51,185 nucleotides of DNA, taken from Pirellulales bacterium (GTDB taxonomy: Bacteria > Planctomycetota > Planctomycetia > Pirellulales > Thermoguttaceae). The DNA lies in NCBI GenBank assembly GCA_016935315.1, contig JAFGRD010000125.1:1-51185 (forward strand), in the 5' to 3' direction. The notes below the pieces were generated by a model, which had not been told where the DNA came from, ran no database searches, and saw only the letters and a program-made list of their open reading frames with translations. The position numbers and the translations under genes were made by a program. This document shows positions 1 through 51,185 of this stretch, in pieces. Position 1 is the stretch's first letter. Each line of letters opens with the position of its first letter.

Positions 1-11
1 GAAAAAACGTC

Positions 12-50
12 ATGAAAGAGCAAAGCCGCTGCGCGCCTTTCCTCTTTCAT
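12..50. terminator. Strong hairpin at left edge, terminator-like
   Basis: Bases 12-25 pair with 37-50 (13 of 14 pairs, one C-C mismatch) around an 11-base loop. Read on the minus strand the stem is followed within a few bases by a run of six T, which is the layout of a Rho-independent terminator. On the plus strand no T-run follows. The gene it would serve lies outside the window or is not visible, so the role is uncertain. Confidence 0.45.
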
Positions 51-60
51 ATAGGCCTAA

Positions 61-83
61 GTGCCGTTTTTTCAGAAAGTGCA
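61..83. repeat. Left arm of perfect 23-bp inverted repeat
   Basis: The 23 bases here (beginning GTGCCGTTTTTTCAG) are exactly the reverse complement of 1726-1748. Outside the 23 bp the arms agree only partly (about 6 of the next 9), and inside they do not agree. The two arms bracket the first TPR gene. No transposase or recombinase is present between them. Confidence 0.85.
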
Positions 84-174
84 CATAAAGACAAATCGCT
101 CATTTTCCGGCGCAGCTAAGAAGAGGTTAGGACAGCCAGAAGAGGCCTGGCATCTGCTTAGCAGCACGAGCCGC

Positions 175-180
175 GGAGGT
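175..180 (+). promoter_or_regulatory. Ribosome binding site of first TPR gene
   Basis: GGAGGT lies five bases before the ATG at 186. It decides in favour of that start over the internal GTG at 273 and ATG at 294, even though the latter would give a shorter, more signal-like N-terminus. Confidence 0.6.
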
Positions 181-185
181 GTGCG

Positions 186-1706
186 ATGCCGGGACACCGG
201 TGGCCCGGAGCGGGTGCGGCCGTTCGCGTCGCGACACCCGGCGAAACTCCTCAGATTGGCAAGTCATGCAAGGTGCGGACGCGGTCCGTCGGGATGGGCG
301 TCTGCGCCGTGGTGGCCGTTCTCTATCTCGCAGGGGCGTTTGGCTGCCGGGGCGAGACCGAAAGTCGGCCTGTCGCGCCGCCCGTGCCTCCCGCTGCGAC
401 CGAGCCCGCCGCACCGCCTCCGTCACCGTCGCCTCCGTCACCGTCACCGCCACCGCTTGAGCCGCAGACGCTTGAGCCGGCGACTCCGCCGGGACGGTCC
501 ACGATCGATGCCTTGAAGGAAGAGGCCTTTGCGGTGGCGGACCGTGTGCGGAAGGACTTTCCGGACAGCCCCGATGCGATCGTTCTGACGGGCACACTGT
601 ACGAACGGCTGGGCAACACGGCCGAGGCGCTGCAGTGGTGGGAGACGTGTGTGCGGCAATTTCCCCACCGGGCCGACGTACTGCACGCCATGGGCTGGGT
701 GGCTTTGCGCAAGGGGGAGCACGAGAAGGCCCTCTCACTGTGGCGCAAGGCCCTGGCGGTCCGTCCTCGAATGCGCGGGCTCCACGGCGGCGCCGCCCGC
801 GCGCTGCTGAGCGTGGGGAAAACGGAAGAGGCCGTCGCCGAACTCCAGGCGGAGATCCGAATCTCTCCCGGTGATTGCATGGCCCACTATTTGCTCGGCG
901 AGGCCTACGTACAGTTGAAGCAATACGACCAGGCCAGGCAGAGCTACCTGGCAACCGTGGAGATCGACCCGGAGTTCAAACACGCTTACTACGGCCTGGG
1001 CGTTGCCTGTGCCAGGCTGGGACAGCCGGAGCAGGCGAGGCAGTACCGGGAGGAATTCAAGAACCTCAGCAGCGAGAGCCTGGACGAGCTGATCGACGAA
1101 TCTGTTTCCTTCGAGGATGTGGCAGCCGTCGGCCGGACCTTGGCCAAGACGCTTACTGAAGCCGGGCAACTCTACGCAGCACACCGGTTTCTCTGGAAGG
1201 CGGAGCAGCACTGGCGCCGGGCGGCGGAAGTGGACGCGAAACACGCGCCGTGCCGGATGGCGCTGGCCGAGATGTACTTGCGGCTGGGTCGATATCGGGA
1301 ATCGCTCGAAATGTGCCGGCAGCTTGCGATTATCGATGCGGACTGCGCCGTGTATCGTCTGAACGCCGGGATCGTCCACGACCGGCTGGGCCAGTTCGAC
1401 GCGGCCGAGCGGGCACTGCGCGAGGCCGTCCGGCTCGATCCGCGAAGCGCCGAGACGCACCGTGAACTGGCAGGCCTGTTGTTGAAGATCGATCGGGGGC
1501 TGCCGGAAGCCAAGACCCTGGCCGCTGCCGCCGTGCGACTCGAACCGACCGCCACGAACTACCTGCTCCTTAGCGAAGCCTGCCGAAAAGGTGGCGACCT
1601 GAACGAGGCGCTGGAGGCCGCCGAACGGGCGATCGAGCTGGAGCCCCACAATGCGGTATGCAGGCGGGCGAGAGATCTACTTGCCCAAGGACTCGTGAGA
1701 GAATAG
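186..1706 (+). CDS. Membrane-anchored TPR protein (pair 1)
   Basis: A 506-residue tetratricopeptide-repeat protein, a protein-protein interaction scaffold expected to face the periplasm. Residues about 37-53 form one hydrophobic segment ending in a Cys. The lipobox is poor (Ala-Phe-Gly-Cys), so a transmembrane anchor is as likely as a lipoprotein. A Ser/Pro-rich linker (about 60-98) leads into TPR units from about 105 to the end, with typical WxxALxxxP-type spacing. The start at 186 is chosen on GGAGGT. Two close paralogs follow at 3709 and 6986, each directly before an FG-GAP gene, so a shared role with the propeller partner is inferred. A 23-bp inverted repeat flanks this gene. No enzymatic motif is visible and the function is unknown. 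Confidence 0.85.
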   Translation: MPGHRWPGAGAAVRVATPGETPQIGKSCKVRTRSVGMGVCAVVAVLYLAGAFGCRGETESRPVAPPVPPAATEPAAPPPSPSPPSPSPPPLEPQTLEPATPPGRSTIDALKEEAFAVADRVRKDFPDSPDAIVLTGTLYERLGNTAEALQWWETCVRQFPHRADVLHAMGWVALRKGEHEKALSLWRKALAVRPRMRGLHGGAARALLSVGKTEEAVAELQAEIRISPGDCMAHYLLGEAYVQLKQYDQARQSYLATVEIDPEFKHAYYGLGVACARLGQPEQARQYREEFKNLSSESLDELIDESVSFEDVAAVGRTLAKTLTEAGQLYAAHRFLWKAEQHWRRAAEVDAKHAPCRMALAEMYLRLGRYRESLEMCRQLAIIDADCAVYRLNAGIVHDRLGQFDAAERALREAVRLDPRSAETHRELAGLLLKIDRGLPEAKTLAAAAVRLEPTATNYLLLSEACRKGGDLNEALEAAERAIELEPHNAVCRRARDLLAQGLVRE

Positions 1707-1725
1707 GTTGGGTATTCTGATGGCC

Positions 1726-1748
1726 TGCACTTTCTGAAAAAACGGCAC
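1726..1748. repeat. Right arm of perfect 23-bp inverted repeat
   Basis: Exact reverse complement of 61-83. It starts 20 bases after the TPR stop codon and ends 32 bases before the ATG of the next gene, so it separates the two members of the first TPR/FG-GAP pair. Pairs 2 and 3 have overlapping genes with no such spacer. Confidence 0.85.
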
Positions 1749-1780
1749 ACAGGCTTACGAATTGGTGGAAGGGCGGCGCG

Positions 1781-3505
<1,725 letters not shown>

Positions 3506-3533
3506 CTTTCATGCGAGCCGCTGCTAGGTTGAA

Positions 3534-3593
3534 TTATTGACGTTTGCACAGTCAACGCGCCAGGGCGACCAACGGGAGCCCGATTCTTCCGGC
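3534..3593 (-). repeat. Dispersed 60-bp intergenic repeat, copy A
   Basis: The reverse complement matches 37749-37808 at 55 of 60 positions, with the first 32 bases (3593 down to 3562) identical. It lies in the gap between an FG-GAP gene and a TPR gene. In this copy 3567-3578 also pairs with 3594-3605 (12 perfect pairs), giving a hairpin that copy B lacks. Confidence 0.85.
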
Positions 3594-3708
3594 CTCCCGT
3601 TGGTCGGCCTTGATCATTCGCAATGCAGACATCACCAAACGCCGTCTCTTCTCGCACCCACGCCGGCGGCAGGCCGATTCCGTGGCGTGCAGGCCATGAG
3701 AATTCCCA

Positions 3709-5271
3709 ATGACGAAGCACTCCAAGCCCGGAAATCGCAAGCGAGCAGCCGGTGGTTCGTCCCGGAAGGCTCCCGCCGGCGCCGAGAAACGGGGCACGTG
3801 GATTCTGTTGGCCGCGGTGGTTGTCTGCATCGGGGTTGCAGGATTCGGCGTCGTGCGATCGTTCTGGCGCCGGGGCGACATGCAGCGACCGGTCGCCGCG
3901 TCGGCCTCCGGGCCCACACAGCCCGAAGCCGTCCGGCCCGAGCCCGAAGCCGCCCCGCCCGAGCCGGAGGCCGTCCCGCCGAACCCCTCGGCAACACCGC
4001 CGGACCCGGCTCGCGGCGTGCTGGTCCCCGATCTCTTGCCGCCCGAACAGGTGCCGTTGCCCGAGACGGTCGAGGCCTTAAATGCCGAGGAGCTCGAGAC
4101 AGTACGACGGTTGGCGGAGGACTATCCGGATCGCGTCGAGCCGGTCGCCTTGCTGGGCAAGGTCTATAAGGCGCACGGCAACACGGAAGCGGCGATGGAA
4201 CGTTGGCAGGAATGCGTGCGGCTCGATCCGGGCTTCGTCGAGGGTTACTACCAGATGGGCTGGGCCGCCCTGCATCGAGGCGAGTATCAGCGGGCGGTGG
4301 AACTCTGGCAACAGGTGCTCAAACTCGACCCGGCCAAGCCTGACGTGCACGGCCTGATTGCCCGGGCGCTGATGAGCCTGGGAAGGACACAGGAAGCAGT
4401 CGAGGAACTCAAGAAGGACATCGAGGCGAATCCGAAGGCGTTCCACAGCCATTTTCGCCTGGGCCAGACGTATTTGCAGGAAAAGGACTACGAGAAAGCG
4501 AAGCAGCACTGCCAGACGGCGGTGGAAATCCAGCCCGATTTCCCCAACGCCTATTACGGGTTGGCGACCGCCTGTGCCCGGCTGGGCCAGAAAGACGAGT
4601 TCAAGCGGAACATGGAGAAGTTCAAACAACTCGAGTCCCGGGAGTTTGAAGTATTGAAGGATCGCAACAGAGCGCGCGATGATCTCCGCTTCGCCAGGCA
4701 AAGGGTAGGAATCACGTATACCGAGATCGGCGAGTATTACCGCCAGCAGCGTAACCTGCGAAGGGCCGAAACGCTCTGGCAGCGAGCGACGATGCTGGAT
4801 GCGAAGAACCCGATCTGCCGCCGCTACCTGACGGCGTTGTTCAAGCGCGGTGGCCGGGATCAGGAGGCCCTGGAAGTCTACGAAGAGCTTAGCCGGATCG
4901 AGCCCGAGAATGCATTGGTCTACGCCCAAATCGGCATGCTCAACAGCCGGCTGCAGCGATTCGACGCCACGGAGAAGGCCTTCCGCAAGGTCATCGAGCT
5001 CGCCCCGGAGCGCGCCGAGGCGTACGGTTGGCTGGCGGAGCTGCTGCTGCACCACAACAAGAACCTACCGGAAGCCGAGTCGCTGGCCCGAGCGGCCGTC
5101 GAGATCGAGCCCGGCGGACCTGCCTGGGTCCTGCTGAGCGAAGCCTGCCGGAAGAACGGGAACCGTGCGGGCGCGATCTCGGCCATGGAGCAGGCGGTCC
5201 AAGCGGAGCCTGAGAACGTTGCCTACCAGGCCGAGCTGCGGAGACTGCAAGCGGAGGAATCGGCACCATGA
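3709..5271 (+). CDS. Membrane-anchored TPR protein (pair 2)
   Basis: A 520-residue paralog of the TPR proteins at 186 and 6986. It has a basic N-terminus (residues 1-29), one transmembrane helix (about 30-50), a repetitive Pro/Glu linker (about 62-105, repeated PEPEA-like units) and then TPR units to the C-terminus. The topology predicted is N-in with the TPR domain outside the cytoplasmic membrane. The stop overlaps the next ATG as ATGA (5268-5271), so translation of the FG-GAP partner is probably coupled. No catalytic motif is seen. It could help assemble or present the propeller protein, but this rests only on gene order. Confidence 0.88.
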   Translation: MTKHSKPGNRKRAAGGSSRKAPAGAEKRGTWILLAAVVVCIGVAGFGVVRSFWRRGDMQRPVAASASGPTQPEAVRPEPEAAPPEPEAVPPNPSATPPDPARGVLVPDLLPPEQVPLPETVEALNAEELETVRRLAEDYPDRVEPVALLGKVYKAHGNTEAAMERWQECVRLDPGFVEGYYQMGWAALHRGEYQRAVELWQQVLKLDPAKPDVHGLIARALMSLGRTQEAVEELKKDIEANPKAFHSHFRLGQTYLQEKDYEKAKQHCQTAVEIQPDFPNAYYGLATACARLGQKDEFKRNMEKFKQLESREFEVLKDRNRARDDLRFARQRVGITYTEIGEYYRQQRNLRRAETLWQRATMLDAKNPICRRYLTALFKRGGRDQEALEVYEELSRIEPENALVYAQIGMLNSRLQRFDATEKAFRKVIELAPERAEAYGWLAELLLHHNKNLPEAESLARAAVEIEPGGPAWVLLSEACRKNGNRAGAISAMEQAVQAEPENVAYQAELRRLQAEESAP

Positions 5272-6989
5272 GCGTGGTACCGGGGACGAAAGACCGGTTT
5301 TCCTGCCGAGCCGTCGCGGCGGCCGTCGTCTGGGCATGCACCGGCTCTTGTTTGTCGGCCGCCGTGCCGATCCAACTGAAGGACGTCACGGCCGAGACGG
5401 GCATCACGTTCAGGCACACCGACGGCGGCAGCGGACGGCGGTACATCGTCGAAACCGTCAGTGCCGGACTGGCCCTGTTCGATTATGACGGAGACGGCGA
5501 CATCGACATCTACTTCCTCAACGGGGCCCCCTTGCCCGGCACCAAGGTCGAGACGTCGCCGACCAACGCGCTGTATCGCAACGACGGCGGGTGGAAGTTC
5601 ACCGACGTGACGGCCGAGGCCGGGGTGGGCGACACGGGATACGGTCTGGGCGTCGCCGTGGGCGACTATGACAACGACGGAGACCCCGATCTCTTCTTGA
5701 ACAACTTCGGCCCGAACGTCCTCTACCGCAACAACGGCGACGGCACGTTCAGCGACGTCACCCTGCAGGCCGGGCTGGCCGACGGGAGCCGGGTGGGGGC
5801 GGGTGCGTGCTTCCTCGACATGGACGCCGACGGCGACCTGGATCTCTACGCGGCCAACTATCTCGAATTCACCTACGAGATGCACGTCCCCGCCACCTCG
5901 CGCGGCTTTCCCGTGTACGTCAATCCCCGGAACTATCCGGCCCTGCCCGATCACGTCTATCGCAACAACGACGACGGGACGTTTACCGACGTCAGCGAGC
6001 AGTCGGGCGTCGCCGCGCACGCCGGCTGGGGAATGGGCATGGTCTGTGCCGATTTCGACAACGACGGCGATACCGACGTGTTCGTGGCCAACGACGTCGC
6101 GGAGAACTTTCTTTTCCAGAACGACGGGACGGGCAAGTTCGAGGAAGTCGCGCTGATGGCCGGCGCCGCTTACGATCTGGACGGCACGGCCCAGGGAAGC
6201 ATGGGTGTGGACTGCGGCGACTACAACAACGACGGGCTGCTGGATTTCTACCTGACCAGCTACCAGAGCCAATTGACCGCACTGTACAAGAACCTGGGCA
6301 ACGGCGTGCTCGAGGACGTGCGGTTCTTAAGCGGCGCGACCTTGGGAACGCATCCCTACGTCACCTGGGGAAACGGCTTCGTCGATTTCGATCTCGACGG
6401 CGACCGCGACGTGTTCGTCGCCTGCGGCCACCTGCTGGACAACGTGGAGCTGTTCGACGACACGACCTCCTATCACGTCCGGAACATCGTCTATATGAAC
6501 ACCGGCGACGGACACTTCCTCAACGTGTCGGATCAATGCGGCGACGGCCTGGCCGTGAAGCTCAGCAGCCGCGGGGCGGCTTTCGACGATTTGGACAACG
6601 ACGGGGACGTCGACGCCGTGATCCTCAACTCGCGGCGCGAGCCGACCATCCTCCGAAACGACTCCGTCCCGGGGAATCACTGGCTTCAGATTCGGCTGCG
6701 CGGCACGAAGACGAACCGTGACGGCGTCGGCGCCCGGGTGAAGGTCGCCGCCGGCGATCTGACACAAGTCGACGAAGTCCACGGCGGCCGCGGCTATCAG
6801 AGCCACTATGGCTCGCGTCTTTGCTACGGCTTGGGCAAGCGGACCCGCATCGACCGGATCGAGGTCCGTTGGATCGGCGGCGGCGTGGACGTTTTGGAGA
6901 ATGTCGGCGTCGATCGGCTGCTGACCATTACCGAGGGCGGCACGGCAGCCACCGCCGGCCGTCACACCGTTGCGGGGAATTCGCCATGA
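5268..6989 (+). CDS. Exported FG-GAP/ASPIC-UnbV protein (pair 2)
   Basis: A 573-residue paralog of the proteins at 1781 and 8340, very similar along its whole length. It has an N-terminal signal sequence (hydrophobic stretch about residues 15-32, probable cleavage near Ser-Ala-Ala), FG-GAP/VCBS propeller repeats with DxDxDG calcium loops, and a C-terminal ASPIC/UnbV domain. It begins inside the stop codon of the upstream TPR gene (ATGA) and ends inside the start of the next TPR gene (ATGA at 6986-6989), so genes from 3709 to 10010 behave as one translational chain. An extracellular calcium-dependent structural or binding role is inferred from the family. Confidence 0.9.
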   Translation: MSVVPGTKDRFSCRAVAAAVVWACTGSCLSAAVPIQLKDVTAETGITFRHTDGGSGRRYIVETVSAGLALFDYDGDGDIDIYFLNGAPLPGTKVETSPTNALYRNDGGWKFTDVTAEAGVGDTGYGLGVAVGDYDNDGDPDLFLNNFGPNVLYRNNGDGTFSDVTLQAGLADGSRVGAGACFLDMDADGDLDLYAANYLEFTYEMHVPATSRGFPVYVNPRNYPALPDHVYRNNDDGTFTDVSEQSGVAAHAGWGMGMVCADFDNDGDTDVFVANDVAENFLFQNDGTGKFEEVALMAGAAYDLDGTAQGSMGVDCGDYNNDGLLDFYLTSYQSQLTALYKNLGNGVLEDVRFLSGATLGTHPYVTWGNGFVDFDLDGDRDVFVACGHLLDNVELFDDTTSYHVRNIVYMNTGDGHFLNVSDQCGDGLAVKLSSRGAAFDDLDNDGDVDAVILNSRREPTILRNDSVPGNHWLQIRLRGTKTNRDGVGARVKVAAGDLTQVDEVHGGRGYQSHYGSRLCYGLGKRTRIDRIEVRWIGGGVDVLENVGVDRLLTITEGGTAATAGRHTVAGNSP

Positions 6990-8362
6990 AGCGACCAGCC
7001 ACGCCTCGAAAACACAGGAAAGACACCGCACGCTCGGCGCGCAGGGCCCCTGACAACCGCCGCAGGCGGCTGCCGTGGGTGTTGCCGATCGCCGTGGTGG
7101 TCTGCGCGGTCATCTTGGGATGGACCGTAGCCAGACCACTCTGGACGTCGGGCAACACCGGGCGTGCCGGGCCCTCCGAGATCGCTTCCGCCGTACGCAC
7201 GCCCGCGGCCGGCGGCGCTGCTGCGGGGCCGGGCGGCGCAACCGCAGAGCCGGAGGCGATTCCGCCCGTGGCCGAACCGCCGGCTCTGCCGCCGAAACCG
7301 GGGTTGGCGGGGCCCGAGGCCGCGAGTCCGGAGCCCGTGCCAGCGCCGTCGCAGCCCGCCGAGTCGCCCCGATCGGCGGAAGACTATCGCCAGGAGTCGT
7401 TCGAGGTTGCCGAGCAATTGCGGAAGGATTTTCCGGGAAGCACGGACCCGATCGTTCTGCTGGGCATGGTCCACAATTGGCACGGCGGCACCAGCGAGGC
7501 GATGACGTGCTGGGAGCAAGCGTTGCAGCGGAACCCGAACCGGGCCGACGTGTACAAGAACATGGGTATGGTGGCCCGGCAGAACGACGAGCTCGACAAG
7601 GCGGTGGAGCTGTGGCGCAAGGCCGCGGCTCTTCAGCCGAAGATTCCCGACCTCTACAACCTGCTCGGCGAGACGCTGATGGACTTGGGTCGTCTGGAGG
7701 AAGCCGCCGCCGTGCTGGAAAAGGACATCGAGCTTTTTCCGCGGACTACCCAGAGTCACGCGATCCTGGGGCACACCTACCTGCAATTGAAGGAGCCTGA
7801 AAAGGCCAAGGAGCACTACGAGAAGGGCGTCGCACTGTATCCGAAGGATTGGAACGCTTACTACGGCCTGGCCAGGGTGTGCGCCACCTTGGGGCAACGG
7901 GACGAAGCCAGGCAATACAGCCAGCAGTTCAAGAAGCTCAGAGACGCGGACCTGGAGGTGCACGACGCCCGCCGTACAACCACCCGGAAGACGGATTCCG
8001 TGCGGCAGATTCTGGCCAACACCCATACGCATGCGGGCCAGATTTACCGCGCGCATCGCCACGCCTGGAAGGCCGAGAGGCACTTTTGCAGGGCGGCGGA
8101 GCTCGATTCGGAAAACAAAGCATGCCGACGCGAGCTGGCCTCGTTGTACGAGCAGAACAACCGCAACGCGGAGGCGTTGGAGGTGTGCGAACAGCTCGTG
8201 CGGATCAATCCGAAAAACGCCATGTATCATCTCAACGTCGGCGTCTTGAATGCCCGTTTGCAGCGATTCGACGATGCCCGGACGGCCATCGAAAAAGCTC
8301 TGGACCTGGAGCCGGACAACCCGCAGTTCAAACAGACCTATGAATCGATTCCGCAGAGGTAG
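6986..8362 (+). CDS. Membrane-anchored TPR protein (pair 3)
   Basis: A 458-residue protein. The reading frame is open from further upstream, but the ATG at 6986 is chosen because it overlaps the previous stop as ATGA and yields a basic N-terminus (many Arg/Lys in residues 2-28) followed by a single transmembrane helix (about 29-52). A Pro/Ala/Glu-rich linker reaches to about residue 130, then TPR units run to the C-terminus. It is shorter than its two paralogs: the C-terminal TPR region ends about two repeats earlier. Its 3' end overlaps the next gene by 23 bases. Confidence 0.87.
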   Translation: MKRPATPRKHRKDTARSARRAPDNRRRRLPWVLPIAVVVCAVILGWTVARPLWTSGNTGRAGPSEIASAVRTPAAGGAAAGPGGATAEPEAIPPVAEPPALPPKPGLAGPEAASPEPVPAPSQPAESPRSAEDYRQESFEVAEQLRKDFPGSTDPIVLLGMVHNWHGGTSEAMTCWEQALQRNPNRADVYKNMGMVARQNDELDKAVELWRKAAALQPKIPDLYNLLGETLMDLGRLEEAAAVLEKDIELFPRTTQSHAILGHTYLQLKEPEKAKEHYEKGVALYPKDWNAYYGLARVCATLGQRDEARQYSQQFKKLRDADLEVHDARRTTTRKTDSVRQILANTHTHAGQIYRAHRHAWKAERHFCRAAELDSENKACRRELASLYEQNNRNAEALEVCEQLVRINPKNAMYHLNVGVLNARLQRFDDARTAIEKALDLEPDNPQFKQTYESIPQR

Positions 8363-10010
8363 CGTGCTGGCATGGCTGTGTGTCTTCTCGGCGGCCAGCG
8401 CCCAGGGGCCCATCGTGCTGCGCGACGTGACGCGGCAGACGGGCATCACCTTCCGGCACACCGATGGCAGCCGCGGCGATCGCTGCATCGTCGAATCAGT
8501 GACCGCCGGCGTGGCGGTCTTCGACTACGACGGGGACGGCGACGGCGACATCTATTTCCTCAACGGCGCGCCGCCGCCCGGCGCCCGGGTGGACCCCCCG
8601 CCGCGCAACGCCCTGTATCGCAACGACGGTGGCTGGAAGTTCACCGACGTGACCGAGCAGGCGGGCGTCGGCGACCGGGGATTTGCTCTGGGCGTGGCCG
8701 CCGCCGACTACGACAATGACGGCGACGTGGATCTCTACGTCAACAACTTCGGTCCCAACGTGCTGTATCGCAACAACGGCGACGGCACCTTCACCGACGC
8801 CACGGCCGCGGCCGGCGTGGGCAACGGCAACAAGGTCGGGGCCGGGACCTGCTTTCTCGATATCGACGGCGACGGCCACCTGGACCTCTACGTCTCCAGC
8901 TACCTGGAGTTCTCCTACCAGACACACGTTCCCACCACCATCAAGGGCTTTCCCGCCTACGCCAATCCCCGGCGTTATCCCGCGGCGCCCGATAATCTCT
9001 ATCGCAACAACGGCGACGGCACGTTCACCGACGTCAGCGAGCAGTCGGGCATCGCCGCGTACGCCGGGTGGGGCATGGGGATGGTCTGTGGCGACTACGA
9101 CAACGACGGTGACACCGACATTTTCGTCGGCAACGACGTCTCCGAGAACTTCCTCTTCGACAACGATGGCACGGGAGAGTTCGAGGAAGTGGCGCTGATC
9201 GCCGGGGCGGCCTACGACCTGATCGGCCAGGAACACGCCACCATGGGCGTCGATTGCGGCGATTTCAACAACGACGGCTGGCTCGACTTCCACGCCACTT
9301 CCTATCAGGAGCAGTTCGCCACGCTCTACAAGAACCTCGGCGACGGCGCCTTCGAGGACGTGACCCGGTTGACCGGAGCGGGCACCGGAACCCTGCCTTA
9401 TGTCACTTGGGGCAACGCGCTGGCCGATCTCGACAACGACGGAGACCGCGACCTGTTCATCGCCTGCGGACACATCCACGACAACCTGGAGTTGTTCGAC
9501 GACCGGTCGTCGTATCTGGCGAAGAACCAGGTGCTGATGAACACCGGCGACGAGAAGTTCGTGAACGTCTCCGACACGTGCGGCGACGGCTTGACCGTGA
9601 AGCTCAGCAGCCGCGGCGTGGGCCTGGAAGACCTGGACGACGACGGCGACCTCGACGTGGTCGTTCTCAACTCGCGCCGCGAGCCGACCATCTTGCGCAA
9701 CGACTCGCCGGCGGGAAACCACTGGTTGCAGGTCCGGCTGCGCGGCATCAAGAGCAATCGCAACGGCGTGGGCGCCCACGTGAAGGTGGTTGCCGGCGAT
9801 CTGGTGCAGATGGACGAGGTCCACAGCGGCCGCGGCTATCAGAGCCATTACGGGCTGCGGCTGCACTTCGGCCTCGGAAAGCGGAACCGCGTCGATCGCG
9901 TCGAGGTCCGTTGGATCGGCGGGGGCGTCGACGTGCTGGAGAATCCCGGCATCGATCGAGTGGTGACGATTACCGAGGGGAGCGGCCGGACGCCGCCTCT
10001 TTCCCCATAG
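8340..10010 (+). CDS. Exported FG-GAP/ASPIC-UnbV protein (pair 3)
   Basis: A 556-residue protein. The ATG at 8340, inside the end of the TPR gene, gives a good signal peptide (basic Asn-Arg-Phe-Arg-Arg, hydrophobic core, Ala-Ser-Ala cleavage at about residue 21). A GTG at 8364 with AGAGGT before it is possible but would lose the basic segment. FG-GAP/VCBS repeats with calcium-loop motifs fill most of the protein and an ASPIC/UnbV domain ends it. It is the third tandem paralog. Its last 41 bases overlap the convergent binding-protein gene at 9970-11259. Confidence 0.88.
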   Translation: MNRFRRGSVLAWLCVFSAASAQGPIVLRDVTRQTGITFRHTDGSRGDRCIVESVTAGVAVFDYDGDGDGDIYFLNGAPPPGARVDPPPRNALYRNDGGWKFTDVTEQAGVGDRGFALGVAAADYDNDGDVDLYVNNFGPNVLYRNNGDGTFTDATAAAGVGNGNKVGAGTCFLDIDGDGHLDLYVSSYLEFSYQTHVPTTIKGFPAYANPRRYPAAPDNLYRNNGDGTFTDVSEQSGIAAYAGWGMGMVCGDYDNDGDTDIFVGNDVSENFLFDNDGTGEFEEVALIAGAAYDLIGQEHATMGVDCGDFNNDGWLDFHATSYQEQFATLYKNLGDGAFEDVTRLTGAGTGTLPYVTWGNALADLDNDGDRDLFIACGHIHDNLELFDDRSSYLAKNQVLMNTGDEKFVNVSDTCGDGLTVKLSSRGVGLEDLDDDGDLDVVVLNSRREPTILRNDSPAGNHWLQVRLRGIKSNRNGVGAHVKVVAGDLVQMDEVHSGRGYQSHYGLRLHFGLGKRNRVDRVEVRWIGGGVDVLENPGIDRVVTITEGSGRTPPLSP

Positions 10011-11259
10011 CAGTGCCCCACTGGTCTTGTGGCAGGCCCGCAGACGCGTCCTCCGACTCGGCAAGCGACGCGGGCCGGCCGTCCCGGATCGTCCCCAGAC
10101 CAACGGCCCGCGCGTTGCCGCCCAGCGAATCCCATTTCACCTCCGCCGAGACCCCGCTCCAGGGAGAGAGTTCCCGCACGGCGTCGCGGATGCGGGCACG
10201 ATTGAGTCCGGCCTTGTCCATGGCGTCGATCAGCAGGCGCACGGCGTCGTAGGCGTGGGCCGCGGCATAATCGGGGGACCTGCCAAAGCGGTCTTGAAAC
10301 GTCGCCACGAATTGCCTCGGCGCCGCCTGGGAATCGAACAGCAGCGGAAAGACGACTCCCTCGGCCGCCGCCTGGGCCGCCTGGGCGAAGGCGTGGCGCC
10401 CCATGGCCGGGCCGCCGAAGATCGTGCCGCGAAAGCCTGCTTCGCGCAAGGCGGCGACAAGCCGAGCACTGTCGCGGGCCCCGGCCACCGCAACGACCGC
10501 CTGAACGTCGGCGCCGACCACCCGCGCGGCCAATTCGCCCAGGTCCGCGGCGCCCCGCCTGTGCTCGAAGTGATATCGCGGAACCAGCTTCCGCTCGGCG
10601 AAGCACCTGCCAAGCTCCACGGCGAACAGGTGCGGATCGTGATCGTCGGCCGACACGAGCAGAAACTTCCCCTTCCCGACGCGCGCCGCCACGGCCGCGG
10701 CCAGCACCGGCGCTTGCAGGTGATCGCCGGGGACCATCGAGAACATCCACGGCACGTTGGCCAGGTTGACCGTCTTGTCGGTGCTGGCGGGGCCAACCAG
10801 CGTGAGCCGGGCCTTGGCTACCACCTGTTCGGCAAGGTGCGTCGACGGGCCGTCGATGCCGCCGACGATCGCCCAGACCTTGTCGTCGTAGACCATGCGG
10901 GTGAGCCTGGCCACGCCGGTTCCCCAGGGGTTGTCCGACCAACCGGCCACGAGCCGGTACGGCTTTCCCCGATAGCCGCCCCGCTGGTTGGCCTCGTCGA
11001 CGGCAAGCTTGGCGGCACGCCACATGTCGCCGCCGTCGGGATGCGACGGGTCGTTTGGGCCGAAGTAGCCGATTCGGACCTCTTCGACGTCTTCCGGGGC
11101 AGGCGTGCGCCGACCGGGACCGGCGTAGTCGGCCTGACGGCTTCGGGCATGGAAGAACGGCTCCGACGACGCGCGTTGCAGCGGCGGCGCTTCGCCGGCC
11201 GCTGCCGGGCAGCAGAGGCAGGCAACGGCGAGACAAACAACCACCGCGCGACGAGCCAT
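9970..11259 (-). CDS. Orphan periplasmic binding protein (Peripla_BP_6-like), second copy
   Basis: A 429-residue exported protein of the branched-chain amino acid/amide receptor class (type I periplasmic fold). The signal peptide ends near residue 21. A short linker precedes the first strand (EVRIGYFGP, about residue 55), followed by the family's EANQRGGY helix region and an AIVGG loop. The ATG at 11259 is chosen because it precedes the signal peptide. The frame stays open upstream but there it is antisense to nothing real and overlaps the neighbouring gene. It lies 23 bases downstream of a related binding-protein gene, is last in a six-gene operon, and has no permease or ATPase nearby. The ligand is unknown, and a sensory or complex-subunit role is as possible as transport. 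Confidence 0.85.
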   Translation of the reverse strand: MARRAVVVCLAVACLCCPAAAGEAPPLQRASSEPFFHARSRQADYAGPGRRTPAPEDVEEVRIGYFGPNDPSHPDGGDMWRAAKLAVDEANQRGGYRGKPYRLVAGWSDNPWGTGVARLTRMVYDDKVWAIVGGIDGPSTHLAEQVVAKARLTLVGPASTDKTVNLANVPWMFSMVPGDHLQAPVLAAAVAARVGKGKFLLVSADDHDPHLFAVELGRCFAERKLVPRYHFEHRRGAADLGELAARVVGADVQAVVAVAGARDSARLVAALREAGFRGTIFGGPAMGRHAFAQAAQAAAEGVVFPLLFDSQAAPRQFVATFQDRFGRSPDYAAAHAYDAVRLLIDAMDKAGLNRARIRDAVRELSPWSGVSAEVKWDSLGGNARAVGLGTIRDGRPASLAESEDASAGLPQDQWGTAMGKEAASGRSPR

Positions 11260-11282
11260 GGCGACCCCATTTTCGAAGTCTC

Positions 11283-12770
11283 TTACTGGATCTCCGCCGA
11301 ACTGGTCGCCGTCACCGGCGGCTGGACCGGATCGCCCGGCGTCGCGGACTGCCGGGCAAGCCCCAGATCCTCGCGGGAGTAGTATTTCCAGGCTCCCTGT
11401 TCGCGTTTGGCGAGAAAGACCTCGCCCAGATCGTCGAGGCACGCGCTGAGGGGGATATCGCCGGTGACGCCCTCGAAGGGCGTGGCACGATAGGCCAGCA
11501 CGTCGCGGATTTTCGCCCGATTCAACCCGGCGACCTGGATGGCCCAAATCACCATGTTCATGCCGTCGTAGGCGTGGGCCGCATAGGTCTCCGGCTCTTC
11601 GCCGAAGCGCTCGCGAAAGGCCTCGCTGAAGGCCTGATACTTCGGGTCTGTTCTCGTGGGGTCCCAGGGATAGGTGCAGACGACGCCTTCGGCGTTGTCG
11701 CCGGCGATTTCCAGGAACTCGTCGCAGAGGCAGCGGTCGCAAGCGTAGAACGGGTGCTGCATGCCTTCGCGCCGCATCTGGTTGAGGACGCGGGCGCCGT
11801 CGGCGGCGTCGCCCCAGTGAACCACGGCCTCGACGTTCGCTTGTCGCAACCGCTCCAATTGCAGCGAGTAATCGGTGCTGCCCACCTGGTAGGCCATTTC
11901 CAGCGGCACGGGGTTCTTCAGGCGACGGCTGCCGTCGCGGATTTCGCGGACACCGAAGCGTCCGTAGCGATTGCTGGCCCGGATCACTCCCACGCGCTGG
12001 TAGCCGAGCTTGTGATACAGGTAGTCGACCAGCAGGTACCCTTGCTGGCGGTCGTCGCCGATGCAGCGGACCACCCAGGGAATGTTGGTTTCGATGAACG
12101 TGGGATCGGTATCGCCGCTGTTCATCATCACGATCTCCGCCTTCAGGGCCACGCGAATTGCGATGTGGCTGTTGGCGCCGTCGATGGTTCCCAAAATGGC
12201 CCAGACGTTGTCTCTGTAGGCCATGTCGACGATTTCGTTTCCCGAGGCTCCCCACAACCCGTTGTCGTTCTTGACGATCAGCTCGAAGGGAATCTTCCGT
12301 TTCAGGTAGCCCCCTCGCTGGTTGGCCTCCTCGATGGCGAGCTGCGAGCCCTGGAGCATCTTGATTCCCAGGACCTCTTCGTGGCTCTTGCCGCCGGTGG
12401 CCACCGAGACCGTGGACATGATCGGCCCGATGAAGCCGATCTTCACGGTCTGGACGTCCTTCGGCTCGGGCTTCGCCCGGCCCGGCCCCGTGTACTCCAG
12501 TTGCAGCAGGAAATGCTCCTTGTACGGTTTCACGTGGCGGAACGGTTCCACTTCGCGCGATGTGTGGGCGTAGTTCTGATCTTGCTTCAACCCCAGGTCG
12601 GGGACCTCGTACGGGCCAACCGAGTTGATCGTCTCGAGAACCTGGCGGGTTGAGTCGTCGATGGCGATCGGTGGCGGCGTTCGCGAGGCGTCGGTTCCCT
12701 CGGTCTCGGCCAGCGCCAACGGCGCCGCCGACAATAGTGCCACGAGCAGGAGAATCAGTTGACGTTTCAT
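11283..12770 (-). CDS. Orphan periplasmic binding protein (Peripla_BP_6-like), first copy
   Basis: A 495-residue exported receptor-type protein with a signal peptide (cleavage after Ala-Leu-Ala, residue 21). About 85 residues of family-specific N-terminal extension come before the first beta strand (TVKIGFIGP near residue 109). Recognisable type I binding-protein landmarks follow, including EEANQRGGY, the AILGTIDGA loop and an AAHAYDGMN motif late in the second lobe. A GAGGTGG ribosome site sits four bases before ATG. It is a diverged paralog of the next gene. Known relatives bind branched-chain amino acids, urea or amides, and I cannot tell which. No ABC permease or ATPase is present in the window. 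Confidence 0.87.
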   Translation of the reverse strand: MKRQLILLLVALLSAAPLALAETEGTDASRTPPPIAIDDSTRQVLETINSVGPYEVPDLGLKQDQNYAHTSREVEPFRHVKPYKEHFLLQLEYTGPGRAKPEPKDVQTVKIGFIGPIMSTVSVATGGKSHEEVLGIKMLQGSQLAIEEANQRGGYLKRKIPFELIVKNDNGLWGASGNEIVDMAYRDNVWAILGTIDGANSHIAIRVALKAEIVMMNSGDTDPTFIETNIPWVVRCIGDDRQQGYLLVDYLYHKLGYQRVGVIRASNRYGRFGVREIRDGSRRLKNPVPLEMAYQVGSTDYSLQLERLRQANVEAVVHWGDAADGARVLNQMRREGMQHPFYACDRCLCDEFLEIAGDNAEGVVCTYPWDPTRTDPKYQAFSEAFRERFGEEPETYAAHAYDGMNMVIWAIQVAGLNRAKIRDVLAYRATPFEGVTGDIPLSACLDDLGEVFLAKREQGAWKYYSREDLGLARQSATPGDPVQPPVTATSSAEIQ

Positions 12771-12810
12771 AGTCCACCTCGTTTCGGAGTGCGAAAAAGG
12801 CCGCTGGCGA

Positions 12811-14028
12811 TTAGTTTGCTTTCAAACCCGGGTAATAGTCTGAGCCGATGGCCCAACCGAGCCCCTTGGAGGTGCCGACCCAGACGTCGTTGCCGTCGAA
12901 GTCGACCCACAGGGCGTAGTTGTGAGGGATGCTCTTGGGCATCTCGACGGTCTTGAGCACGTCCGTGCCGCGGCGGATCACGGCGCGGCCGGTCCTTTTC
13001 TTGGGGTCCATGGTGTAGGTGACCCACGTATCGGTGGGAAAATCGGTGACCACGCCGAGCCCCTTGTCGGTGGCGAACCAGGCCTCGTCGGCGCCGCGGC
13101 CGGCCACCGAATTGCCGAAGTCGCTGGGCAGGCCCGTCTCGTGGGCGTAGTATCCGCGCCAGTGCCGCCCGTCGTAGCGGCACATGCCGAAATAGCTCGA
13201 CACCCAAAGGATGCCGTCGACGTAGCTGGTCCCCGTGGTGATCACGTGGACGATCCCGTCATCGCGATAAAGATCGATTTCCATTTCCCCGTCGGGGTCC
13301 AGGTAGTCCTTCCAGCGCTCGGTGGCCACGTCGAATTCCAGCACGCCGCTGCCCCAAATCCCGAGATACACCTTGCCCGCGTCGTACGACACACCGTAGT
13401 TCCAGATCTCTTCCATCGGCGAGTTCTTCTCGGTGTAGATGGTCCATTGGCCGGTGACCGTGTTGTAGCGGCTGGCCCCGGCGGTCGTGGCGGCCCAGAC
13501 GTGGTCGTTTTCCACGGCCACGCCGTAGACCACGTCGTTGACCAGCCCGCTGTTGAGTTGGTGGAAGTGGTCGAAGCGCCCGCCGCTGAAGCGGGCCAAC
13601 CCGCCGCCGAACAGGCCGACCCAGAGCTCCCCGGTCTTCTTATTGACGGCGAAGCTCGAGACGACCTTCCAGGGCAGGCCGTCCTTTTCCCTCCAACTGC
13701 GGATCTTGCCGGTCCGTTTGTCGTAACAGGCCAGGCCGTCCTCGGTGCCGATCCACACCTTGGGGCCGTCGGCCTTCACCGCGAAGACATGGTCGTTGGG
13801 GAGACCGTCGGCAACGGTGAGGTGTTTCCAGTTGGTATAGACGTAGGGCAGCCCCTCCACCGCTACCGGTGGCGTTGCCGTTTCGGGCGGCGCAGCCGTT
13901 GCCGGCGCCGCCTGCTGTTGCCGGTTGTTGCCGGCCGTGTCCGTTTCGACGGCCCAGCCGACGGCGGCCGGCGCGATCGCCGCCCAGCCCCACGCGAAGC
14001 CCTTCAGCAGCGTTGCAAAGACGTTCAT
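12811..14028 (-). CDS. Exported two-component-regulator-type beta-propeller
   Basis: A 405-residue protein. The ATG at 14028 is chosen, with GGAGAG about seven bases before it, giving a hydrophobic signal sequence (residues about 4-27). After an Ala/Pro-rich linker it contains about six or seven Reg_prop-type units with the pattern DGLPNDHVFAV...WIGTEDGL. In two-component sensors such units form periplasmic propellers joined to a kinase. Here nothing follows the propeller: no transmembrane helix, kinase or DNA-binding region. It is therefore a stand-alone soluble propeller, probably a structural or binding subunit of the operon's periplasmic assembly. Confidence 0.82.
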   Translation of the reverse strand: MNVFATLLKGFAWGWAAIAPAAVGWAVETDTAGNNRQQQAAPATAAPPETATPPVAVEGLPYVYTNWKHLTVADGLPNDHVFAVKADGPKVWIGTEDGLACYDKRTGKIRSWREKDGLPWKVVSSFAVNKKTGELWVGLFGGGLARFSGGRFDHFHQLNSGLVNDVVYGVAVENDHVWAATTAGASRYNTVTGQWTIYTEKNSPMEEIWNYGVSYDAGKVYLGIWGSGVLEFDVATERWKDYLDPDGEMEIDLYRDDGIVHVITTGTSYVDGILWVSSYFGMCRYDGRHWRGYYAHETGLPSDFGNSVAGRGADEAWFATDKGLGVVTDFPTDTWVTYTMDPKKRTGRAVIRRGTDVLKTVEMPKSIPHNYALWVDFDGNDVWVGTSKGLGWAIGSDYYPGLKAN

Positions 14029-14137
14029 CTCATGCTCTCCCGGTGCAACTGTTGACTCTTCCCGGCGCCAATCCAGACGCGCCAACCGCCCGAACAGCGA
14101 GCCGCGGGGCTCATCCCCGCGCGAATCGCTCCGCCGA

Positions 14138-17047
14138 TCAGAGCGTCTTCAGGTACTCAATCAAGTCGTTAAGTTGATCCTTCGTCATGTCATTGGTCAC
14201 GCCGTGTTCGTCGTAAGGGTTAAACGTCGTCCAAATCTGCTCCAGGGTCTCGGCGATTCCATTGTGCAGATATGGCGCCGAATCGTAAATGTTGTTCAAG
14301 TGTGGCACGTCGAATTCCGATTCCCGATCCAGCGGCATCTTCGTGCCCACGTCGCGCCGGCTACGATCGGTATACAACGGCGGGAAGTGGCACGTGACAC
14401 ACCGCCTGTCTTTGGGAATCACCCGCCCGTCGTTGGCCATGGTCCTGTTGAACATCGCCCTGCCCCGGCGTTGGGCGTCGGTCAACTCGGCCCCCAGCGG
14501 CCGGTAGCGGTTCGGCGGCCGCGGGATCGTGCAGATGTAGGTATCCAGGGCCGAGAGTTGCTCGGGCGTGAACGGCTGGATGCGCGTAAAGAAGACCGAC
14601 AGTCGCGGACCGCACTGGCGCTGCAGGCTCGGATTAGTGCCTTCCCACTTGAACGGGGCCGTGTCGAGGATGCCCCGCAGCGTGCGGTTGTCGACCGGGC
14701 TGATGCCGATCCCGTCCGGTTCGATGTCGTAGGTGATCCCGTCGACGTGCCCGTCCGGATGGCAGGAATGACACGAGAACTGCCGGTGAAACGTGATGTC
14801 GGCGCTGTGAAACAGCCGTTCGCCGTAGCGGGTCTTGGTGATCTCTTTCGGCCCGCCGAGGTCCACGCGATCGACGACCGCCAGACTCTCCAGATCAATG
14901 ACCGAAAGCGAATCGTCCAGGGCATTGGCGACGAAGGCCGACTTGCCGTCGGGTGTGATCAGCACGCCCCGGGGGCTCTGCCGGACGGGAATGTGGGCGA
15001 TGACGAATTCCGTCGGCTTGCCCATGTGGTTGGGAAACACGTGCTCGCGGTCGTAGTCCGAAGCCGCGCCGAGCATGGCGATCAGCTTGGAGAGATCGAC
15101 CACCGCCACGCGATCCGAGCCGGAGCTGGTCACCAGGGCCAGGCGGCCGTCGGGCGAGACGGCCACGTCGGTCGGGTCCGGGAAACAGAGGTTGGGCTCG
15201 TCCAACAAGACCTGGGCGACACGGCCGTCGCGCCAGACGACGCCCATGCCGTTGGTAATGGTCCAGCCCTGCATCAAGCGGGTCATCGGCACCAGGTTCT
15301 TCGTGCGGTTGAGCGTAATCAGAGCGAACTCGCCGCCGGGATGCCAGGCAATCCCCTGAAGCAGATTGGCGGCCGGCACGACCAGGCGATCTGCCACCAC
15401 CAAACGGGCCGTGTCAATGACCGTGATCTCCGACTGGGACGGCGTGCGGAATTCGACGAACTGCGAGAGGTTGTTGGTTGCGAAAATCTGCGCTCCGTCG
15501 GGAGACAACGCCAACGACCAGGGGCTGCGACCCGCCGAAAGGCGTTTGATCTCCTGCAAGGAAGCCGTGTCGATCACCGAAATGTCGTCGGACGACGTGT
15601 TGAGCACGTAGAGCACGGTGCCCGCGGGATCGGTCAGCACGCCGTGCGGCTCGTCGCCCACCGCAATGGTCGCCAGCACCTTTCGGGCGGCCACATGGAT
15701 CACCGACACGGTGTCGTCGAGCCGATTGCTGACGTAGGCCCGTGTGCCGTCGGGGCTGAAGGTGACGTCGGTGGGATGGTGGCCGGCCGGAATTTCCGCG
15801 ACCTTCCGCCGGGCAGCCACGTCGACCACGATCACGGTGTGCGCGGCCTCGCAGGCAACGTAGAGCTCCTTGGCGTCGGGGCTGAGGGCCATGTGCAGCG
15901 GGGTCTTGTAGCACGGGGCTTCGGCCACGGCGGGGGTCTGTTTGGGATGGGCAATCTTTGCCAGCGCCTGCTCGTAATCGAACGGCTTGTCGTGTGCGTT
16001 CTGGTGACAGCCGAGGCACGTTTCCCGCGCAACCTGCTTCAACCCGGCCGACCTGGCCGCCGGGGGGTCCCGCATCACGGCCTCGTGTGAATACTCGCTT
16101 CCCGCGCCGTGGCAGGCCTCGCAGCCGACGCCTTCGTCCAGCGCGAAGCGCTTGCCGAATCCGCCCGCCGGATCGTGATAGGCCGCGGTGTGGCATTTCA
16201 GGCAGTCGGGGCTTAGCCGCGGATCGCCCTCGACGCCCGCCTCTTTGGCCAGGGCATAGCCCTCGGGGCTGGCCAGCACGGCGTAGGCACTGGCGTGCTT
16301 GCTCATCCGCCACTTGCCGAACTGATAGCCCATCATGGGACCTTTGTGGCATTGACCGCAGGCCACGGACCCGGTGTATTTCGCCTGGGTCGTGTCTTCC
16401 GCCGGTTTGGGCAGCTCCGGTCCTTCGCCCGTCTTCCACGGGTCGGGAGTGGGATGCTTCAACTGCTCCCACGCCTGGTCCATGTCCAGCTTGGGGGTTT
16501 TCAGCACGGCCACGTGAGAGCCCTTGACGTTGTGGCAGCCCATGCAGTCGTTCATGACGGGAATCATCAGTCCCGCCCTCTCCGATAGCTTGCGGTTGAC
16601 CATAATCTCCGCGTTCGCGTATTCGCTCCCCGGGCCGTGACACTTCTCGCATTGGACGCCGTCTTCGGTAACAAACGTCTCGTCCCTCTCCCACGCCTCC
16701 ACCTGAACACCCGTGGCGTGGCAACCCAGGCACATCGCGGCTTCCTGCGGCTCTCGAGGGATGCCGCTGAGCCGGGCGATCTCCTGGGATTCGGGCTTGG
16801 CCAGGGCCGCATAGGCCGCGGAGTGCTTCGAGAGCAACCAGCGGGCGAACTGATGTCCCATGCCCTCGCCCTGGTGACAAGTGGCGCATTGTCGGGCGCC
16901 GATATAGACGGGATGAGCTTCCTCCGCCGCGCCCAGCGGCGCCGGCCGCGCCAGAGCAGCCAGCAGCAACCCACAAACTACGGTGGCCGCTACGACGGCT
17001 CGGACTCGCGTTGTTGTGCGAAACGTGGTGGACATGTCAGATCGCAT
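14138..17047 (-). CDS. Ten-haem fusion: octahaem cytochrome + YVTN propeller + MauG/CCP-like dihaem domain
   Basis: A 969-residue exported protein. The ATG at 17047 is chosen for AGGT seven bases upstream. The other candidate at 17074 would overlap the previous stop. The signal sequence ends near residue 41. CxxCH motifs begin at residues 54, 106, 133, 168, 230, 282, 309 and 344, and the first four and second four are arranged alike (each third motif is followed by Gly-x-Gly-Ser-Glu-Tyr), so two cytochrome c554-like tetrahaem modules are duplicated in tandem. About 375-700 is a YVTN-type propeller (DDTVSVI, SDDISVID, DDSLSVID repeats). The C-terminal third has two more motifs, CHSCH (about 760) and CVTCH (about 884), in a MauG/cytochrome-c-peroxidase-like arrangement. 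It lies between genes for other exported proteins. An electron-transfer enzyme is inferred and its substrate is unknown. Confidence 0.88.
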   Translation of the reverse strand: MRSDMSTTFRTTTRVRAVVAATVVCGLLLAALARPAPLGAAEEAHPVYIGARQCATCHQGEGMGHQFARWLLSKHSAAYAALAKPESQEIARLSGIPREPQEAAMCLGCHATGVQVEAWERDETFVTEDGVQCEKCHGPGSEYANAEIMVNRKLSERAGLMIPVMNDCMGCHNVKGSHVAVLKTPKLDMDQAWEQLKHPTPDPWKTGEGPELPKPAEDTTQAKYTGSVACGQCHKGPMMGYQFGKWRMSKHASAYAVLASPEGYALAKEAGVEGDPRLSPDCLKCHTAAYHDPAGGFGKRFALDEGVGCEACHGAGSEYSHEAVMRDPPAARSAGLKQVARETCLGCHQNAHDKPFDYEQALAKIAHPKQTPAVAEAPCYKTPLHMALSPDAKELYVACEAAHTVIVVDVAARRKVAEIPAGHHPTDVTFSPDGTRAYVSNRLDDTVSVIHVAARKVLATIAVGDEPHGVLTDPAGTVLYVLNTSSDDISVIDTASLQEIKRLSAGRSPWSLALSPDGAQIFATNNLSQFVEFRTPSQSEITVIDTARLVVADRLVVPAANLLQGIAWHPGGEFALITLNRTKNLVPMTRLMQGWTITNGMGVVWRDGRVAQVLLDEPNLCFPDPTDVAVSPDGRLALVTSSGSDRVAVVDLSKLIAMLGAASDYDREHVFPNHMGKPTEFVIAHIPVRQSPRGVLITPDGKSAFVANALDDSLSVIDLESLAVVDRVDLGGPKEITKTRYGERLFHSADITFHRQFSCHSCHPDGHVDGITYDIEPDGIGISPVDNRTLRGILDTAPFKWEGTNPSLQRQCGPRLSVFFTRIQPFTPEQLSALDTYICTIPRPPNRYRPLGAELTDAQRRGRAMFNRTMANDGRVIPKDRRCVTCHFPPLYTDRSRRDVGTKMPLDRESEFDVPHLNNIYDSAPYLHNGIAETLEQIWTTFNPYDEHGVTNDMTKDQLNDLIEYLKTL

Positions 17048-17060
17048 CGCGTACCTGCTT

Positions 17061-18686
17061 TTATGGCTCTGCATCTTGAACTACCGTCAGAATCTGGTTC
17101 GCCTCGACGTTTTCCAGTTCCGTCGTGCGGCCGTCGGGCCAGCGGATTTCGACGCGATCCGCCCGCGGGGCCTTCCCCAGGCCGAAATGGACCCGCGGGT
17201 CGGCCTGCGACAGGTATCCGGTCACCGGCATCAATTCCTGGACTTGGGTCAACGCGCCCGCCGTGACGCAAAGGCGGGCCCCGATCGCGTCTCTTTTTCC
17301 GCCGTGCAGCCGGGCGGCGATGGTCAGCCACGCGTGGCGGTTGCCGCCGTCGTTGCGCAGCAACCGCGGGGAATCGTTGAGGTTGACGACCAGCAGATCC
17401 AGGTCGCCGTCGTTGTCGAAGTCGCCGTAGGTAGCCCCTCGCCCCACGTACTTCTTGTGGAAGTAGTCGCCCGACTGCCGCGCCACGTCGATAAAGTTGC
17501 CCCGGCCGTCGTTGCGCATCAACACGTCTTCTTCGCTATACTCGTGGTGGGCGTTGCCGTTGGCAATGAAGACGTCCAGGTAACCGTCGTTGTCGTAGTC
17601 CAGCAGCAGCCCACCCCAGCCCGTGTATTGTCCGCAGACGACGGCCAGGTTCGACGGTGCGGTGCGATCCTCGAAGTAGTCGCCGCGGTTCATCAGCAAG
17701 CAGCCGTAGCCCATGTCGGGAACGTAGATGTCCGGCCGGCCGTCGCGGTCGACGTCGCCGACGGCCGGGCCCATGGAAGAAACGCCCTGGCCGCCTTCGC
17801 CGAACGCCATGCCCGTCACCAGCGCCTCTTCCTCAAACGTGCCCTTGCCCGTGTTGCGGTAGAAGTAGTTCTCCATCCCGTCGTTGGTCACGTAGACGTC
17901 GAGCCAGCCGTCGTTGTTCAAATCGGCCACGGTGGCGCTCATCCCGCGCCCGTTGGTGTTGTGCACGCCGGCCTCCGCGGTGACGTCGGTGAAGGTGCCG
18001 TCGCCGTTGTTGCGGTACAGCGCGTCGGGGCGACCGCTGTAACTCAGCGGCCCGGGATAACCGGTCGCCGCGTAAAACGACCGGAACTTGCCGGCGTCGT
18101 ATTCCAGATAGTTGGCCACGTAGACGTCCAAGTCGCCGTCCCGATCGTAGTCGAACCAGGGGGCCGAAAGGCTCCAGTGGGGATTGGCCAGACCCGACGG
18201 CCCGGAGACGTCGGTAAACGTGCCGTCGCCGTTGTTGCGATAGAGGACGTTCGGCCCGTAGTTGAGCACGTAGAGGTCCAGGTCGCCGTCGTTGTCGTAA
18301 TCGGCGGCCGAGCATCCGAAGCTGAAGCTCCGATCGCCCACGCCGGCCTCCGTGGTGACGTCGGTAAACGTGCCGTCGCCGTTGTTGCGCTGCAGCGTGT
18401 TGCAGAGCTGGTCGCGCAGCCGGCGGCCGCGGTTGTGATTGACGTCTTTTTGCCAGCACCCGTTGGCGAAATAGATGTCGAGCCGGCCGTCGCCGTTGTA
18501 GTCGAAGAATACCGCGCCGGCGCCCGTCCCCTCGACGATGTTGTCCAACTCGTAATCGCCGTAGCTGTGCTTGACGTGAATGCCCGCCTGCTCGGTCACG
18601 TCGGTGAAGACGGGCAACTCGGGCTCGGCGCCGCGGGCCGCGGCGGCCATGGCGATCCAGGGTAGCAGCATGGCAACGGGTCTCAT
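17061..18686 (-). CDS. Exported FG-GAP/ASPIC-UnbV protein in cytochrome operon
   Basis: A 541-residue CRTAC1-type protein with a signal peptide (cleavage near Ala-Arg-Gly-Ala, residue 20), FG-GAP/VCBS repeats with YNGDGRLDIYF, DYDNDGDLDLY and similar calcium loops, and a C-terminal ASPIC/UnbV domain. It is more distant from the three plus-strand copies than they are from one another. A GAGGGAGA stretch lies before the ATG. It sits 19 bases after the HzsA-like gene and 13 bases before the decahaem gene, so it is almost certainly co-transcribed with both. This ties an FG-GAP protein to a c-type cytochrome system. Confidence 0.9.
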   Translation of the reverse strand: MRPVAMLLPWIAMAAAARGAEPELPVFTDVTEQAGIHVKHSYGDYELDNIVEGTGAGAVFFDYNGDGRLDIYFANGCWQKDVNHNRGRRLRDQLCNTLQRNNGDGTFTDVTTEAGVGDRSFSFGCSAADYDNDGDLDLYVLNYGPNVLYRNNGDGTFTDVSGPSGLANPHWSLSAPWFDYDRDGDLDVYVANYLEYDAGKFRSFYAATGYPGPLSYSGRPDALYRNNGDGTFTDVTAEAGVHNTNGRGMSATVADLNNDGWLDVYVTNDGMENYFYRNTGKGTFEEEALVTGMAFGEGGQGVSSMGPAVGDVDRDGRPDIYVPDMGYGCLLMNRGDYFEDRTAPSNLAVVCGQYTGWGGLLLDYDNDGYLDVFIANGNAHHEYSEEDVLMRNDGRGNFIDVARQSGDYFHKKYVGRGATYGDFDNDGDLDLLVVNLNDSPRLLRNDGGNRHAWLTIAARLHGGKRDAIGARLCVTAGALTQVQELMPVTGYLSQADPRVHFGLGKAPRADRVEIRWPDGRTTELENVEANQILTVVQDAEP

Positions 18687-18705
18687 TCTCCCTCTCCCTC
18701 ACGCA

Positions 18706-20754
18706 CTAGTTGCCCTTGTCGGCAAGCGGTTCAGCCGCGGGAATCCCGTCCCATAATGCTCCCATATCGATCCATTCGACCAGGGTCCGTTTCTCGTCGT
18801 CGCCAAGCGGTTTCGCCCCGGCGGGCGGCATCTGCCTTACCGGTTTCGCAGAAGCCTCCGCGTCCCAGGGCCGAGACGTGTTGCGCCCGAAGATCCTCCA
18901 AATCAACGGGCTCGTGCGCGCTTGGCCGGCATCGACGTACCGCCCGGGACGCTCCCGGTTGCCGCCGGACAAGAGGCTTTCGTAGGCCCGGTTGAACCAG
19001 GCGCCGCCGCCGGGATGCTCGACCGGCTCGAGCCCGCCGTCGAAGTGCGGAGACTGCTTTCCCTGCCGGTGACAAGGGGCACACTTCGCGGTGAGGATCG
19101 GCATCACGTCGCGGCGGAAATCGACGGTCCGCCTCCGGTCGGGCGGAAGCGTCAGCGGCGTCGAGAGACGCTCGACCGCGTCGACGAACCGGTTTTCGGG
19201 CGTCAACTCGGGGTCCTCGTGGCAGCCGATGCACCCTCGCGGTTCGTGGTTCTTCGCCCAGATCCAACCACAGGTCCGCAGGGCCATGCCGTCGGCGTCG
19301 AGCGTTTGCAGCTCGATGGGCGTGTCGGCCGGCACTTCGATGTTGAACGAACCGTCGGCCTCGACGTCGATCTCGCCGAGGATCCGCCGCTGCACCAGCG
19401 GAGGAATCCCGTGGATCGTCGAGCCCGGCAGACCCGGCGAATCGCGGTGCCCCACGGGCAGATAGGCCGCCGCAGCGCCGACACGAATCGGGACTCCCTC
19501 GAGCACTCGCAGCCTCTTCACACTGCCGGGCGGCATCCAATTCGGGTCCTTCAGATCGGACAAGTAGACGTTCAGGCAATAGAGCCGGCCGTGCGGATCC
19601 TCTTCGGTCACGACGCTCGAACGGCCGTCCGGGATCGGACGCGGGTGGATCAGCTTGGGCTGGATCTCGTGGAATCGGGGGTCGTCGAAAACCAACTCGG
19701 CCTTCTCGGAGACCGGGTCGAAACGGTAGACGCCGTGGGTCGCCGGGCCGTCGCCGGGCCGCCGGGAGACGAGGATTCGCCCGTCGGGAAGCGGCGAGGG
19801 CGAGTGGAACAGCCCGTCCGCCTCGCCGGTGATCTGCCGATAGGTGTGCAACGGGCGGCGGAGGTCCACACAAGCCAGACAGCCGGCCCCGTCCCAAGGC
19901 AGGCGGTCGGACTCGACAAACACGGCCAGCCCGCCGGCGGTGATGCAGGGCATGTGCTTGATGCGCCGACCCTGCCCATCGGCGAAGAGGGCAAAATCGG
20001 CCCCGTCGATGTTCACGCCAAAGAGCCCGACGCGCCCCAGCAGTCCCCGGCGAAGCGTCGAGCGCTGCCAACTGGCAAACAGCAACCTGCCGTCGGACAT
20101 CACAAACGGGTCCATGTCGCTGGAGAGGTTGAACGTCAGCCGGCGCACGGCCGAGCCGTCGAGCTTGCAGGAATAAAGATGCGTGGCCACCGTGGAGCCG
20201 TACTCGTCCATCGTCGCGGCGCCGTTGCCGACGAACGTGAGCTGGTACCACGGCTTGGGCGAGATGATCGTGTAGAGCGTCGATTGGTAGCCCGGGCCGC
20301 GGCAATCGCCGAGATCCCGGGTAATCTGCCGCGGATCGGAGCCGTCGATACCCATTTCGTACACGTTCCAGCGATCGGCGGCCGTCTTCTTGGCGGCAAA
20401 GAGGATTCGCGTCGCGTCGAAGGAAACATCGGGATCGCACGCGCTATGGAAGCGCCCGCTGAGCACGCGGGCCGTGCCGTCGGGCAGAACGACGACCAGT
20501 CGTGCACCGTCGCCGTAGGGGGCCCGGAGCATCCCGCCCGCGACCGGCGGCGCCTTTTCGGCGTCGGTTCCGGCGGGAATCTGGGTGAGAACCAGCGGTG
20601 CCTCGAGTGCCGTCCGGGGTCGGGCGACCCGTTCGGCCGGCGCAGCCGAAACCACCGCGACAGACAAGGCCCACGCCCCGGCCGCCAACACGCATCCCAG
20701 AGCCAACGAGAATCGGTGTCCCCGCGCGTGATATGACAAGGCGATTGCAGTCAC
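18706..20754 (-). CDS. HzsA-like dihaem beta-propeller protein
   Basis: A 682-residue exported protein starting at GTG (20754) with GGGG five bases upstream. The signal sequence lies around residues 15-38. About 75-400 reads as TolB/PD40-like propeller blades (repeated DG-x-x-LxF and SPSPLPDGRI patterns). The middle region ends in CIGCHEDPELTPENRF (CxxCH at about 506-510), and a second motif CAPCH lies near 557. Propeller, middle domain and two haem sites in this order match the alpha subunit of anammox hydrazine synthase and its many unassigned planctomycete homologs. As I recall, in the true enzyme a tyrosine four residues after the first CxxCH ligates the haem iron. Here that position is Glu, so the same chemistry should not be assumed. 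It is first in a six-gene operon. Confidence 0.8.
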   Translation of the reverse strand: MTAIALSYHARGHRFSLALGCVLAAGAWALSVAVVSAAPAERVARPRTALEAPLVLTQIPAGTDAEKAPPVAGGMLRAPYGDGARLVVVLPDGTARVLSGRFHSACDPDVSFDATRILFAAKKTAADRWNVYEMGIDGSDPRQITRDLGDCRGPGYQSTLYTIISPKPWYQLTFVGNGAATMDEYGSTVATHLYSCKLDGSAVRRLTFNLSSDMDPFVMSDGRLLFASWQRSTLRRGLLGRVGLFGVNIDGADFALFADGQGRRIKHMPCITAGGLAVFVESDRLPWDGAGCLACVDLRRPLHTYRQITGEADGLFHSPSPLPDGRILVSRRPGDGPATHGVYRFDPVSEKAELVFDDPRFHEIQPKLIHPRPIPDGRSSVVTEEDPHGRLYCLNVYLSDLKDPNWMPPGSVKRLRVLEGVPIRVGAAAAYLPVGHRDSPGLPGSTIHGIPPLVQRRILGEIDVEADGSFNIEVPADTPIELQTLDADGMALRTCGWIWAKNHEPRGCIGCHEDPELTPENRFVDAVERLSTPLTLPPDRRRTVDFRRDVMPILTAKCAPCHRQGKQSPHFDGGLEPVEHPGGGAWFNRAYESLLSGGNRERPGRYVDAGQARTSPLIWRIFGRNTSRPWDAEASAKPVRQMPPAGAKPLGDDEKRTLVEWIDMGALWDGIPAAEPLADKGN

Positions 20755-20762
20755 TCGACCCC

Positions 20763-20847
20763 CTTTTCTCCGAGTACGGAGAAAAGCACGAAAGGTGCCT
20801 AATCAGATTCGCTCTTCTCTGATCTGTGGGTCGGGAGACAGGCACCT
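20763..20847 (-). promoter_or_regulatory. Structured leader upstream of HzsA-like gene
   Basis: On the minus strand two structures precede the GTG at 20754. The proximal one is a perfect 10-bp stem (20763-20772 with 20777-20786, loop of four) ending directly next to the GGGG ribosome site. The distal one pairs 20793-20800 with 20840-20847 (8 bp) and nests 20802-20807 with 20818-20823 (6 bp). No T-run follows the proximal stem. It could control translation initiation or stabilise the mRNA. I do not recognise a known riboswitch. Confidence 0.45.
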
Positions 20848-21119
20848 GAGCCGCAAGAGTGCCTCGCGATAGTCCCCTACGCCAGTACTCCGATTATTGT
20901 TGCGCAAAGATATTGTGTCAAGCAATCGGTGCTCATTTGGGTTTGAGAGAGCCTGCGGCGGTCGCCACCTCGCTGCGGGGCGAATCGCTGTCTCTCTGCG
21001 GGGGGGGCGGGCGCTGAGGCATGGCGTCGCGTCGATTCCACTGGGGCGGTTGTCCGGGGGAGTGCATTTTCGCAATGGCTGCGGGCAACGTAACACCGGA
21101 TACCAGCCCCTGAGCCCGA
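20848..21119. other. Gene-free stretch between divergent-from-leader and HExxH gene
   Basis: No convincing coding region was found here. It includes an AT-richer patch (about 20880-20940) upstream of the cytochrome operon, where its promoter would be expected, but I could not pick out a reliable -35/-10 pair. The remainder is GC-rich with a run of G at about 21001. Confidence 0.4.
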
Positions 21120-22694
21120 CTATTGCCGGGCTTGCCATTGCTCGACGTACTGCTGGTCGGCCGGGCTGAGTCGCTCGAAAGGCACTTTGACCTCTCGGCC
21201 GTCTGCCCGCTTCAGCCGCACCCGGCCGTCGCCGTACTCGATCAGAACGGCCAGCGTCGAGTAGTTCCCGTCGGCGCTGTTCCACTTGCGGAACTTCGGC
21301 CGGGGCTCGGGGGTGTTCGGCCGGTCGCGGGGCGGCTCGACCGGTTCGGCTGTATCGGCTTGTTCGGTCGGGTCCGTCGGGGTACGTGTTCGGGCGGTGC
21401 GCGCCGCGGCAGCCCGGACGACGCGCTCGGCGGCCGGACCCGAAATTACCGAGTACTGCCACTGGCGCCCGCGCGGCTGCCAGGTCACGGCGAACGTCTC
21501 GGGCTTCAGCCCCTGCACCACGACGTTCTTCGGAGGCGGCTGCTGGCGCGAGGACCGCCGCCCGGCCCCGGGCGAGATGTCGACCAACACGAACTCGCGC
21601 CCCGACGCCGCTTCGGCAAACGGCACGGTAAACGTCTCCGGCTGGCGGGCCGCAAGCTGCTGCGACTCGCCGAATAGATCGGACGAGTGCGAGAAGCCGA
21701 TCTGCTCAAGACGGCCGCGCAGCTCGTCAAGCGTTTCCGGGTAGATTTCTTGCTCGCGCAGCTTGGCCATGCCGGCGGCCAGAAAATCGAGCCGGCGAAC
21801 GGTGGTGCGGTAGTCGCTGGGCGGGGTCTCCTGAACGTGTTTCAGCCACTTCGCCTCGATGGCCTGGAAGTCGGGCGCGCCGAACGCGGCCAGGAATGAA
21901 CGTCGCCAGTCGGCGCCCCGATTTAGGTTGACCAGGAAGTTCAGGAATCCCAGCTTATACTTGCCGTCTTCGGCAAAGAGGAAGAAGTGGGCGAGGCTCC
22001 ACGCCTGGACGTAGAGCGTGCCCGCCGCGCCTCCCCGGACCCGCTGGCCCCACTGATCGGCGCCGATGGCAAAGAACAGCTCGAAGGGCACGATCGTTTT
22101 GCCCTCGACGGCGGCCAGCAGCCGGCGCTTGTCGTGTTCGGCGAATTCGCCCAGCGCGAGCTGATCGCCCACCATGACGCCGCGTTCGAAGGTCTCGGCC
22201 AGCCCCTCGTCGGCCCACACGGGCAGACCGGGAAAGAAATGCCCGGCGACCTGGTGGAAGCTCTCGTGCTGCAAGAGCGGCTTCATCTGTTCGTTGGTAT
22301 GATGCCCGCGCCAGCCGACCAGCGAGACCGTATTGCCGCGGGTAATGCACTTCCCCCACGAGCCGGCCCCGTCGTCCTGGAAACGCAGCCGCAAGACGTT
22401 CTGGTAGTCCTGTTCCTGGGCGAGAAGGTAGACCTCCAGCCGCGCCGGCCGACGCAGCCGAACCGGGAGCATGGAAACCAGCCTCAGATACGACTCGAAC
22501 GTGGCGTCGAGATGGTCGGCCAGCGCCTGGGCGTCTTCGGCGGGCAGGTCCGTCTTCAGCGCGTAGTAGTTCGAGCGAAAGACGGGTGCACTTGTCCACC
22601 AGTCCTGGCCGGGCACGGCTGGCGGCTGTTGGGCCTCGGCGCGCGCCAGGCCCCAGAGCAATAGGGGAGCCACCAGCAGCGTGCGACGATTCAT
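21120..22694 (-). CDS. Exported HExxH metallopeptidase-like protein with SHD1 domain
   Basis: A 524-residue protein resembling the DUF1570 group. The signal peptide ends around residue 21. The zinc motif HESFH has His143, Glu144 and His147, with Glu163 in WADEGLAE as a plausible third ligand, the gluzincin pattern. The middle region (about 230-330) is helical. A charged Pro/Arg/Thr-rich linker leads to a C-terminal SHD1 domain (about 465-522, with KWNSADG, a V-x-L-K-x-A-D-G core and the LSPADQQYV end), a module frequent in planctomycete exported proteins. A periplasmic or surface protease is likely and the substrate is unknown. It is transcribed alone and ends about 365 bases before the cytochrome operon. 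Confidence 0.82.
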   Translation of the reverse strand: MNRRTLLVAPLLLWGLARAEAQQPPAVPGQDWWTSAPVFRSNYYALKTDLPAEDAQALADHLDATFESYLRLVSMLPVRLRRPARLEVYLLAQEQDYQNVLRLRFQDDGAGSWGKCITRGNTVSLVGWRGHHTNEQMKPLLQHESFHQVAGHFFPGLPVWADEGLAETFERGVMVGDQLALGEFAEHDKRRLLAAVEGKTIVPFELFFAIGADQWGQRVRGGAAGTLYVQAWSLAHFFLFAEDGKYKLGFLNFLVNLNRGADWRRSFLAAFGAPDFQAIEAKWLKHVQETPPSDYRTTVRRLDFLAAGMAKLREQEIYPETLDELRGRLEQIGFSHSSDLFGESQQLAARQPETFTVPFAEAASGREFVLVDISPGAGRRSSRQQPPPKNVVVQGLKPETFAVTWQPRGRQWQYSVISGPAAERVVRAAAARTARTRTPTDPTEQADTAEPVEPPRDRPNTPEPRPKFRKWNSADGNYSTLAVLIEYGDGRVRLKRADGREVKVPFERLSPADQQYVEQWQARQ

Positions 22695-22868
22695 GACCGG
22701 GTTTCTGCAGGACCGTGAGCCAACGTCATTCTACCATGCGGCCGGCCGTGTGCAAGCCGCGCAGCGGCGCTGCTCTTTCATCACACTCCGACGGAAGATG
22801 CCTTTGACCTTCGTGGTTCTCTCCCGATCAGAAATCACCGGAATCGACGTTTCACACAGGGCGAGCGT

Positions 22869-22907
22869 CATGGCTGGAAAGGCGTCTGCACCGCCTTTCC
22901 AGCCATG
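22869..22907. terminator. Perfect 16-bp stem-loop between minus-strand genes
   Basis: 22869-22884 pairs perfectly with 22892-22907 around a 7-base loop. It lies 30 bases after the stop of the degenerate-HD gene (22938), where a terminator of the c-di-GMP operon would be expected. No T-run follows on either strand, so it may instead be an mRNA 3'-end stabiliser or an intergenic palindrome. Confidence 0.55.
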
Positions 22908-22937
22908 AGAATGCCCAACTTGTTCTCTTGCGAGTCT

Positions 22938-23945
22938 TTACGTCATTCCGACTTCGACGGGCGTGGTGGCGGCCTCGGGCGACGGGGCCGGCGGAGCCGC
23001 CGGCGGGTCGCTGCCGCCGGCGACTGGTGAGACGATCCGTTTCAGCACCTCCAGCACTTGCGGGTCGAGTTCATTCGCCTGCCGCCGGCCAAGTTCTTGG
23101 ACCACTTCCGCCGGAGCGAATCGGGCAATCCCCAAGGAGCCGTCGGCCAATTCGCAATAGGCGCGCACGGCGCGAATGATCTCTGCCCCCAACGGCACTT
23201 CAAAGAGCACGGGCGACTCGCCCGCGACCACCGGCTCGGGCGGGCAATTGTCTTGGCTGAGCAACAGGGGAACGGCTCCGTTGAGCACGGCCCCCAACGA
23301 CACGACCAGATCCGCGCCCTGAAACGTGCTGGCTTGCGAGTTGGGGACGTGGGCCTGCGCGGTGCTCATGGCGCGGCGGATCACGCGGGTCGTGATTTCG
23401 ACGTTCTCCATGTCGTAGAGCAGGGAGGCCACGCGAATATCGTCGATCTCCTTGGGGGAGAGCTTCATGGCCATCCCAACCCGCTGACTCAGCTCGGCCA
23501 CCTGGACGGACCGGGCCTTGAACAACGGCTGGGAGCTTTGCAGGTAGTGTGCCAGGACCTCGACCACTCCGACGTAGGCGTCGTGCAGCTCTTTGGCTTG
23601 TCTGCCGTGCTCGTCGCTGAGCGTGCCGATCAGCAGCGTGGTCAGGCCGAGCACGGCCGCCCAGACCGTAACCTCCAGGGCCGCGACAAGCGTCGCGGCG
23701 GGGCCCGGCAGCTCGCCCAAACGCATCGCCAGCACACAGGACGCCGAAATCACGCAGAACAGGGCCGTCACCCCGGCCAAATATCGCCCCAAGAAGAAAC
23801 CGGCCAGCACCACGGGGAGGAAAAACAGGTTCAGGACGACCAGGCTGTAGCCGGGCATGACATGCAGCAGGCAAGCCAGTCCCGCGCAGACCACGACCAG
23901 CATGATCTCCAGAATCCGCCTGTCCTTCAACGAGTCTTCGTACAT
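22938..23945 (-). CDS. Membrane protein with degenerate HD domain
   Basis: A 335-residue protein. The ATG at 23945 is preferred (GGAG ten bases upstream), because the upstream part of the frame overlaps the previous gene. Residues about 13-120 hold four or five hydrophobic helices. The following helical region aligns with the HD-GYP domain of the upstream neighbour: VVEVLAHYLQS takes the place of the first helix, and SLLYDMENVEI takes the place of ALHDIGKVGI, so the metal-binding His is Tyr and Gly-Lys is Glu-Asn. No GYP motif is present. It is probably enzymatically dead and could bind c-di-GMP or pair with the active HD-GYP protein. It is third in the GGDEF/HD-GYP operon, and the C-terminus is Pro/Ala rich. 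Confidence 0.75.
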   Translation of the reverse strand: MYEDSLKDRRILEIMLVVVCAGLACLLHVMPGYSLVVLNLFFLPVVLAGFFLGRYLAGVTALFCVISASCVLAMRLGELPGPAATLVAALEVTVWAAVLGLTTLLIGTLSDEHGRQAKELHDAYVGVVEVLAHYLQSSQPLFKARSVQVAELSQRVGMAMKLSPKEIDDIRVASLLYDMENVEITTRVIRRAMSTAQAHVPNSQASTFQGADLVVSLGAVLNGAVPLLLSQDNCPPEPVVAGESPVLFEVPLGAEIIRAVRAYCELADGSLGIARFAPAEVVQELGRRQANELDPQVLEVLKRIVSPVAGGSDPPAAPPAPSPEAATTPVEVGMT

Positions 23946-24013
23946 GATGCGTTTGCTCCCGGGAGCGGACCGTCTGTCGTCGGCGCAAGCCGAAGAAGCC
24001 GGCGGGCCCCCCG

Positions 24014-25444
24014 TCAACTTTCCTCGAGAACGGTCTCCAGCCTGGCCATGGCTTCGCGTTGCCAGCTCTCGCCCGAGCCGGGAGCCTCGCCCGGAGGCTC
24101 GGAGGGCTCGTGCGCGTCGTTGGCATATTGCCGGGCAATCTCACAAAACACGTCTTCGATCTTCAGAAAGGCTTCCACGAGGTCCGGGTCGAATTGCGTG
24201 CCCGCCCCGTCCCGGATGATCAACACGCATTCCCGGTGCGGCATGGCCTCCTTATAGCTGCGGCGCGTGGAAAGGGCGTCGTAGACGTCGGCCACCGCCA
24301 CAATGCGAGCGGCCAGTGGAATCTCCTCGCGAGACAGGCCGCACGGGTATCCCATGCCGTCCCACCGCTCGTGGTGGGACCAGGCAATCTCTCTGGCCAT
24401 CTGGAGGAAATTGGAGCTTCCCAAGTGCCGCTCGATCTCCTGCAGGCAACTGCCTCCGATCACCGTGTGTTCCTTCATGCGCTCGCGCTGGCGGGACGTC
24501 AGTTGACCCGGCTTCAGCAGGATCGAGTCCTCAATCCCTACCTTGCCGATATCGTGCAGGGCGGAGCTGATCCCGATCAAGTCGATGAATTCCGCCGTGA
24601 CCTCGCCGGCGTATTTGGGATGATGGCGCATGCCCAGCGCCAGCCGTTGCGCATAGGTGCAGATCCGCTCCAGGTGGTGCCCGGTCGTGTCGTCGCGCGA
24701 CTCGGCCAGCTTGGCCAGGCCGAAGATGACCGCATCGCGTGTTCGCACCAGCGCGTGCATACTTCTCAGTGACGCCGTTTCGGCACGCGCCCGTTCGCTG
24801 GTGACCTGATCGTAGAACCTGGTGACGATCAGGTAGACGGGAATCAGCAACAGGGAACTCGTCCAAATCCAGGTCATCACGCCGACCAACGGCAGGAATG
24901 CCGTAGTCGTGCCGGCCATGGCGAGGTCCACCGGATAGTGCAGGACCGCGTAGCCCCCGGAGCCGTCCAAACGATGCGCCAGCGCGAGGTCACGGCGGCC
25001 ATCCACTGTGAGCGTTCCGCGGATCCAACCGGTGGCCGCGTGCTGGCTCTCGGTGGCCTGGGCCCACACGAGCGTTTGCCGGGACGTTCGGCCGGGCGGC
25101 CCGTCGCCGCCGTGGGGTAGGAAAGTGGCGCGAAGTCGCCAGTTTTGATCGGCGAGCGTCAACTGCCGGCCGTGAGGTGGATGGGTGGCCTGAAAAATGC
25201 GATCGAGCTGCTCTTGCTGTGCGGGCTGCATGGCGCTGCTTCGCAGGTCGATCCGATCGATCTGCGCAAGCAGGTCGTCGGCCCCGGACGCCAGTCCCAG
25301 AAAAACGTTCTCTCTGGCGGTCTGACGCAACGCGGAAACCACAAAGTAATGATGGAGCCACAATCCGACGGCCAGGCAACCTACCTGCGTGACGACCAGC
25401 GCCAGGACGTGCTTGAGCCGCTGTTTTCCAGAGAACACTTTCAC
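24014..25444 (-). CDS. Membrane HD-GYP c-di-GMP phosphodiesterase
   Basis: A 476-residue protein. The GTG at 25444 is chosen with GGGG five bases upstream, and it places a transmembrane helix at about residues 11-32. An extracytoplasmic sensor region (about 33-155) and a second hydrophobic segment (about 160-190) follow. The HD-GYP domain contains HDIGKVGI (about 294) and HHERWDGMGYP (about 355), the complete catalytic signatures of the family that hydrolyses cyclic di-GMP, with AVADVYDALSTRR downstream. The gene begins 29 bases after the diguanylate cyclase gene, so synthesis and breakdown enzymes are co-expressed. The signal sensed is unknown. Confidence 0.92.
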   Translation of the reverse strand: MKVFSGKQRLKHVLALVVTQVGCLAVGLWLHHYFVVSALRQTARENVFLGLASGADDLLAQIDRIDLRSSAMQPAQQEQLDRIFQATHPPHGRQLTLADQNWRLRATFLPHGGDGPPGRTSRQTLVWAQATESQHAATGWIRGTLTVDGRRDLALAHRLDGSGGYAVLHYPVDLAMAGTTTAFLPLVGVMTWIWTSSLLLIPVYLIVTRFYDQVTSERARAETASLRSMHALVRTRDAVIFGLAKLAESRDDTTGHHLERICTYAQRLALGMRHHPKYAGEVTAEFIDLIGISSALHDIGKVGIEDSILLKPGQLTSRQRERMKEHTVIGGSCLQEIERHLGSSNFLQMAREIAWSHHERWDGMGYPCGLSREEIPLAARIVAVADVYDALSTRRSYKEAMPHRECVLIIRDGAGTQFDPDLVEAFLKIEDVFCEIARQYANDAHEPSEPPGEAPGSGESWQREAMARLETVLEES

Positions 25445-25473
25445 GTATCCCCAACTCGTTCTTCTGCAAGTCG

Positions 25474-26538
25474 TTAGCAACGATCGTCGGCATCCATCAG
25501 CGAGTCTCTGCCGTGGCGGGCCACCTCCGCCAAGCGGAGCCGCAAATCGTCGCAAACGGCGGCCAGGTCGGCGGCGTCGGGTGCGTCGGCGGCGTCGGGT
25601 GCGTCGGGTGCGTCGGCGGGCAGGGGTGCAAGCTGGATCGGCTCGCACACCGCTCCGTTGTGGAGGTACCCACAGTTGCGCCCCGCATCCTTGGCCCGAT
25701 ACAAGGCTTCGTCGACCCGCCGCATCAGCGAAACGGCGTCGTCGCGAAACTCGACGGAGGCCAACCCCAGGCTGACGGTGACCGGGATCACGGTCTGCTC
25801 GAACTGGAACGGCTCGGAGGCCGTCTCCAGACGGATGCGTTCGGCGACGCGCCGCGCGTCGCCCATGTTGGTACTGGGTAAGATCACGGCAAACTCTTCG
25901 CCGCCGATCCGGCTCACCAGGTCCATCTCGCGCAGCGATCGCCTGAAGACCTCGGCCGCCTGCCGCAAGACGTAGTCGCCGGCCGGATGCCCGTGGTGGT
26001 CGTTGAGGTTCTTGAAATGATCCATGTCGATCATCAGCAGGCAGAACGTGAGCTTGTTGCGCTGCCACTCCGCGATCCGTTGGGCCATGGCGTCGTCGAA
26101 AGCCCGGCGATTGGGCAGGCCGGTCAGCGCATCGGTGCGTGCTTCGGCCAGATGCGATTCGATCTGCTCGGTCTGCTGCTGGAGTCTGTCCTCGGCGACG
26201 CGAAGCTTGGTCTGGAGCCGCTCGTTGACTTCGACGATCCGGGCGACCGATTGGAGCACGAACTCCGAAGGATCCTGGCCTTCGACGGCCTGCACCGAGG
26301 AGAGCTCTTCATTGGCCTGGCGGATCTGGGACCGGTGCTGGCCGACGTCGGCCACCACGCCGCTGACCAGCTCGCGCAGCCGCGTGGCCAGGTGGTGCAA
26401 GCGCCCCACCTCCGCGCCGTTGGTCGCGGAGCGCGTCTTCCAGAATCGCGAGACGTGCTGTCCCACGAAGATCCCCACGATCAACTGGACAATCGCCAAC
26501 AAGAACACGGCGATCACAGTCAGCCAGAAGAGTCCCAT
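25474..26538 (-). CDS. Membrane diguanylate cyclase (GGDEF)
   Basis: A 354-residue protein with one N-terminal transmembrane helix (about residues 5-27), a coiled-coil region (about 50-135) and a GGDEF domain. The active-site motif is GGEEF near residue 209. The inhibitory-site motif RxxD (REMD) lies five residues before it, so product inhibition is expected. The motif LTGLPNRRAFD opens the domain. The C-terminus carries a low-complexity Asp-Ala-Pro run, encoded by a short tandem repeat at 25568-25620, absent from typical members. It is first gene of the c-di-GMP operon 26538-22938 and is transcribed divergently from the PAS gene. Confidence 0.92.
   Translation of the reverse strand: MGLFWLTVIAVFLLAIVQLIVGIFVGQHVSRFWKTRSATNGAEVGRLHHLATRLRELVSGVVADVGQHRSQIRQANEELSSVQAVEGQDPSEFVLQSVARIVEVNERLQTKLRVAEDRLQQQTEQIESHLAEARTDALTGLPNRRAFDDAMAQRIAEWQRNKLTFCLLMIDMDHFKNLNDHHGHPAGDYVLRQAAEVFRRSLREMDLVSRIGGEEFAVILPSTNMGDARRVAERIRLETASEPFQFEQTVIPVTVSLGLASVEFRDDAVSLMRRVDEALYRAKDAGRNCGYLHNGAVCEPIQLAPLPADAPDAPDAADAPDAADLAAVCDDLRLRLAEVARHGRDSLMDADDRC
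25568..25620. repeat. Short tandem repeat inside GGDEF gene
   Basis: Imperfect GCGTCGGGT/GCGTCGGCG units of nine bases, encoding an Asp-Ala-Pro/Asp-Ala-Ala run near the C-terminus of the diguanylate cyclase. All steps are multiples of three, so length variation would not shift the frame. Confidence 0.7.
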
Positions 26539-27042
26539 GCCGGCCTTCGCTCCAAGTGTCCAGCGGCAGCCTGCCCCGAAGACAACCGGTTTTTATCCTT
26601 CAGGGTGCTGCACCGCGGCATGGAGAACTGAGCCGCGAATCGCTCGTCACGGCCCGTCCAATCGACAAGAGCCGTTCGCCGGGAATGCAACCTGATACCT
26701 ACTCGAAGAATAGCTTAGAGAATGCGGCCAAGCCGTGGTGAGCGGCTCCGCCTTGCCTTGCGCAACACCGCCTTGCGCAGCGCCGCGGGCCGTCGAATAC
26801 AAAGCCTCGCTGCACGAGCAACCCGATCGAACGAAGCAAGGGACCGCCTTTTCCCCTGGAAAAGGCGGCCCCTTCACTCAATGACCCCCGTGCATGCTAC
26901 ATATACACTGGCCACTCAGGGGCCATCGTGCGGTGGACTCCATGTACCAAGATTAACGAGACAAACTGCAAAAAAGGTATCGTTTAGTGGATGCATTCGT
27001 AGGCGTCGGTGCAAGCCGCCAGCAGGGGCCGGGCCGGATTCG
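26539..27042. other. Divergent intergenic region with 17-bp stem-loop
   Basis: About 500 bases separate the divergent GGDEF and PAS genes and must hold both promoters. A hairpin pairs 26838-26854 with 26858-26874 (16 of 17 pairs, loop of three). AT-richer patches lie at about 26690-26725 and 26890-26995. I could not assign -35/-10 boxes with confidence, and I see no coding region. Confidence 0.5.
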
Positions 27043-28407
27043 ATGAGCGACACGTATGAGAGGGCAGGGTCTTCGGTCGAGGTGCGACGGCACTTCTGGG
27101 TCTTCGCGGGGCTGTGGACGACGGCGGTCATCGGGGCGATCGGCTGGCAATGGACCCAGTGGCACACCGATGCGCGCCAGCCGGCCCCGCGGCAGACCGT
27201 CGCTACGCGACCCAGTGCGCAGCGCGCCCTGCCACGGCGGTCCCTCTCGACGCATCCGGCTTTCATGATCCGGCAGGCAGCCGCGCACGGCGGCATTTGG
27301 CTGCTGGGGATGGGAGGCATCGCGCTGATCCTGCGGAGCTTTCGCCAACGGATCCTCGTTCTGCAAGAGACGGAGAGGAAGCTCGCAGCGGCTCGCGACG
27401 CCCTGGAGCGGCGCATCGTCGAACGCACCGCCGAGCTGGAACAGACCAACCGGGAATTGCAGAGCGAAATCGCCGAGCGCCGGCTGGCCGAGCAATGGCT
27501 GCTGGAAAGTGAGGAACGGTTCCGCAGCTATTTCGAGTTGGGGCTGGTCGGCATGGCGATCGTCTCTCCTGAAAAGGAGTGGTTGGAGGTCAACCGGCGA
27601 CTGTGCCAGATCCTCGGATACTCGGAATTCGAGCTGCTGCACAAGAAGTGGGAAGATCTGACCCATCCCGAGGACCGCCACACCGATGCCAAGCACCTGG
27701 ACCAGGTGTTGGCGGGAATCACCACCGGATACAGCATCGACAGGCGATTTCTCGGCAAGCACGGTGAGGTGGTCGATGCCCATCTCTGCGTCCGAAGGTT
27801 CCACCGTGCCGACGGAAGCGTAGACAGCCTTCTCGTGCTGGTTCAGGACATCACGCAGCGAAAGCAAGCGGAGGAAACTCTGCGCCGCTCCCGGGAGTTC
27901 CTGTTATCGGTGATCGACGCCGTGCCCGAGAGCACCCTGGTGATCGATCACGACTATCGCGTGGTGTTGGCCAATCGGGCCGCTCGCCAGTGGCGAGGGG
28001 GCGCCGACCCGGTGGAGGGGCGCATGACGTGTTATCACTTCCTCCATCACTGCAGCGAGCCCTGCGACGAAGACACCCAACCTTGCCCGTTGAAACAAGT
28101 GCGACGCCGCAAGGCGCCCCTGAAAGTCGTGCAGACGCTGCGAGATTCGCAAGGAGCCGAGAGGATCGTCGAGATGACCGCCGTGCCCATCTTCAACGAC
28201 GCGGGCGAGGTCGTGCAGATCGTCAAGTCCTCGCACGACGTGACCGATCACCGGCGGGCAGAGGCGGAGGTGGCCGCGGCGAAGGCGGCCGTAGCGCAGG
28301 TGGCCGCGTGGTCGGGCGGAAGGGACCAGATCGCCGTCCTCGACGGCGGCTCGGGAGTCTCCGCCGAAGACGTCAGAATCTCAAAGGCTCCGGCAGGAAC
28401 CCCTTGA
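27043..28407 (+). CDS. Membrane PAS-PAS protein without output domain
   Basis: A 454-residue protein starting at ATG 27043. Two hydrophobic helices (about 18-40 and 84-104) flank a short external loop. A coiled coil (about 108-160) leads to PAS 1 (about 163-285, with LVGMAIVSP and a DITQRKQAEE end) and PAS 2 (about 290-415). PAS 2 has a Cys/His cluster (CYHFLHHC, EPC, QPCPL), which might bind metal or act as a redox switch. A histidine kinase or GGDEF domain would normally follow. Instead the protein stops after about 35 Ala-rich residues, the last 35 bases overlapping the convergent gene. It is either a truncated kinase or a sensor acting through a partner, perhaps the divergent c-di-GMP operon. 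Confidence 0.78.
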   Translation: MSDTYERAGSSVEVRRHFWVFAGLWTTAVIGAIGWQWTQWHTDARQPAPRQTVATRPSAQRALPRRSLSTHPAFMIRQAAAHGGIWLLGMGGIALILRSFRQRILVLQETERKLAAARDALERRIVERTAELEQTNRELQSEIAERRLAEQWLLESEERFRSYFELGLVGMAIVSPEKEWLEVNRRLCQILGYSEFELLHKKWEDLTHPEDRHTDAKHLDQVLAGITTGYSIDRRFLGKHGEVVDAHLCVRRFHRADGSVDSLLVLVQDITQRKQAEETLRRSREFLLSVIDAVPESTLVIDHDYRVVLANRAARQWRGGADPVEGRMTCYHFLHHCSEPCDEDTQPCPLKQVRRRKAPLKVVQTLRDSQGAERIVEMTAVPIFNDAGEVVQIVKSSHDVTDHRRAEAEVAAAKAAVAQVAAWSGGRDQIAVLDGGSGVSAEDVRISKAPAGTP

Positions 28408-31400
28408 GGCGGTCGATCACCCCGGTCGGCTTCGGCGGCCGAGTTGCCTGACGCTCGGGGCGCTGGGCGACGTCCTCCGCGGCGGTCGATTGCAGCGGGA
28501 CGTTCGCCTCGAGGAACCTTGGCCAATAACCTCCCAACAGCCGCAGGCAGTCGCTGACCTGGCCGTCCTCCAACGTGACGTTGGCCCGATAGATCAGCCG
28601 ATACAGCTCCCTCAACTCGTTGCCGCTGAAGGACAAGTCGTAGAGCTGCACGTCGTCGACCCAGACTTCCCCCGGCCCCAGCAGGTCGAACCGCACCTGC
28701 AACTGGGTGAGACCTTCCAGCGGCAAGTCGTCGACCTGGAAAACGTATTGGGTCCATTCGGCCCCGATGGGCGCCGCCTGGGCACCCGCCACCGCTCCGA
28801 CCGGGGCGAAACGGTAGTAGTCCCCGCCGTTGAGCTTGCCCTCCAGCGCCAGCCGCAACGTGGGTTGAACGGCCGGGTCGGCCACACGAAGCCAAACCGA
28901 CATTGCCGTCCGGCCGGTGACCGGCGGGGCGAACGGCCGGCTGACCAGACACGCCCATGGCCCGCTGGTCGAAAGTCTGGCCGATTGGCTTCCCCCGTGG
29001 GCTTGCGTCGGGTCCGGCTGGATGACGACTTCGGGCCGCTGGGTAAGGAACCAGCCGGGCAGCGAATAGCCTTCGGCCGCGGGCCGCTCGAAGCCGGGGT
29101 TGTGCAACACGGCCGACGGCGAGGGAGGATTCCGCAGCGAAGCCGCTCGGGCCCCCAGCCCCTGGATGCGCTGGGCCAACGACGACTTGACCGACGAGGC
29201 CAACGGCACCTGGGGCTGCAACAGCTTCACGTCGGGCGCCGAGAGCCGCACCGCTACCAGATCGTACGGCTGGAGTTCGACCTTCCAATACGCCCCGCCC
29301 GCGTCCCGCTTCAACCCGGTCACCTCGTGCCGGAGCCCGGTCAGCTCTTCCAACCGGCAGCCGGCCGGCGCCTCGACGCGGACTTGAGCCGTGGCCCGAA
29401 ACGGGGCGTCGTTGACCACGTAGACGTACGTCTGTTTCTCGTACGTGGCGTAGCAGAACGTGACTGGCTGCGACGAGGGGGTCCCCCGCGGGTCGCCCGC
29501 CCGCTGAAACGCAACGCCCGGCAACTGCCGGTACGCCGCCACCAGGTCGCGCAAGGAGTCCTCCTGGCCCAGCGGCAACGTCCAGCCGCCGTCGACCATC
29601 ACCTGTGCATCGAGCGACGCCAGGCTATGGACGAATCGGCGCCGGTTCTGACGGTCGGAAGGCACCGGCTGAGCGACCAGCCAGGTGTACGTCGTCCGAA
29701 ACGGGCTCTTTTCGTCGAACGACCGGATACGGACCTCCTGCGGCCGGTGGAAGAACAGGCTGCCCGCAATCGCTTGGGGCCGAAAGTAGTCGTCCACGTC
29801 CGGCATCTGCTGGATTTCCAGATCGACGGCGCGCACGTTCAGGTTGCCGCTGGGTGTGATCCGCTCCGGCCGCAACAACACCGGCCCCGGGTGGCCTTGC
29901 CCGTCGGAACGGTAGTGTCGGCTGTCGATTCCCACCTGCAACAACGCGTCGGCCATGGTCGTTCGCCGCAACAAGGCGGGGCGCAGACTGGCCTGCAGAT
30001 CGTCGCCCGAAAACACGTTCGTGCCGGCCAGATAGAGTTGGCTGCCGGGCCGAATCACGCCCAGCTCCTGGTGCACGCGGCGATAGAATTGGCCCAGCTC
30101 GGCGGCCCGCCATTCCAGCCATGGCCGCCGGTGCTGCCCGGCCAACAACGCCGCACGCTGGGCAAACCGCCCCGGGCCGGCGCCCGGCAGTTGGAGCTTG
30201 GTGGCCTGCTGGAACCGGACGATCGTGGCGTCGTCCATGCCCCACTTGGGACCAGGCAACTGGGCGTAACCGTGGGCCGAGAGCCGGATCGCCAGGCCGC
30301 CGAACGACTCGTGGTTGCCATAGCGCACGGCCAGCTCCCGCACGACTTCCAGCATCTGCTCCTGGACGGCCGGATGCAGCACGTTGTAGTAGGGAGCCAA
30401 TCCGCGTCGCGTCGGATGCACCTGGCACCAGGTGTTGCCTTCCGGCCCGACCCATTCGATGCCCTCGCCAGCCGGGGCGTCCTGACGTCGCAGGCTCTCC
30501 AATGCGGGAAGCGGCGCGGCGAACTCGATGGCGGGAATCAGCCGCAGCCCGGCGCGATCGAATAGCCTGAAGAGCATCTCCAAAACGTCCTTGCGCAGCG
30601 GATCCTGGCCGCTGGCGAAAAACACGCCCGTATCGTAGCGCGGCGTCGGCTGGAGAATCTCACTGGGATAAATCGTGCTGCCGTCGGCCAGCACCGAGAT
30701 CATCAGGCCGTTGTATCCGACGTGCCGCAGGTGCTCGACCAGCCGCGTCCCGGCCTCGTAGAAGGTGACCCAATCGTCCAGACTGCGGCCGCTCCAGCGG
30801 TCCAGCGATTCGCTGGCCGAGAAGTTCTCGGGAAACAGCGGGCGATCGAAGTAGGCGGCCAACAACCGCTGGCTGTCGGGCGGCTCCGCCACCGAGGCCT
30901 GCGGCAGATGTTCCCAGCCGGCCAATACGCGGATCTTCCCGTACGCCGCCGGCGCCCCGTTGCGAAGGTTGGTGATCAACACCCGCGGGGACTCGGTCCG
31001 GGGCCAGAAAACCAGGCGATGCTGAATCCGTCGCACCGGCTCGCCGCCGGCAACCTCCTCCGACCAGTCAATGCCCGAGTCCAAACCGATCGGCCGCAGC
31101 GCCCCGGCCGCGTTCGGCTCCAGGATGCTGATTCCCAACGTCTGCTGCACGTCGCTGGGATAGTCGACTTCCAGCACGTGGGGCAGGCCGGGACGCTCGA
31201 CCGGCAACGTGTAGGCTTCCCAGCTCACGTCGGGCGACTGGCTGCTCGGGTTCAATTGCACCAGCGTCCCCAAGGCGTGCTGGTGAATCGACGTGTTGTC
31301 GTTGCTCAGCGGCCCCTCCCACAAGCGCGGAATCCTCGGCAGCTTCGGCAGCTTGTCCAATCCCAGCTTCTCGTGCCACTTCGGGTCGGCCCGATCGATC

Positions 31401-32326
31401 ACATCGCCCACCTGGTGCAGCGGCTGCGGAGTGGACGCCGGCGGCACCGCTTCCAAGCCGAGAACCAGCATCTGGACTTTCCGCTCGGCCACGGTCCGGG
31501 TCCAGTCTTTCGGCCGAAGCGGCTGCCGCAGCACCGCCTCGCGCCAATCGGCGCGATACTTGGCTGCCACGATCAGTTCGTAGACGCCCTCCTGCTGCGG
31601 CATCGTCAGTTGCAGCGGAATCGCCACCGGCTGCCCGCTGCGAATCTCCTTCGGCTCGGCCGACCAAAGTTCCTGGTCGCTGCGGGCCGCGACCAACCTC
31701 GCCTCGATCCGCACAAGGCTGTCGTCGGGGACCGGAAGCAGATGCGGTTCGACCTCGCAACTGAACGCCTCGCCCGGTGCGAACAGCAGCAGATCCCGCT
31801 TCAAACGTACCACCCGCAACAGATCGCCCGGCGTGCGGCGTACCAACAGCCGGTTGCCGTGCTCGTCAAGCGGCTGGTCGAAGAACTCGTTCAGATCGGC
31901 CAAGGGGACCTCGACGCGGATCGGCCGGCCGGGATCATCGGCGGCAGTCAGTTCGACCACCAGACTGGCGTCCGGCGAAGCGGTCACCTGAATGTCCACG
32001 CCGTCGTAGGCCCGGGCGCTTCGCTGGCGGATTTTCAGGTTTCCCTGCTGGAGCCACATCGACCCCGGCTCGTCAGCCTCGATCCCCAGCGGCTGCGGAT
32101 CGGCCAAGGCGCCCTCGGGGCTCAGCGAGATAGTCCCTTCCCAGAGCCGTTCCCCACCGCCGCCGAAGGCGACCCGCACGCGCAACGTCTCCGCCGCCGG
32201 GGCGTGCGAAGCCGCCACCAGCACGACGGCCAGCGTCAGCAGCGCGATCCAATCACGCCGATGAGCCGTATATCGCCTAGGGGGCTGCCCTGGCGATGCT
32301 CTCGGACTTCCATGTCCGATCATCAT
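28373..32326 (-). CDS. Very large exported glycosidase-like protein (family 10-like, CBM-like C-terminus)
   Basis: A 1317-residue protein. Two adjacent ATGs at 32326 and 32323 cannot be separated. The signal sequence has its core at about residues 28-44, after an unusually long basic N-terminus containing HRRDW. The middle (about 530-800) resembles the barrel of GHL10-type glycosidase-like proteins: VGYNGLMISVLADG, a RLIPAIEF strand and YYNVLHPAVQEQML are typical. About 1070-1230 looks like a jelly-roll carbohydrate-binding module (PGFERP..., QYVFQVDDLP, VWVDDVQLYD). I see no assured catalytic pair, so polysaccharide breakdown is inferred from fold likeness only. A TCGGAC/GTCCGA palindrome overlaps codons 3-10. 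It is transcribed alone. Confidence 0.75.
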   Translation of the reverse strand: MMIGHGSPRASPGQPPRRYTAHRRDWIALLTLAVVLVAASHAPAAETLRVRVAFGGGGERLWEGTISLSPEGALADPQPLGIEADEPGSMWLQQGNLKIRQRSARAYDGVDIQVTASPDASLVVELTAADDPGRPIRVEVPLADLNEFFDQPLDEHGNRLLVRRTPGDLLRVVRLKRDLLLFAPGEAFSCEVEPHLLPVPDDSLVRIEARLVAARSDQELWSAEPKEIRSGQPVAIPLQLTMPQQEGVYELIVAAKYRADWREAVLRQPLRPKDWTRTVAERKVQMLVLGLEAVPPASTPQPLHQVGDVIDRADPKWHEKLGLDKLPKLPRIPRLWEGPLSNDNTSIHQHALGTLVQLNPSSQSPDVSWEAYTLPVERPGLPHVLEVDYPSDVQQTLGISILEPNAAGALRPIGLDSGIDWSEEVAGGEPVRRIQHRLVFWPRTESPRVLITNLRNGAPAAYGKIRVLAGWEHLPQASVAEPPDSQRLLAAYFDRPLFPENFSASESLDRWSGRSLDDWVTFYEAGTRLVEHLRHVGYNGLMISVLADGSTIYPSEILQPTPRYDTGVFFASGQDPLRKDVLEMLFRLFDRAGLRLIPAIEFAAPLPALESLRRQDAPAGEGIEWVGPEGNTWCQVHPTRRGLAPYYNVLHPAVQEQMLEVVRELAVRYGNHESFGGLAIRLSAHGYAQLPGPKWGMDDATIVRFQQATKLQLPGAGPGRFAQRAALLAGQHRRPWLEWRAAELGQFYRRVHQELGVIRPGSQLYLAGTNVFSGDDLQASLRPALLRRTTMADALLQVGIDSRHYRSDGQGHPGPVLLRPERITPSGNLNVRAVDLEIQQMPDVDDYFRPQAIAGSLFFHRPQEVRIRSFDEKSPFRTTYTWLVAQPVPSDRQNRRRFVHSLASLDAQVMVDGGWTLPLGQEDSLRDLVAAYRQLPGVAFQRAGDPRGTPSSQPVTFCYATYEKQTYVYVVNDAPFRATAQVRVEAPAGCRLEELTGLRHEVTGLKRDAGGAYWKVELQPYDLVAVRLSAPDVKLLQPQVPLASSVKSSLAQRIQGLGARAASLRNPPSPSAVLHNPGFERPAAEGYSLPGWFLTQRPEVVIQPDPTQAHGGSQSARLSTSGPWACLVSRPFAPPVTGRTAMSVWLRVADPAVQPTLRLALEGKLNGGDYYRFAPVGAVAGAQAAPIGAEWTQYVFQVDDLPLEGLTQLQVRFDLLGPGEVWVDDVQLYDLSFSGNELRELYRLIYRANVTLEDGQVSDCLRLLGGYWPRFLEANVPLQSTAAEDVAQRPERQATRPPKPTGVIDRLKGFLPEPLRF

Positions 32327-33170
32327 CGATCCAACGGAACGGTAGGGAAAAAATGGTTTGCCCGCGCGGAGCGGGGCGGCGGATTATATCCACAGACCGG
32401 TCGTTCCACCTACCCCGGATCAGTCCAATTCCCGGTCGTTATCGCGGCGATTTGCCTCGAATTTGCCGCCGGACACACAAAAACAAGAGGATTGGTAAAT
32501 CTACACATGTTAGGAAGTGTAGGCTAAGGGCGTGTTTTGTTAACAGTCCTCGAAAGGGGGTGCTGTGAGGCGTCTGGCGTGACGATGAGAGTACTCGAAC
32601 TTCTTGCACGGCGACCGGGGTCCGATCCTGCAGCGGGTGGGATGAATCAGCCGGGCTTGGGATTCCGGACGGGAGCCGTTGTTTTGGATATTTCGCAGTC
32701 CACCAGAATTAAGGGTAGCCTTAGACGCGCATCCTATTATAATCGATTCTGTTAGACGTCTGACTTCACCCCAACATATGTTGTTTAGAGAGAATTGTAT
32801 TTGACGGCTCGCGAAACCTGCGTTTGTTTCCCTAGCACCCACCGAACGGTCTTCCCGGCCGAGGTGGCGGCCTGAGTCGTGTCGCACTGTCCCACACCGG
32901 GACCCAGCCTTTTCCGATTGCGACACTTCTTGGAATACCCTGGCCTCCAGCTCGCCGTCGGCATGTGAGACGGTATCTGGACGGAAGGGTTTCCTTCTCG
33001 AATCCAGCCTAGAAGAGCACCAGGTCGTCCCGGAAGAGTGCCAACACTGTCTGGTGCTGCATAGCGCATTCATCACGGCGGCGCCCGCCGATGTTGCGGC
33101 GGTGTGGCTGCGTCTGAAGCAGGGTCGATCGCGCCGCGCGTCTCGAGAACAGAGAAAGAGAAGAGAGAGA
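32327..33170. other. 840-bp gene-free region upstream of sigma factor
   Basis: No believable gene was found; open frames here have poor codon character and no domain. It is clearly richer in A+T than its surroundings, especially 32700-32810. It contains TATAAT at 32738-32743 (also readable as a -10 on the minus strand one base offset) and an imperfect dyad centred on AGACGTCT (32751-32764). No matching -35 at 17 bases was convincing. It must hold promoters for the sigma gene and the divergent glycosidase-like gene. A small RNA cannot be excluded. Confidence 0.45.
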
Positions 33171-34625
33171 ATGGTCAACGAACACGAATCGGAAGCCGTC
33201 CAGACTTACTTGACGGAGATCAGCGTCATCCCGCTGCTCAGCCGCGAAGAGGAGGTCTCTGCCGGCAAACAGATCGAGCGGACCCGGAGGCGGTATCGCC
33301 ACGCGGTGCTGGGCACCGACTACGTGCTGCACGGCGTGGCCCGGCTCTTTGAAGAGGTCCGCAAGGGACGGACTCGCTTGTCCGACACGATCGAGGTCTC
33401 GCCCAACGCGCCGGAAGAGAAGCAGCAGATGCGAGACCTGCTGGAGCCCACCGTGGTCACGCTCGATGAGTTGCTGCGGAGCAACCGGGTCGATTTCGCC
33501 TTGATCCTCGGCGGGGCGCATTCCAAGGGCCGGCGGCGGCGCGTCTGGCGGCGGCTGTCGGCTCGGCGCAGCGAGGCGGTCCGGCTGATCGAAGGCGTGC
33601 CGTTGCGCATGGAGGCGCTGCAGCCGACGCTGAAGCAACTGAAGCAGGTTTCGGCCGAGATGAGTCGGCTCAGCCGGCAACTGGCCCGAATCGCCGACGG
33701 CCCCGACGCCAATCAGCTCGACGTCGAGCTCCGTGGCCGGCTTCGCCAGTTGATGGAACAGACGGGCGAGAGCCCCTCCACGCTTCGCCACCGGCTGGGG
33801 CGAATCATCAGGCTCGAACGGAAGTACAAGGTCGCCCGCCAGGAGCTTTGCTCCCACAACCTGCGATTGGTCGTCTCCATCGCCAAGCGGTACCGCAACC
33901 GCGGCTTGGGATTGCTCGACCTGATTCAGGAGGGCAACGCCGGTCTGATGAGGGCGGTCGACAAGTTCGAGTACGAACGGGGGTTCAAGTTCTCCACCTA
34001 CGCCACCTGGTGGATCCGCCAAGCCATCACCCGCGCCATCGCCGATCAGAGCCGGACCATCCGCGTTCCCGGCCACATGATCGAGAAGATGGGCAGGGTC
34101 CGCCACGCGACCGACAACCTGCGCCAGGAAAACGACGGCCAGCCGACTCTGGAGGCCACGGCCGAGGCGAGCGGGCTGCCGGTCGACGAGACCCGCCTCG
34201 CCATCAAGATGCGACGTCAGCCGCTCTCCCTGGATCAGGCGATTGCCAACAAGGACGAGAGCCTTCGCAAGGACTTCCTGCCGGACTACCGCGAGGACGA
34301 CCCCAGCGGCGAAATCGATCGCGGCTTCCTGAAGACGCAAATCGACGAGGCGCTCGAATCGCTGAGCTGGCGCGAGCGCGAAATCATCAAGCTCCGCTAT
34401 GGATTGGGCGACGGCCATGCCTACACGCTCACCGACGTCGGCCGGATCTTTCGCATCAGCCGGGAGCGCGTCCGCCAGATCGAAAGCCGGGCCATGGTCA
34501 AGCTTCAACAGCCCGCTCCCGCGGCCAAGCTCTGCGGCTTCCTGAAGTACCTGGCGCCGTCGCGGCCCGATACGACCAAGACCAACCTCGACCACCGCGG
34601 TGCGTCGGCGGTGACCAGCGCGTAG
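33171..34625 (+). CDS. RNA polymerase sigma-70 family factor (group 1/2 type)
   Basis: A 484-residue protein. ATG 33171 is chosen, with a purine-rich GAGAGAGA stretch before it. Region 1.2 (about 8-36, [16 protein letters not shown]), a non-conserved basic spacer (about 60-200), region 2 (about 229-300, with [19 protein letters not shown] and the [16 protein letters not shown]-melting stretch), region 3 and region 4 (about 396-445, with [16 protein letters not shown] and [10 protein letters not shown]) are all present. Region 1.1 is missing, which fits an alternative RpoD-like factor rather than the main housekeeping one. The ATP-independent -10/-35 recognition elements look intact. No anti-sigma gene is adjacent. 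Its long upstream region suggests complex control. Confidence 0.92.
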
Positions 34626-34642
34626 AGCGACGGGTCCCCAGT

Positions 34643-34662
34643 CCGAAGTCTTGCGACTTCGG
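34643..34662. terminator. 8-bp stem-loop after sigma gene
   Basis: CCGAAGTC and GACTTCGG pair around TTGC, 18 bases after the stop codon. There is no T-run, so it is either a weak terminator or one of the short palindromes that are scattered in planctomycete intergenic DNA. Confidence 0.5.
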
Positions 34663-34805
34663 CTACCCGCCGGGGGAAACGGTCCGCGATCGGGAAGTTG
34701 TGCCCGCCGCCGGAAGAGAGTATGCTGGGCGGAACAGAGAGCATACCGCTCGCCGTCGGCGCACCGACCGCGTTGCGCCAAGGCGTCTTCTTTCTTCAGC
34801 CGATC

Positions 34806-34809
34806 GGAG
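34806..34809 (+). promoter_or_regulatory. Ribosome binding site deciding among three ATGs
   Basis: GGAG abuts the first of three consecutive ATG codons (34810, 34813, 34816). Only the third has a workable six-base spacing, so 34816 is taken as the start of the rhamnosidase gene. Confidence 0.5.
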
Positions 34810-34815
34810 ATGATG

Positions 34816-37710
34816 ATGCGAAGCGCGACTTGCGGAGGGCGGCTCGGTCTGACCATCTTGACGCTGGCGACCTGGGCCGCGGCCACGGCGCTGGGCGACG
34901 ACGGGCCGGCGGCCGGACCTCCCGCCGGACTCTCGGCCGACCGCCTGCGGTGCGAATACCTGGCCGATCCGTCGGGCATCGACGCGACCGAGCCCCGCTT
35001 GAGCTGGCAGGTCCAAGCCTCGCGGCGCGACCAGAAGCAGACCGCCTATCGCGTGCTGGTCGCCAGCCGGAAAGACCTGCTGGCCGCAGACCGCGGCGAC
35101 CTCTGGGACAGCGGCAAGGTGGCCGGCGACGCCACGACGCAGGTGGTCTACGCGGGCCAGACGCTGACGTCGCGCCGGCGATGTTTCTGGAAGGTGAAGG
35201 TTTGGGACAAGCAAGGGCAACCCTCGGCGTGGAGCGACCCGGCGAGCTGGTCGATGGGCCTGTTGGGGCCGGACGACTGGCAAGCCCGGTTCATCAGCTT
35301 CCGCGACGAGACGCCGGTCCCTGCCGATCCCCAGACCCACTGCCTGCCGCCCGCCCGGCACTATCGCAAGCCCTTTGAAGCCTCCAAAACCGTCCGCCGC
35401 GCCACGATCTACGCCACCGCCCTGGGCATTTACGAGCTGCACCTGAACGGCCGACGGGTGGGCGACGCCCTGTTCGCCCCCGGGTGGTGCGATTACCGCA
35501 AACGCCTGTACTACAACACCTACGACGTGACCGGCCTGGTCCAACCGGGCGCCAACGCCTTGGGCGCGATCGTGGCCGACGGCTGGTACAGCGGTTACGT
35601 CGGTTTCGGGCTGCTGGTCGGCTTCGGGCCGAACAAGGTGGGCCGTTGCCTCTACGGCAAGACGCCGGCGCTGCTGGTGCAGCTCGAGCTCGAATACGAC
35701 GACGGCTCGCGCGAAATCGTCGGCAGCGACCCGACGTGGAAGGTCACCGGCGACGGGCCCCTGCGCCAGGCCGATTTTCTGATGGGCGAGTTCTACGATG
35801 CCCGCCGGGAAATGCCCGACTGGGCGCAGCCGGCCTTCGACGACGGCGGCTGGCAGTCCGCCATCGAGGCCGAGGACAACGGCAGCACCGAGGCCACGTT
35901 CCACGACGCGGCCGGCCCCCGCGAGGTCGAGCTGGGCTTCGTCCGCCCCGAAAGGCTGCAAGCCTACCCGGCCCAGCCGGTCCGGCCCATCGAAGAAATC
36001 AAGCCGGTGGAAATCACCTCGCCGGAAGAGGGTGTTTACATCTATAACCTCGGCCAGAACTTCGCCGGGTTCGTGCGGCTGAAGGTCCGCGGTCCGCGCG
36101 ACACGCAGGTCCGCCTCCGCTTCGGCGAGATGCTCCACCCCGACGGGCGCCTGATGACCGAGAACCTCCGCAAGGCCCGGGCACACGACTATTACGTCCT
36201 CCGTGGCGACCCGCAGGGCGAGACCTATGTGCCCCGGTTCACCTTCCACGGTTTTCAGTACGTCGAGGTGACCGGTTATCCGGGCAAGCCCGACTTGGAC
36301 GCGATCACCGGCGTCGTGGTCCACTCGGACACGCCGCTGGCCAGCTCCTTCGAGTGTTCCGACCCCATGGTCAACCGGCTATTTCGCAACATCGTCTGGA
36401 CCCAGCGGGCGAACTTCCTCGAGCTGCCCACCGACTGTCCACAACGCGACGAGCGGATGGGTTGGACCGGCGACGCCCAGATCTACATCCGGGCCGCCAC
36501 CTACAACGCGGACGTGGGGGCGTTTTACACCAAGTGGCTTCAGGATCTCGAGGAGTCGCAGCGTCCCAGCGGCGCTTTTCCGGGCTACGCGCCGTTTCCC
36601 ATGCAACACGGCGAGGAGTTCGGCACCGCTTGGATGGACGCCGGGGTGATCTGCCCCTACACGATCTACCAGGTTTACGGCGACACGCGGGTGATTCGCC
36701 GGCACTACGCCTCGATGAAACGATTCATGGATTTCCGCCGCCGGGCGGCCGACGGGTTCCTCGGCGTCGAGCACGGCAACGCCTGGGGCGACTGGCTGGC
36801 GGTGAATGAACATACCCCGCTGGACTACATCGACACGATCTACTTCGGCTACTCGGCCAAGCTGATGGCGGAGATGGCCGCGGCCATCGACGAGGAGAGC
36901 GACGCGGCCGAGTACCGGCGGTTGTTCGAGAACATCCAAAAGGCCTTTGCCGAGAAGTACGTGAAGTCGGACGGCACGCTGACCGTCGACACCCAAACGG
37001 CCTATGCCTTGGCGCTGTTCGCCGAACTGATGCCTGAGAACCTGCGGGTGGCCGCCGGGGCCCACCTGGCCGCGAAGATCCGCGACAACGACCATCGCAT
37101 GGCGACCGGCTTTCTGGGCACGCGGCCGCTGTTGCCGGTGCTCTCGTCGGTAGGCCAACACGACCTGGCCGCGCGGCTGCTGCAAAGCCGCGAGTATCCG
37201 TCCTGGGGCTACGAAATCGTCAACGGGGCCACGACGATCTGGGAGCGGTGGAACAGTTACACCAAGGACAAGGGCTTCGGCGACGCGGCGATGAATTCCT
37301 TCGCCCACTACTCGTTCGGGGCCGTCTGCGAATGGATGTTTCAGACCCTGGCGGGCATCGACACCGACGGAATCGGCTTCCGGCGGATCGTCATCCGCCC
37401 CACGCCCCCCTCCCCCGAGAGCAACCCGGATCACCGACCCATCGACTGGGTGAAAGCCAGCTACGACTCGCTCCACGGCCGCATCCGCAGCGCGTGGAAG
37501 CAGACTGCGGGGCGCTTCGAGCTGACGGTGGTTGTCCCGGCCAACGTGACGGCGACCGTCTACCTGCCCGCACGCGACGCGGCGAGTGTGACCGAAAGTG
37601 GCCGGAGTCTCGACCAGGCCGAGGGGGTCCGACTGCTGCGCATGGACGGCGACCGGGCGGTGCTGGCGGTGGGTTCGGGCACGTATCGGTTCGCCGCCGC
37701 AACGCGATGA
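34816..37710 (+). CDS. Exported alpha-L-rhamnosidase, GH78
   Basis: A 964-residue enzyme expected to release terminal alpha-L-rhamnose from polysaccharides or glycosides outside the cytoplasm. The signal peptide has its core at about residues 9-24. An Ig-like domain (about 35-140, FWKVKVWDKQG), the Bac_rhamnosid N-terminal sandwich (about 180-340, LGIYELHLNGRRVGD and GWYSGYVGF), a second sandwich, the (alpha/alpha)6 catalytic barrel and a C-terminal sandwich follow the usual GH78 order. The catalytic region DCPQRDERMGWTGD spans 540-553, with Glu546 the expected acid. TIWERW with Glu810 matches the second essential Glu. Length is normal. It is followed by a GH99-like gene in the same direction. 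Confidence 0.95.
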   Translation: MRSATCGGRLGLTILTLATWAAATALGDDGPAAGPPAGLSADRLRCEYLADPSGIDATEPRLSWQVQASRRDQKQTAYRVLVASRKDLLAADRGDLWDSGKVAGDATTQVVYAGQTLTSRRRCFWKVKVWDKQGQPSAWSDPASWSMGLLGPDDWQARFISFRDETPVPADPQTHCLPPARHYRKPFEASKTVRRATIYATALGIYELHLNGRRVGDALFAPGWCDYRKRLYYNTYDVTGLVQPGANALGAIVADGWYSGYVGFGLLVGFGPNKVGRCLYGKTPALLVQLELEYDDGSREIVGSDPTWKVTGDGPLRQADFLMGEFYDARREMPDWAQPAFDDGGWQSAIEAEDNGSTEATFHDAAGPREVELGFVRPERLQAYPAQPVRPIEEIKPVEITSPEEGVYIYNLGQNFAGFVRLKVRGPRDTQVRLRFGEMLHPDGRLMTENLRKARAHDYYVLRGDPQGETYVPRFTFHGFQYVEVTGYPGKPDLDAITGVVVHSDTPLASSFECSDPMVNRLFRNIVWTQRANFLELPTDCPQRDERMGWTGDAQIYIRAATYNADVGAFYTKWLQDLEESQRPSGAFPGYAPFPMQHGEEFGTAWMDAGVICPYTIYQVYGDTRVIRRHYASMKRFMDFRRRAADGFLGVEHGNAWGDWLAVNEHTPLDYIDTIYFGYSAKLMAEMAAAIDEESDAAEYRRLFENIQKAFAEKYVKSDGTLTVDTQTAYALALFAELMPENLRVAAGAHLAAKIRDNDHRMATGFLGTRPLLPVLSSVGQHDLAARLLQSREYPSWGYEIVNGATTIWERWNSYTKDKGFGDAAMNSFAHYSFGAVCEWMFQTLAGIDTDGIGFRRIVIRPTPPSPESNPDHRPIDWVKASYDSLHGRIRSAWKQTAGRFELTVVVPANVTATVYLPARDAASVTESGRSLDQAEGVRLLRMDGDRAVLAVGSGTYRFAAATR

Positions 37711-37748
37711 CCGCCGGTGCGAGGTGATGATGGCCACCGCAACGTGAC

Positions 37749-37808
37749 GCCGGAAGAATCGGGCTCCCGTTGGTCGCCCTCGCGCATTGACCGTGCAAGC
37801 GTCCATAA
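37749..37808 (+). repeat. Dispersed 60-bp intergenic repeat, copy B
   Basis: Matches the reverse complement of 3534-3593 at 55 of 60 positions, with the first 32 identical. It lies in the 141-base gap between the GH78 and GH99-like genes. It lacks the extra inverted half that makes copy A a hairpin. Confidence 0.85.
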
Positions 37809-37851
37809 GAACGGCTCAGGCCGTGTGACCGACCTGCCATAGGAGAAGCCC

Positions 37852-39648
37852 ATGCGATGCTGCCTTGGTTCCCACTTTCTGCGGTTGGTCGTCGTCGGCT
37901 GTCTGTCGGCGGCGTGGACGGACCCGGCGATCGCGCCGGCCCGCGGCGACGAGTCGCCCGAGAAGCAACCGCCGCGCGATCTGTACAGCGACACGTGGGT
38001 GGCCACGGACGGACTCGGCCGCCGCCTGCCCGACCACCAGGCATGCGGCCCACCCCGCCAGGGCAAGCACGTCGGCATCTTCTACTTCCTCTGGCTCGGC
38101 CAGCACGGCACGGGTGGGCCCTACGACATCACGAAGATCACCGACGGAAGCCCCGACCAGCCGGCGTGGGGCCCGCCGGGCGCCTTCCACCACTGGGGCG
38201 AGCCACAGTGGGGTTATTACCTCTCTACCGATGCGTTTGTCATCCGCAAGCACGCCCACGCGCTGGCCGACGCGGGCGTCGACGTGCTTTTCTTCGACGT
38301 CACCAACGGCCCGACCTACGAGGCCGCCTATCTGGCCGTCTGCCGCGTGTTTCGCACCATCCGCGAAGAGGGCCACCGCACGCCGCAGATCGCGTTTCTG
38401 ACCAATTCACACAGCGACCAGGTCGTCCGGCGGCTGTACGAGGGCTTCTACACGAAGGGGCTTTACCGGGAGCTGTGGTTTGTCTGGCAGGGTAAGCCGC
38501 TGATGCTGGCCAAGACGGACGGCCTCTCCCGGGAGATCCGCGACTTCTTCACGTTTCGGCAGTCCTGGGCGTGGAGCGGCACGGCCTGGTTCGGCGACGG
38601 TCGCGACAAGTGGCCCTGGCTCGATCACTATCCGCAGCAACCCGGCTGGCACGAGCCGGGCAAACCGGAGCAGATGCCCGTGGCGGTGGCCCAGCACCCG
38701 ATCACGAACATCGGCCGCAGCTTCCATGCCGGCCACCAACCGCCCCCGTCCGAATGCCGCACGGACGAGGGCCTCTGCTTCGCCGAACAATGGGAACGGG
38801 CCCTTCAGGTCGACCCGCAGATGATCTTCATCACCGGCTGGAACGAATGGGTGGCCCAGCGCTTCGTGGCCGATCGGGCGATGCAGTTCCTCGGCCAGCC
38901 GATCCCCCAAGGGGAAACCTATTTTGTCGACCAATACAACCGGGAGTTCAGCCGGGACATCGAGCCGATGCGGGGCGGGCACGGCGACAACTACTACTAT
39001 CAGATGGCGGCCAACATCCGGCGCTATAAGGGCGTTCGCCCCCTGCCCAAGCCGGGTCCGCCGCAGGAGGTCACCATCGACGGCGACTTCGCCGAGTGGC
39101 GGTCCGTGGAGCCCGAGTTCCGCGATACGGCCTTCGACACGGTGCCTCGCGACCAGCCAGGCTGGGGCAGCGCGGGCCGCTACGTCGATCGCACGGGGCG
39201 GAACGATTTCGTGACGCTGAAGGTGGCCGACGACCCGCGGCACGTCGCCTTCTACGCGGAAACCCGAGGGCCGATCAGCCCGCACACCGATCCCCGCTGG
39301 ATGCTGCTGTTTCTCGACGCTGACTGCGATCCCCAAACCGGCTGGCAGGGCTACGACTACGTCGTCAACCACCAGGTGGCCGGCCCGAGGCAATCGACGC
39401 TGCAACGGATCGCCCGCGACGGCCGCGCGACGCCGGTTGCCGAGATCCCGCTGGCCGTGGCGGGCAACCGGCTCGAGCTGAAACTGCCGCGCGAGCTTCT
39501 GGGAGCCGAGGGCGGGCTGAAGTTCGATTTCCACTGGGCCGACAACCCCCAGCGGGATTTCGACCTTGCCGAGTTCACTCTGCACGGCGACAGCGCGCCG
39601 AACGGTCGCTTCAACTATCGATATCACCGGCGGCTTCCCTCGCCGTGA
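37852..39648 (+). CDS. Exported GH99-like barrel protein with C-terminal CBM9-like domain
   Basis: A 598-residue protein with an AGGAG site seven bases before ATG. The signal peptide covers about residues 1-30. The barrel region (about 60-395) begins with VGIFYFLWLGQHG, includes ADAGVDVLFFDVTN, and carries FITGWNEW near residue 326. In GH99/WbsX-like glycosidases the Glu of a similar WNEW motif is catalytic. About 405-595 resembles a CBM9/DOMON sugar-binding sandwich (EVTIDGDFAEW, then a long beta region). It is likely a secreted enzyme acting on mannose- or rhamnose-containing glycans, downstream of GH78. The substrate is inferred, not seen. Confidence 0.8.
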   Translation: MRCCLGSHFLRLVVVGCLSAAWTDPAIAPARGDESPEKQPPRDLYSDTWVATDGLGRRLPDHQACGPPRQGKHVGIFYFLWLGQHGTGGPYDITKITDGSPDQPAWGPPGAFHHWGEPQWGYYLSTDAFVIRKHAHALADAGVDVLFFDVTNGPTYEAAYLAVCRVFRTIREEGHRTPQIAFLTNSHSDQVVRRLYEGFYTKGLYRELWFVWQGKPLMLAKTDGLSREIRDFFTFRQSWAWSGTAWFGDGRDKWPWLDHYPQQPGWHEPGKPEQMPVAVAQHPITNIGRSFHAGHQPPPSECRTDEGLCFAEQWERALQVDPQMIFITGWNEWVAQRFVADRAMQFLGQPIPQGETYFVDQYNREFSRDIEPMRGGHGDNYYYQMAANIRRYKGVRPLPKPGPPQEVTIDGDFAEWRSVEPEFRDTAFDTVPRDQPGWGSAGRYVDRTGRNDFVTLKVADDPRHVAFYAETRGPISPHTDPRWMLLFLDADCDPQTGWQGYDYVVNHQVAGPRQSTLQRIARDGRATPVAEIPLAVAGNRLELKLPRELLGAEGGLKFDFHWADNPQRDFDLAEFTLHGDSAPNGRFNYRYHRRLPSP

Positions 39649-39714
39649 GCGCAGGCCGCCGCTCCTGGACGCGCTCGGTGGGCTGTGGTAAGCTGCCGGC
39701 GGGAGTCAATTCGT

Positions 39715-40434
39715 ATGGAAGCGTTGATCTCACTGGTCATTCCGGCCTACGACGAGGCCCGGCGTTTACCCCCGTTTCTCAAGAGCGTGCGGGAGCATTT
39801 CGATCGGCGCTATCCGGGCGCATACGAAGTGTGCGTCGTCGACGACGGCAGCCGGGACGGCCTGGCGGAGATTCTCGACGATTTGGCGACGGATTGGCCC
39901 GAGCTGGTCGTGATGCACCATGCGGAGAATCGCGGCAAGGGGGCGGCCGTGCGGACCGGGATGTTGGCGGCCCGGGGCGAGTTGCTGCTGTTTGCCGACG
40001 CCGACGGGGCCACGCCGATCGACCAGGAGGCCAAGCTGGCCGAGGCCGTCACGAACGGGGCCGACGTGGCGGTGGGCTCGCGATTGATCGCCAACGCGGA
40101 AGTCCATCGGCGCCGAAGCTGGTCGCGAGGCCTGATCGGCCGCCGATTCGCCGGCCTCGCCCGGTGGTGGCTGGGCATCCCGGTCCTCGACACCCAGTGC
40201 GGCTTCAAGATGTTTCGCCGCGAGCCGGGCCGCAAACTGTTCTCGCTGGCCGAGGAGTCCGGCTATCTGTTCGATCTGGAGCTGCTCATGCTGGCCGGAC
40301 GCTTCGGCTACCGCGTTGCGGAAGTGCCGGTCAACTGGACCGACGTGCCCGGCGGCCACTTGAGTCCGACCCGCGAGCTGCACAAGGTCTTGTTGGGGCT
40401 GTGGCGGCTGCGGCGGAAGTTGGGCCGGCGGTGA
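39715..40434 (+). CDS. Family 2 glycosyltransferase, dolichyl-phosphate glucosyltransferase-like
   Basis: A 239-residue cytoplasmic-side enzyme. ATG 39715 is chosen (GGGAG about nine bases upstream). The GT-A landmarks are SLVIPAYDEARRL at the N-terminus, VVDDGSRDG, NRGKGAAVRTGM, the metal/nucleotide motif ADADGATP, and DTQCGFKMFRR. This series is typical of the ALG5/DPM1-like subgroup that moves a hexose from a nucleotide sugar to a polyprenyl phosphate. There is no C-terminal membrane helix. The convergent neighbour (stop codons seven bases apart) is a polyprenyl-sugar-type membrane glycosyltransferase, so the two may act as donor maker and user. Confidence 0.88.
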   Translation: MEALISLVIPAYDEARRLPPFLKSVREHFDRRYPGAYEVCVVDDGSRDGLAEILDDLATDWPELVVMHHAENRGKGAAVRTGMLAARGELLLFADADGATPIDQEAKLAEAVTNGADVAVGSRLIANAEVHRRRSWSRGLIGRRFAGLARWWLGIPVLDTQCGFKMFRREPGRKLFSLAEESGYLFDLELLMLAGRFGYRVAEVPVNWTDVPGGHLSPTRELHKVLLGLWRLRRKLGRR

Positions 40435-40441
40435 GGGGTTC

Positions 40442-42148
40442 TTATGGCCCGGCCGGGGCGTTCAGCTCCCGCCCGGCGGAGAACGCATCCCACAGACTCA
40501 GCCGCGTGTACATCCGCAACGGCACGCCCGGCCGCAACTGCCAGTCTTCGTCCTGGCCTTCCGGCGGCACCGGCACGTACAAGTACCGCTGGCCCGGCGG
40601 CTGGCGCACCAATACGTAGTCGGTTAGTTGCGCTTCCAGACAGGGCGGCGAGATGATCAGCGGCGCGGAAGGGCCCTCGGGCATCTGGCTGTACCAGCCG
40701 ACACGGGTGAAGTGGCGCAGGTACCACGGCAGCGGCCAATGGTCGGCGTCGGGCGAGATCACTTGAACGTGCATCGCGCAGCCGTCGGGATGGGCCGTGG
40801 CGATCTGCTCGGCCCGTCGCACCAGGTCCAGCACGTCGCTGGTCGTATGGGCGTAGACGTAGGGGTTGTATGGATCTTCGTAAGCCACGAAGCTTGCCCG
40901 ATAGGCCTGTCGGCCGAGATGCCCCGCGGCGGCCAGCAGCAGCACGACGGCCGCCGCCTTCAGCGCCCCGTGCGGCATCAGGCGAACCAGCACCGCGGCA
41001 CCGATACCGCCCAGCAGGATCATCCCATGTAAAAAGCCCAGGGCGCACCAGGGGGTTTTATAGGGCATGGCCGAGTAAATCAGCGTCATCAGCACGGTGT
41101 AGACGCCGAGGAACCGTGCCAGTGGGACCTGCGACGGCTTGAGCCCCTTGCCCAGGGCCGTGGCCGCCAGCCCCACCAGGGCCAGCACGCCGATCGTCAG
41201 CTCCGTCCAGAGCGGCCCCTCGCCCCGCTGAAACCAGAAGAGGTGTTCCAGGTAGTAGTTCCACGGATAGACGTGCCGGCCCACGCTCCCCTCGCCCGAC
41301 GAACGCCCCAGATAGACGAAGTAGGTGGTAACCGAATCGACGATGCCGCCGGGGTTGCGCAACAGCGACGAGAACAACAGCATCGAGACGCCCGCCGCGA
41401 CAATCGCGACGATCAGGGCTGCCGGCAGCAGGCGCTTGGAGCCCAGCCGCCAGAGCCGCGTGGCGGTCAGCGGGGCGGCCACGACCATGGCGAACAGGGC
41501 GATCACGCAGGTTTCTTTGCTGGTGTGCATCATGCCGATGCAGACTCCGAGCACGACCAGCCAGAAGCCCGTCGAGAGCCGATTGGGTCCGCTCCCCCCG
41601 GTGGTTGAAACGCCGTCTTCGTCGCCCGAGGGCCGCAGCAGACGCCAGAAAGCCACGATCGCGCCGAAGGTGAAACAAACCAGGAGCATTTCGTGGATGT
41701 AGTAGCGGCTGAAGAAGACCATCGCCGGCGAGACGGCCGTCAGCAACGCGGCCCAGAACACGGCCGCGTGGCCCAACTCGTCGCGCAGCAGCCAGAGCGG
41801 CCCGATCAACGCAATGCCGAAGATGGCCGGCAACAGCCGCAGGTGCGTCTCGCTGATTTCCGTGAGTTGCCGCTTGTCGGCCAGGTAGGCGATCGGCAGG
41901 GTGAGATAGTTGAGGCTCGGGCCGTGATACTCCCGCGGGTTGTAGACGTAATCGTCCTCCTGGAGCAGCCGGCCGAACTTGATCGCGTGTACGGCTTCGT
42001 CGCAGTGCATCGGCCGGTTGCCCAGGTCGGCCAACCGCAGCCCGGCCGCCCCGGCGAGGACACAGAGAAACAGCGCGAAAAGAAAAGGCGCCGGGAGCCG
42101 ATCTTCCGCCGGTTCCTGGCGCCCTGTTCGCATGGCGACACGCCTCAT
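40442..42148 (-). CDS. Agl23/TIGR03663-type polytopic membrane glycosyltransferase-like protein
   Basis: A 568-residue protein with about 11-12 hydrophobic helices. The start ATG 42148 overlaps the previous stop as ATGA. The first external loop has HCDEAVHAIKFGRLL, with the acidic DE pair seen in GT39/PMT-type enzymes using polyprenyl-phosphate sugars. HGPSLNY, FFSRYYIHEM and MPYKTPWC are characteristic of the TIGR03663 family, named for a link with the archaeal Agl23 flippase-associated protein. The C-terminal soluble tail (about 440-568) faces outside. A role in adding sugars to exported glycans or proteins is inferred. It is translationally coupled to a discoidin lipoprotein. Confidence 0.85.
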   Translation of the reverse strand: MRRVAMRTGRQEPAEDRLPAPFLFALFLCVLAGAAGLRLADLGNRPMHCDEAVHAIKFGRLLQEDDYVYNPREYHGPSLNYLTLPIAYLADKRQLTEISETHLRLLPAIFGIALIGPLWLLRDELGHAAVFWAALLTAVSPAMVFFSRYYIHEMLLVCFTFGAIVAFWRLLRPSGDEDGVSTTGGSGPNRLSTGFWLVVLGVCIGMMHTSKETCVIALFAMVVAAPLTATRLWRLGSKRLLPAALIVAIVAAGVSMLLFSSLLRNPGGIVDSVTTYFVYLGRSSGEGSVGRHVYPWNYYLEHLFWFQRGEGPLWTELTIGVLALVGLAATALGKGLKPSQVPLARFLGVYTVLMTLIYSAMPYKTPWCALGFLHGMILLGGIGAAVLVRLMPHGALKAAAVVLLLAAAGHLGRQAYRASFVAYEDPYNPYVYAHTTSDVLDLVRRAEQIATAHPDGCAMHVQVISPDADHWPLPWYLRHFTRVGWYSQMPEGPSAPLIISPPCLEAQLTDYVLVRQPPGQRYLYVPVPPEGQDEDWQLRPGVPLRMYTRLSLWDAFSAGRELNAPAGP

Positions 42149-43191
42149 TCGATCGGCCTGCCGAAGACCTCCACTTCCGTGTAGTGGTTCTTCTCGTCGA
42201 TGTTGCTGCCCCGGCTGTAGAAGCGGACGTAGCGGCCCTCGCTGCCGCGACAATCGATCAGTCGGCCTTCGGCTGTCTCGACGTAGCCCATGTCCGTGCC
42301 GATCGCCAACCCCGACGTGTTGTCGTAGTCGTTGTTGTACACGGTCTGGGCGTCGAGGCAATCGGGGTCGTCGCTGATCTGGACCACCACGTCACGATAG
42401 ACCCGGGCTTCGGCGTGGTTGTGCCAGAGCACCACCGCGTAGATGGTCGCCTTCTGGCCCAGGTCGACCTGGATCCATTCGGTGCCGGGCCGCAACTCGA
42501 GGTAGCCGAAGTCCGACGCCTCCTTGTCGCCATCGGCCACGTAGTCCAGCTCGCCGCTGACCGGGGCCGGGTCGCTGCTGGAGACCGGCTTGCCGCGCGA
42601 CAGGTTGACGGTGCCCGCCGGGGCCAGAAACGCAGGCCGGGGCGCTCCCCGCGGCTTCTCGACGTTCGGTTCGTCCAGAGGAACGGGAGTGCCGCGAAAC
42701 GCGGGGGCCGGCAATTCGAGCGGAATGGGCGCCAGATTGCCCAGAACGGCCGGCGGGGCTGCCGCCGTTTCATCCGGCTGGTCCGGCTCCTTCGGCTCGT
42801 CCTGGCCCACGTTGGCGGGGGCCATATCGGTCGAAGGCTCTTCCGGCGTTTCCGCCGGCTGCTCGGGCTGCGGGGGTTGCTCGGGCATTTCCGCCGGTTG
42901 TTCGAGTACCTCCGGCGTCTCTGCCGGCTGCTCGGGTTCTTCCGGCATCTCCGCCGGTTGCTCGGGCTCTTCCGGCATCTCCGCCGGCTGCTCGGGCTCT
43001 TCAGGCGTCTCCGCGGGCATCGGCGCCTCCGGCTCGAGGCCGGGCTCGGCGTCGGTTTCCGGGGTCACCGCAGGTTGGGCCGCGGTGATTCCCGGCGGCG
43101 CGGGAGGCTCGGCCTCGCGACAGCCGACCAGCGGCAGCAGCAACAACGTCATGCTCAACCCGACAAGGCCCGCATGCTGAAAACGACTCAC
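42145..43191 (-). CDS. Lipoprotein with Pro/Glu repeats and discoidin (F5/8 type C-like) domain
   Basis: A 348-residue protein. The signal sequence ends in a good lipobox (Leu-Val-Gly-Cys24), so it should be lipid anchored. Residues about 45-135 are a stalk of repeated Pro-Glu units (EEPEQPAEMP and variants). The C-terminal part (about 195-345) is a galactose-binding-like sandwich: NLSRGKPVSSSD, YLELRPGTEWIQVDLGQ and RYVRFYSRG match discoidin domains, which bind glycans or other surfaces. Translation runs directly into the Agl23-type gene through ATGA, implying that the lipoprotein and membrane transferase are partners. I cannot name the ligand. Confidence 0.85.
   Translation of the reverse strand: MSRFQHAGLVGLSMTLLLLPLVGCREAEPPAPPGITAAQPAVTPETDAEPGLEPEAPMPAETPEEPEQPAEMPEEPEQPAEMPEEPEQPAETPEVLEQPAEMPEQPPQPEQPAETPEEPSTDMAPANVGQDEPKEPDQPDETAAAPPAVLGNLAPIPLELPAPAFRGTPVPLDEPNVEKPRGAPRPAFLAPAGTVNLSRGKPVSSSDPAPVSGELDYVADGDKEASDFGYLELRPGTEWIQVDLGQKATIYAVVLWHNHAEARVYRDVVVQISDDPDCLDAQTVYNNDYDNTSGLAIGTDMGYVETAEGRLIDCRGSEGRYVRFYSRGSNIDEKNHYTEVEVFGRPIE
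42838..43020. repeat. 30-bp-class tandem repeats encoding Pro/Glu stalk
   Basis: Imperfect direct repeats of about 30 bases (CTCTTCCGGCATCTCCGCCG and similar) code for the EPEQPAEMPE units of the lipoprotein stalk. All unit lengths keep the frame, so copy number may vary between strains. Confidence 0.75.
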
Positions 43192-43275
43192 GTCATATTC
43201 TCCTGGAAAATGCTTGGTTTGGGCTCGCCGCGGTGCGGGCGGCCAGCCGGATACTCGTCCATCGCTCCCGGCGCC

Positions 43276-44634
43276 CTACAGCGATCCGAGAACTTTTTCG
43301 GCCCTATCGCGAACGAAGGGGGTCTTGGCCACTTCGAGGGTCTTCTGCACGGCCGCTTTGATCTGGTCCTTGTCACCCTCTTTCATTGTTTCGGCAATCA
43401 CTACCGCGGCAAGGGCGGCCTCCTCGGAAACATCCGGATCGTCCAGTGCGGGCACGACCAGTGCGAGCGACTCACCCGTTGCGACGCCTCCGAGCGTGCT
43501 CAGCAACAACCGCTTTTCCTGCGGCCGCTTGGCCAGGCCCATCGCCTCGGTCAACGTTGGCAGGTCGGCCGGCGCGTCTTTCTGCGGACCGGCCAGGCGG
43601 GCCAGGCCGCGGATCGCCAGAACCTGCCCGCGCAGGTTGTCTTCGGCCTTGGCGACTGCCAACAGCGCGGGCACAGCGGCCGCGTCGGGCCAGCCGGCGA
43701 GTATCCGCACGGCCTCGTTGCGGACCGTTTCGTCGTCGTCTTGCAGGCGGGCGACCACCGTGTCGAGGGCCTTGTCGCCGCCGGCCCGCGCGATCGCCCG
43801 TAGCAGAACGATGCGCGACGCGGCGTCGGCGTCGTCCAGTCCGGCGATGATTGCCTCGGCACAGGCCGCCCGGCCTCGGCTGCACGTGGCCAGCAGGGTC
43901 AGGGCCGCCTTGGCCCGCTCGCTGTCGTCGTCGGCGGCCTTGACGATTTTGACCAGCGCCGCGGTATCCTCGTCGTCGGCCAGAAAACGCAGGGCCCGAA
44001 TTGCCGCCATGCGAACCGAGGCGTCCTCGTGTTCGGCGGCCTGCAGGACTTCGGGCAGGGCCTCCTTGGCATTACGGGCGGCTAGGACACCCAGCAGTTC
44101 GGCCTGCACGTTCAGCGCGGCATCGCCCATGGCGGCGACCAGCGCGGCGTTGACGTCGTTGCCGCGGAGCCGGATGAGGCTTTGGCGGGCGGCGGTCGTT
44201 TCCGACGGGGCTCCCTCGGCGGCCTTTCCGGCCAGCAGCGGCACGTCGGCGGCCGTGCCCAGCGTGCCCAGGGCCTGAATCGCGGCGGCGCGGACCGTAC
44301 CCTCGCCGCTCTTGAGCATCTCGAGCACGGCCGGTTTGGCGGTGGCGTCGCCACGGTCGCCCAGGGCTTCCAGCAGCCCGGCCTGCACGTCGGGCGCGAG
44401 CTTGGGCAGCAGCTCGGTGAATTTCTTGGTGGCGGCTTCCCCGGGCACTTCCTCGCGGATCTGCTCGAACGCCAGTGCCCGCATGCCCGGATCGGGTTCG
44501 GCGATCAGATTGCTGATCATCTCGATCAGGGCATCGTTTGCATCTGCATCCTGGGCCCGCGCGGTGCTGCCGGCCAGGCAGGCGAGGCCCAGCAGCGCGC
44601 ACGCCGCGGCCGATGTCCAACGGAATTCTCTCAA
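43276..44634 (-). CDS. Exported HEAT-repeat protein, TTG start
   Basis: A 452-residue protein. I take the TTG at 44634 as start: a perfect AGGAGG lies seven bases before it and a signal peptide begins at once (cleavage after Ala-Arg-Ala, residue 27). The ATG further upstream would put about 63 residues of improbable basic sequence in front. The rest is a chain of HEAT-like helical pairs with Ala-rich repeats such as VRAAAIQALGTLG and VRMAAIRALRFL, an interaction surface without catalytic features. It follows a second HEAT gene after 190 bases. A scaffolding role is inferred. Confidence 0.87.
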   Translation of the reverse strand: MREFRWTSAAACALLGLACLAGSTARAQDADANDALIEMISNLIAEPDPGMRALAFEQIREEVPGEAATKKFTELLPKLAPDVQAGLLEALGDRGDATAKPAVLEMLKSGEGTVRAAAIQALGTLGTAADVPLLAGKAAEGAPSETTAARQSLIRLRGNDVNAALVAAMGDAALNVQAELLGVLAARNAKEALPEVLQAAEHEDASVRMAAIRALRFLADDEDTAALVKIVKAADDDSERAKAALTLLATCSRGRAACAEAIIAGLDDADAASRIVLLRAIARAGGDKALDTVVARLQDDDETVRNEAVRILAGWPDAAAVPALLAVAKAEDNLRGQVLAIRGLARLAGPQKDAPADLPTLTEAMGLAKRPQEKRLLLSTLGGVATGESLALVVPALDDPDVSEEAALAAVVIAETMKEGDKDQIKAAVQKTLEVAKTPFVRDRAEKVLGSL

Positions 44635-44641
44635 GGATGGT

Positions 44642-44647
44642 CCTCCT
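44642..44647 (-). promoter_or_regulatory. Perfect AGGAGG ribosome site before TTG start
   Basis: The minus-strand AGGAGG is seven bases from the TTG at 44634. It is the strongest Shine-Dalgarno match among these genes and the main reason for calling a TTG start. Confidence 0.7.
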
Positions 44648-44702
44648 GTTTGAATGGTGTTTCGCCCCTCGCAACGGCGTGCTGCAACTCGCCGTCGCGA
44701 AG

Positions 44703-44773
44703 GGCGATCGGATTGGCTCCAAGGTTGTCGCCCGTTGCGGTATGGGCCTCGCCGGCGACGAGGTCCGATCGCC
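44703..44773. repeat. 10-bp inverted repeat in gap between HEAT genes
   Basis: GGCGATCGGA (44703-44712) pairs with TCCGATCGCC (44764-44773). A 10-base palindrome (44749-44758) lies between them. The gap holds no gene, and no T-run follows. Confidence 0.5.
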
Positions 44774-44824
44774 TTCGGTCGTGTGCTACGGCGTGCCGTT
44801 TGAAGGCGACAGCGCCGTTGCATT

Positions 44825-45613
44825 CTACTTCTGGCCCGCGGCGGCCAACAGGCCCCGAGTGGCTGCCAGACGGACGTGCTTCGGCTGGTCCGGCTTGGCC
44901 AGGGTCATGTAGATCATCTTGGCCTCGTTGGCCTTGCCGTCGGCCAGCAGCCGCTCGGCGCAGGCCAGGTAGGCGTCGGCGGCGGCCAGCTTCAGCTCTT
45001 TGGGTGCTTTCGCCTGGTAGGCGCCCAGGGCCTTGGCGGCATCGGGGCTGCCAATGGCGCCCAAGGCGGCGGCGGCGGCCCCGGCGATCTGCGGGTCGGA
45101 ATCTTCCAGCAGCCCCACCAGCGCCGCGGTACTCGCGGCGTCGCGGCGCACGCCGAGCGAGTTGATCACGCCCACCTTGACCAGGCCCTTAACCTTGCCC
45201 ATGCCGTCGCGCATGGCGGCCACGGCCTCGTCACAGGGCATCCGCTCCAGGGCGTAGCGACCCATGTGCGAGAGCTTTTCGTCGGGCAACAGCGCGGCCA
45301 GCGCCGGCACGGAGGCGGCCGAGCCGATCAGGCTGAGCTTGCGGCAGACGAAATCCTTGGCCGCCTGCGGCGCGTCCGACTTCAGCACGGCCACCAGTTT
45401 GGCCTCCAGGTCCTTCTTGGCCGCGTCGTCCTTGTGCGAAGCCACCACGGCCGCGTCGATGGCGCCCAGCGTGGCCCGATCTTGCCCCCATTTGTAGGTC
45501 TTCAGGGCCTCGAAGGCCTTGTCGAGCGCTTCATCGGCCGTCGCGATCGACGCCACGCAGCCAAGCAGCAAAGCCATCGTCAGGCAAACGATCCCGTTCA
45601 TGCGTGTGAACAT
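44825..45613 (-). CDS. Exported HEAT-repeat protein (short)
   Basis: A 262-residue protein with AGGAG seven bases before ATG and a signal peptide ending about residue 26 (Ala-Thr-Ala). HEAT/PBS-lyase-like helical repeats fill the body (ASVPALAALLPDE, DPQIAGAAAAALGAIG). The last 60 residues (LACAERLLADGKANEA...) look like a short TPR-like pair. No enzyme motif is seen. It lies between a Gfo/Idh/MocA gene and a longer HEAT gene on the same strand, a combination met in planctomycete sugar-handling clusters, but a direct link is not shown by the sequence. Confidence 0.85.
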   Translation of the reverse strand: MFTRMNGIVCLTMALLLGCVASIATADEALDKAFEALKTYKWGQDRATLGAIDAAVVASHKDDAAKKDLEAKLVAVLKSDAPQAAKDFVCRKLSLIGSAASVPALAALLPDEKLSHMGRYALERMPCDEAVAAMRDGMGKVKGLVKVGVINSLGVRRDAASTAALVGLLEDSDPQIAGAAAAALGAIGSPDAAKALGAYQAKAPKELKLAAADAYLACAERLLADGKANEAKMIYMTLAKPDQPKHVRLAATRGLLAAAGQK

Positions 45614-45678
45614 TGAATTCTCCTTTTCCTCTCGAAGCGTGGTTTGAGAAACTTGATTTTACCAGAATCCTCGTCCCG

Positions 45679-45735
45679 CGTTCAACTCGGGACGGGGTTA
45701 ACTCGGGACTGCGTTGACTCGGGACGGGGTTCAAC
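45679..45735. repeat. Three tandem copies of an ACTCGGGAC-containing 16-18-bp unit
   Basis: Units with the core AACTCGGGAC/GACTCGGGAC occur three times in a row, followed by a partial fourth that runs into the stop codon of the Gfo/Idh/MocA gene. They occupy the short gap between that gene and the HEAT gene. They could be protein-binding sites or an unstable repeat. Confidence 0.65.
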
Positions 45736-46993
45736 ACAATCGCCACGGCTCGCGCATCGACCGGCGCCGCAGCCGGTTGGCCTCCTCGTCGCCGGGAAAT
45801 TCCTGCTTGACCGGGTCCCACTTCAGCGGGCGGCCGAGCCAGTAGGCGATATTACCCAGATGGCAAACCGTCACGGAGCTGGCCCCGATGGCCACGTCGG
45901 CCGCGGCGCGCTTGCGGCTGCGGACGCACTCCAGGAAATTGCCCTGGTGGTTGTGGCTTTCGTACAGGTGAATCTCGTCGGGGCCGATCTTGACTTCGGC
46001 CAGGTTGGCCGGGTCGGTCTTGATGCCGCCGCGCCAGACCTCCACCTCGCCCTTGGTCCCCTTGAAGCCCACCCAGGCCCCCGGCTTGCCGTTGGATCCC
46101 CATCCGCCTTGGCCGGAGTACAACAGCGCACCATTGGCATACTTGTAGATCAGGTCGTTCTTTCCGCCGCCTTCGGGCGGGGTGATTTCCACGGGCCCGC
46201 TGCCGTCGGCGTTCAGGCCCCATTGGACGATGTCGAAATCGTGGGCGCCGCGGTCGGTCATCAGACCGCCGGAATAATCACGCCAGTTCCACCAGTGCCA
46301 CAAGTCCACGCAGCGGTCGTGGTGGTAGGGGGCCCACGGCGCCGGCCCCAGCCACATGTCCCAATCCAGCCCCGGCGGAACGGGCTGGGCGGGGAGGCTG
46401 CAATGTCGCGAGGTGCCGCCGGGCGTGGTGTGCACGCTCTTGACCTCGCCGATGTAGCCGTTGTGGACCAACTCGCAGGCAAAGCGAAAGCTCCCGTCGC
46501 TGCGCTGCTGCGTGCCCGTCTGGAAGACGCGATCGTAGCGCCGCGCGGCCGCCACCACCGCCTGGGCCTCCTCGATCGTAAACGCCAAGGGCTTCTCGCA
46601 GTAGACGTCCTTGCCCTGCCGACAGGCCTCGATCGAAACGACCGCGTGCCAGTGTTCGGGCGTGGCATTCAGGACCGCGTCGATGCCGTCGCGGGCGAGC
46701 AGCTCGCGGAAATCGGCGTACGGCTTGCCCTGGTACTTTCGGGCCACGGCCTCGCGACGCTCCCGATAGACGTCGCAGGACGCGACGACCTGGGCGCCGT
46801 TGGCCACCAGCCCCTCCATCACGCTCGTGCCCCGGCCCCCGCAGCCGATCAGGGCCATGGTGATCCGTTCGCTGGCCGCGGGCTTGCCTTCGGCGCCCAG
46901 GGCGGTTGCGGGAATCACGTAGGGGGCGGTTGCCAGCGCGGTCGCCGTGCGTTTGAGCACGTCGCGCCGAGTTAAGGTTGCCTTGTTCTGCAC
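45731..46993 (-). CDS. Tat-exported Gfo/Idh/MocA family protein 1
   Basis: A 420-residue NAD(P)-dependent oxidoreductase-type protein with a Tat signal (TRRDVLKR, then a hydrophobic stretch to about residue 34). The Rossmann nucleotide motif LIGCGGRGTSV (about 48-58), the family EKP motif (YCEKPLAF, near residue 130) and the GAHDFDIVQW stretch with a conserved His/Asp pair are present. Family members oxidise or reduce sugars, inositols or their derivatives. Export through Tat with bound cofactor is characteristic of planctomycete versions. It lies downstream of three paralogs and upstream of HEAT genes. The individual substrate cannot be read from sequence. Confidence 0.93.
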   Translation of the reverse strand: MQNKATLTRRDVLKRTATALATAPYVIPATALGAEGKPAASERITMALIGCGGRGTSVMEGLVANGAQVVASCDVYRERREAVARKYQGKPYADFRELLARDGIDAVLNATPEHWHAVVSIEACRQGKDVYCEKPLAFTIEEAQAVVAAARRYDRVFQTGTQQRSDGSFRFACELVHNGYIGEVKSVHTTPGGTSRHCSLPAQPVPPGLDWDMWLGPAPWAPYHHDRCVDLWHWWNWRDYSGGLMTDRGAHDFDIVQWGLNADGSGPVEITPPEGGGKNDLIYKYANGALLYSGQGGWGSNGKPGAWVGFKGTKGEVEVWRGGIKTDPANLAEVKIGPDEIHLYESHNHQGNFLECVRSRKRAAADVAIGASSVTVCHLGNIAYWLGRPLKWDPVKQEFPGDEEANRLRRRSMREPWRLC

Positions 46994-47044
46994 GTTTATT
47001 CTCTCCTTTCACGTTCTGGCCGGAGGTATCGATAGTCTGCTCCG

Positions 47045-48313
47045 CTAGATTCTCCACGGTTGGCGCCACGCCCGCCGAAGCATCCGCGAGGCCTGCTCGT
47101 CGCCGACGATCTCTTCCCGGGTCGGGTCCCAGACGATCTTGCGGCCGCAGCGGATGGCGATGTCGGAGATGTGGCTGACGGTATCGCTGTGGACGGCGTC
47201 CTCGATATTGCTGACCGGGTCGCGGCGGGTCTTGACCGCTTCGAGGAAGTTGCCGCCGTGGTTGCGGCTGTCGACCAGGTGGACGTCGTCGGGGCCGAGC
47301 TTGCTCTCCAGCAGCGAGGGCGGATCGGCCTTGATGCCGCCGCGGGAAATCCCCACCCAGCCCTCGGTGCCTATGAACTCCGTGTAGTCGCCCCCCGGAC
47401 GGAACTTCATCTTCACGCCGTTGGCGAAGCGGATGTCCACGTCCCACTTCATCACCACGTTGTTGCGGCCCGTCTGGGGAATCGAGGCCGTGCCCTCCAC
47501 TTCCCAATTGCCGGCCAGATGGGTGTCGTAGCCCCAAACGAGGATGTCCAGCGGGTGCGCGCCCCAGCCGGCGATGAAGCCGATGGCGTAGTCGTAGTCG
47601 TGCCACCAGCCGTCGCCGCCGGTGGCCTGGCCGCAATAGGGCCGCCAGGGCGCCGGCCCCAGCCACATGTCGTAGTCCAACCCCTCGGGCACCGGTTGCG
47701 GCGCGCCCGATCCGCCCGGGCTGCTGTCCGGGGCGACCACCAGGATCTCCCGGACCTCGCCGATTTTGCCGCTGCGGACCAACTCACAGCCGAAGCGGCA
47801 ATGGGCGCTGGAGCGCTGCTGGGTGCCGTACTGGAACATGCGGTCGTAGCGCCGCACGACCTCGCGGCAAAGGCAATCCTCGCCGAGGGCCACGCTCAGC
47901 GGCTTCTCGCAGTAGACGTCCTTGCCCGCCCTGGCCGCCGCCACCGTGTGGTGCACGTGCCAGCAGTCGGTCGAGGCGACGCAGACGGCGTCGAGATCGT
48001 CGCGGGCGAGCATCTCGCGGAAGTCGGCATAGGCGACCCCGCCGGTCCGCTGGGCCCAGCCTTCACGTCGGTTCTTCCAGGCGTCGGCGAACGCCAGGGG
48101 CTGCCCGCCGGCGGCGATCATTCCCTGGAAGACCCCGCTGCCCCGACCGCCACAGCCGATCAGGCCGATGGTCACCCGCTCGCTGGCCGGCGGCGCGTCG
48201 GCCGCGCCCAGGGCTCGGGAGGGAACGAAGTAAGGGGCGGCTGCCCACGCGCCCGCGACGCCCGCGGCCTGCCGCAACAGCCGGCGGCGCGTGATTTTCG
48301 CTGATTCAGCCAT
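47045..48313 (-). CDS. Tat-exported Gfo/Idh/MocA family protein 2
   Basis: A 422-residue paralog. ATG 48313 is preferred over 48364 because AAGGAG lies upstream and the Tat motif (TRRRLLRQ) is then close to the N-terminus. Landmarks are LIGCGGRGSGV, YCEKPLSV and GAHPLDILVW. Compared with its neighbours it shows a longer loop after the EKP region (SSPGGSGAP) and Trp/Asp-rich GGDGWWHDYDYAIGF, which would shape a different substrate pocket. The C-terminus ends like protein 1 (a Trp-Arg pair near the end), a feature shared across this cluster. Confidence 0.92.
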   Translation of the reverse strand: MAESAKITRRRLLRQAAGVAGAWAAAPYFVPSRALGAADAPPASERVTIGLIGCGGRGSGVFQGMIAAGGQPLAFADAWKNRREGWAQRTGGVAYADFREMLARDDLDAVCVASTDCWHVHHTVAAARAGKDVYCEKPLSVALGEDCLCREVVRRYDRMFQYGTQQRSSAHCRFGCELVRSGKIGEVREILVVAPDSSPGGSGAPQPVPEGLDYDMWLGPAPWRPYCGQATGGDGWWHDYDYAIGFIAGWGAHPLDILVWGYDTHLAGNWEVEGTASIPQTGRNNVVMKWDVDIRFANGVKMKFRPGGDYTEFIGTEGWVGISRGGIKADPPSLLESKLGPDDVHLVDSRNHGGNFLEAVKTRRDPVSNIEDAVHSDTVSHISDIAIRCGRKIVWDPTREEIVGDEQASRMLRRAWRQPWRI

Positions 48314-48392
48314 GGCGGGGTTCTCCTTGTTGAATGGGACGGTGCCGTGTTGTGTCAGGGACATGCAATAGGTATTTCACACTATGGTGTGA

Positions 48393-49655
48393 CTAGGCCA
48401 GACCCCACGGCTCGCGCATCGTCCGGGCGAGCATCCGGTCGGCCGTGGCATCGCCGACGAACCGCTCGGCTTTCGGGTCGTAGGTCAGCTTCCGACCGAG
48501 CTGCAGGCAAATGTTGGCGACCTGGCAGGTAGAGTTCGCCCGATGCGCCCCCTCGGCCGGCGCCACGGGCTGGCGGCGGCTCTTGAAGCAATCGAGGAAG
48601 TCGCGGACGTGGTTGGCCTGGGGATAGCCCTTGCCGAACTTGCGATCGGCCAAGAGCGACTTCGGCTCGGCCTCGATGTTGCCGTCGTCGTCGACGTAGA
48701 TCATGCCTTCGGTGCCGACGAACCGCACGTGCAGCGGCCACTTGCCGTCCTCGAAGACCAGCTTCACGCCGTTGGCGTAGTGGGCCACCACGGTGCCTTC
48801 GGCCAACTCGAACTCGACGGGAGTGGTGTCGTCCGCATTGTTGGCCCACTGGCAGAGGTCGGCCGTGTGGCTGCCCCACTCGGTGAGCATGCCGCCCGAG
48901 AAATCGAAATTCGCCATCCAAAAACGTCGCGTCAGATACGTCGCGTTGTAAGGCCGCCAGGCCGCCGGTCCCAGCCACATGTCCCAATCGATGACGTCCT
49001 TCGGCGGCTCCGGCTCGGGCGGCAACGAGGCGTAGGGGTGGTACTCGAACCATTCGGGCGGCGCTTTTTCGGCGTAGAGCGTTTTCAGCTCGCCCAGCTT
49101 GCCGCTCTGGGCCAGCTCGACGGCGTAGCGAAATCGGGGAACGCTCCGCCGCTGTGTGCCGCATTGGAAGATCGTCCCGTAGCGCTGCATGGCGTCGCAC
49201 AGCGCCCGGCCTTCGGTCACGCTCACCGACATGGGCTTCTCGCAGTACATGTCCTTGCCGGCCTTGGCCGCCAGGATGGCCGCGGTGGTGTGCCAGTTGT
49301 CGCCGGTGGCGACCAGCACGGCGTCGATGTCGTCGCGCGCCAGCAGTTCGCGGAGATCGAGGTAGGTCTGGCAGTCGGCATTGCCATACTTGGCGTCGAC
49401 CATGCGTTTGACGGCGCTGCGGGCATCGCGTTTCACGTCGCAAACGGCCAGCATTTGCACGTCGTCGTTGGCCATCAAGGCGGATAGGTCGTGCCGGCCC
49501 CGGCCGCCGAGTCCGATGGCGCCCATGGCGATCCGCCCGCTGGGGGCCGGTCGGCCTTGCAGACCCAAGGCGTGGGAGGTGATGACGTAGGGTGCCGCCA
49601 AGGCGGCGCCCGCGCCCCGGAGGAAGCCGCGACGCGTGATCCTGCTATTGCTCAT
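48393..49655 (-). CDS. Tat-exported Gfo/Idh/MocA family protein 3
   Basis: A 420-residue paralog with Tat signal (TRRGFLRG). Landmarks are AIGLGGRGRHDL, YCEKPMSV and GSHTADLCQWA. The central region (YLTRRFWMANFDFSGG) is its own. AGGAGCATC lies before the ATG. It is separated by 79 bases from protein 2 and 65 bases from protein 4, so they are probably co-transcribed. The exact sugar-type substrate is unknown. Confidence 0.93.
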   Translation of the reverse strand: MSNSRITRRGFLRGAGAALAAPYVITSHALGLQGRPAPSGRIAMGAIGLGGRGRHDLSALMANDDVQMLAVCDVKRDARSAVKRMVDAKYGNADCQTYLDLRELLARDDIDAVLVATGDNWHTTAAILAAKAGKDMYCEKPMSVSVTEGRALCDAMQRYGTIFQCGTQRRSVPRFRYAVELAQSGKLGELKTLYAEKAPPEWFEYHPYASLPPEPEPPKDVIDWDMWLGPAAWRPYNATYLTRRFWMANFDFSGGMLTEWGSHTADLCQWANNADDTTPVEFELAEGTVVAHYANGVKLVFEDGKWPLHVRFVGTEGMIYVDDDGNIEAEPKSLLADRKFGKGYPQANHVRDFLDCFKSRRQPVAPAEGAHRANSTCQVANICLQLGRKLTYDPKAERFVGDATADRMLARTMREPWGLA

Positions 49656-49720
49656 AACAGATGCTCCTTGATGTGTTGGGGGGGGTTGAGCCCCGGCGAT
49701 CCGACTCTCGCACTAGTGTA

Positions 49721-51082
49721 TCATATTCTCCACGGTGGGCGCATCGCCCGCGATCGCAACCGGTTGGCCTCATCGTCGTCGAGGAACTCCTCCTTGGCCG
49801 GGTCCCACCGCAGCGACCGGCCGGTCCAGTGGGCAATACAGCCCAGATGCGACACGATCGTGGAGCGGCACCCGATCGCCAGATCGCACGCCGGCGACTG
49901 GCGGGTCTTGATGCACTCCAGCCAGTTCTGGTGATGGTTGTTCACCGGGTGCCAGGATTCGGGCCGCTCGTCGGACTGCTCGACGACGGCCGCCGGATAG
50001 CTCGTCAGATAACCTTGCCGGCCGACGTGAATCCAGCCTTCCTCACCCACGTACAGGGCGCCGAAGTTTTCCAGCCGCGTGTTCACGTCCCAGCCTTGGG
50101 GCACGAAGTGCTTCTGCGGGTCCAGCCGCCAGTCGACCACCTGCAGCAGCACATCGTCGGCGTATCGGTAGCTCAGCGACGGCACCTGCCCGGTCTCCGG
50201 CGGAATGATCTCCACCGGGCCGCTCTTATCCATTCCCAGCGCCCACTGCACGACGTCGAAGGAGTGTACGGTGTTGCTGGTCAGGTTGCCGCCGCCGAAG
50301 TCGCGGCAGAAGTGCCAGGGAACCACGTGCGGCGGTGCGCCGTAGCGGTGGAAGCGGCTATGGTACGCATGCCATGGGGCCGGGCCCAGCCAAAGGTCCC
50401 AGTCCAGCCCTTCGGGCACCGGCTCGCCGGGCAGATTCACGTCCGTGTTGGTGCCTGGAAAGGCGATGTAGACGTGCGTGACCTTGCCGATCCGCCCGGC
50501 GCGAACCAGCCGGCTGGCCCGAATGAACTCGGGCGTGGACCGCTGCTGCAAGCCGGTCTGCATCACCCGGCCATAGCGTTGGCCCGTCTCGACCATCGCC
50601 CGGGCTTCCCGAATCGTCTTCGAGATCGGTTTTTCGCAGTAGATGTCTTTGCCCGCTTTAGCCGCCAGAATCGTGGCCAGCCCGTGCCAATTGTCGCCGG
50701 TGGCGATGACCACGGCGTCGATGTCGTCGCGCGCCAGCAACTCGCGGAGATCGCGGTAGGCCCGACAGCCACGGTACGTTCCGCCGGGGCGGGCGACCGT
50801 GTAGGCCTGTTCGGCCACCTTCACGGCATTCTCGCGACGCCACTGGTCCACGTCGCAGGCGGCCAGCACCTGGGCCTCCGGCAGCCGCAGACAACACGCC
50901 AGGTGGCCCTGGCCCATCGCCCCGATGCCGATGAACCCCAGCGTGATCCGCTCGCTGGGGGCGATCGCCCCGTCCTGCCCCATGACCGAGGAAGGAATCA
51001 CCCAAGGGGTCGCCATGCCGGCGACGACGGTCGCGCCAGCTTTCAGGAAATCGCGCCGGGTCGCTTGTCTTGCAGGTGCCAT
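49721..51082 (-). CDS. Tat-exported Gfo/Idh/MocA family protein 4
   Basis: A 453-residue protein, the longest of the four, with Tat signal TRRDFLKA and AGGA seven bases before ATG. Landmarks are FIGIGAMGQGHL (GxGxxG variant rather than GxGGRG), YCEKPISK and TVHSFDVVQWALG. An insert around residues 240-275 (TNTDVNLPGEP, then a His/Tyr-rich stretch) and a longer C-terminal half distinguish it. It is first of the run, so its upstream sequence probably carries the promoter for all four. Confidence 0.93.
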   Translation of the reverse strand: MAPARQATRRDFLKAGATVVAGMATPWVIPSSVMGQDGAIAPSERITLGFIGIGAMGQGHLACCLRLPEAQVLAACDVDQWRRENAVKVAEQAYTVARPGGTYRGCRAYRDLRELLARDDIDAVVIATGDNWHGLATILAAKAGKDIYCEKPISKTIREARAMVETGQRYGRVMQTGLQQRSTPEFIRASRLVRAGRIGKVTHVYIAFPGTNTDVNLPGEPVPEGLDWDLWLGPAPWHAYHSRFHRYGAPPHVVPWHFCRDFGGGNLTSNTVHSFDVVQWALGMDKSGPVEIIPPETGQVPSLSYRYADDVLLQVVDWRLDPQKHFVPQGWDVNTRLENFGALYVGEEGWIHVGRQGYLTSYPAAVVEQSDERPESWHPVNNHHQNWLECIKTRQSPACDLAIGCRSTIVSHLGCIAHWTGRSLRWDPAKEEFLDDDEANRLRSRAMRPPWRI

Positions 51083-51185
51083 CGTCGATCCTGATTGCTT
51101 AGTACTACAGCGCTAGGTTGCTATTGCCTTATTTGGGGAAATTGGTGAATCTGTTGGGTGTCCCGATCCTCTGGAGGTGCTGGCA
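51083..51185 (-). promoter_or_regulatory. Upstream region of the Gfo/Idh/MocA run
   Basis: About 100 bases at the window edge, relatively AT-rich between 51115 and 51155, precede the first gene of the run. A promoter is expected here, but I could not identify a clear -35/-10 pair, and the region continues beyond the window. Confidence 0.3.

Follow-up and report, generated by a model that had tools for sequence, protein, structure and literature searches.

Hydrazine synthase (HZS) supplies anammox with its key intermediate and had been regarded as an enzyme without relatives (PMC12758564). As far as the available text of Hagglund et al. 2025 goes (PMC12758564), the group named clade I carries an alpha-like gene upstream of a beta-gamma fusion, with a CRTAC1 FG-GAP gene between the two, and the fusion bears two c554 domains with eight additional haem motifs. 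Its alpha-like proteins hold both haem motifs and lack His772; in the gamma part Cys165 is kept and His144 is replaced by Trp. Two binding-protein genes are also described downstream, in a passage that leaves open to which clades this applies. A related arrangement is described for the Phycisphaerae UBA1845, where an hzsA-like gene lies upstream of a fused hzsBC-like gene in a planctomycete outside the Brocadiales; there the two genes are immediately adjacent, and the portions of PMC10732223 that deal with them mention neither an octahaem nor an FG-GAP gene. In anammox bacteria, beta and gamma are encoded separately in most loci examined and are fused in one (L147).

The window analysed here, a stretch of DNA of 51,185 nucleotides, comes from a bacterium of planctomycete type that lies outside the anammox group, and carries a tight cluster of six genes on its minus strand. 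The features are as follows.

18706–20754, minus strand: HzsA-like protein, 682 aa, GTG start (PF18582, 5c2v_A, predicted model and hhalign)
19219–19233, minus strand: alpha-I-like haem motif CIGCH, residues 508–512 (CxGCH in 53/53 alpha rows)
19207–19209, minus strand: Glu516, four residues after the His of that motif (H+4), where HZS has the haem ligand Tyr591 (alignment rows)
19069–19083, minus strand: alpha-II-like haem motif CAPCH, residues 558–562 (51/53 alpha rows)
17061–18686, minus strand: FG-GAP / ASPIC-UnbV (CRTAC1-like) protein, 541 aa (PF13517 200 bits, PF07593 89 bits)
14138–17074, minus strand: fusion of octahaem part, HZS beta-like propeller and HZS gamma-like dihaem domain, 978 aa (profile and PDB matches)
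15932–16912, minus strand: two tandem cytochrome c554-type tetrahaem domains (PF13435 110 bits, two stretches)
14855–15907, minus strand: YVTN propeller, HZS beta-like, with the loop holding Lys592 (5c2v_B, E 3.2e-39)
14141–14854, minus strand: dihaem domain, HZS gamma-like, with haem motifs CHSCH (14759–14773) and CVTCH (14387–14401) (5c2v_C, hhalign)
14612–14614, minus strand: Cys821, at the alignment position of gamma Cys165, which in HZS is the third cysteine bound to haem (73/73 rows)
12811–14028, minus strand: Reg_prop propeller protein, ATG at 14028, open frame from 14085 (PF07494 28.5 bits)
11283–12770, minus strand: periplasmic binding protein 1, branched-chain amino acid/amide type (PF13458 133.6 bits)
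9970–11259, minus strand: periplasmic binding protein 2, same fold family (PF13458 141.8 bits, match run from 11232)

All the parts named in the preliminary description were found on the minus strand within 14138–20754: the HzsA-like protein with its propeller, middle domain and two haem sites, the fusion of a YVTN propeller to a MauG/CCP-like dihaem domain with an added octahaem module, and the FG-GAP gene between them. The extent given there ended too early, since the cluster runs on to 9970.

The HzsA-like protein consists of a signal-like N-terminus, a TolB/PD40-like propeller, the HZS_alpha middle domain and a cytochrome c end. Its proposed relationship to HZS had been staked beforehand on the HZS_alpha profile (PF18582), which matches residues 410–513 with 81.9 bits (E 4.9e-23; Pfam cut-off 26.6). 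Comparison to PDB 5c2v_A gave E 1.3e-59 and to anammox HzsA E 7.7e-90 (hhalign), and the predicted model (residues 49–677) fits Kuenenia HZS alpha (5c2v_D) with Z 37.1 and rmsd 3.8 over 602 aligned residues, covering all domains, the middle one included. The NCBIfam model hydrazine_alpha scored 243 bits (E 4.3e-72), far beyond chance and well under its cut-off of 800, which is passed by 27 of 392 genomes of the phylum.

In the fusion protein, the octahaem part carries CxxCH motifs at residues 63, 115, 142, 177, 239, 291, 318 and 353, and eight N-terminal motifs are present in 72 of the 73 orthologue rows. It matches cytochrome c554 (1bvb) with E 9e-6; this is the family of each tetrahaem half, present here in two copies joined to a protein of catalytic type. 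The gamma-like part matches 5c2v_C with E 2.9e-20 (E 2e-28 by profile) and anammox gamma with E 6.5e-31 (hhalign), and hydrazine_BC from NCBIfam scored 221.5 bits (E 1.7e-65), again far beyond chance and well under the cut-off (1250). When the fusion model was compared by Foldseek, 5c2v_B was matched with a TM of 0.90 normalised on 5c2v_B; 5c2v_B is among the best 50 matches listed and 5c2v_C is absent from these, and the gamma part of the model is of low confidence, with residues 777–830 under 50.

It is thus almost certain that both haem proteins are homologues of their HZS counterparts and that the cluster has the described features of clade I. The gene order, the eight additional haem motifs in two c554 domains, the two alpha motifs without His772 and the pairing of a kept gamma cysteine (Cys821) with Trp (Trp810) are all the same here, and we see no substantial difference from clade I as presented in the available text (PMC12758564); the cluster fits this published kind. 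With anammox HZS (Kuenenia, 5c2v) it shares the modules and their folds, the alpha-I CxxCH, the third cysteine of gamma-I and the lysine of the beta loop, but an octahaem part is added, beta and gamma are fused, the gene order is reversed, extra genes are present, and Tyr591, His772, gamma His144 and Asp168 are not conserved.

Searches for relatives gave 90, of which 80 were kept as homologous loci, mostly from Planctomycetota, Acidobacteriota and Verrucomicrobiota (taxonomy as in record titles, so that labels such as Campylobacterota and Myxococcota may be binning errors). Two species named in the clade I paper are ones that we take to belong to Acidobacteriota/Verrucomicrobiota; a term search of the available text found neither 'Acidobacteri' nor 'Verrucomicrob' (PMC12758564). 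The alignments hold 53 alpha and 73 beta-gamma rows, at most 52 and 72 of them distinct since one contig occurs twice, as L100 and as L154, taken from two collections. The alpha set excludes eight loci with short or split ORFs without the second motif (L068, L072, L074, L079, L081, L082, L085 and L096), the cut ORFs of L040, L044, L053 and L104, and one ORF of the two in L078; from the beta-gamma set, ten incomplete, split or short ORFs that extend into the cysteine region were left out.

The six-gene order is kept across phyla. The alpha-like gene lies upstream in 51 of the 52 loci that reach far enough, and the FG-GAP gene directly precedes the octahaem gene in 62/63 (its apparent lack in L066 is an artefact of ORF limits). 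The Reg_prop gene follows the octahaem gene in 71/71 loci; the first binding protein (best PDB match 4gnr, E 7.2e-23) is present in 64/64 and the second (4gnr, E 1.3e-18) in 44/52. Reg_prop and the first binding protein are thus as constant as the haem genes, which we add to the published description together with a RidA-family gene that neighbours the cluster in 14 of the 17 Acidobacteriota loci with flanking sequence and an acidic residue kept four places past the first alpha haem motif; the available text of PMC12758564 mentions neither the Reg_prop and RidA genes nor this residue.

An HZS_alpha match was rejected as evidence when taken alone, as the genome holds 29 such domains, and weight therefore rests on the tree and on the partner. 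This abundance, and the fact that octahaem-less propeller-dihaem proteins are common in relatives, would suit two generic planctomycete protein types that lie side by side by chance. The probability of such a coincidence is practically nil: it is refuted by the order kept in 51/52 loci of several phyla, and in the unrooted alpha tree clade I and anammox HzsA are split from the nine paralogues compared, out of the genome's 29, with support of 100/100. One locus, L102, in which the FG-GAP gene precedes alpha, resembles a member of another clade; it lies beside anammox in the alpha tree (75/49), so that the 'clade I' set there is not one clean branch. In the beta-gamma tree, also unrooted and calculated with cysteine columns removed, clade I and anammox group against eight octahaem-less propeller-dihaem proteins at 83/39 only, with long branches, and we do not claim a sister relation. 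The preliminary description had suggested either a relative of the ancestor of HZS or a parallel to it: homology is borne out by profiles, structures and trees, and the ancestral part does not follow from unrooted trees and a grouping this weak.

The alpha-I CxxCH, which in HZS includes His587, is present in all 53 alpha rows, and CxGCH is also found in 11/11 partial or short alpha-like ORFs that reach that far; the second motif is missing in the eight further loci with short or split ORFs. At position H+4 after the first motif there is Glu in 52 rows and Asp in one, with Glu also in all 11 left-out loci that reach the motif, as compared to Tyr in 12/12 anammox sequences. MAFFT places Glu516 opposite Tyr591; hhalign places HZS Ser590-Tyr591 opposite a gap, and a two-residue gap at the same place is seen in the published alignment (PMC12758564). 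Because gap placement differs in this way and the model has a pLDDT below 50 at 510–513, Glu516 is a candidate haem ligand: of the earlier claim that Glu replaces the Tyr ligand, the acidic residue stands, and its seat at the ligand position depends on where the gap is put. The distal His772 of HZS alpha-II is opposite a gap (hhalign), with Met642 nearby in 32/53 rows. Outside the two motifs, no His, Met or Lys is invariant among the 53 rows (the best are Met268, 48/53, and His362, 44/53), which is in keeping with an open alpha-I haem, as judged from the alignment; in most rows, Met268 or His362 could also serve as the distal ligand of alpha-I and so close the site.

The gamma-I region displays a set of residues common to clade I and anammox HZS. 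Cys821, which is placed on the HZS cysteine by hhalign as well, is found in 73/73 fusion rows, 10/10 anammox sequences and 0/8 octahaem-less paralogues, and would be a third haem-binding cysteine, as in HZS. The same distribution holds for Gly822 and for the loop lysine, Lys592, and Arg831 is present in 72/73, 10/10 and 0/8; the CG-R pattern recurs in 9 of the 10 left-out beta-gamma ORFs, the exception being L102. That the extra cysteine, arginine and loop lysine are shared with anammox HZS and absent in 8/8 octahaem-less paralogues is a further addition of this work. Over all residue columns, counted with unlike thresholds, 25 unite clade I with anammox against the paralogues (column 325 among them, in the octahaem part, is an artefact of the alignment), 20 unite clade I with the paralogues, and 15 anammox with the paralogues. 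HZS gamma His144 is Trp (Trp810) and gamma Asp168 is Leu, each in 73/73 rows; thus the gamma-I site, too, differs from that of HZS.

Dihaem peroxidases use a distal catalytic Glu. The dihaem end of the fusion, with its two C-terminal haem motifs, has a family likeness to CCP and MauG (1iqc, 3l4m), and Trp810, aligned in all rows with the Trp of 1iqc, lies between the haems as it does in these enzymes. The protein could hence be a dihaem peroxidase or a MauG-like protein-modifying enzyme, in which H2O2 would react at the gamma-I haem with Trp810 bridging the haems. We regard this as improbable: none of the 73 rows has an acidic residue at 822–832, so that the distal Glu seems to lack an equivalent where the fusion aligns with the Nitrosomonas peroxidase 1iqc (the local alignment being weak), the third cysteine is common to HZS, and an HzsA-like partner in 51/52 loci would be unexpected. 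The octahaem part and the alpha partner also distinguish the fusion from 1iqc and 3l4m.

An unrecognised anammox bacterium has been hypothesised for Phycisphaerae with hzs-like genes, according to the portion of PMC10732223 consulted. The three modules are the same as in HZS, but a true hydrazine synthase is hardly credible here, given the four residues that are not kept and scores far below the NCBIfam cut-offs (243 vs 800 and 221.5 vs 1250 bits). In addition, the HAO-type profile PF13447 has 0 matches in the window's genome (95% complete), and two anammox genomes put through the same search have 15 and 14; a single match was obtained in one (G036) of the four cluster-bearing genomes included. 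The cluster is a homologue of HZS, not an HZS, and with its altered active sites the reaction is very probably another one, as the preliminary description had expected. A third gamma-I cysteine, the neighbouring arginine, the loop lysine and the alpha fold are what HZS shares with its homologues; Tyr591, His772, gamma His144 and Asp168 are found in anammox only.

The six genes look like they encode a large haem protein complex. The best explanation as a whole, to which we give a probability of roughly 0.4, is an octahaem-fed complex that reduces an N-oxide and makes no hydrazine; tentatively, and less likely than not, it would be a multihaem reductase in the periplasm that acts on NO or another small N-oxide. 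The proteins would be exported and the two haem proteins would form one complex, by analogy to HZS. The fused octahaem part may serve as a built-in electron wire, in place of the separate cytochrome that feeds HZS, passing electrons to the gamma-II haem and on to the gamma-I haem, presumably held by the third cysteine as in HZS. There, a small N-oxide, most likely NO, would be reduced to the level of hydroxylamine or ammonium, and the product may travel along the beta loop to the open alpha-I haem, where in this proposal the altered proximal side means that no hydrazine is made. The FG-GAP and Reg_prop propellers could act as a scaffold, the two binding proteins may serve to capture, or to sense, a molecule resembling an amino acid or an amide, and RidA, where present, could deal with a reactive imine-like product.

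These neighbours (binding proteins, RidA and a few C-N hydrolases) point to an organic nitrogen compound as much as to NO. A compound derived from an organic amine or amide might instead be delivered by the binding proteins and oxidised to an imine at the dihaem and alpha haems, with the octahaem part exporting electrons and RidA hydrolysing the imine. Two amino-acid/amide-type binding proteins in the cluster, a RidA-family gene near 25/80 loci with its concentration in Acidobacteriota, and a C-N hydrolase gene near 6/80 speak for such an oxidation, which we nevertheless consider unlikely. Of the 21 Planctomycetota loci with flanking sequence, only one has RidA nearby; one RidA sequence has no evident signal peptide by eye and would act in another compartment; a domain of the known quinone-cofactor amine dehydrogenases is the main match in 0/6 proteins, with weak propeller matches only; and the HZS-type third cysteine is left unexplained.

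As for the proposed N-oxide-reducing complex, a match to nrfA above 100 bits is present in 18 of 60 genomes, the window's own included: 4/6 cluster-bearing genomes and 14/54 others (G015, with a partial match to the octahaem part, being counted among the latter). This lean is not significant (p 0.06; 0.13 within the family) and gives no firm tie to N-oxide metabolism; the two cluster-bearing genomes without nrfA, G001 and G036, are 82 and 76 percent complete.

A more far-reaching idea, which we hold to be very improbable, is that the cluster is a relic of the parent machine of HZS: NO would be reduced at a three-cysteine haem supplied by its own octahaem wire, hydroxylamine would pass to the second haem, and there the carboxylate that replaces Tyr591 would join it to an organic nitrogen nucleophile and not to ammonia, with RidA handling the product. 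If true, this would amount to a widespread and unrecognised N-N or oxime-type chemistry in several phyla. A conserved six-gene homologue in several phyla offers a direct way to ask what role HZS had before anammox, and its hosts include a named strain, Aquisphaera insulae (L070).

Six closely spaced genes, all on the minus strand, run from position 20754 down to 9970 of the window (bases 1-51185 of contig C172; genome of 7.1 Mb, 95% complete).

Genes of the cluster and of the neighbouring array
20754-18706, minus strand, HzsA-like (alpha-like) protein, first gene of the cluster
18686-17061, minus strand, FG-GAP/ASPIC protein, second gene
17074-14138, minus strand, 978-residue fusion, third gene
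14028-12811, minus strand, Reg_prop propeller, fourth gene
12770-11283, minus strand, periplasmic binding protein 1, fifth gene
11259-9970, minus strand, periplasmic binding protein 2, sixth gene
186-1706 and 3709-5271, plus strand, TPR genes in the alternating array
1781-3505, 5268-6989 and 8250-10010, plus strand, FG-GAP genes in the alternating array

In cluster order, the first two genes are 19 bases apart, the second and third overlap by 14, and the remaining gaps are 109, 40 and 23 bases; all six proteins carry a hydrophobic, signal-like N-terminal stretch, as judged by eye. The fusion combines two cytochrome c554 domains (eight CxxCH motifs) with a YVTN propeller, and it ends in a dihaem domain. 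At 186-10010 (+), TPR genes alternate with FG-GAP/ASPIC genes and run convergently towards the cluster; convergent related FG-GAP genes also occur at the homologous loci L027, L029, L031, L080, L083 and L099.

The alpha-like protein and the fusion are confirmed as strongly conserved homologues of hydrazine synthase (HZS) with altered active sites. The alpha-like protein matched Pfam HZS_alpha at 81.9 bits (cut-off 26.6), and the NCBIfam models gave 243 bits (hydrazine_alpha) and 221.5 bits (hydrazine_BC), each far below its own cut-off. Kuenenia HZS alpha was the top PDB match of the alpha-like protein (E 1.3e-59); among the PDB matches of the fusion, an archaeal YVTN surface protein came first, and HZS beta and HZS gamma took the next two places. 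Profile-profile comparison with HZS gave E values of 7.7e-90 for alpha and 6.5e-31 for gamma. AlphaFold2 predicted the alpha-like protein with pLDDT 85 and pTM 0.85, and 602 residues of this model superposed on the Kuenenia alpha chain 5c2v_D (Z 37.1); TolB scored Z 27, with coverage little beyond the first domain. The fusion model (pLDDT 77) matched the beta chain 5c2v_B with a TM of 0.90 on the target; its gamma part was poorly predicted, and the gamma chain 5c2v_C did not appear among the best 50 PDB matches listed for it.

HZS sites were taken from the available text of PMC12607021 and PMC12758564, and the Kuenenia-type row, L144, carries His587, Ser590, Tyr591, His689 and His772 at exactly these numbers. 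The alpha-I motif GC-x-GCHED-x-E occurs in 51 of 53 rows, the exceptions being L090 (last letter Asp) and L102 (Asn replacing the first Asp). Its last position is Tyr in 12/12 anammox sequences, and Glu516 is a candidate, from the alignment, for the occupant of the HZS Tyr591 ligand position. Eight same-genome paralogues keep, of this pattern, only the Glu directly after the motif. The alpha-II motif is found in 51/53 rows; since it is absent from the others and from eight further loci, it is dispensable. According to the available parts of PMC12607021 and PMC12758564, the alpha-II haem has no known function in HZS itself.

At gamma-I, Cys821, aligned with HZS Cys165, and Lys592 are each present in 73/73 rows and 10/10 anammox sequences and in 0/8 octahaem-less paralogues; Arg831 follows with 72/73, 10/10 and 0/8. 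HZS His144 and Asp168 are replaced by Trp and Leu, respectively, in all 73 rows. Peroxidases need an acidic residue that, by a weak local alignment, would probably fall in this region; none of the 73 rows has one at 822-832 of the fusion. In the octahaem part, only four His outside CxxCH are at least 95% conserved (residues 84, 187, 260 and 376); judging from the alignment, a distal His ligand may therefore be missing from part of the set of eight haems.

Scanning the genome collection with the fusion yielded 90 relatives, of which 80 loci were kept (44-78% identity in the best segment): 39 in Planctomycetota, 22 in Acidobacteriota, 10 in Verrucomicrobiota, three under other labels and six without a phylum. 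Among loci whose contig extends far enough, the alpha-like gene lies upstream of the fusion in 51/52 and the FG-GAP gene directly upstream of it in 62/63 (61 by script count, L066 being an artefact), while Reg_prop is present in 71/71, binding protein 1 in 64/64 and binding protein 2 in 44/52. Of 60 genomes, comprising that of the window and those from its family and order, 6 contain the full-length fusion. The Opitutaceae version at L087 (7365-10355) has four N-terminal haem motifs, and the second haem motif of alpha is missing there, a form resembling that of Opitutus terrae as given in the accessible part of PMC12758564. The divergent L102 has FG-GAP upstream of alpha and a single haem motif in alpha; it lacks the CG-R cysteine pattern, carries four haem motifs on a separate short ORF and is probably a member of another clade.

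The window's genome (G000) encodes an extensive propeller-cytochrome protein family, with 29 HZS_alpha domains in frames of about 700-1700 residues. Clade I, a published class of HZS homologues, and anammox HzsA stand together in a tree built from 40 alpha-like proteins, split from nine of these G000 paralogues at 100/100. The hydrazine_alpha cut-off was passed by 27 of 392 phylum genomes, and the window protein is the highest match under it (at most two candidates scored per genome). Octahaem-less propeller-dihaem proteins are present in many relatives; two in G000 (C11:8931-10505 and C87:101249-102889) lack the third cysteine, and no HZS_alpha match is listed on contigs C11 and C87.

The cluster belongs to a published, uncharacterised kind. 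As far as the available text of PMC12758564 goes, clade I of Hagglund et al. shares the alpha-like, FG-GAP and fusion genes and the number of haems, and the authors conclude that key HZS residues are not retained; PMC10732223, in its available part, describes hzsA-like genes adjoining fused hzsBC-like genes in Phycisphaerae and already holds the idea of a broader HZS-like enzyme family. With both in print, the kind is already known; our literature search turned up no study testing its function, nor, in the text available, any mention of RidA or Reg_prop partners. Though no longer of an unknown kind, the cluster makes the origin of HZS accessible to experiment.

From the sequence and structure comparisons we infer the following chemistry. 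The proteins would form one periplasmic complex, in which the octahaem wire would lead into gamma-II and gamma-I, with an NO-kind substrate at gamma-I and an open alpha-I haem as a putative second site. Genome context gives no firm answer as to substrate: G000 has a strong match (495 bits) to NrfA, the ammonium-forming nitrite reductase, at C167:16820-18070, and no match to PF13447 (HAO-type), and the association of nrfA with the cluster was not significant across the same 60 genomes.

The neighbour genes would also be compatible with an organic nitrogen compound as substrate. A RidA-family gene occurs in 25/80 loci (PF01042 at 54-78 bits in three loci checked, and at 66 in L076). Measured by ORF limits, 21 of these 25 genes lie within 40 bases of the cluster's genes, and two of the 25 are on the opposite strand. 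Where 1.5 kb of upstream sequence is available, the RidA-family gene is found in 14/17 Acidobacteriota, 4/6 Verrucomicrobiota and 1/21 Planctomycetota. In 6/80 loci the cluster has a carbon-nitrogen hydrolase nearby, from the same family each time: L041 (16322-17353), L080, L083, L028, L065 and L078. RidA stands directly upstream of the alpha-like gene in L057, L059, L064, L067, L095 and others (Acidobacteriota, Verrucomicrobiota), and L025 and L076 encode a longer protein carrying two RidA stretches.
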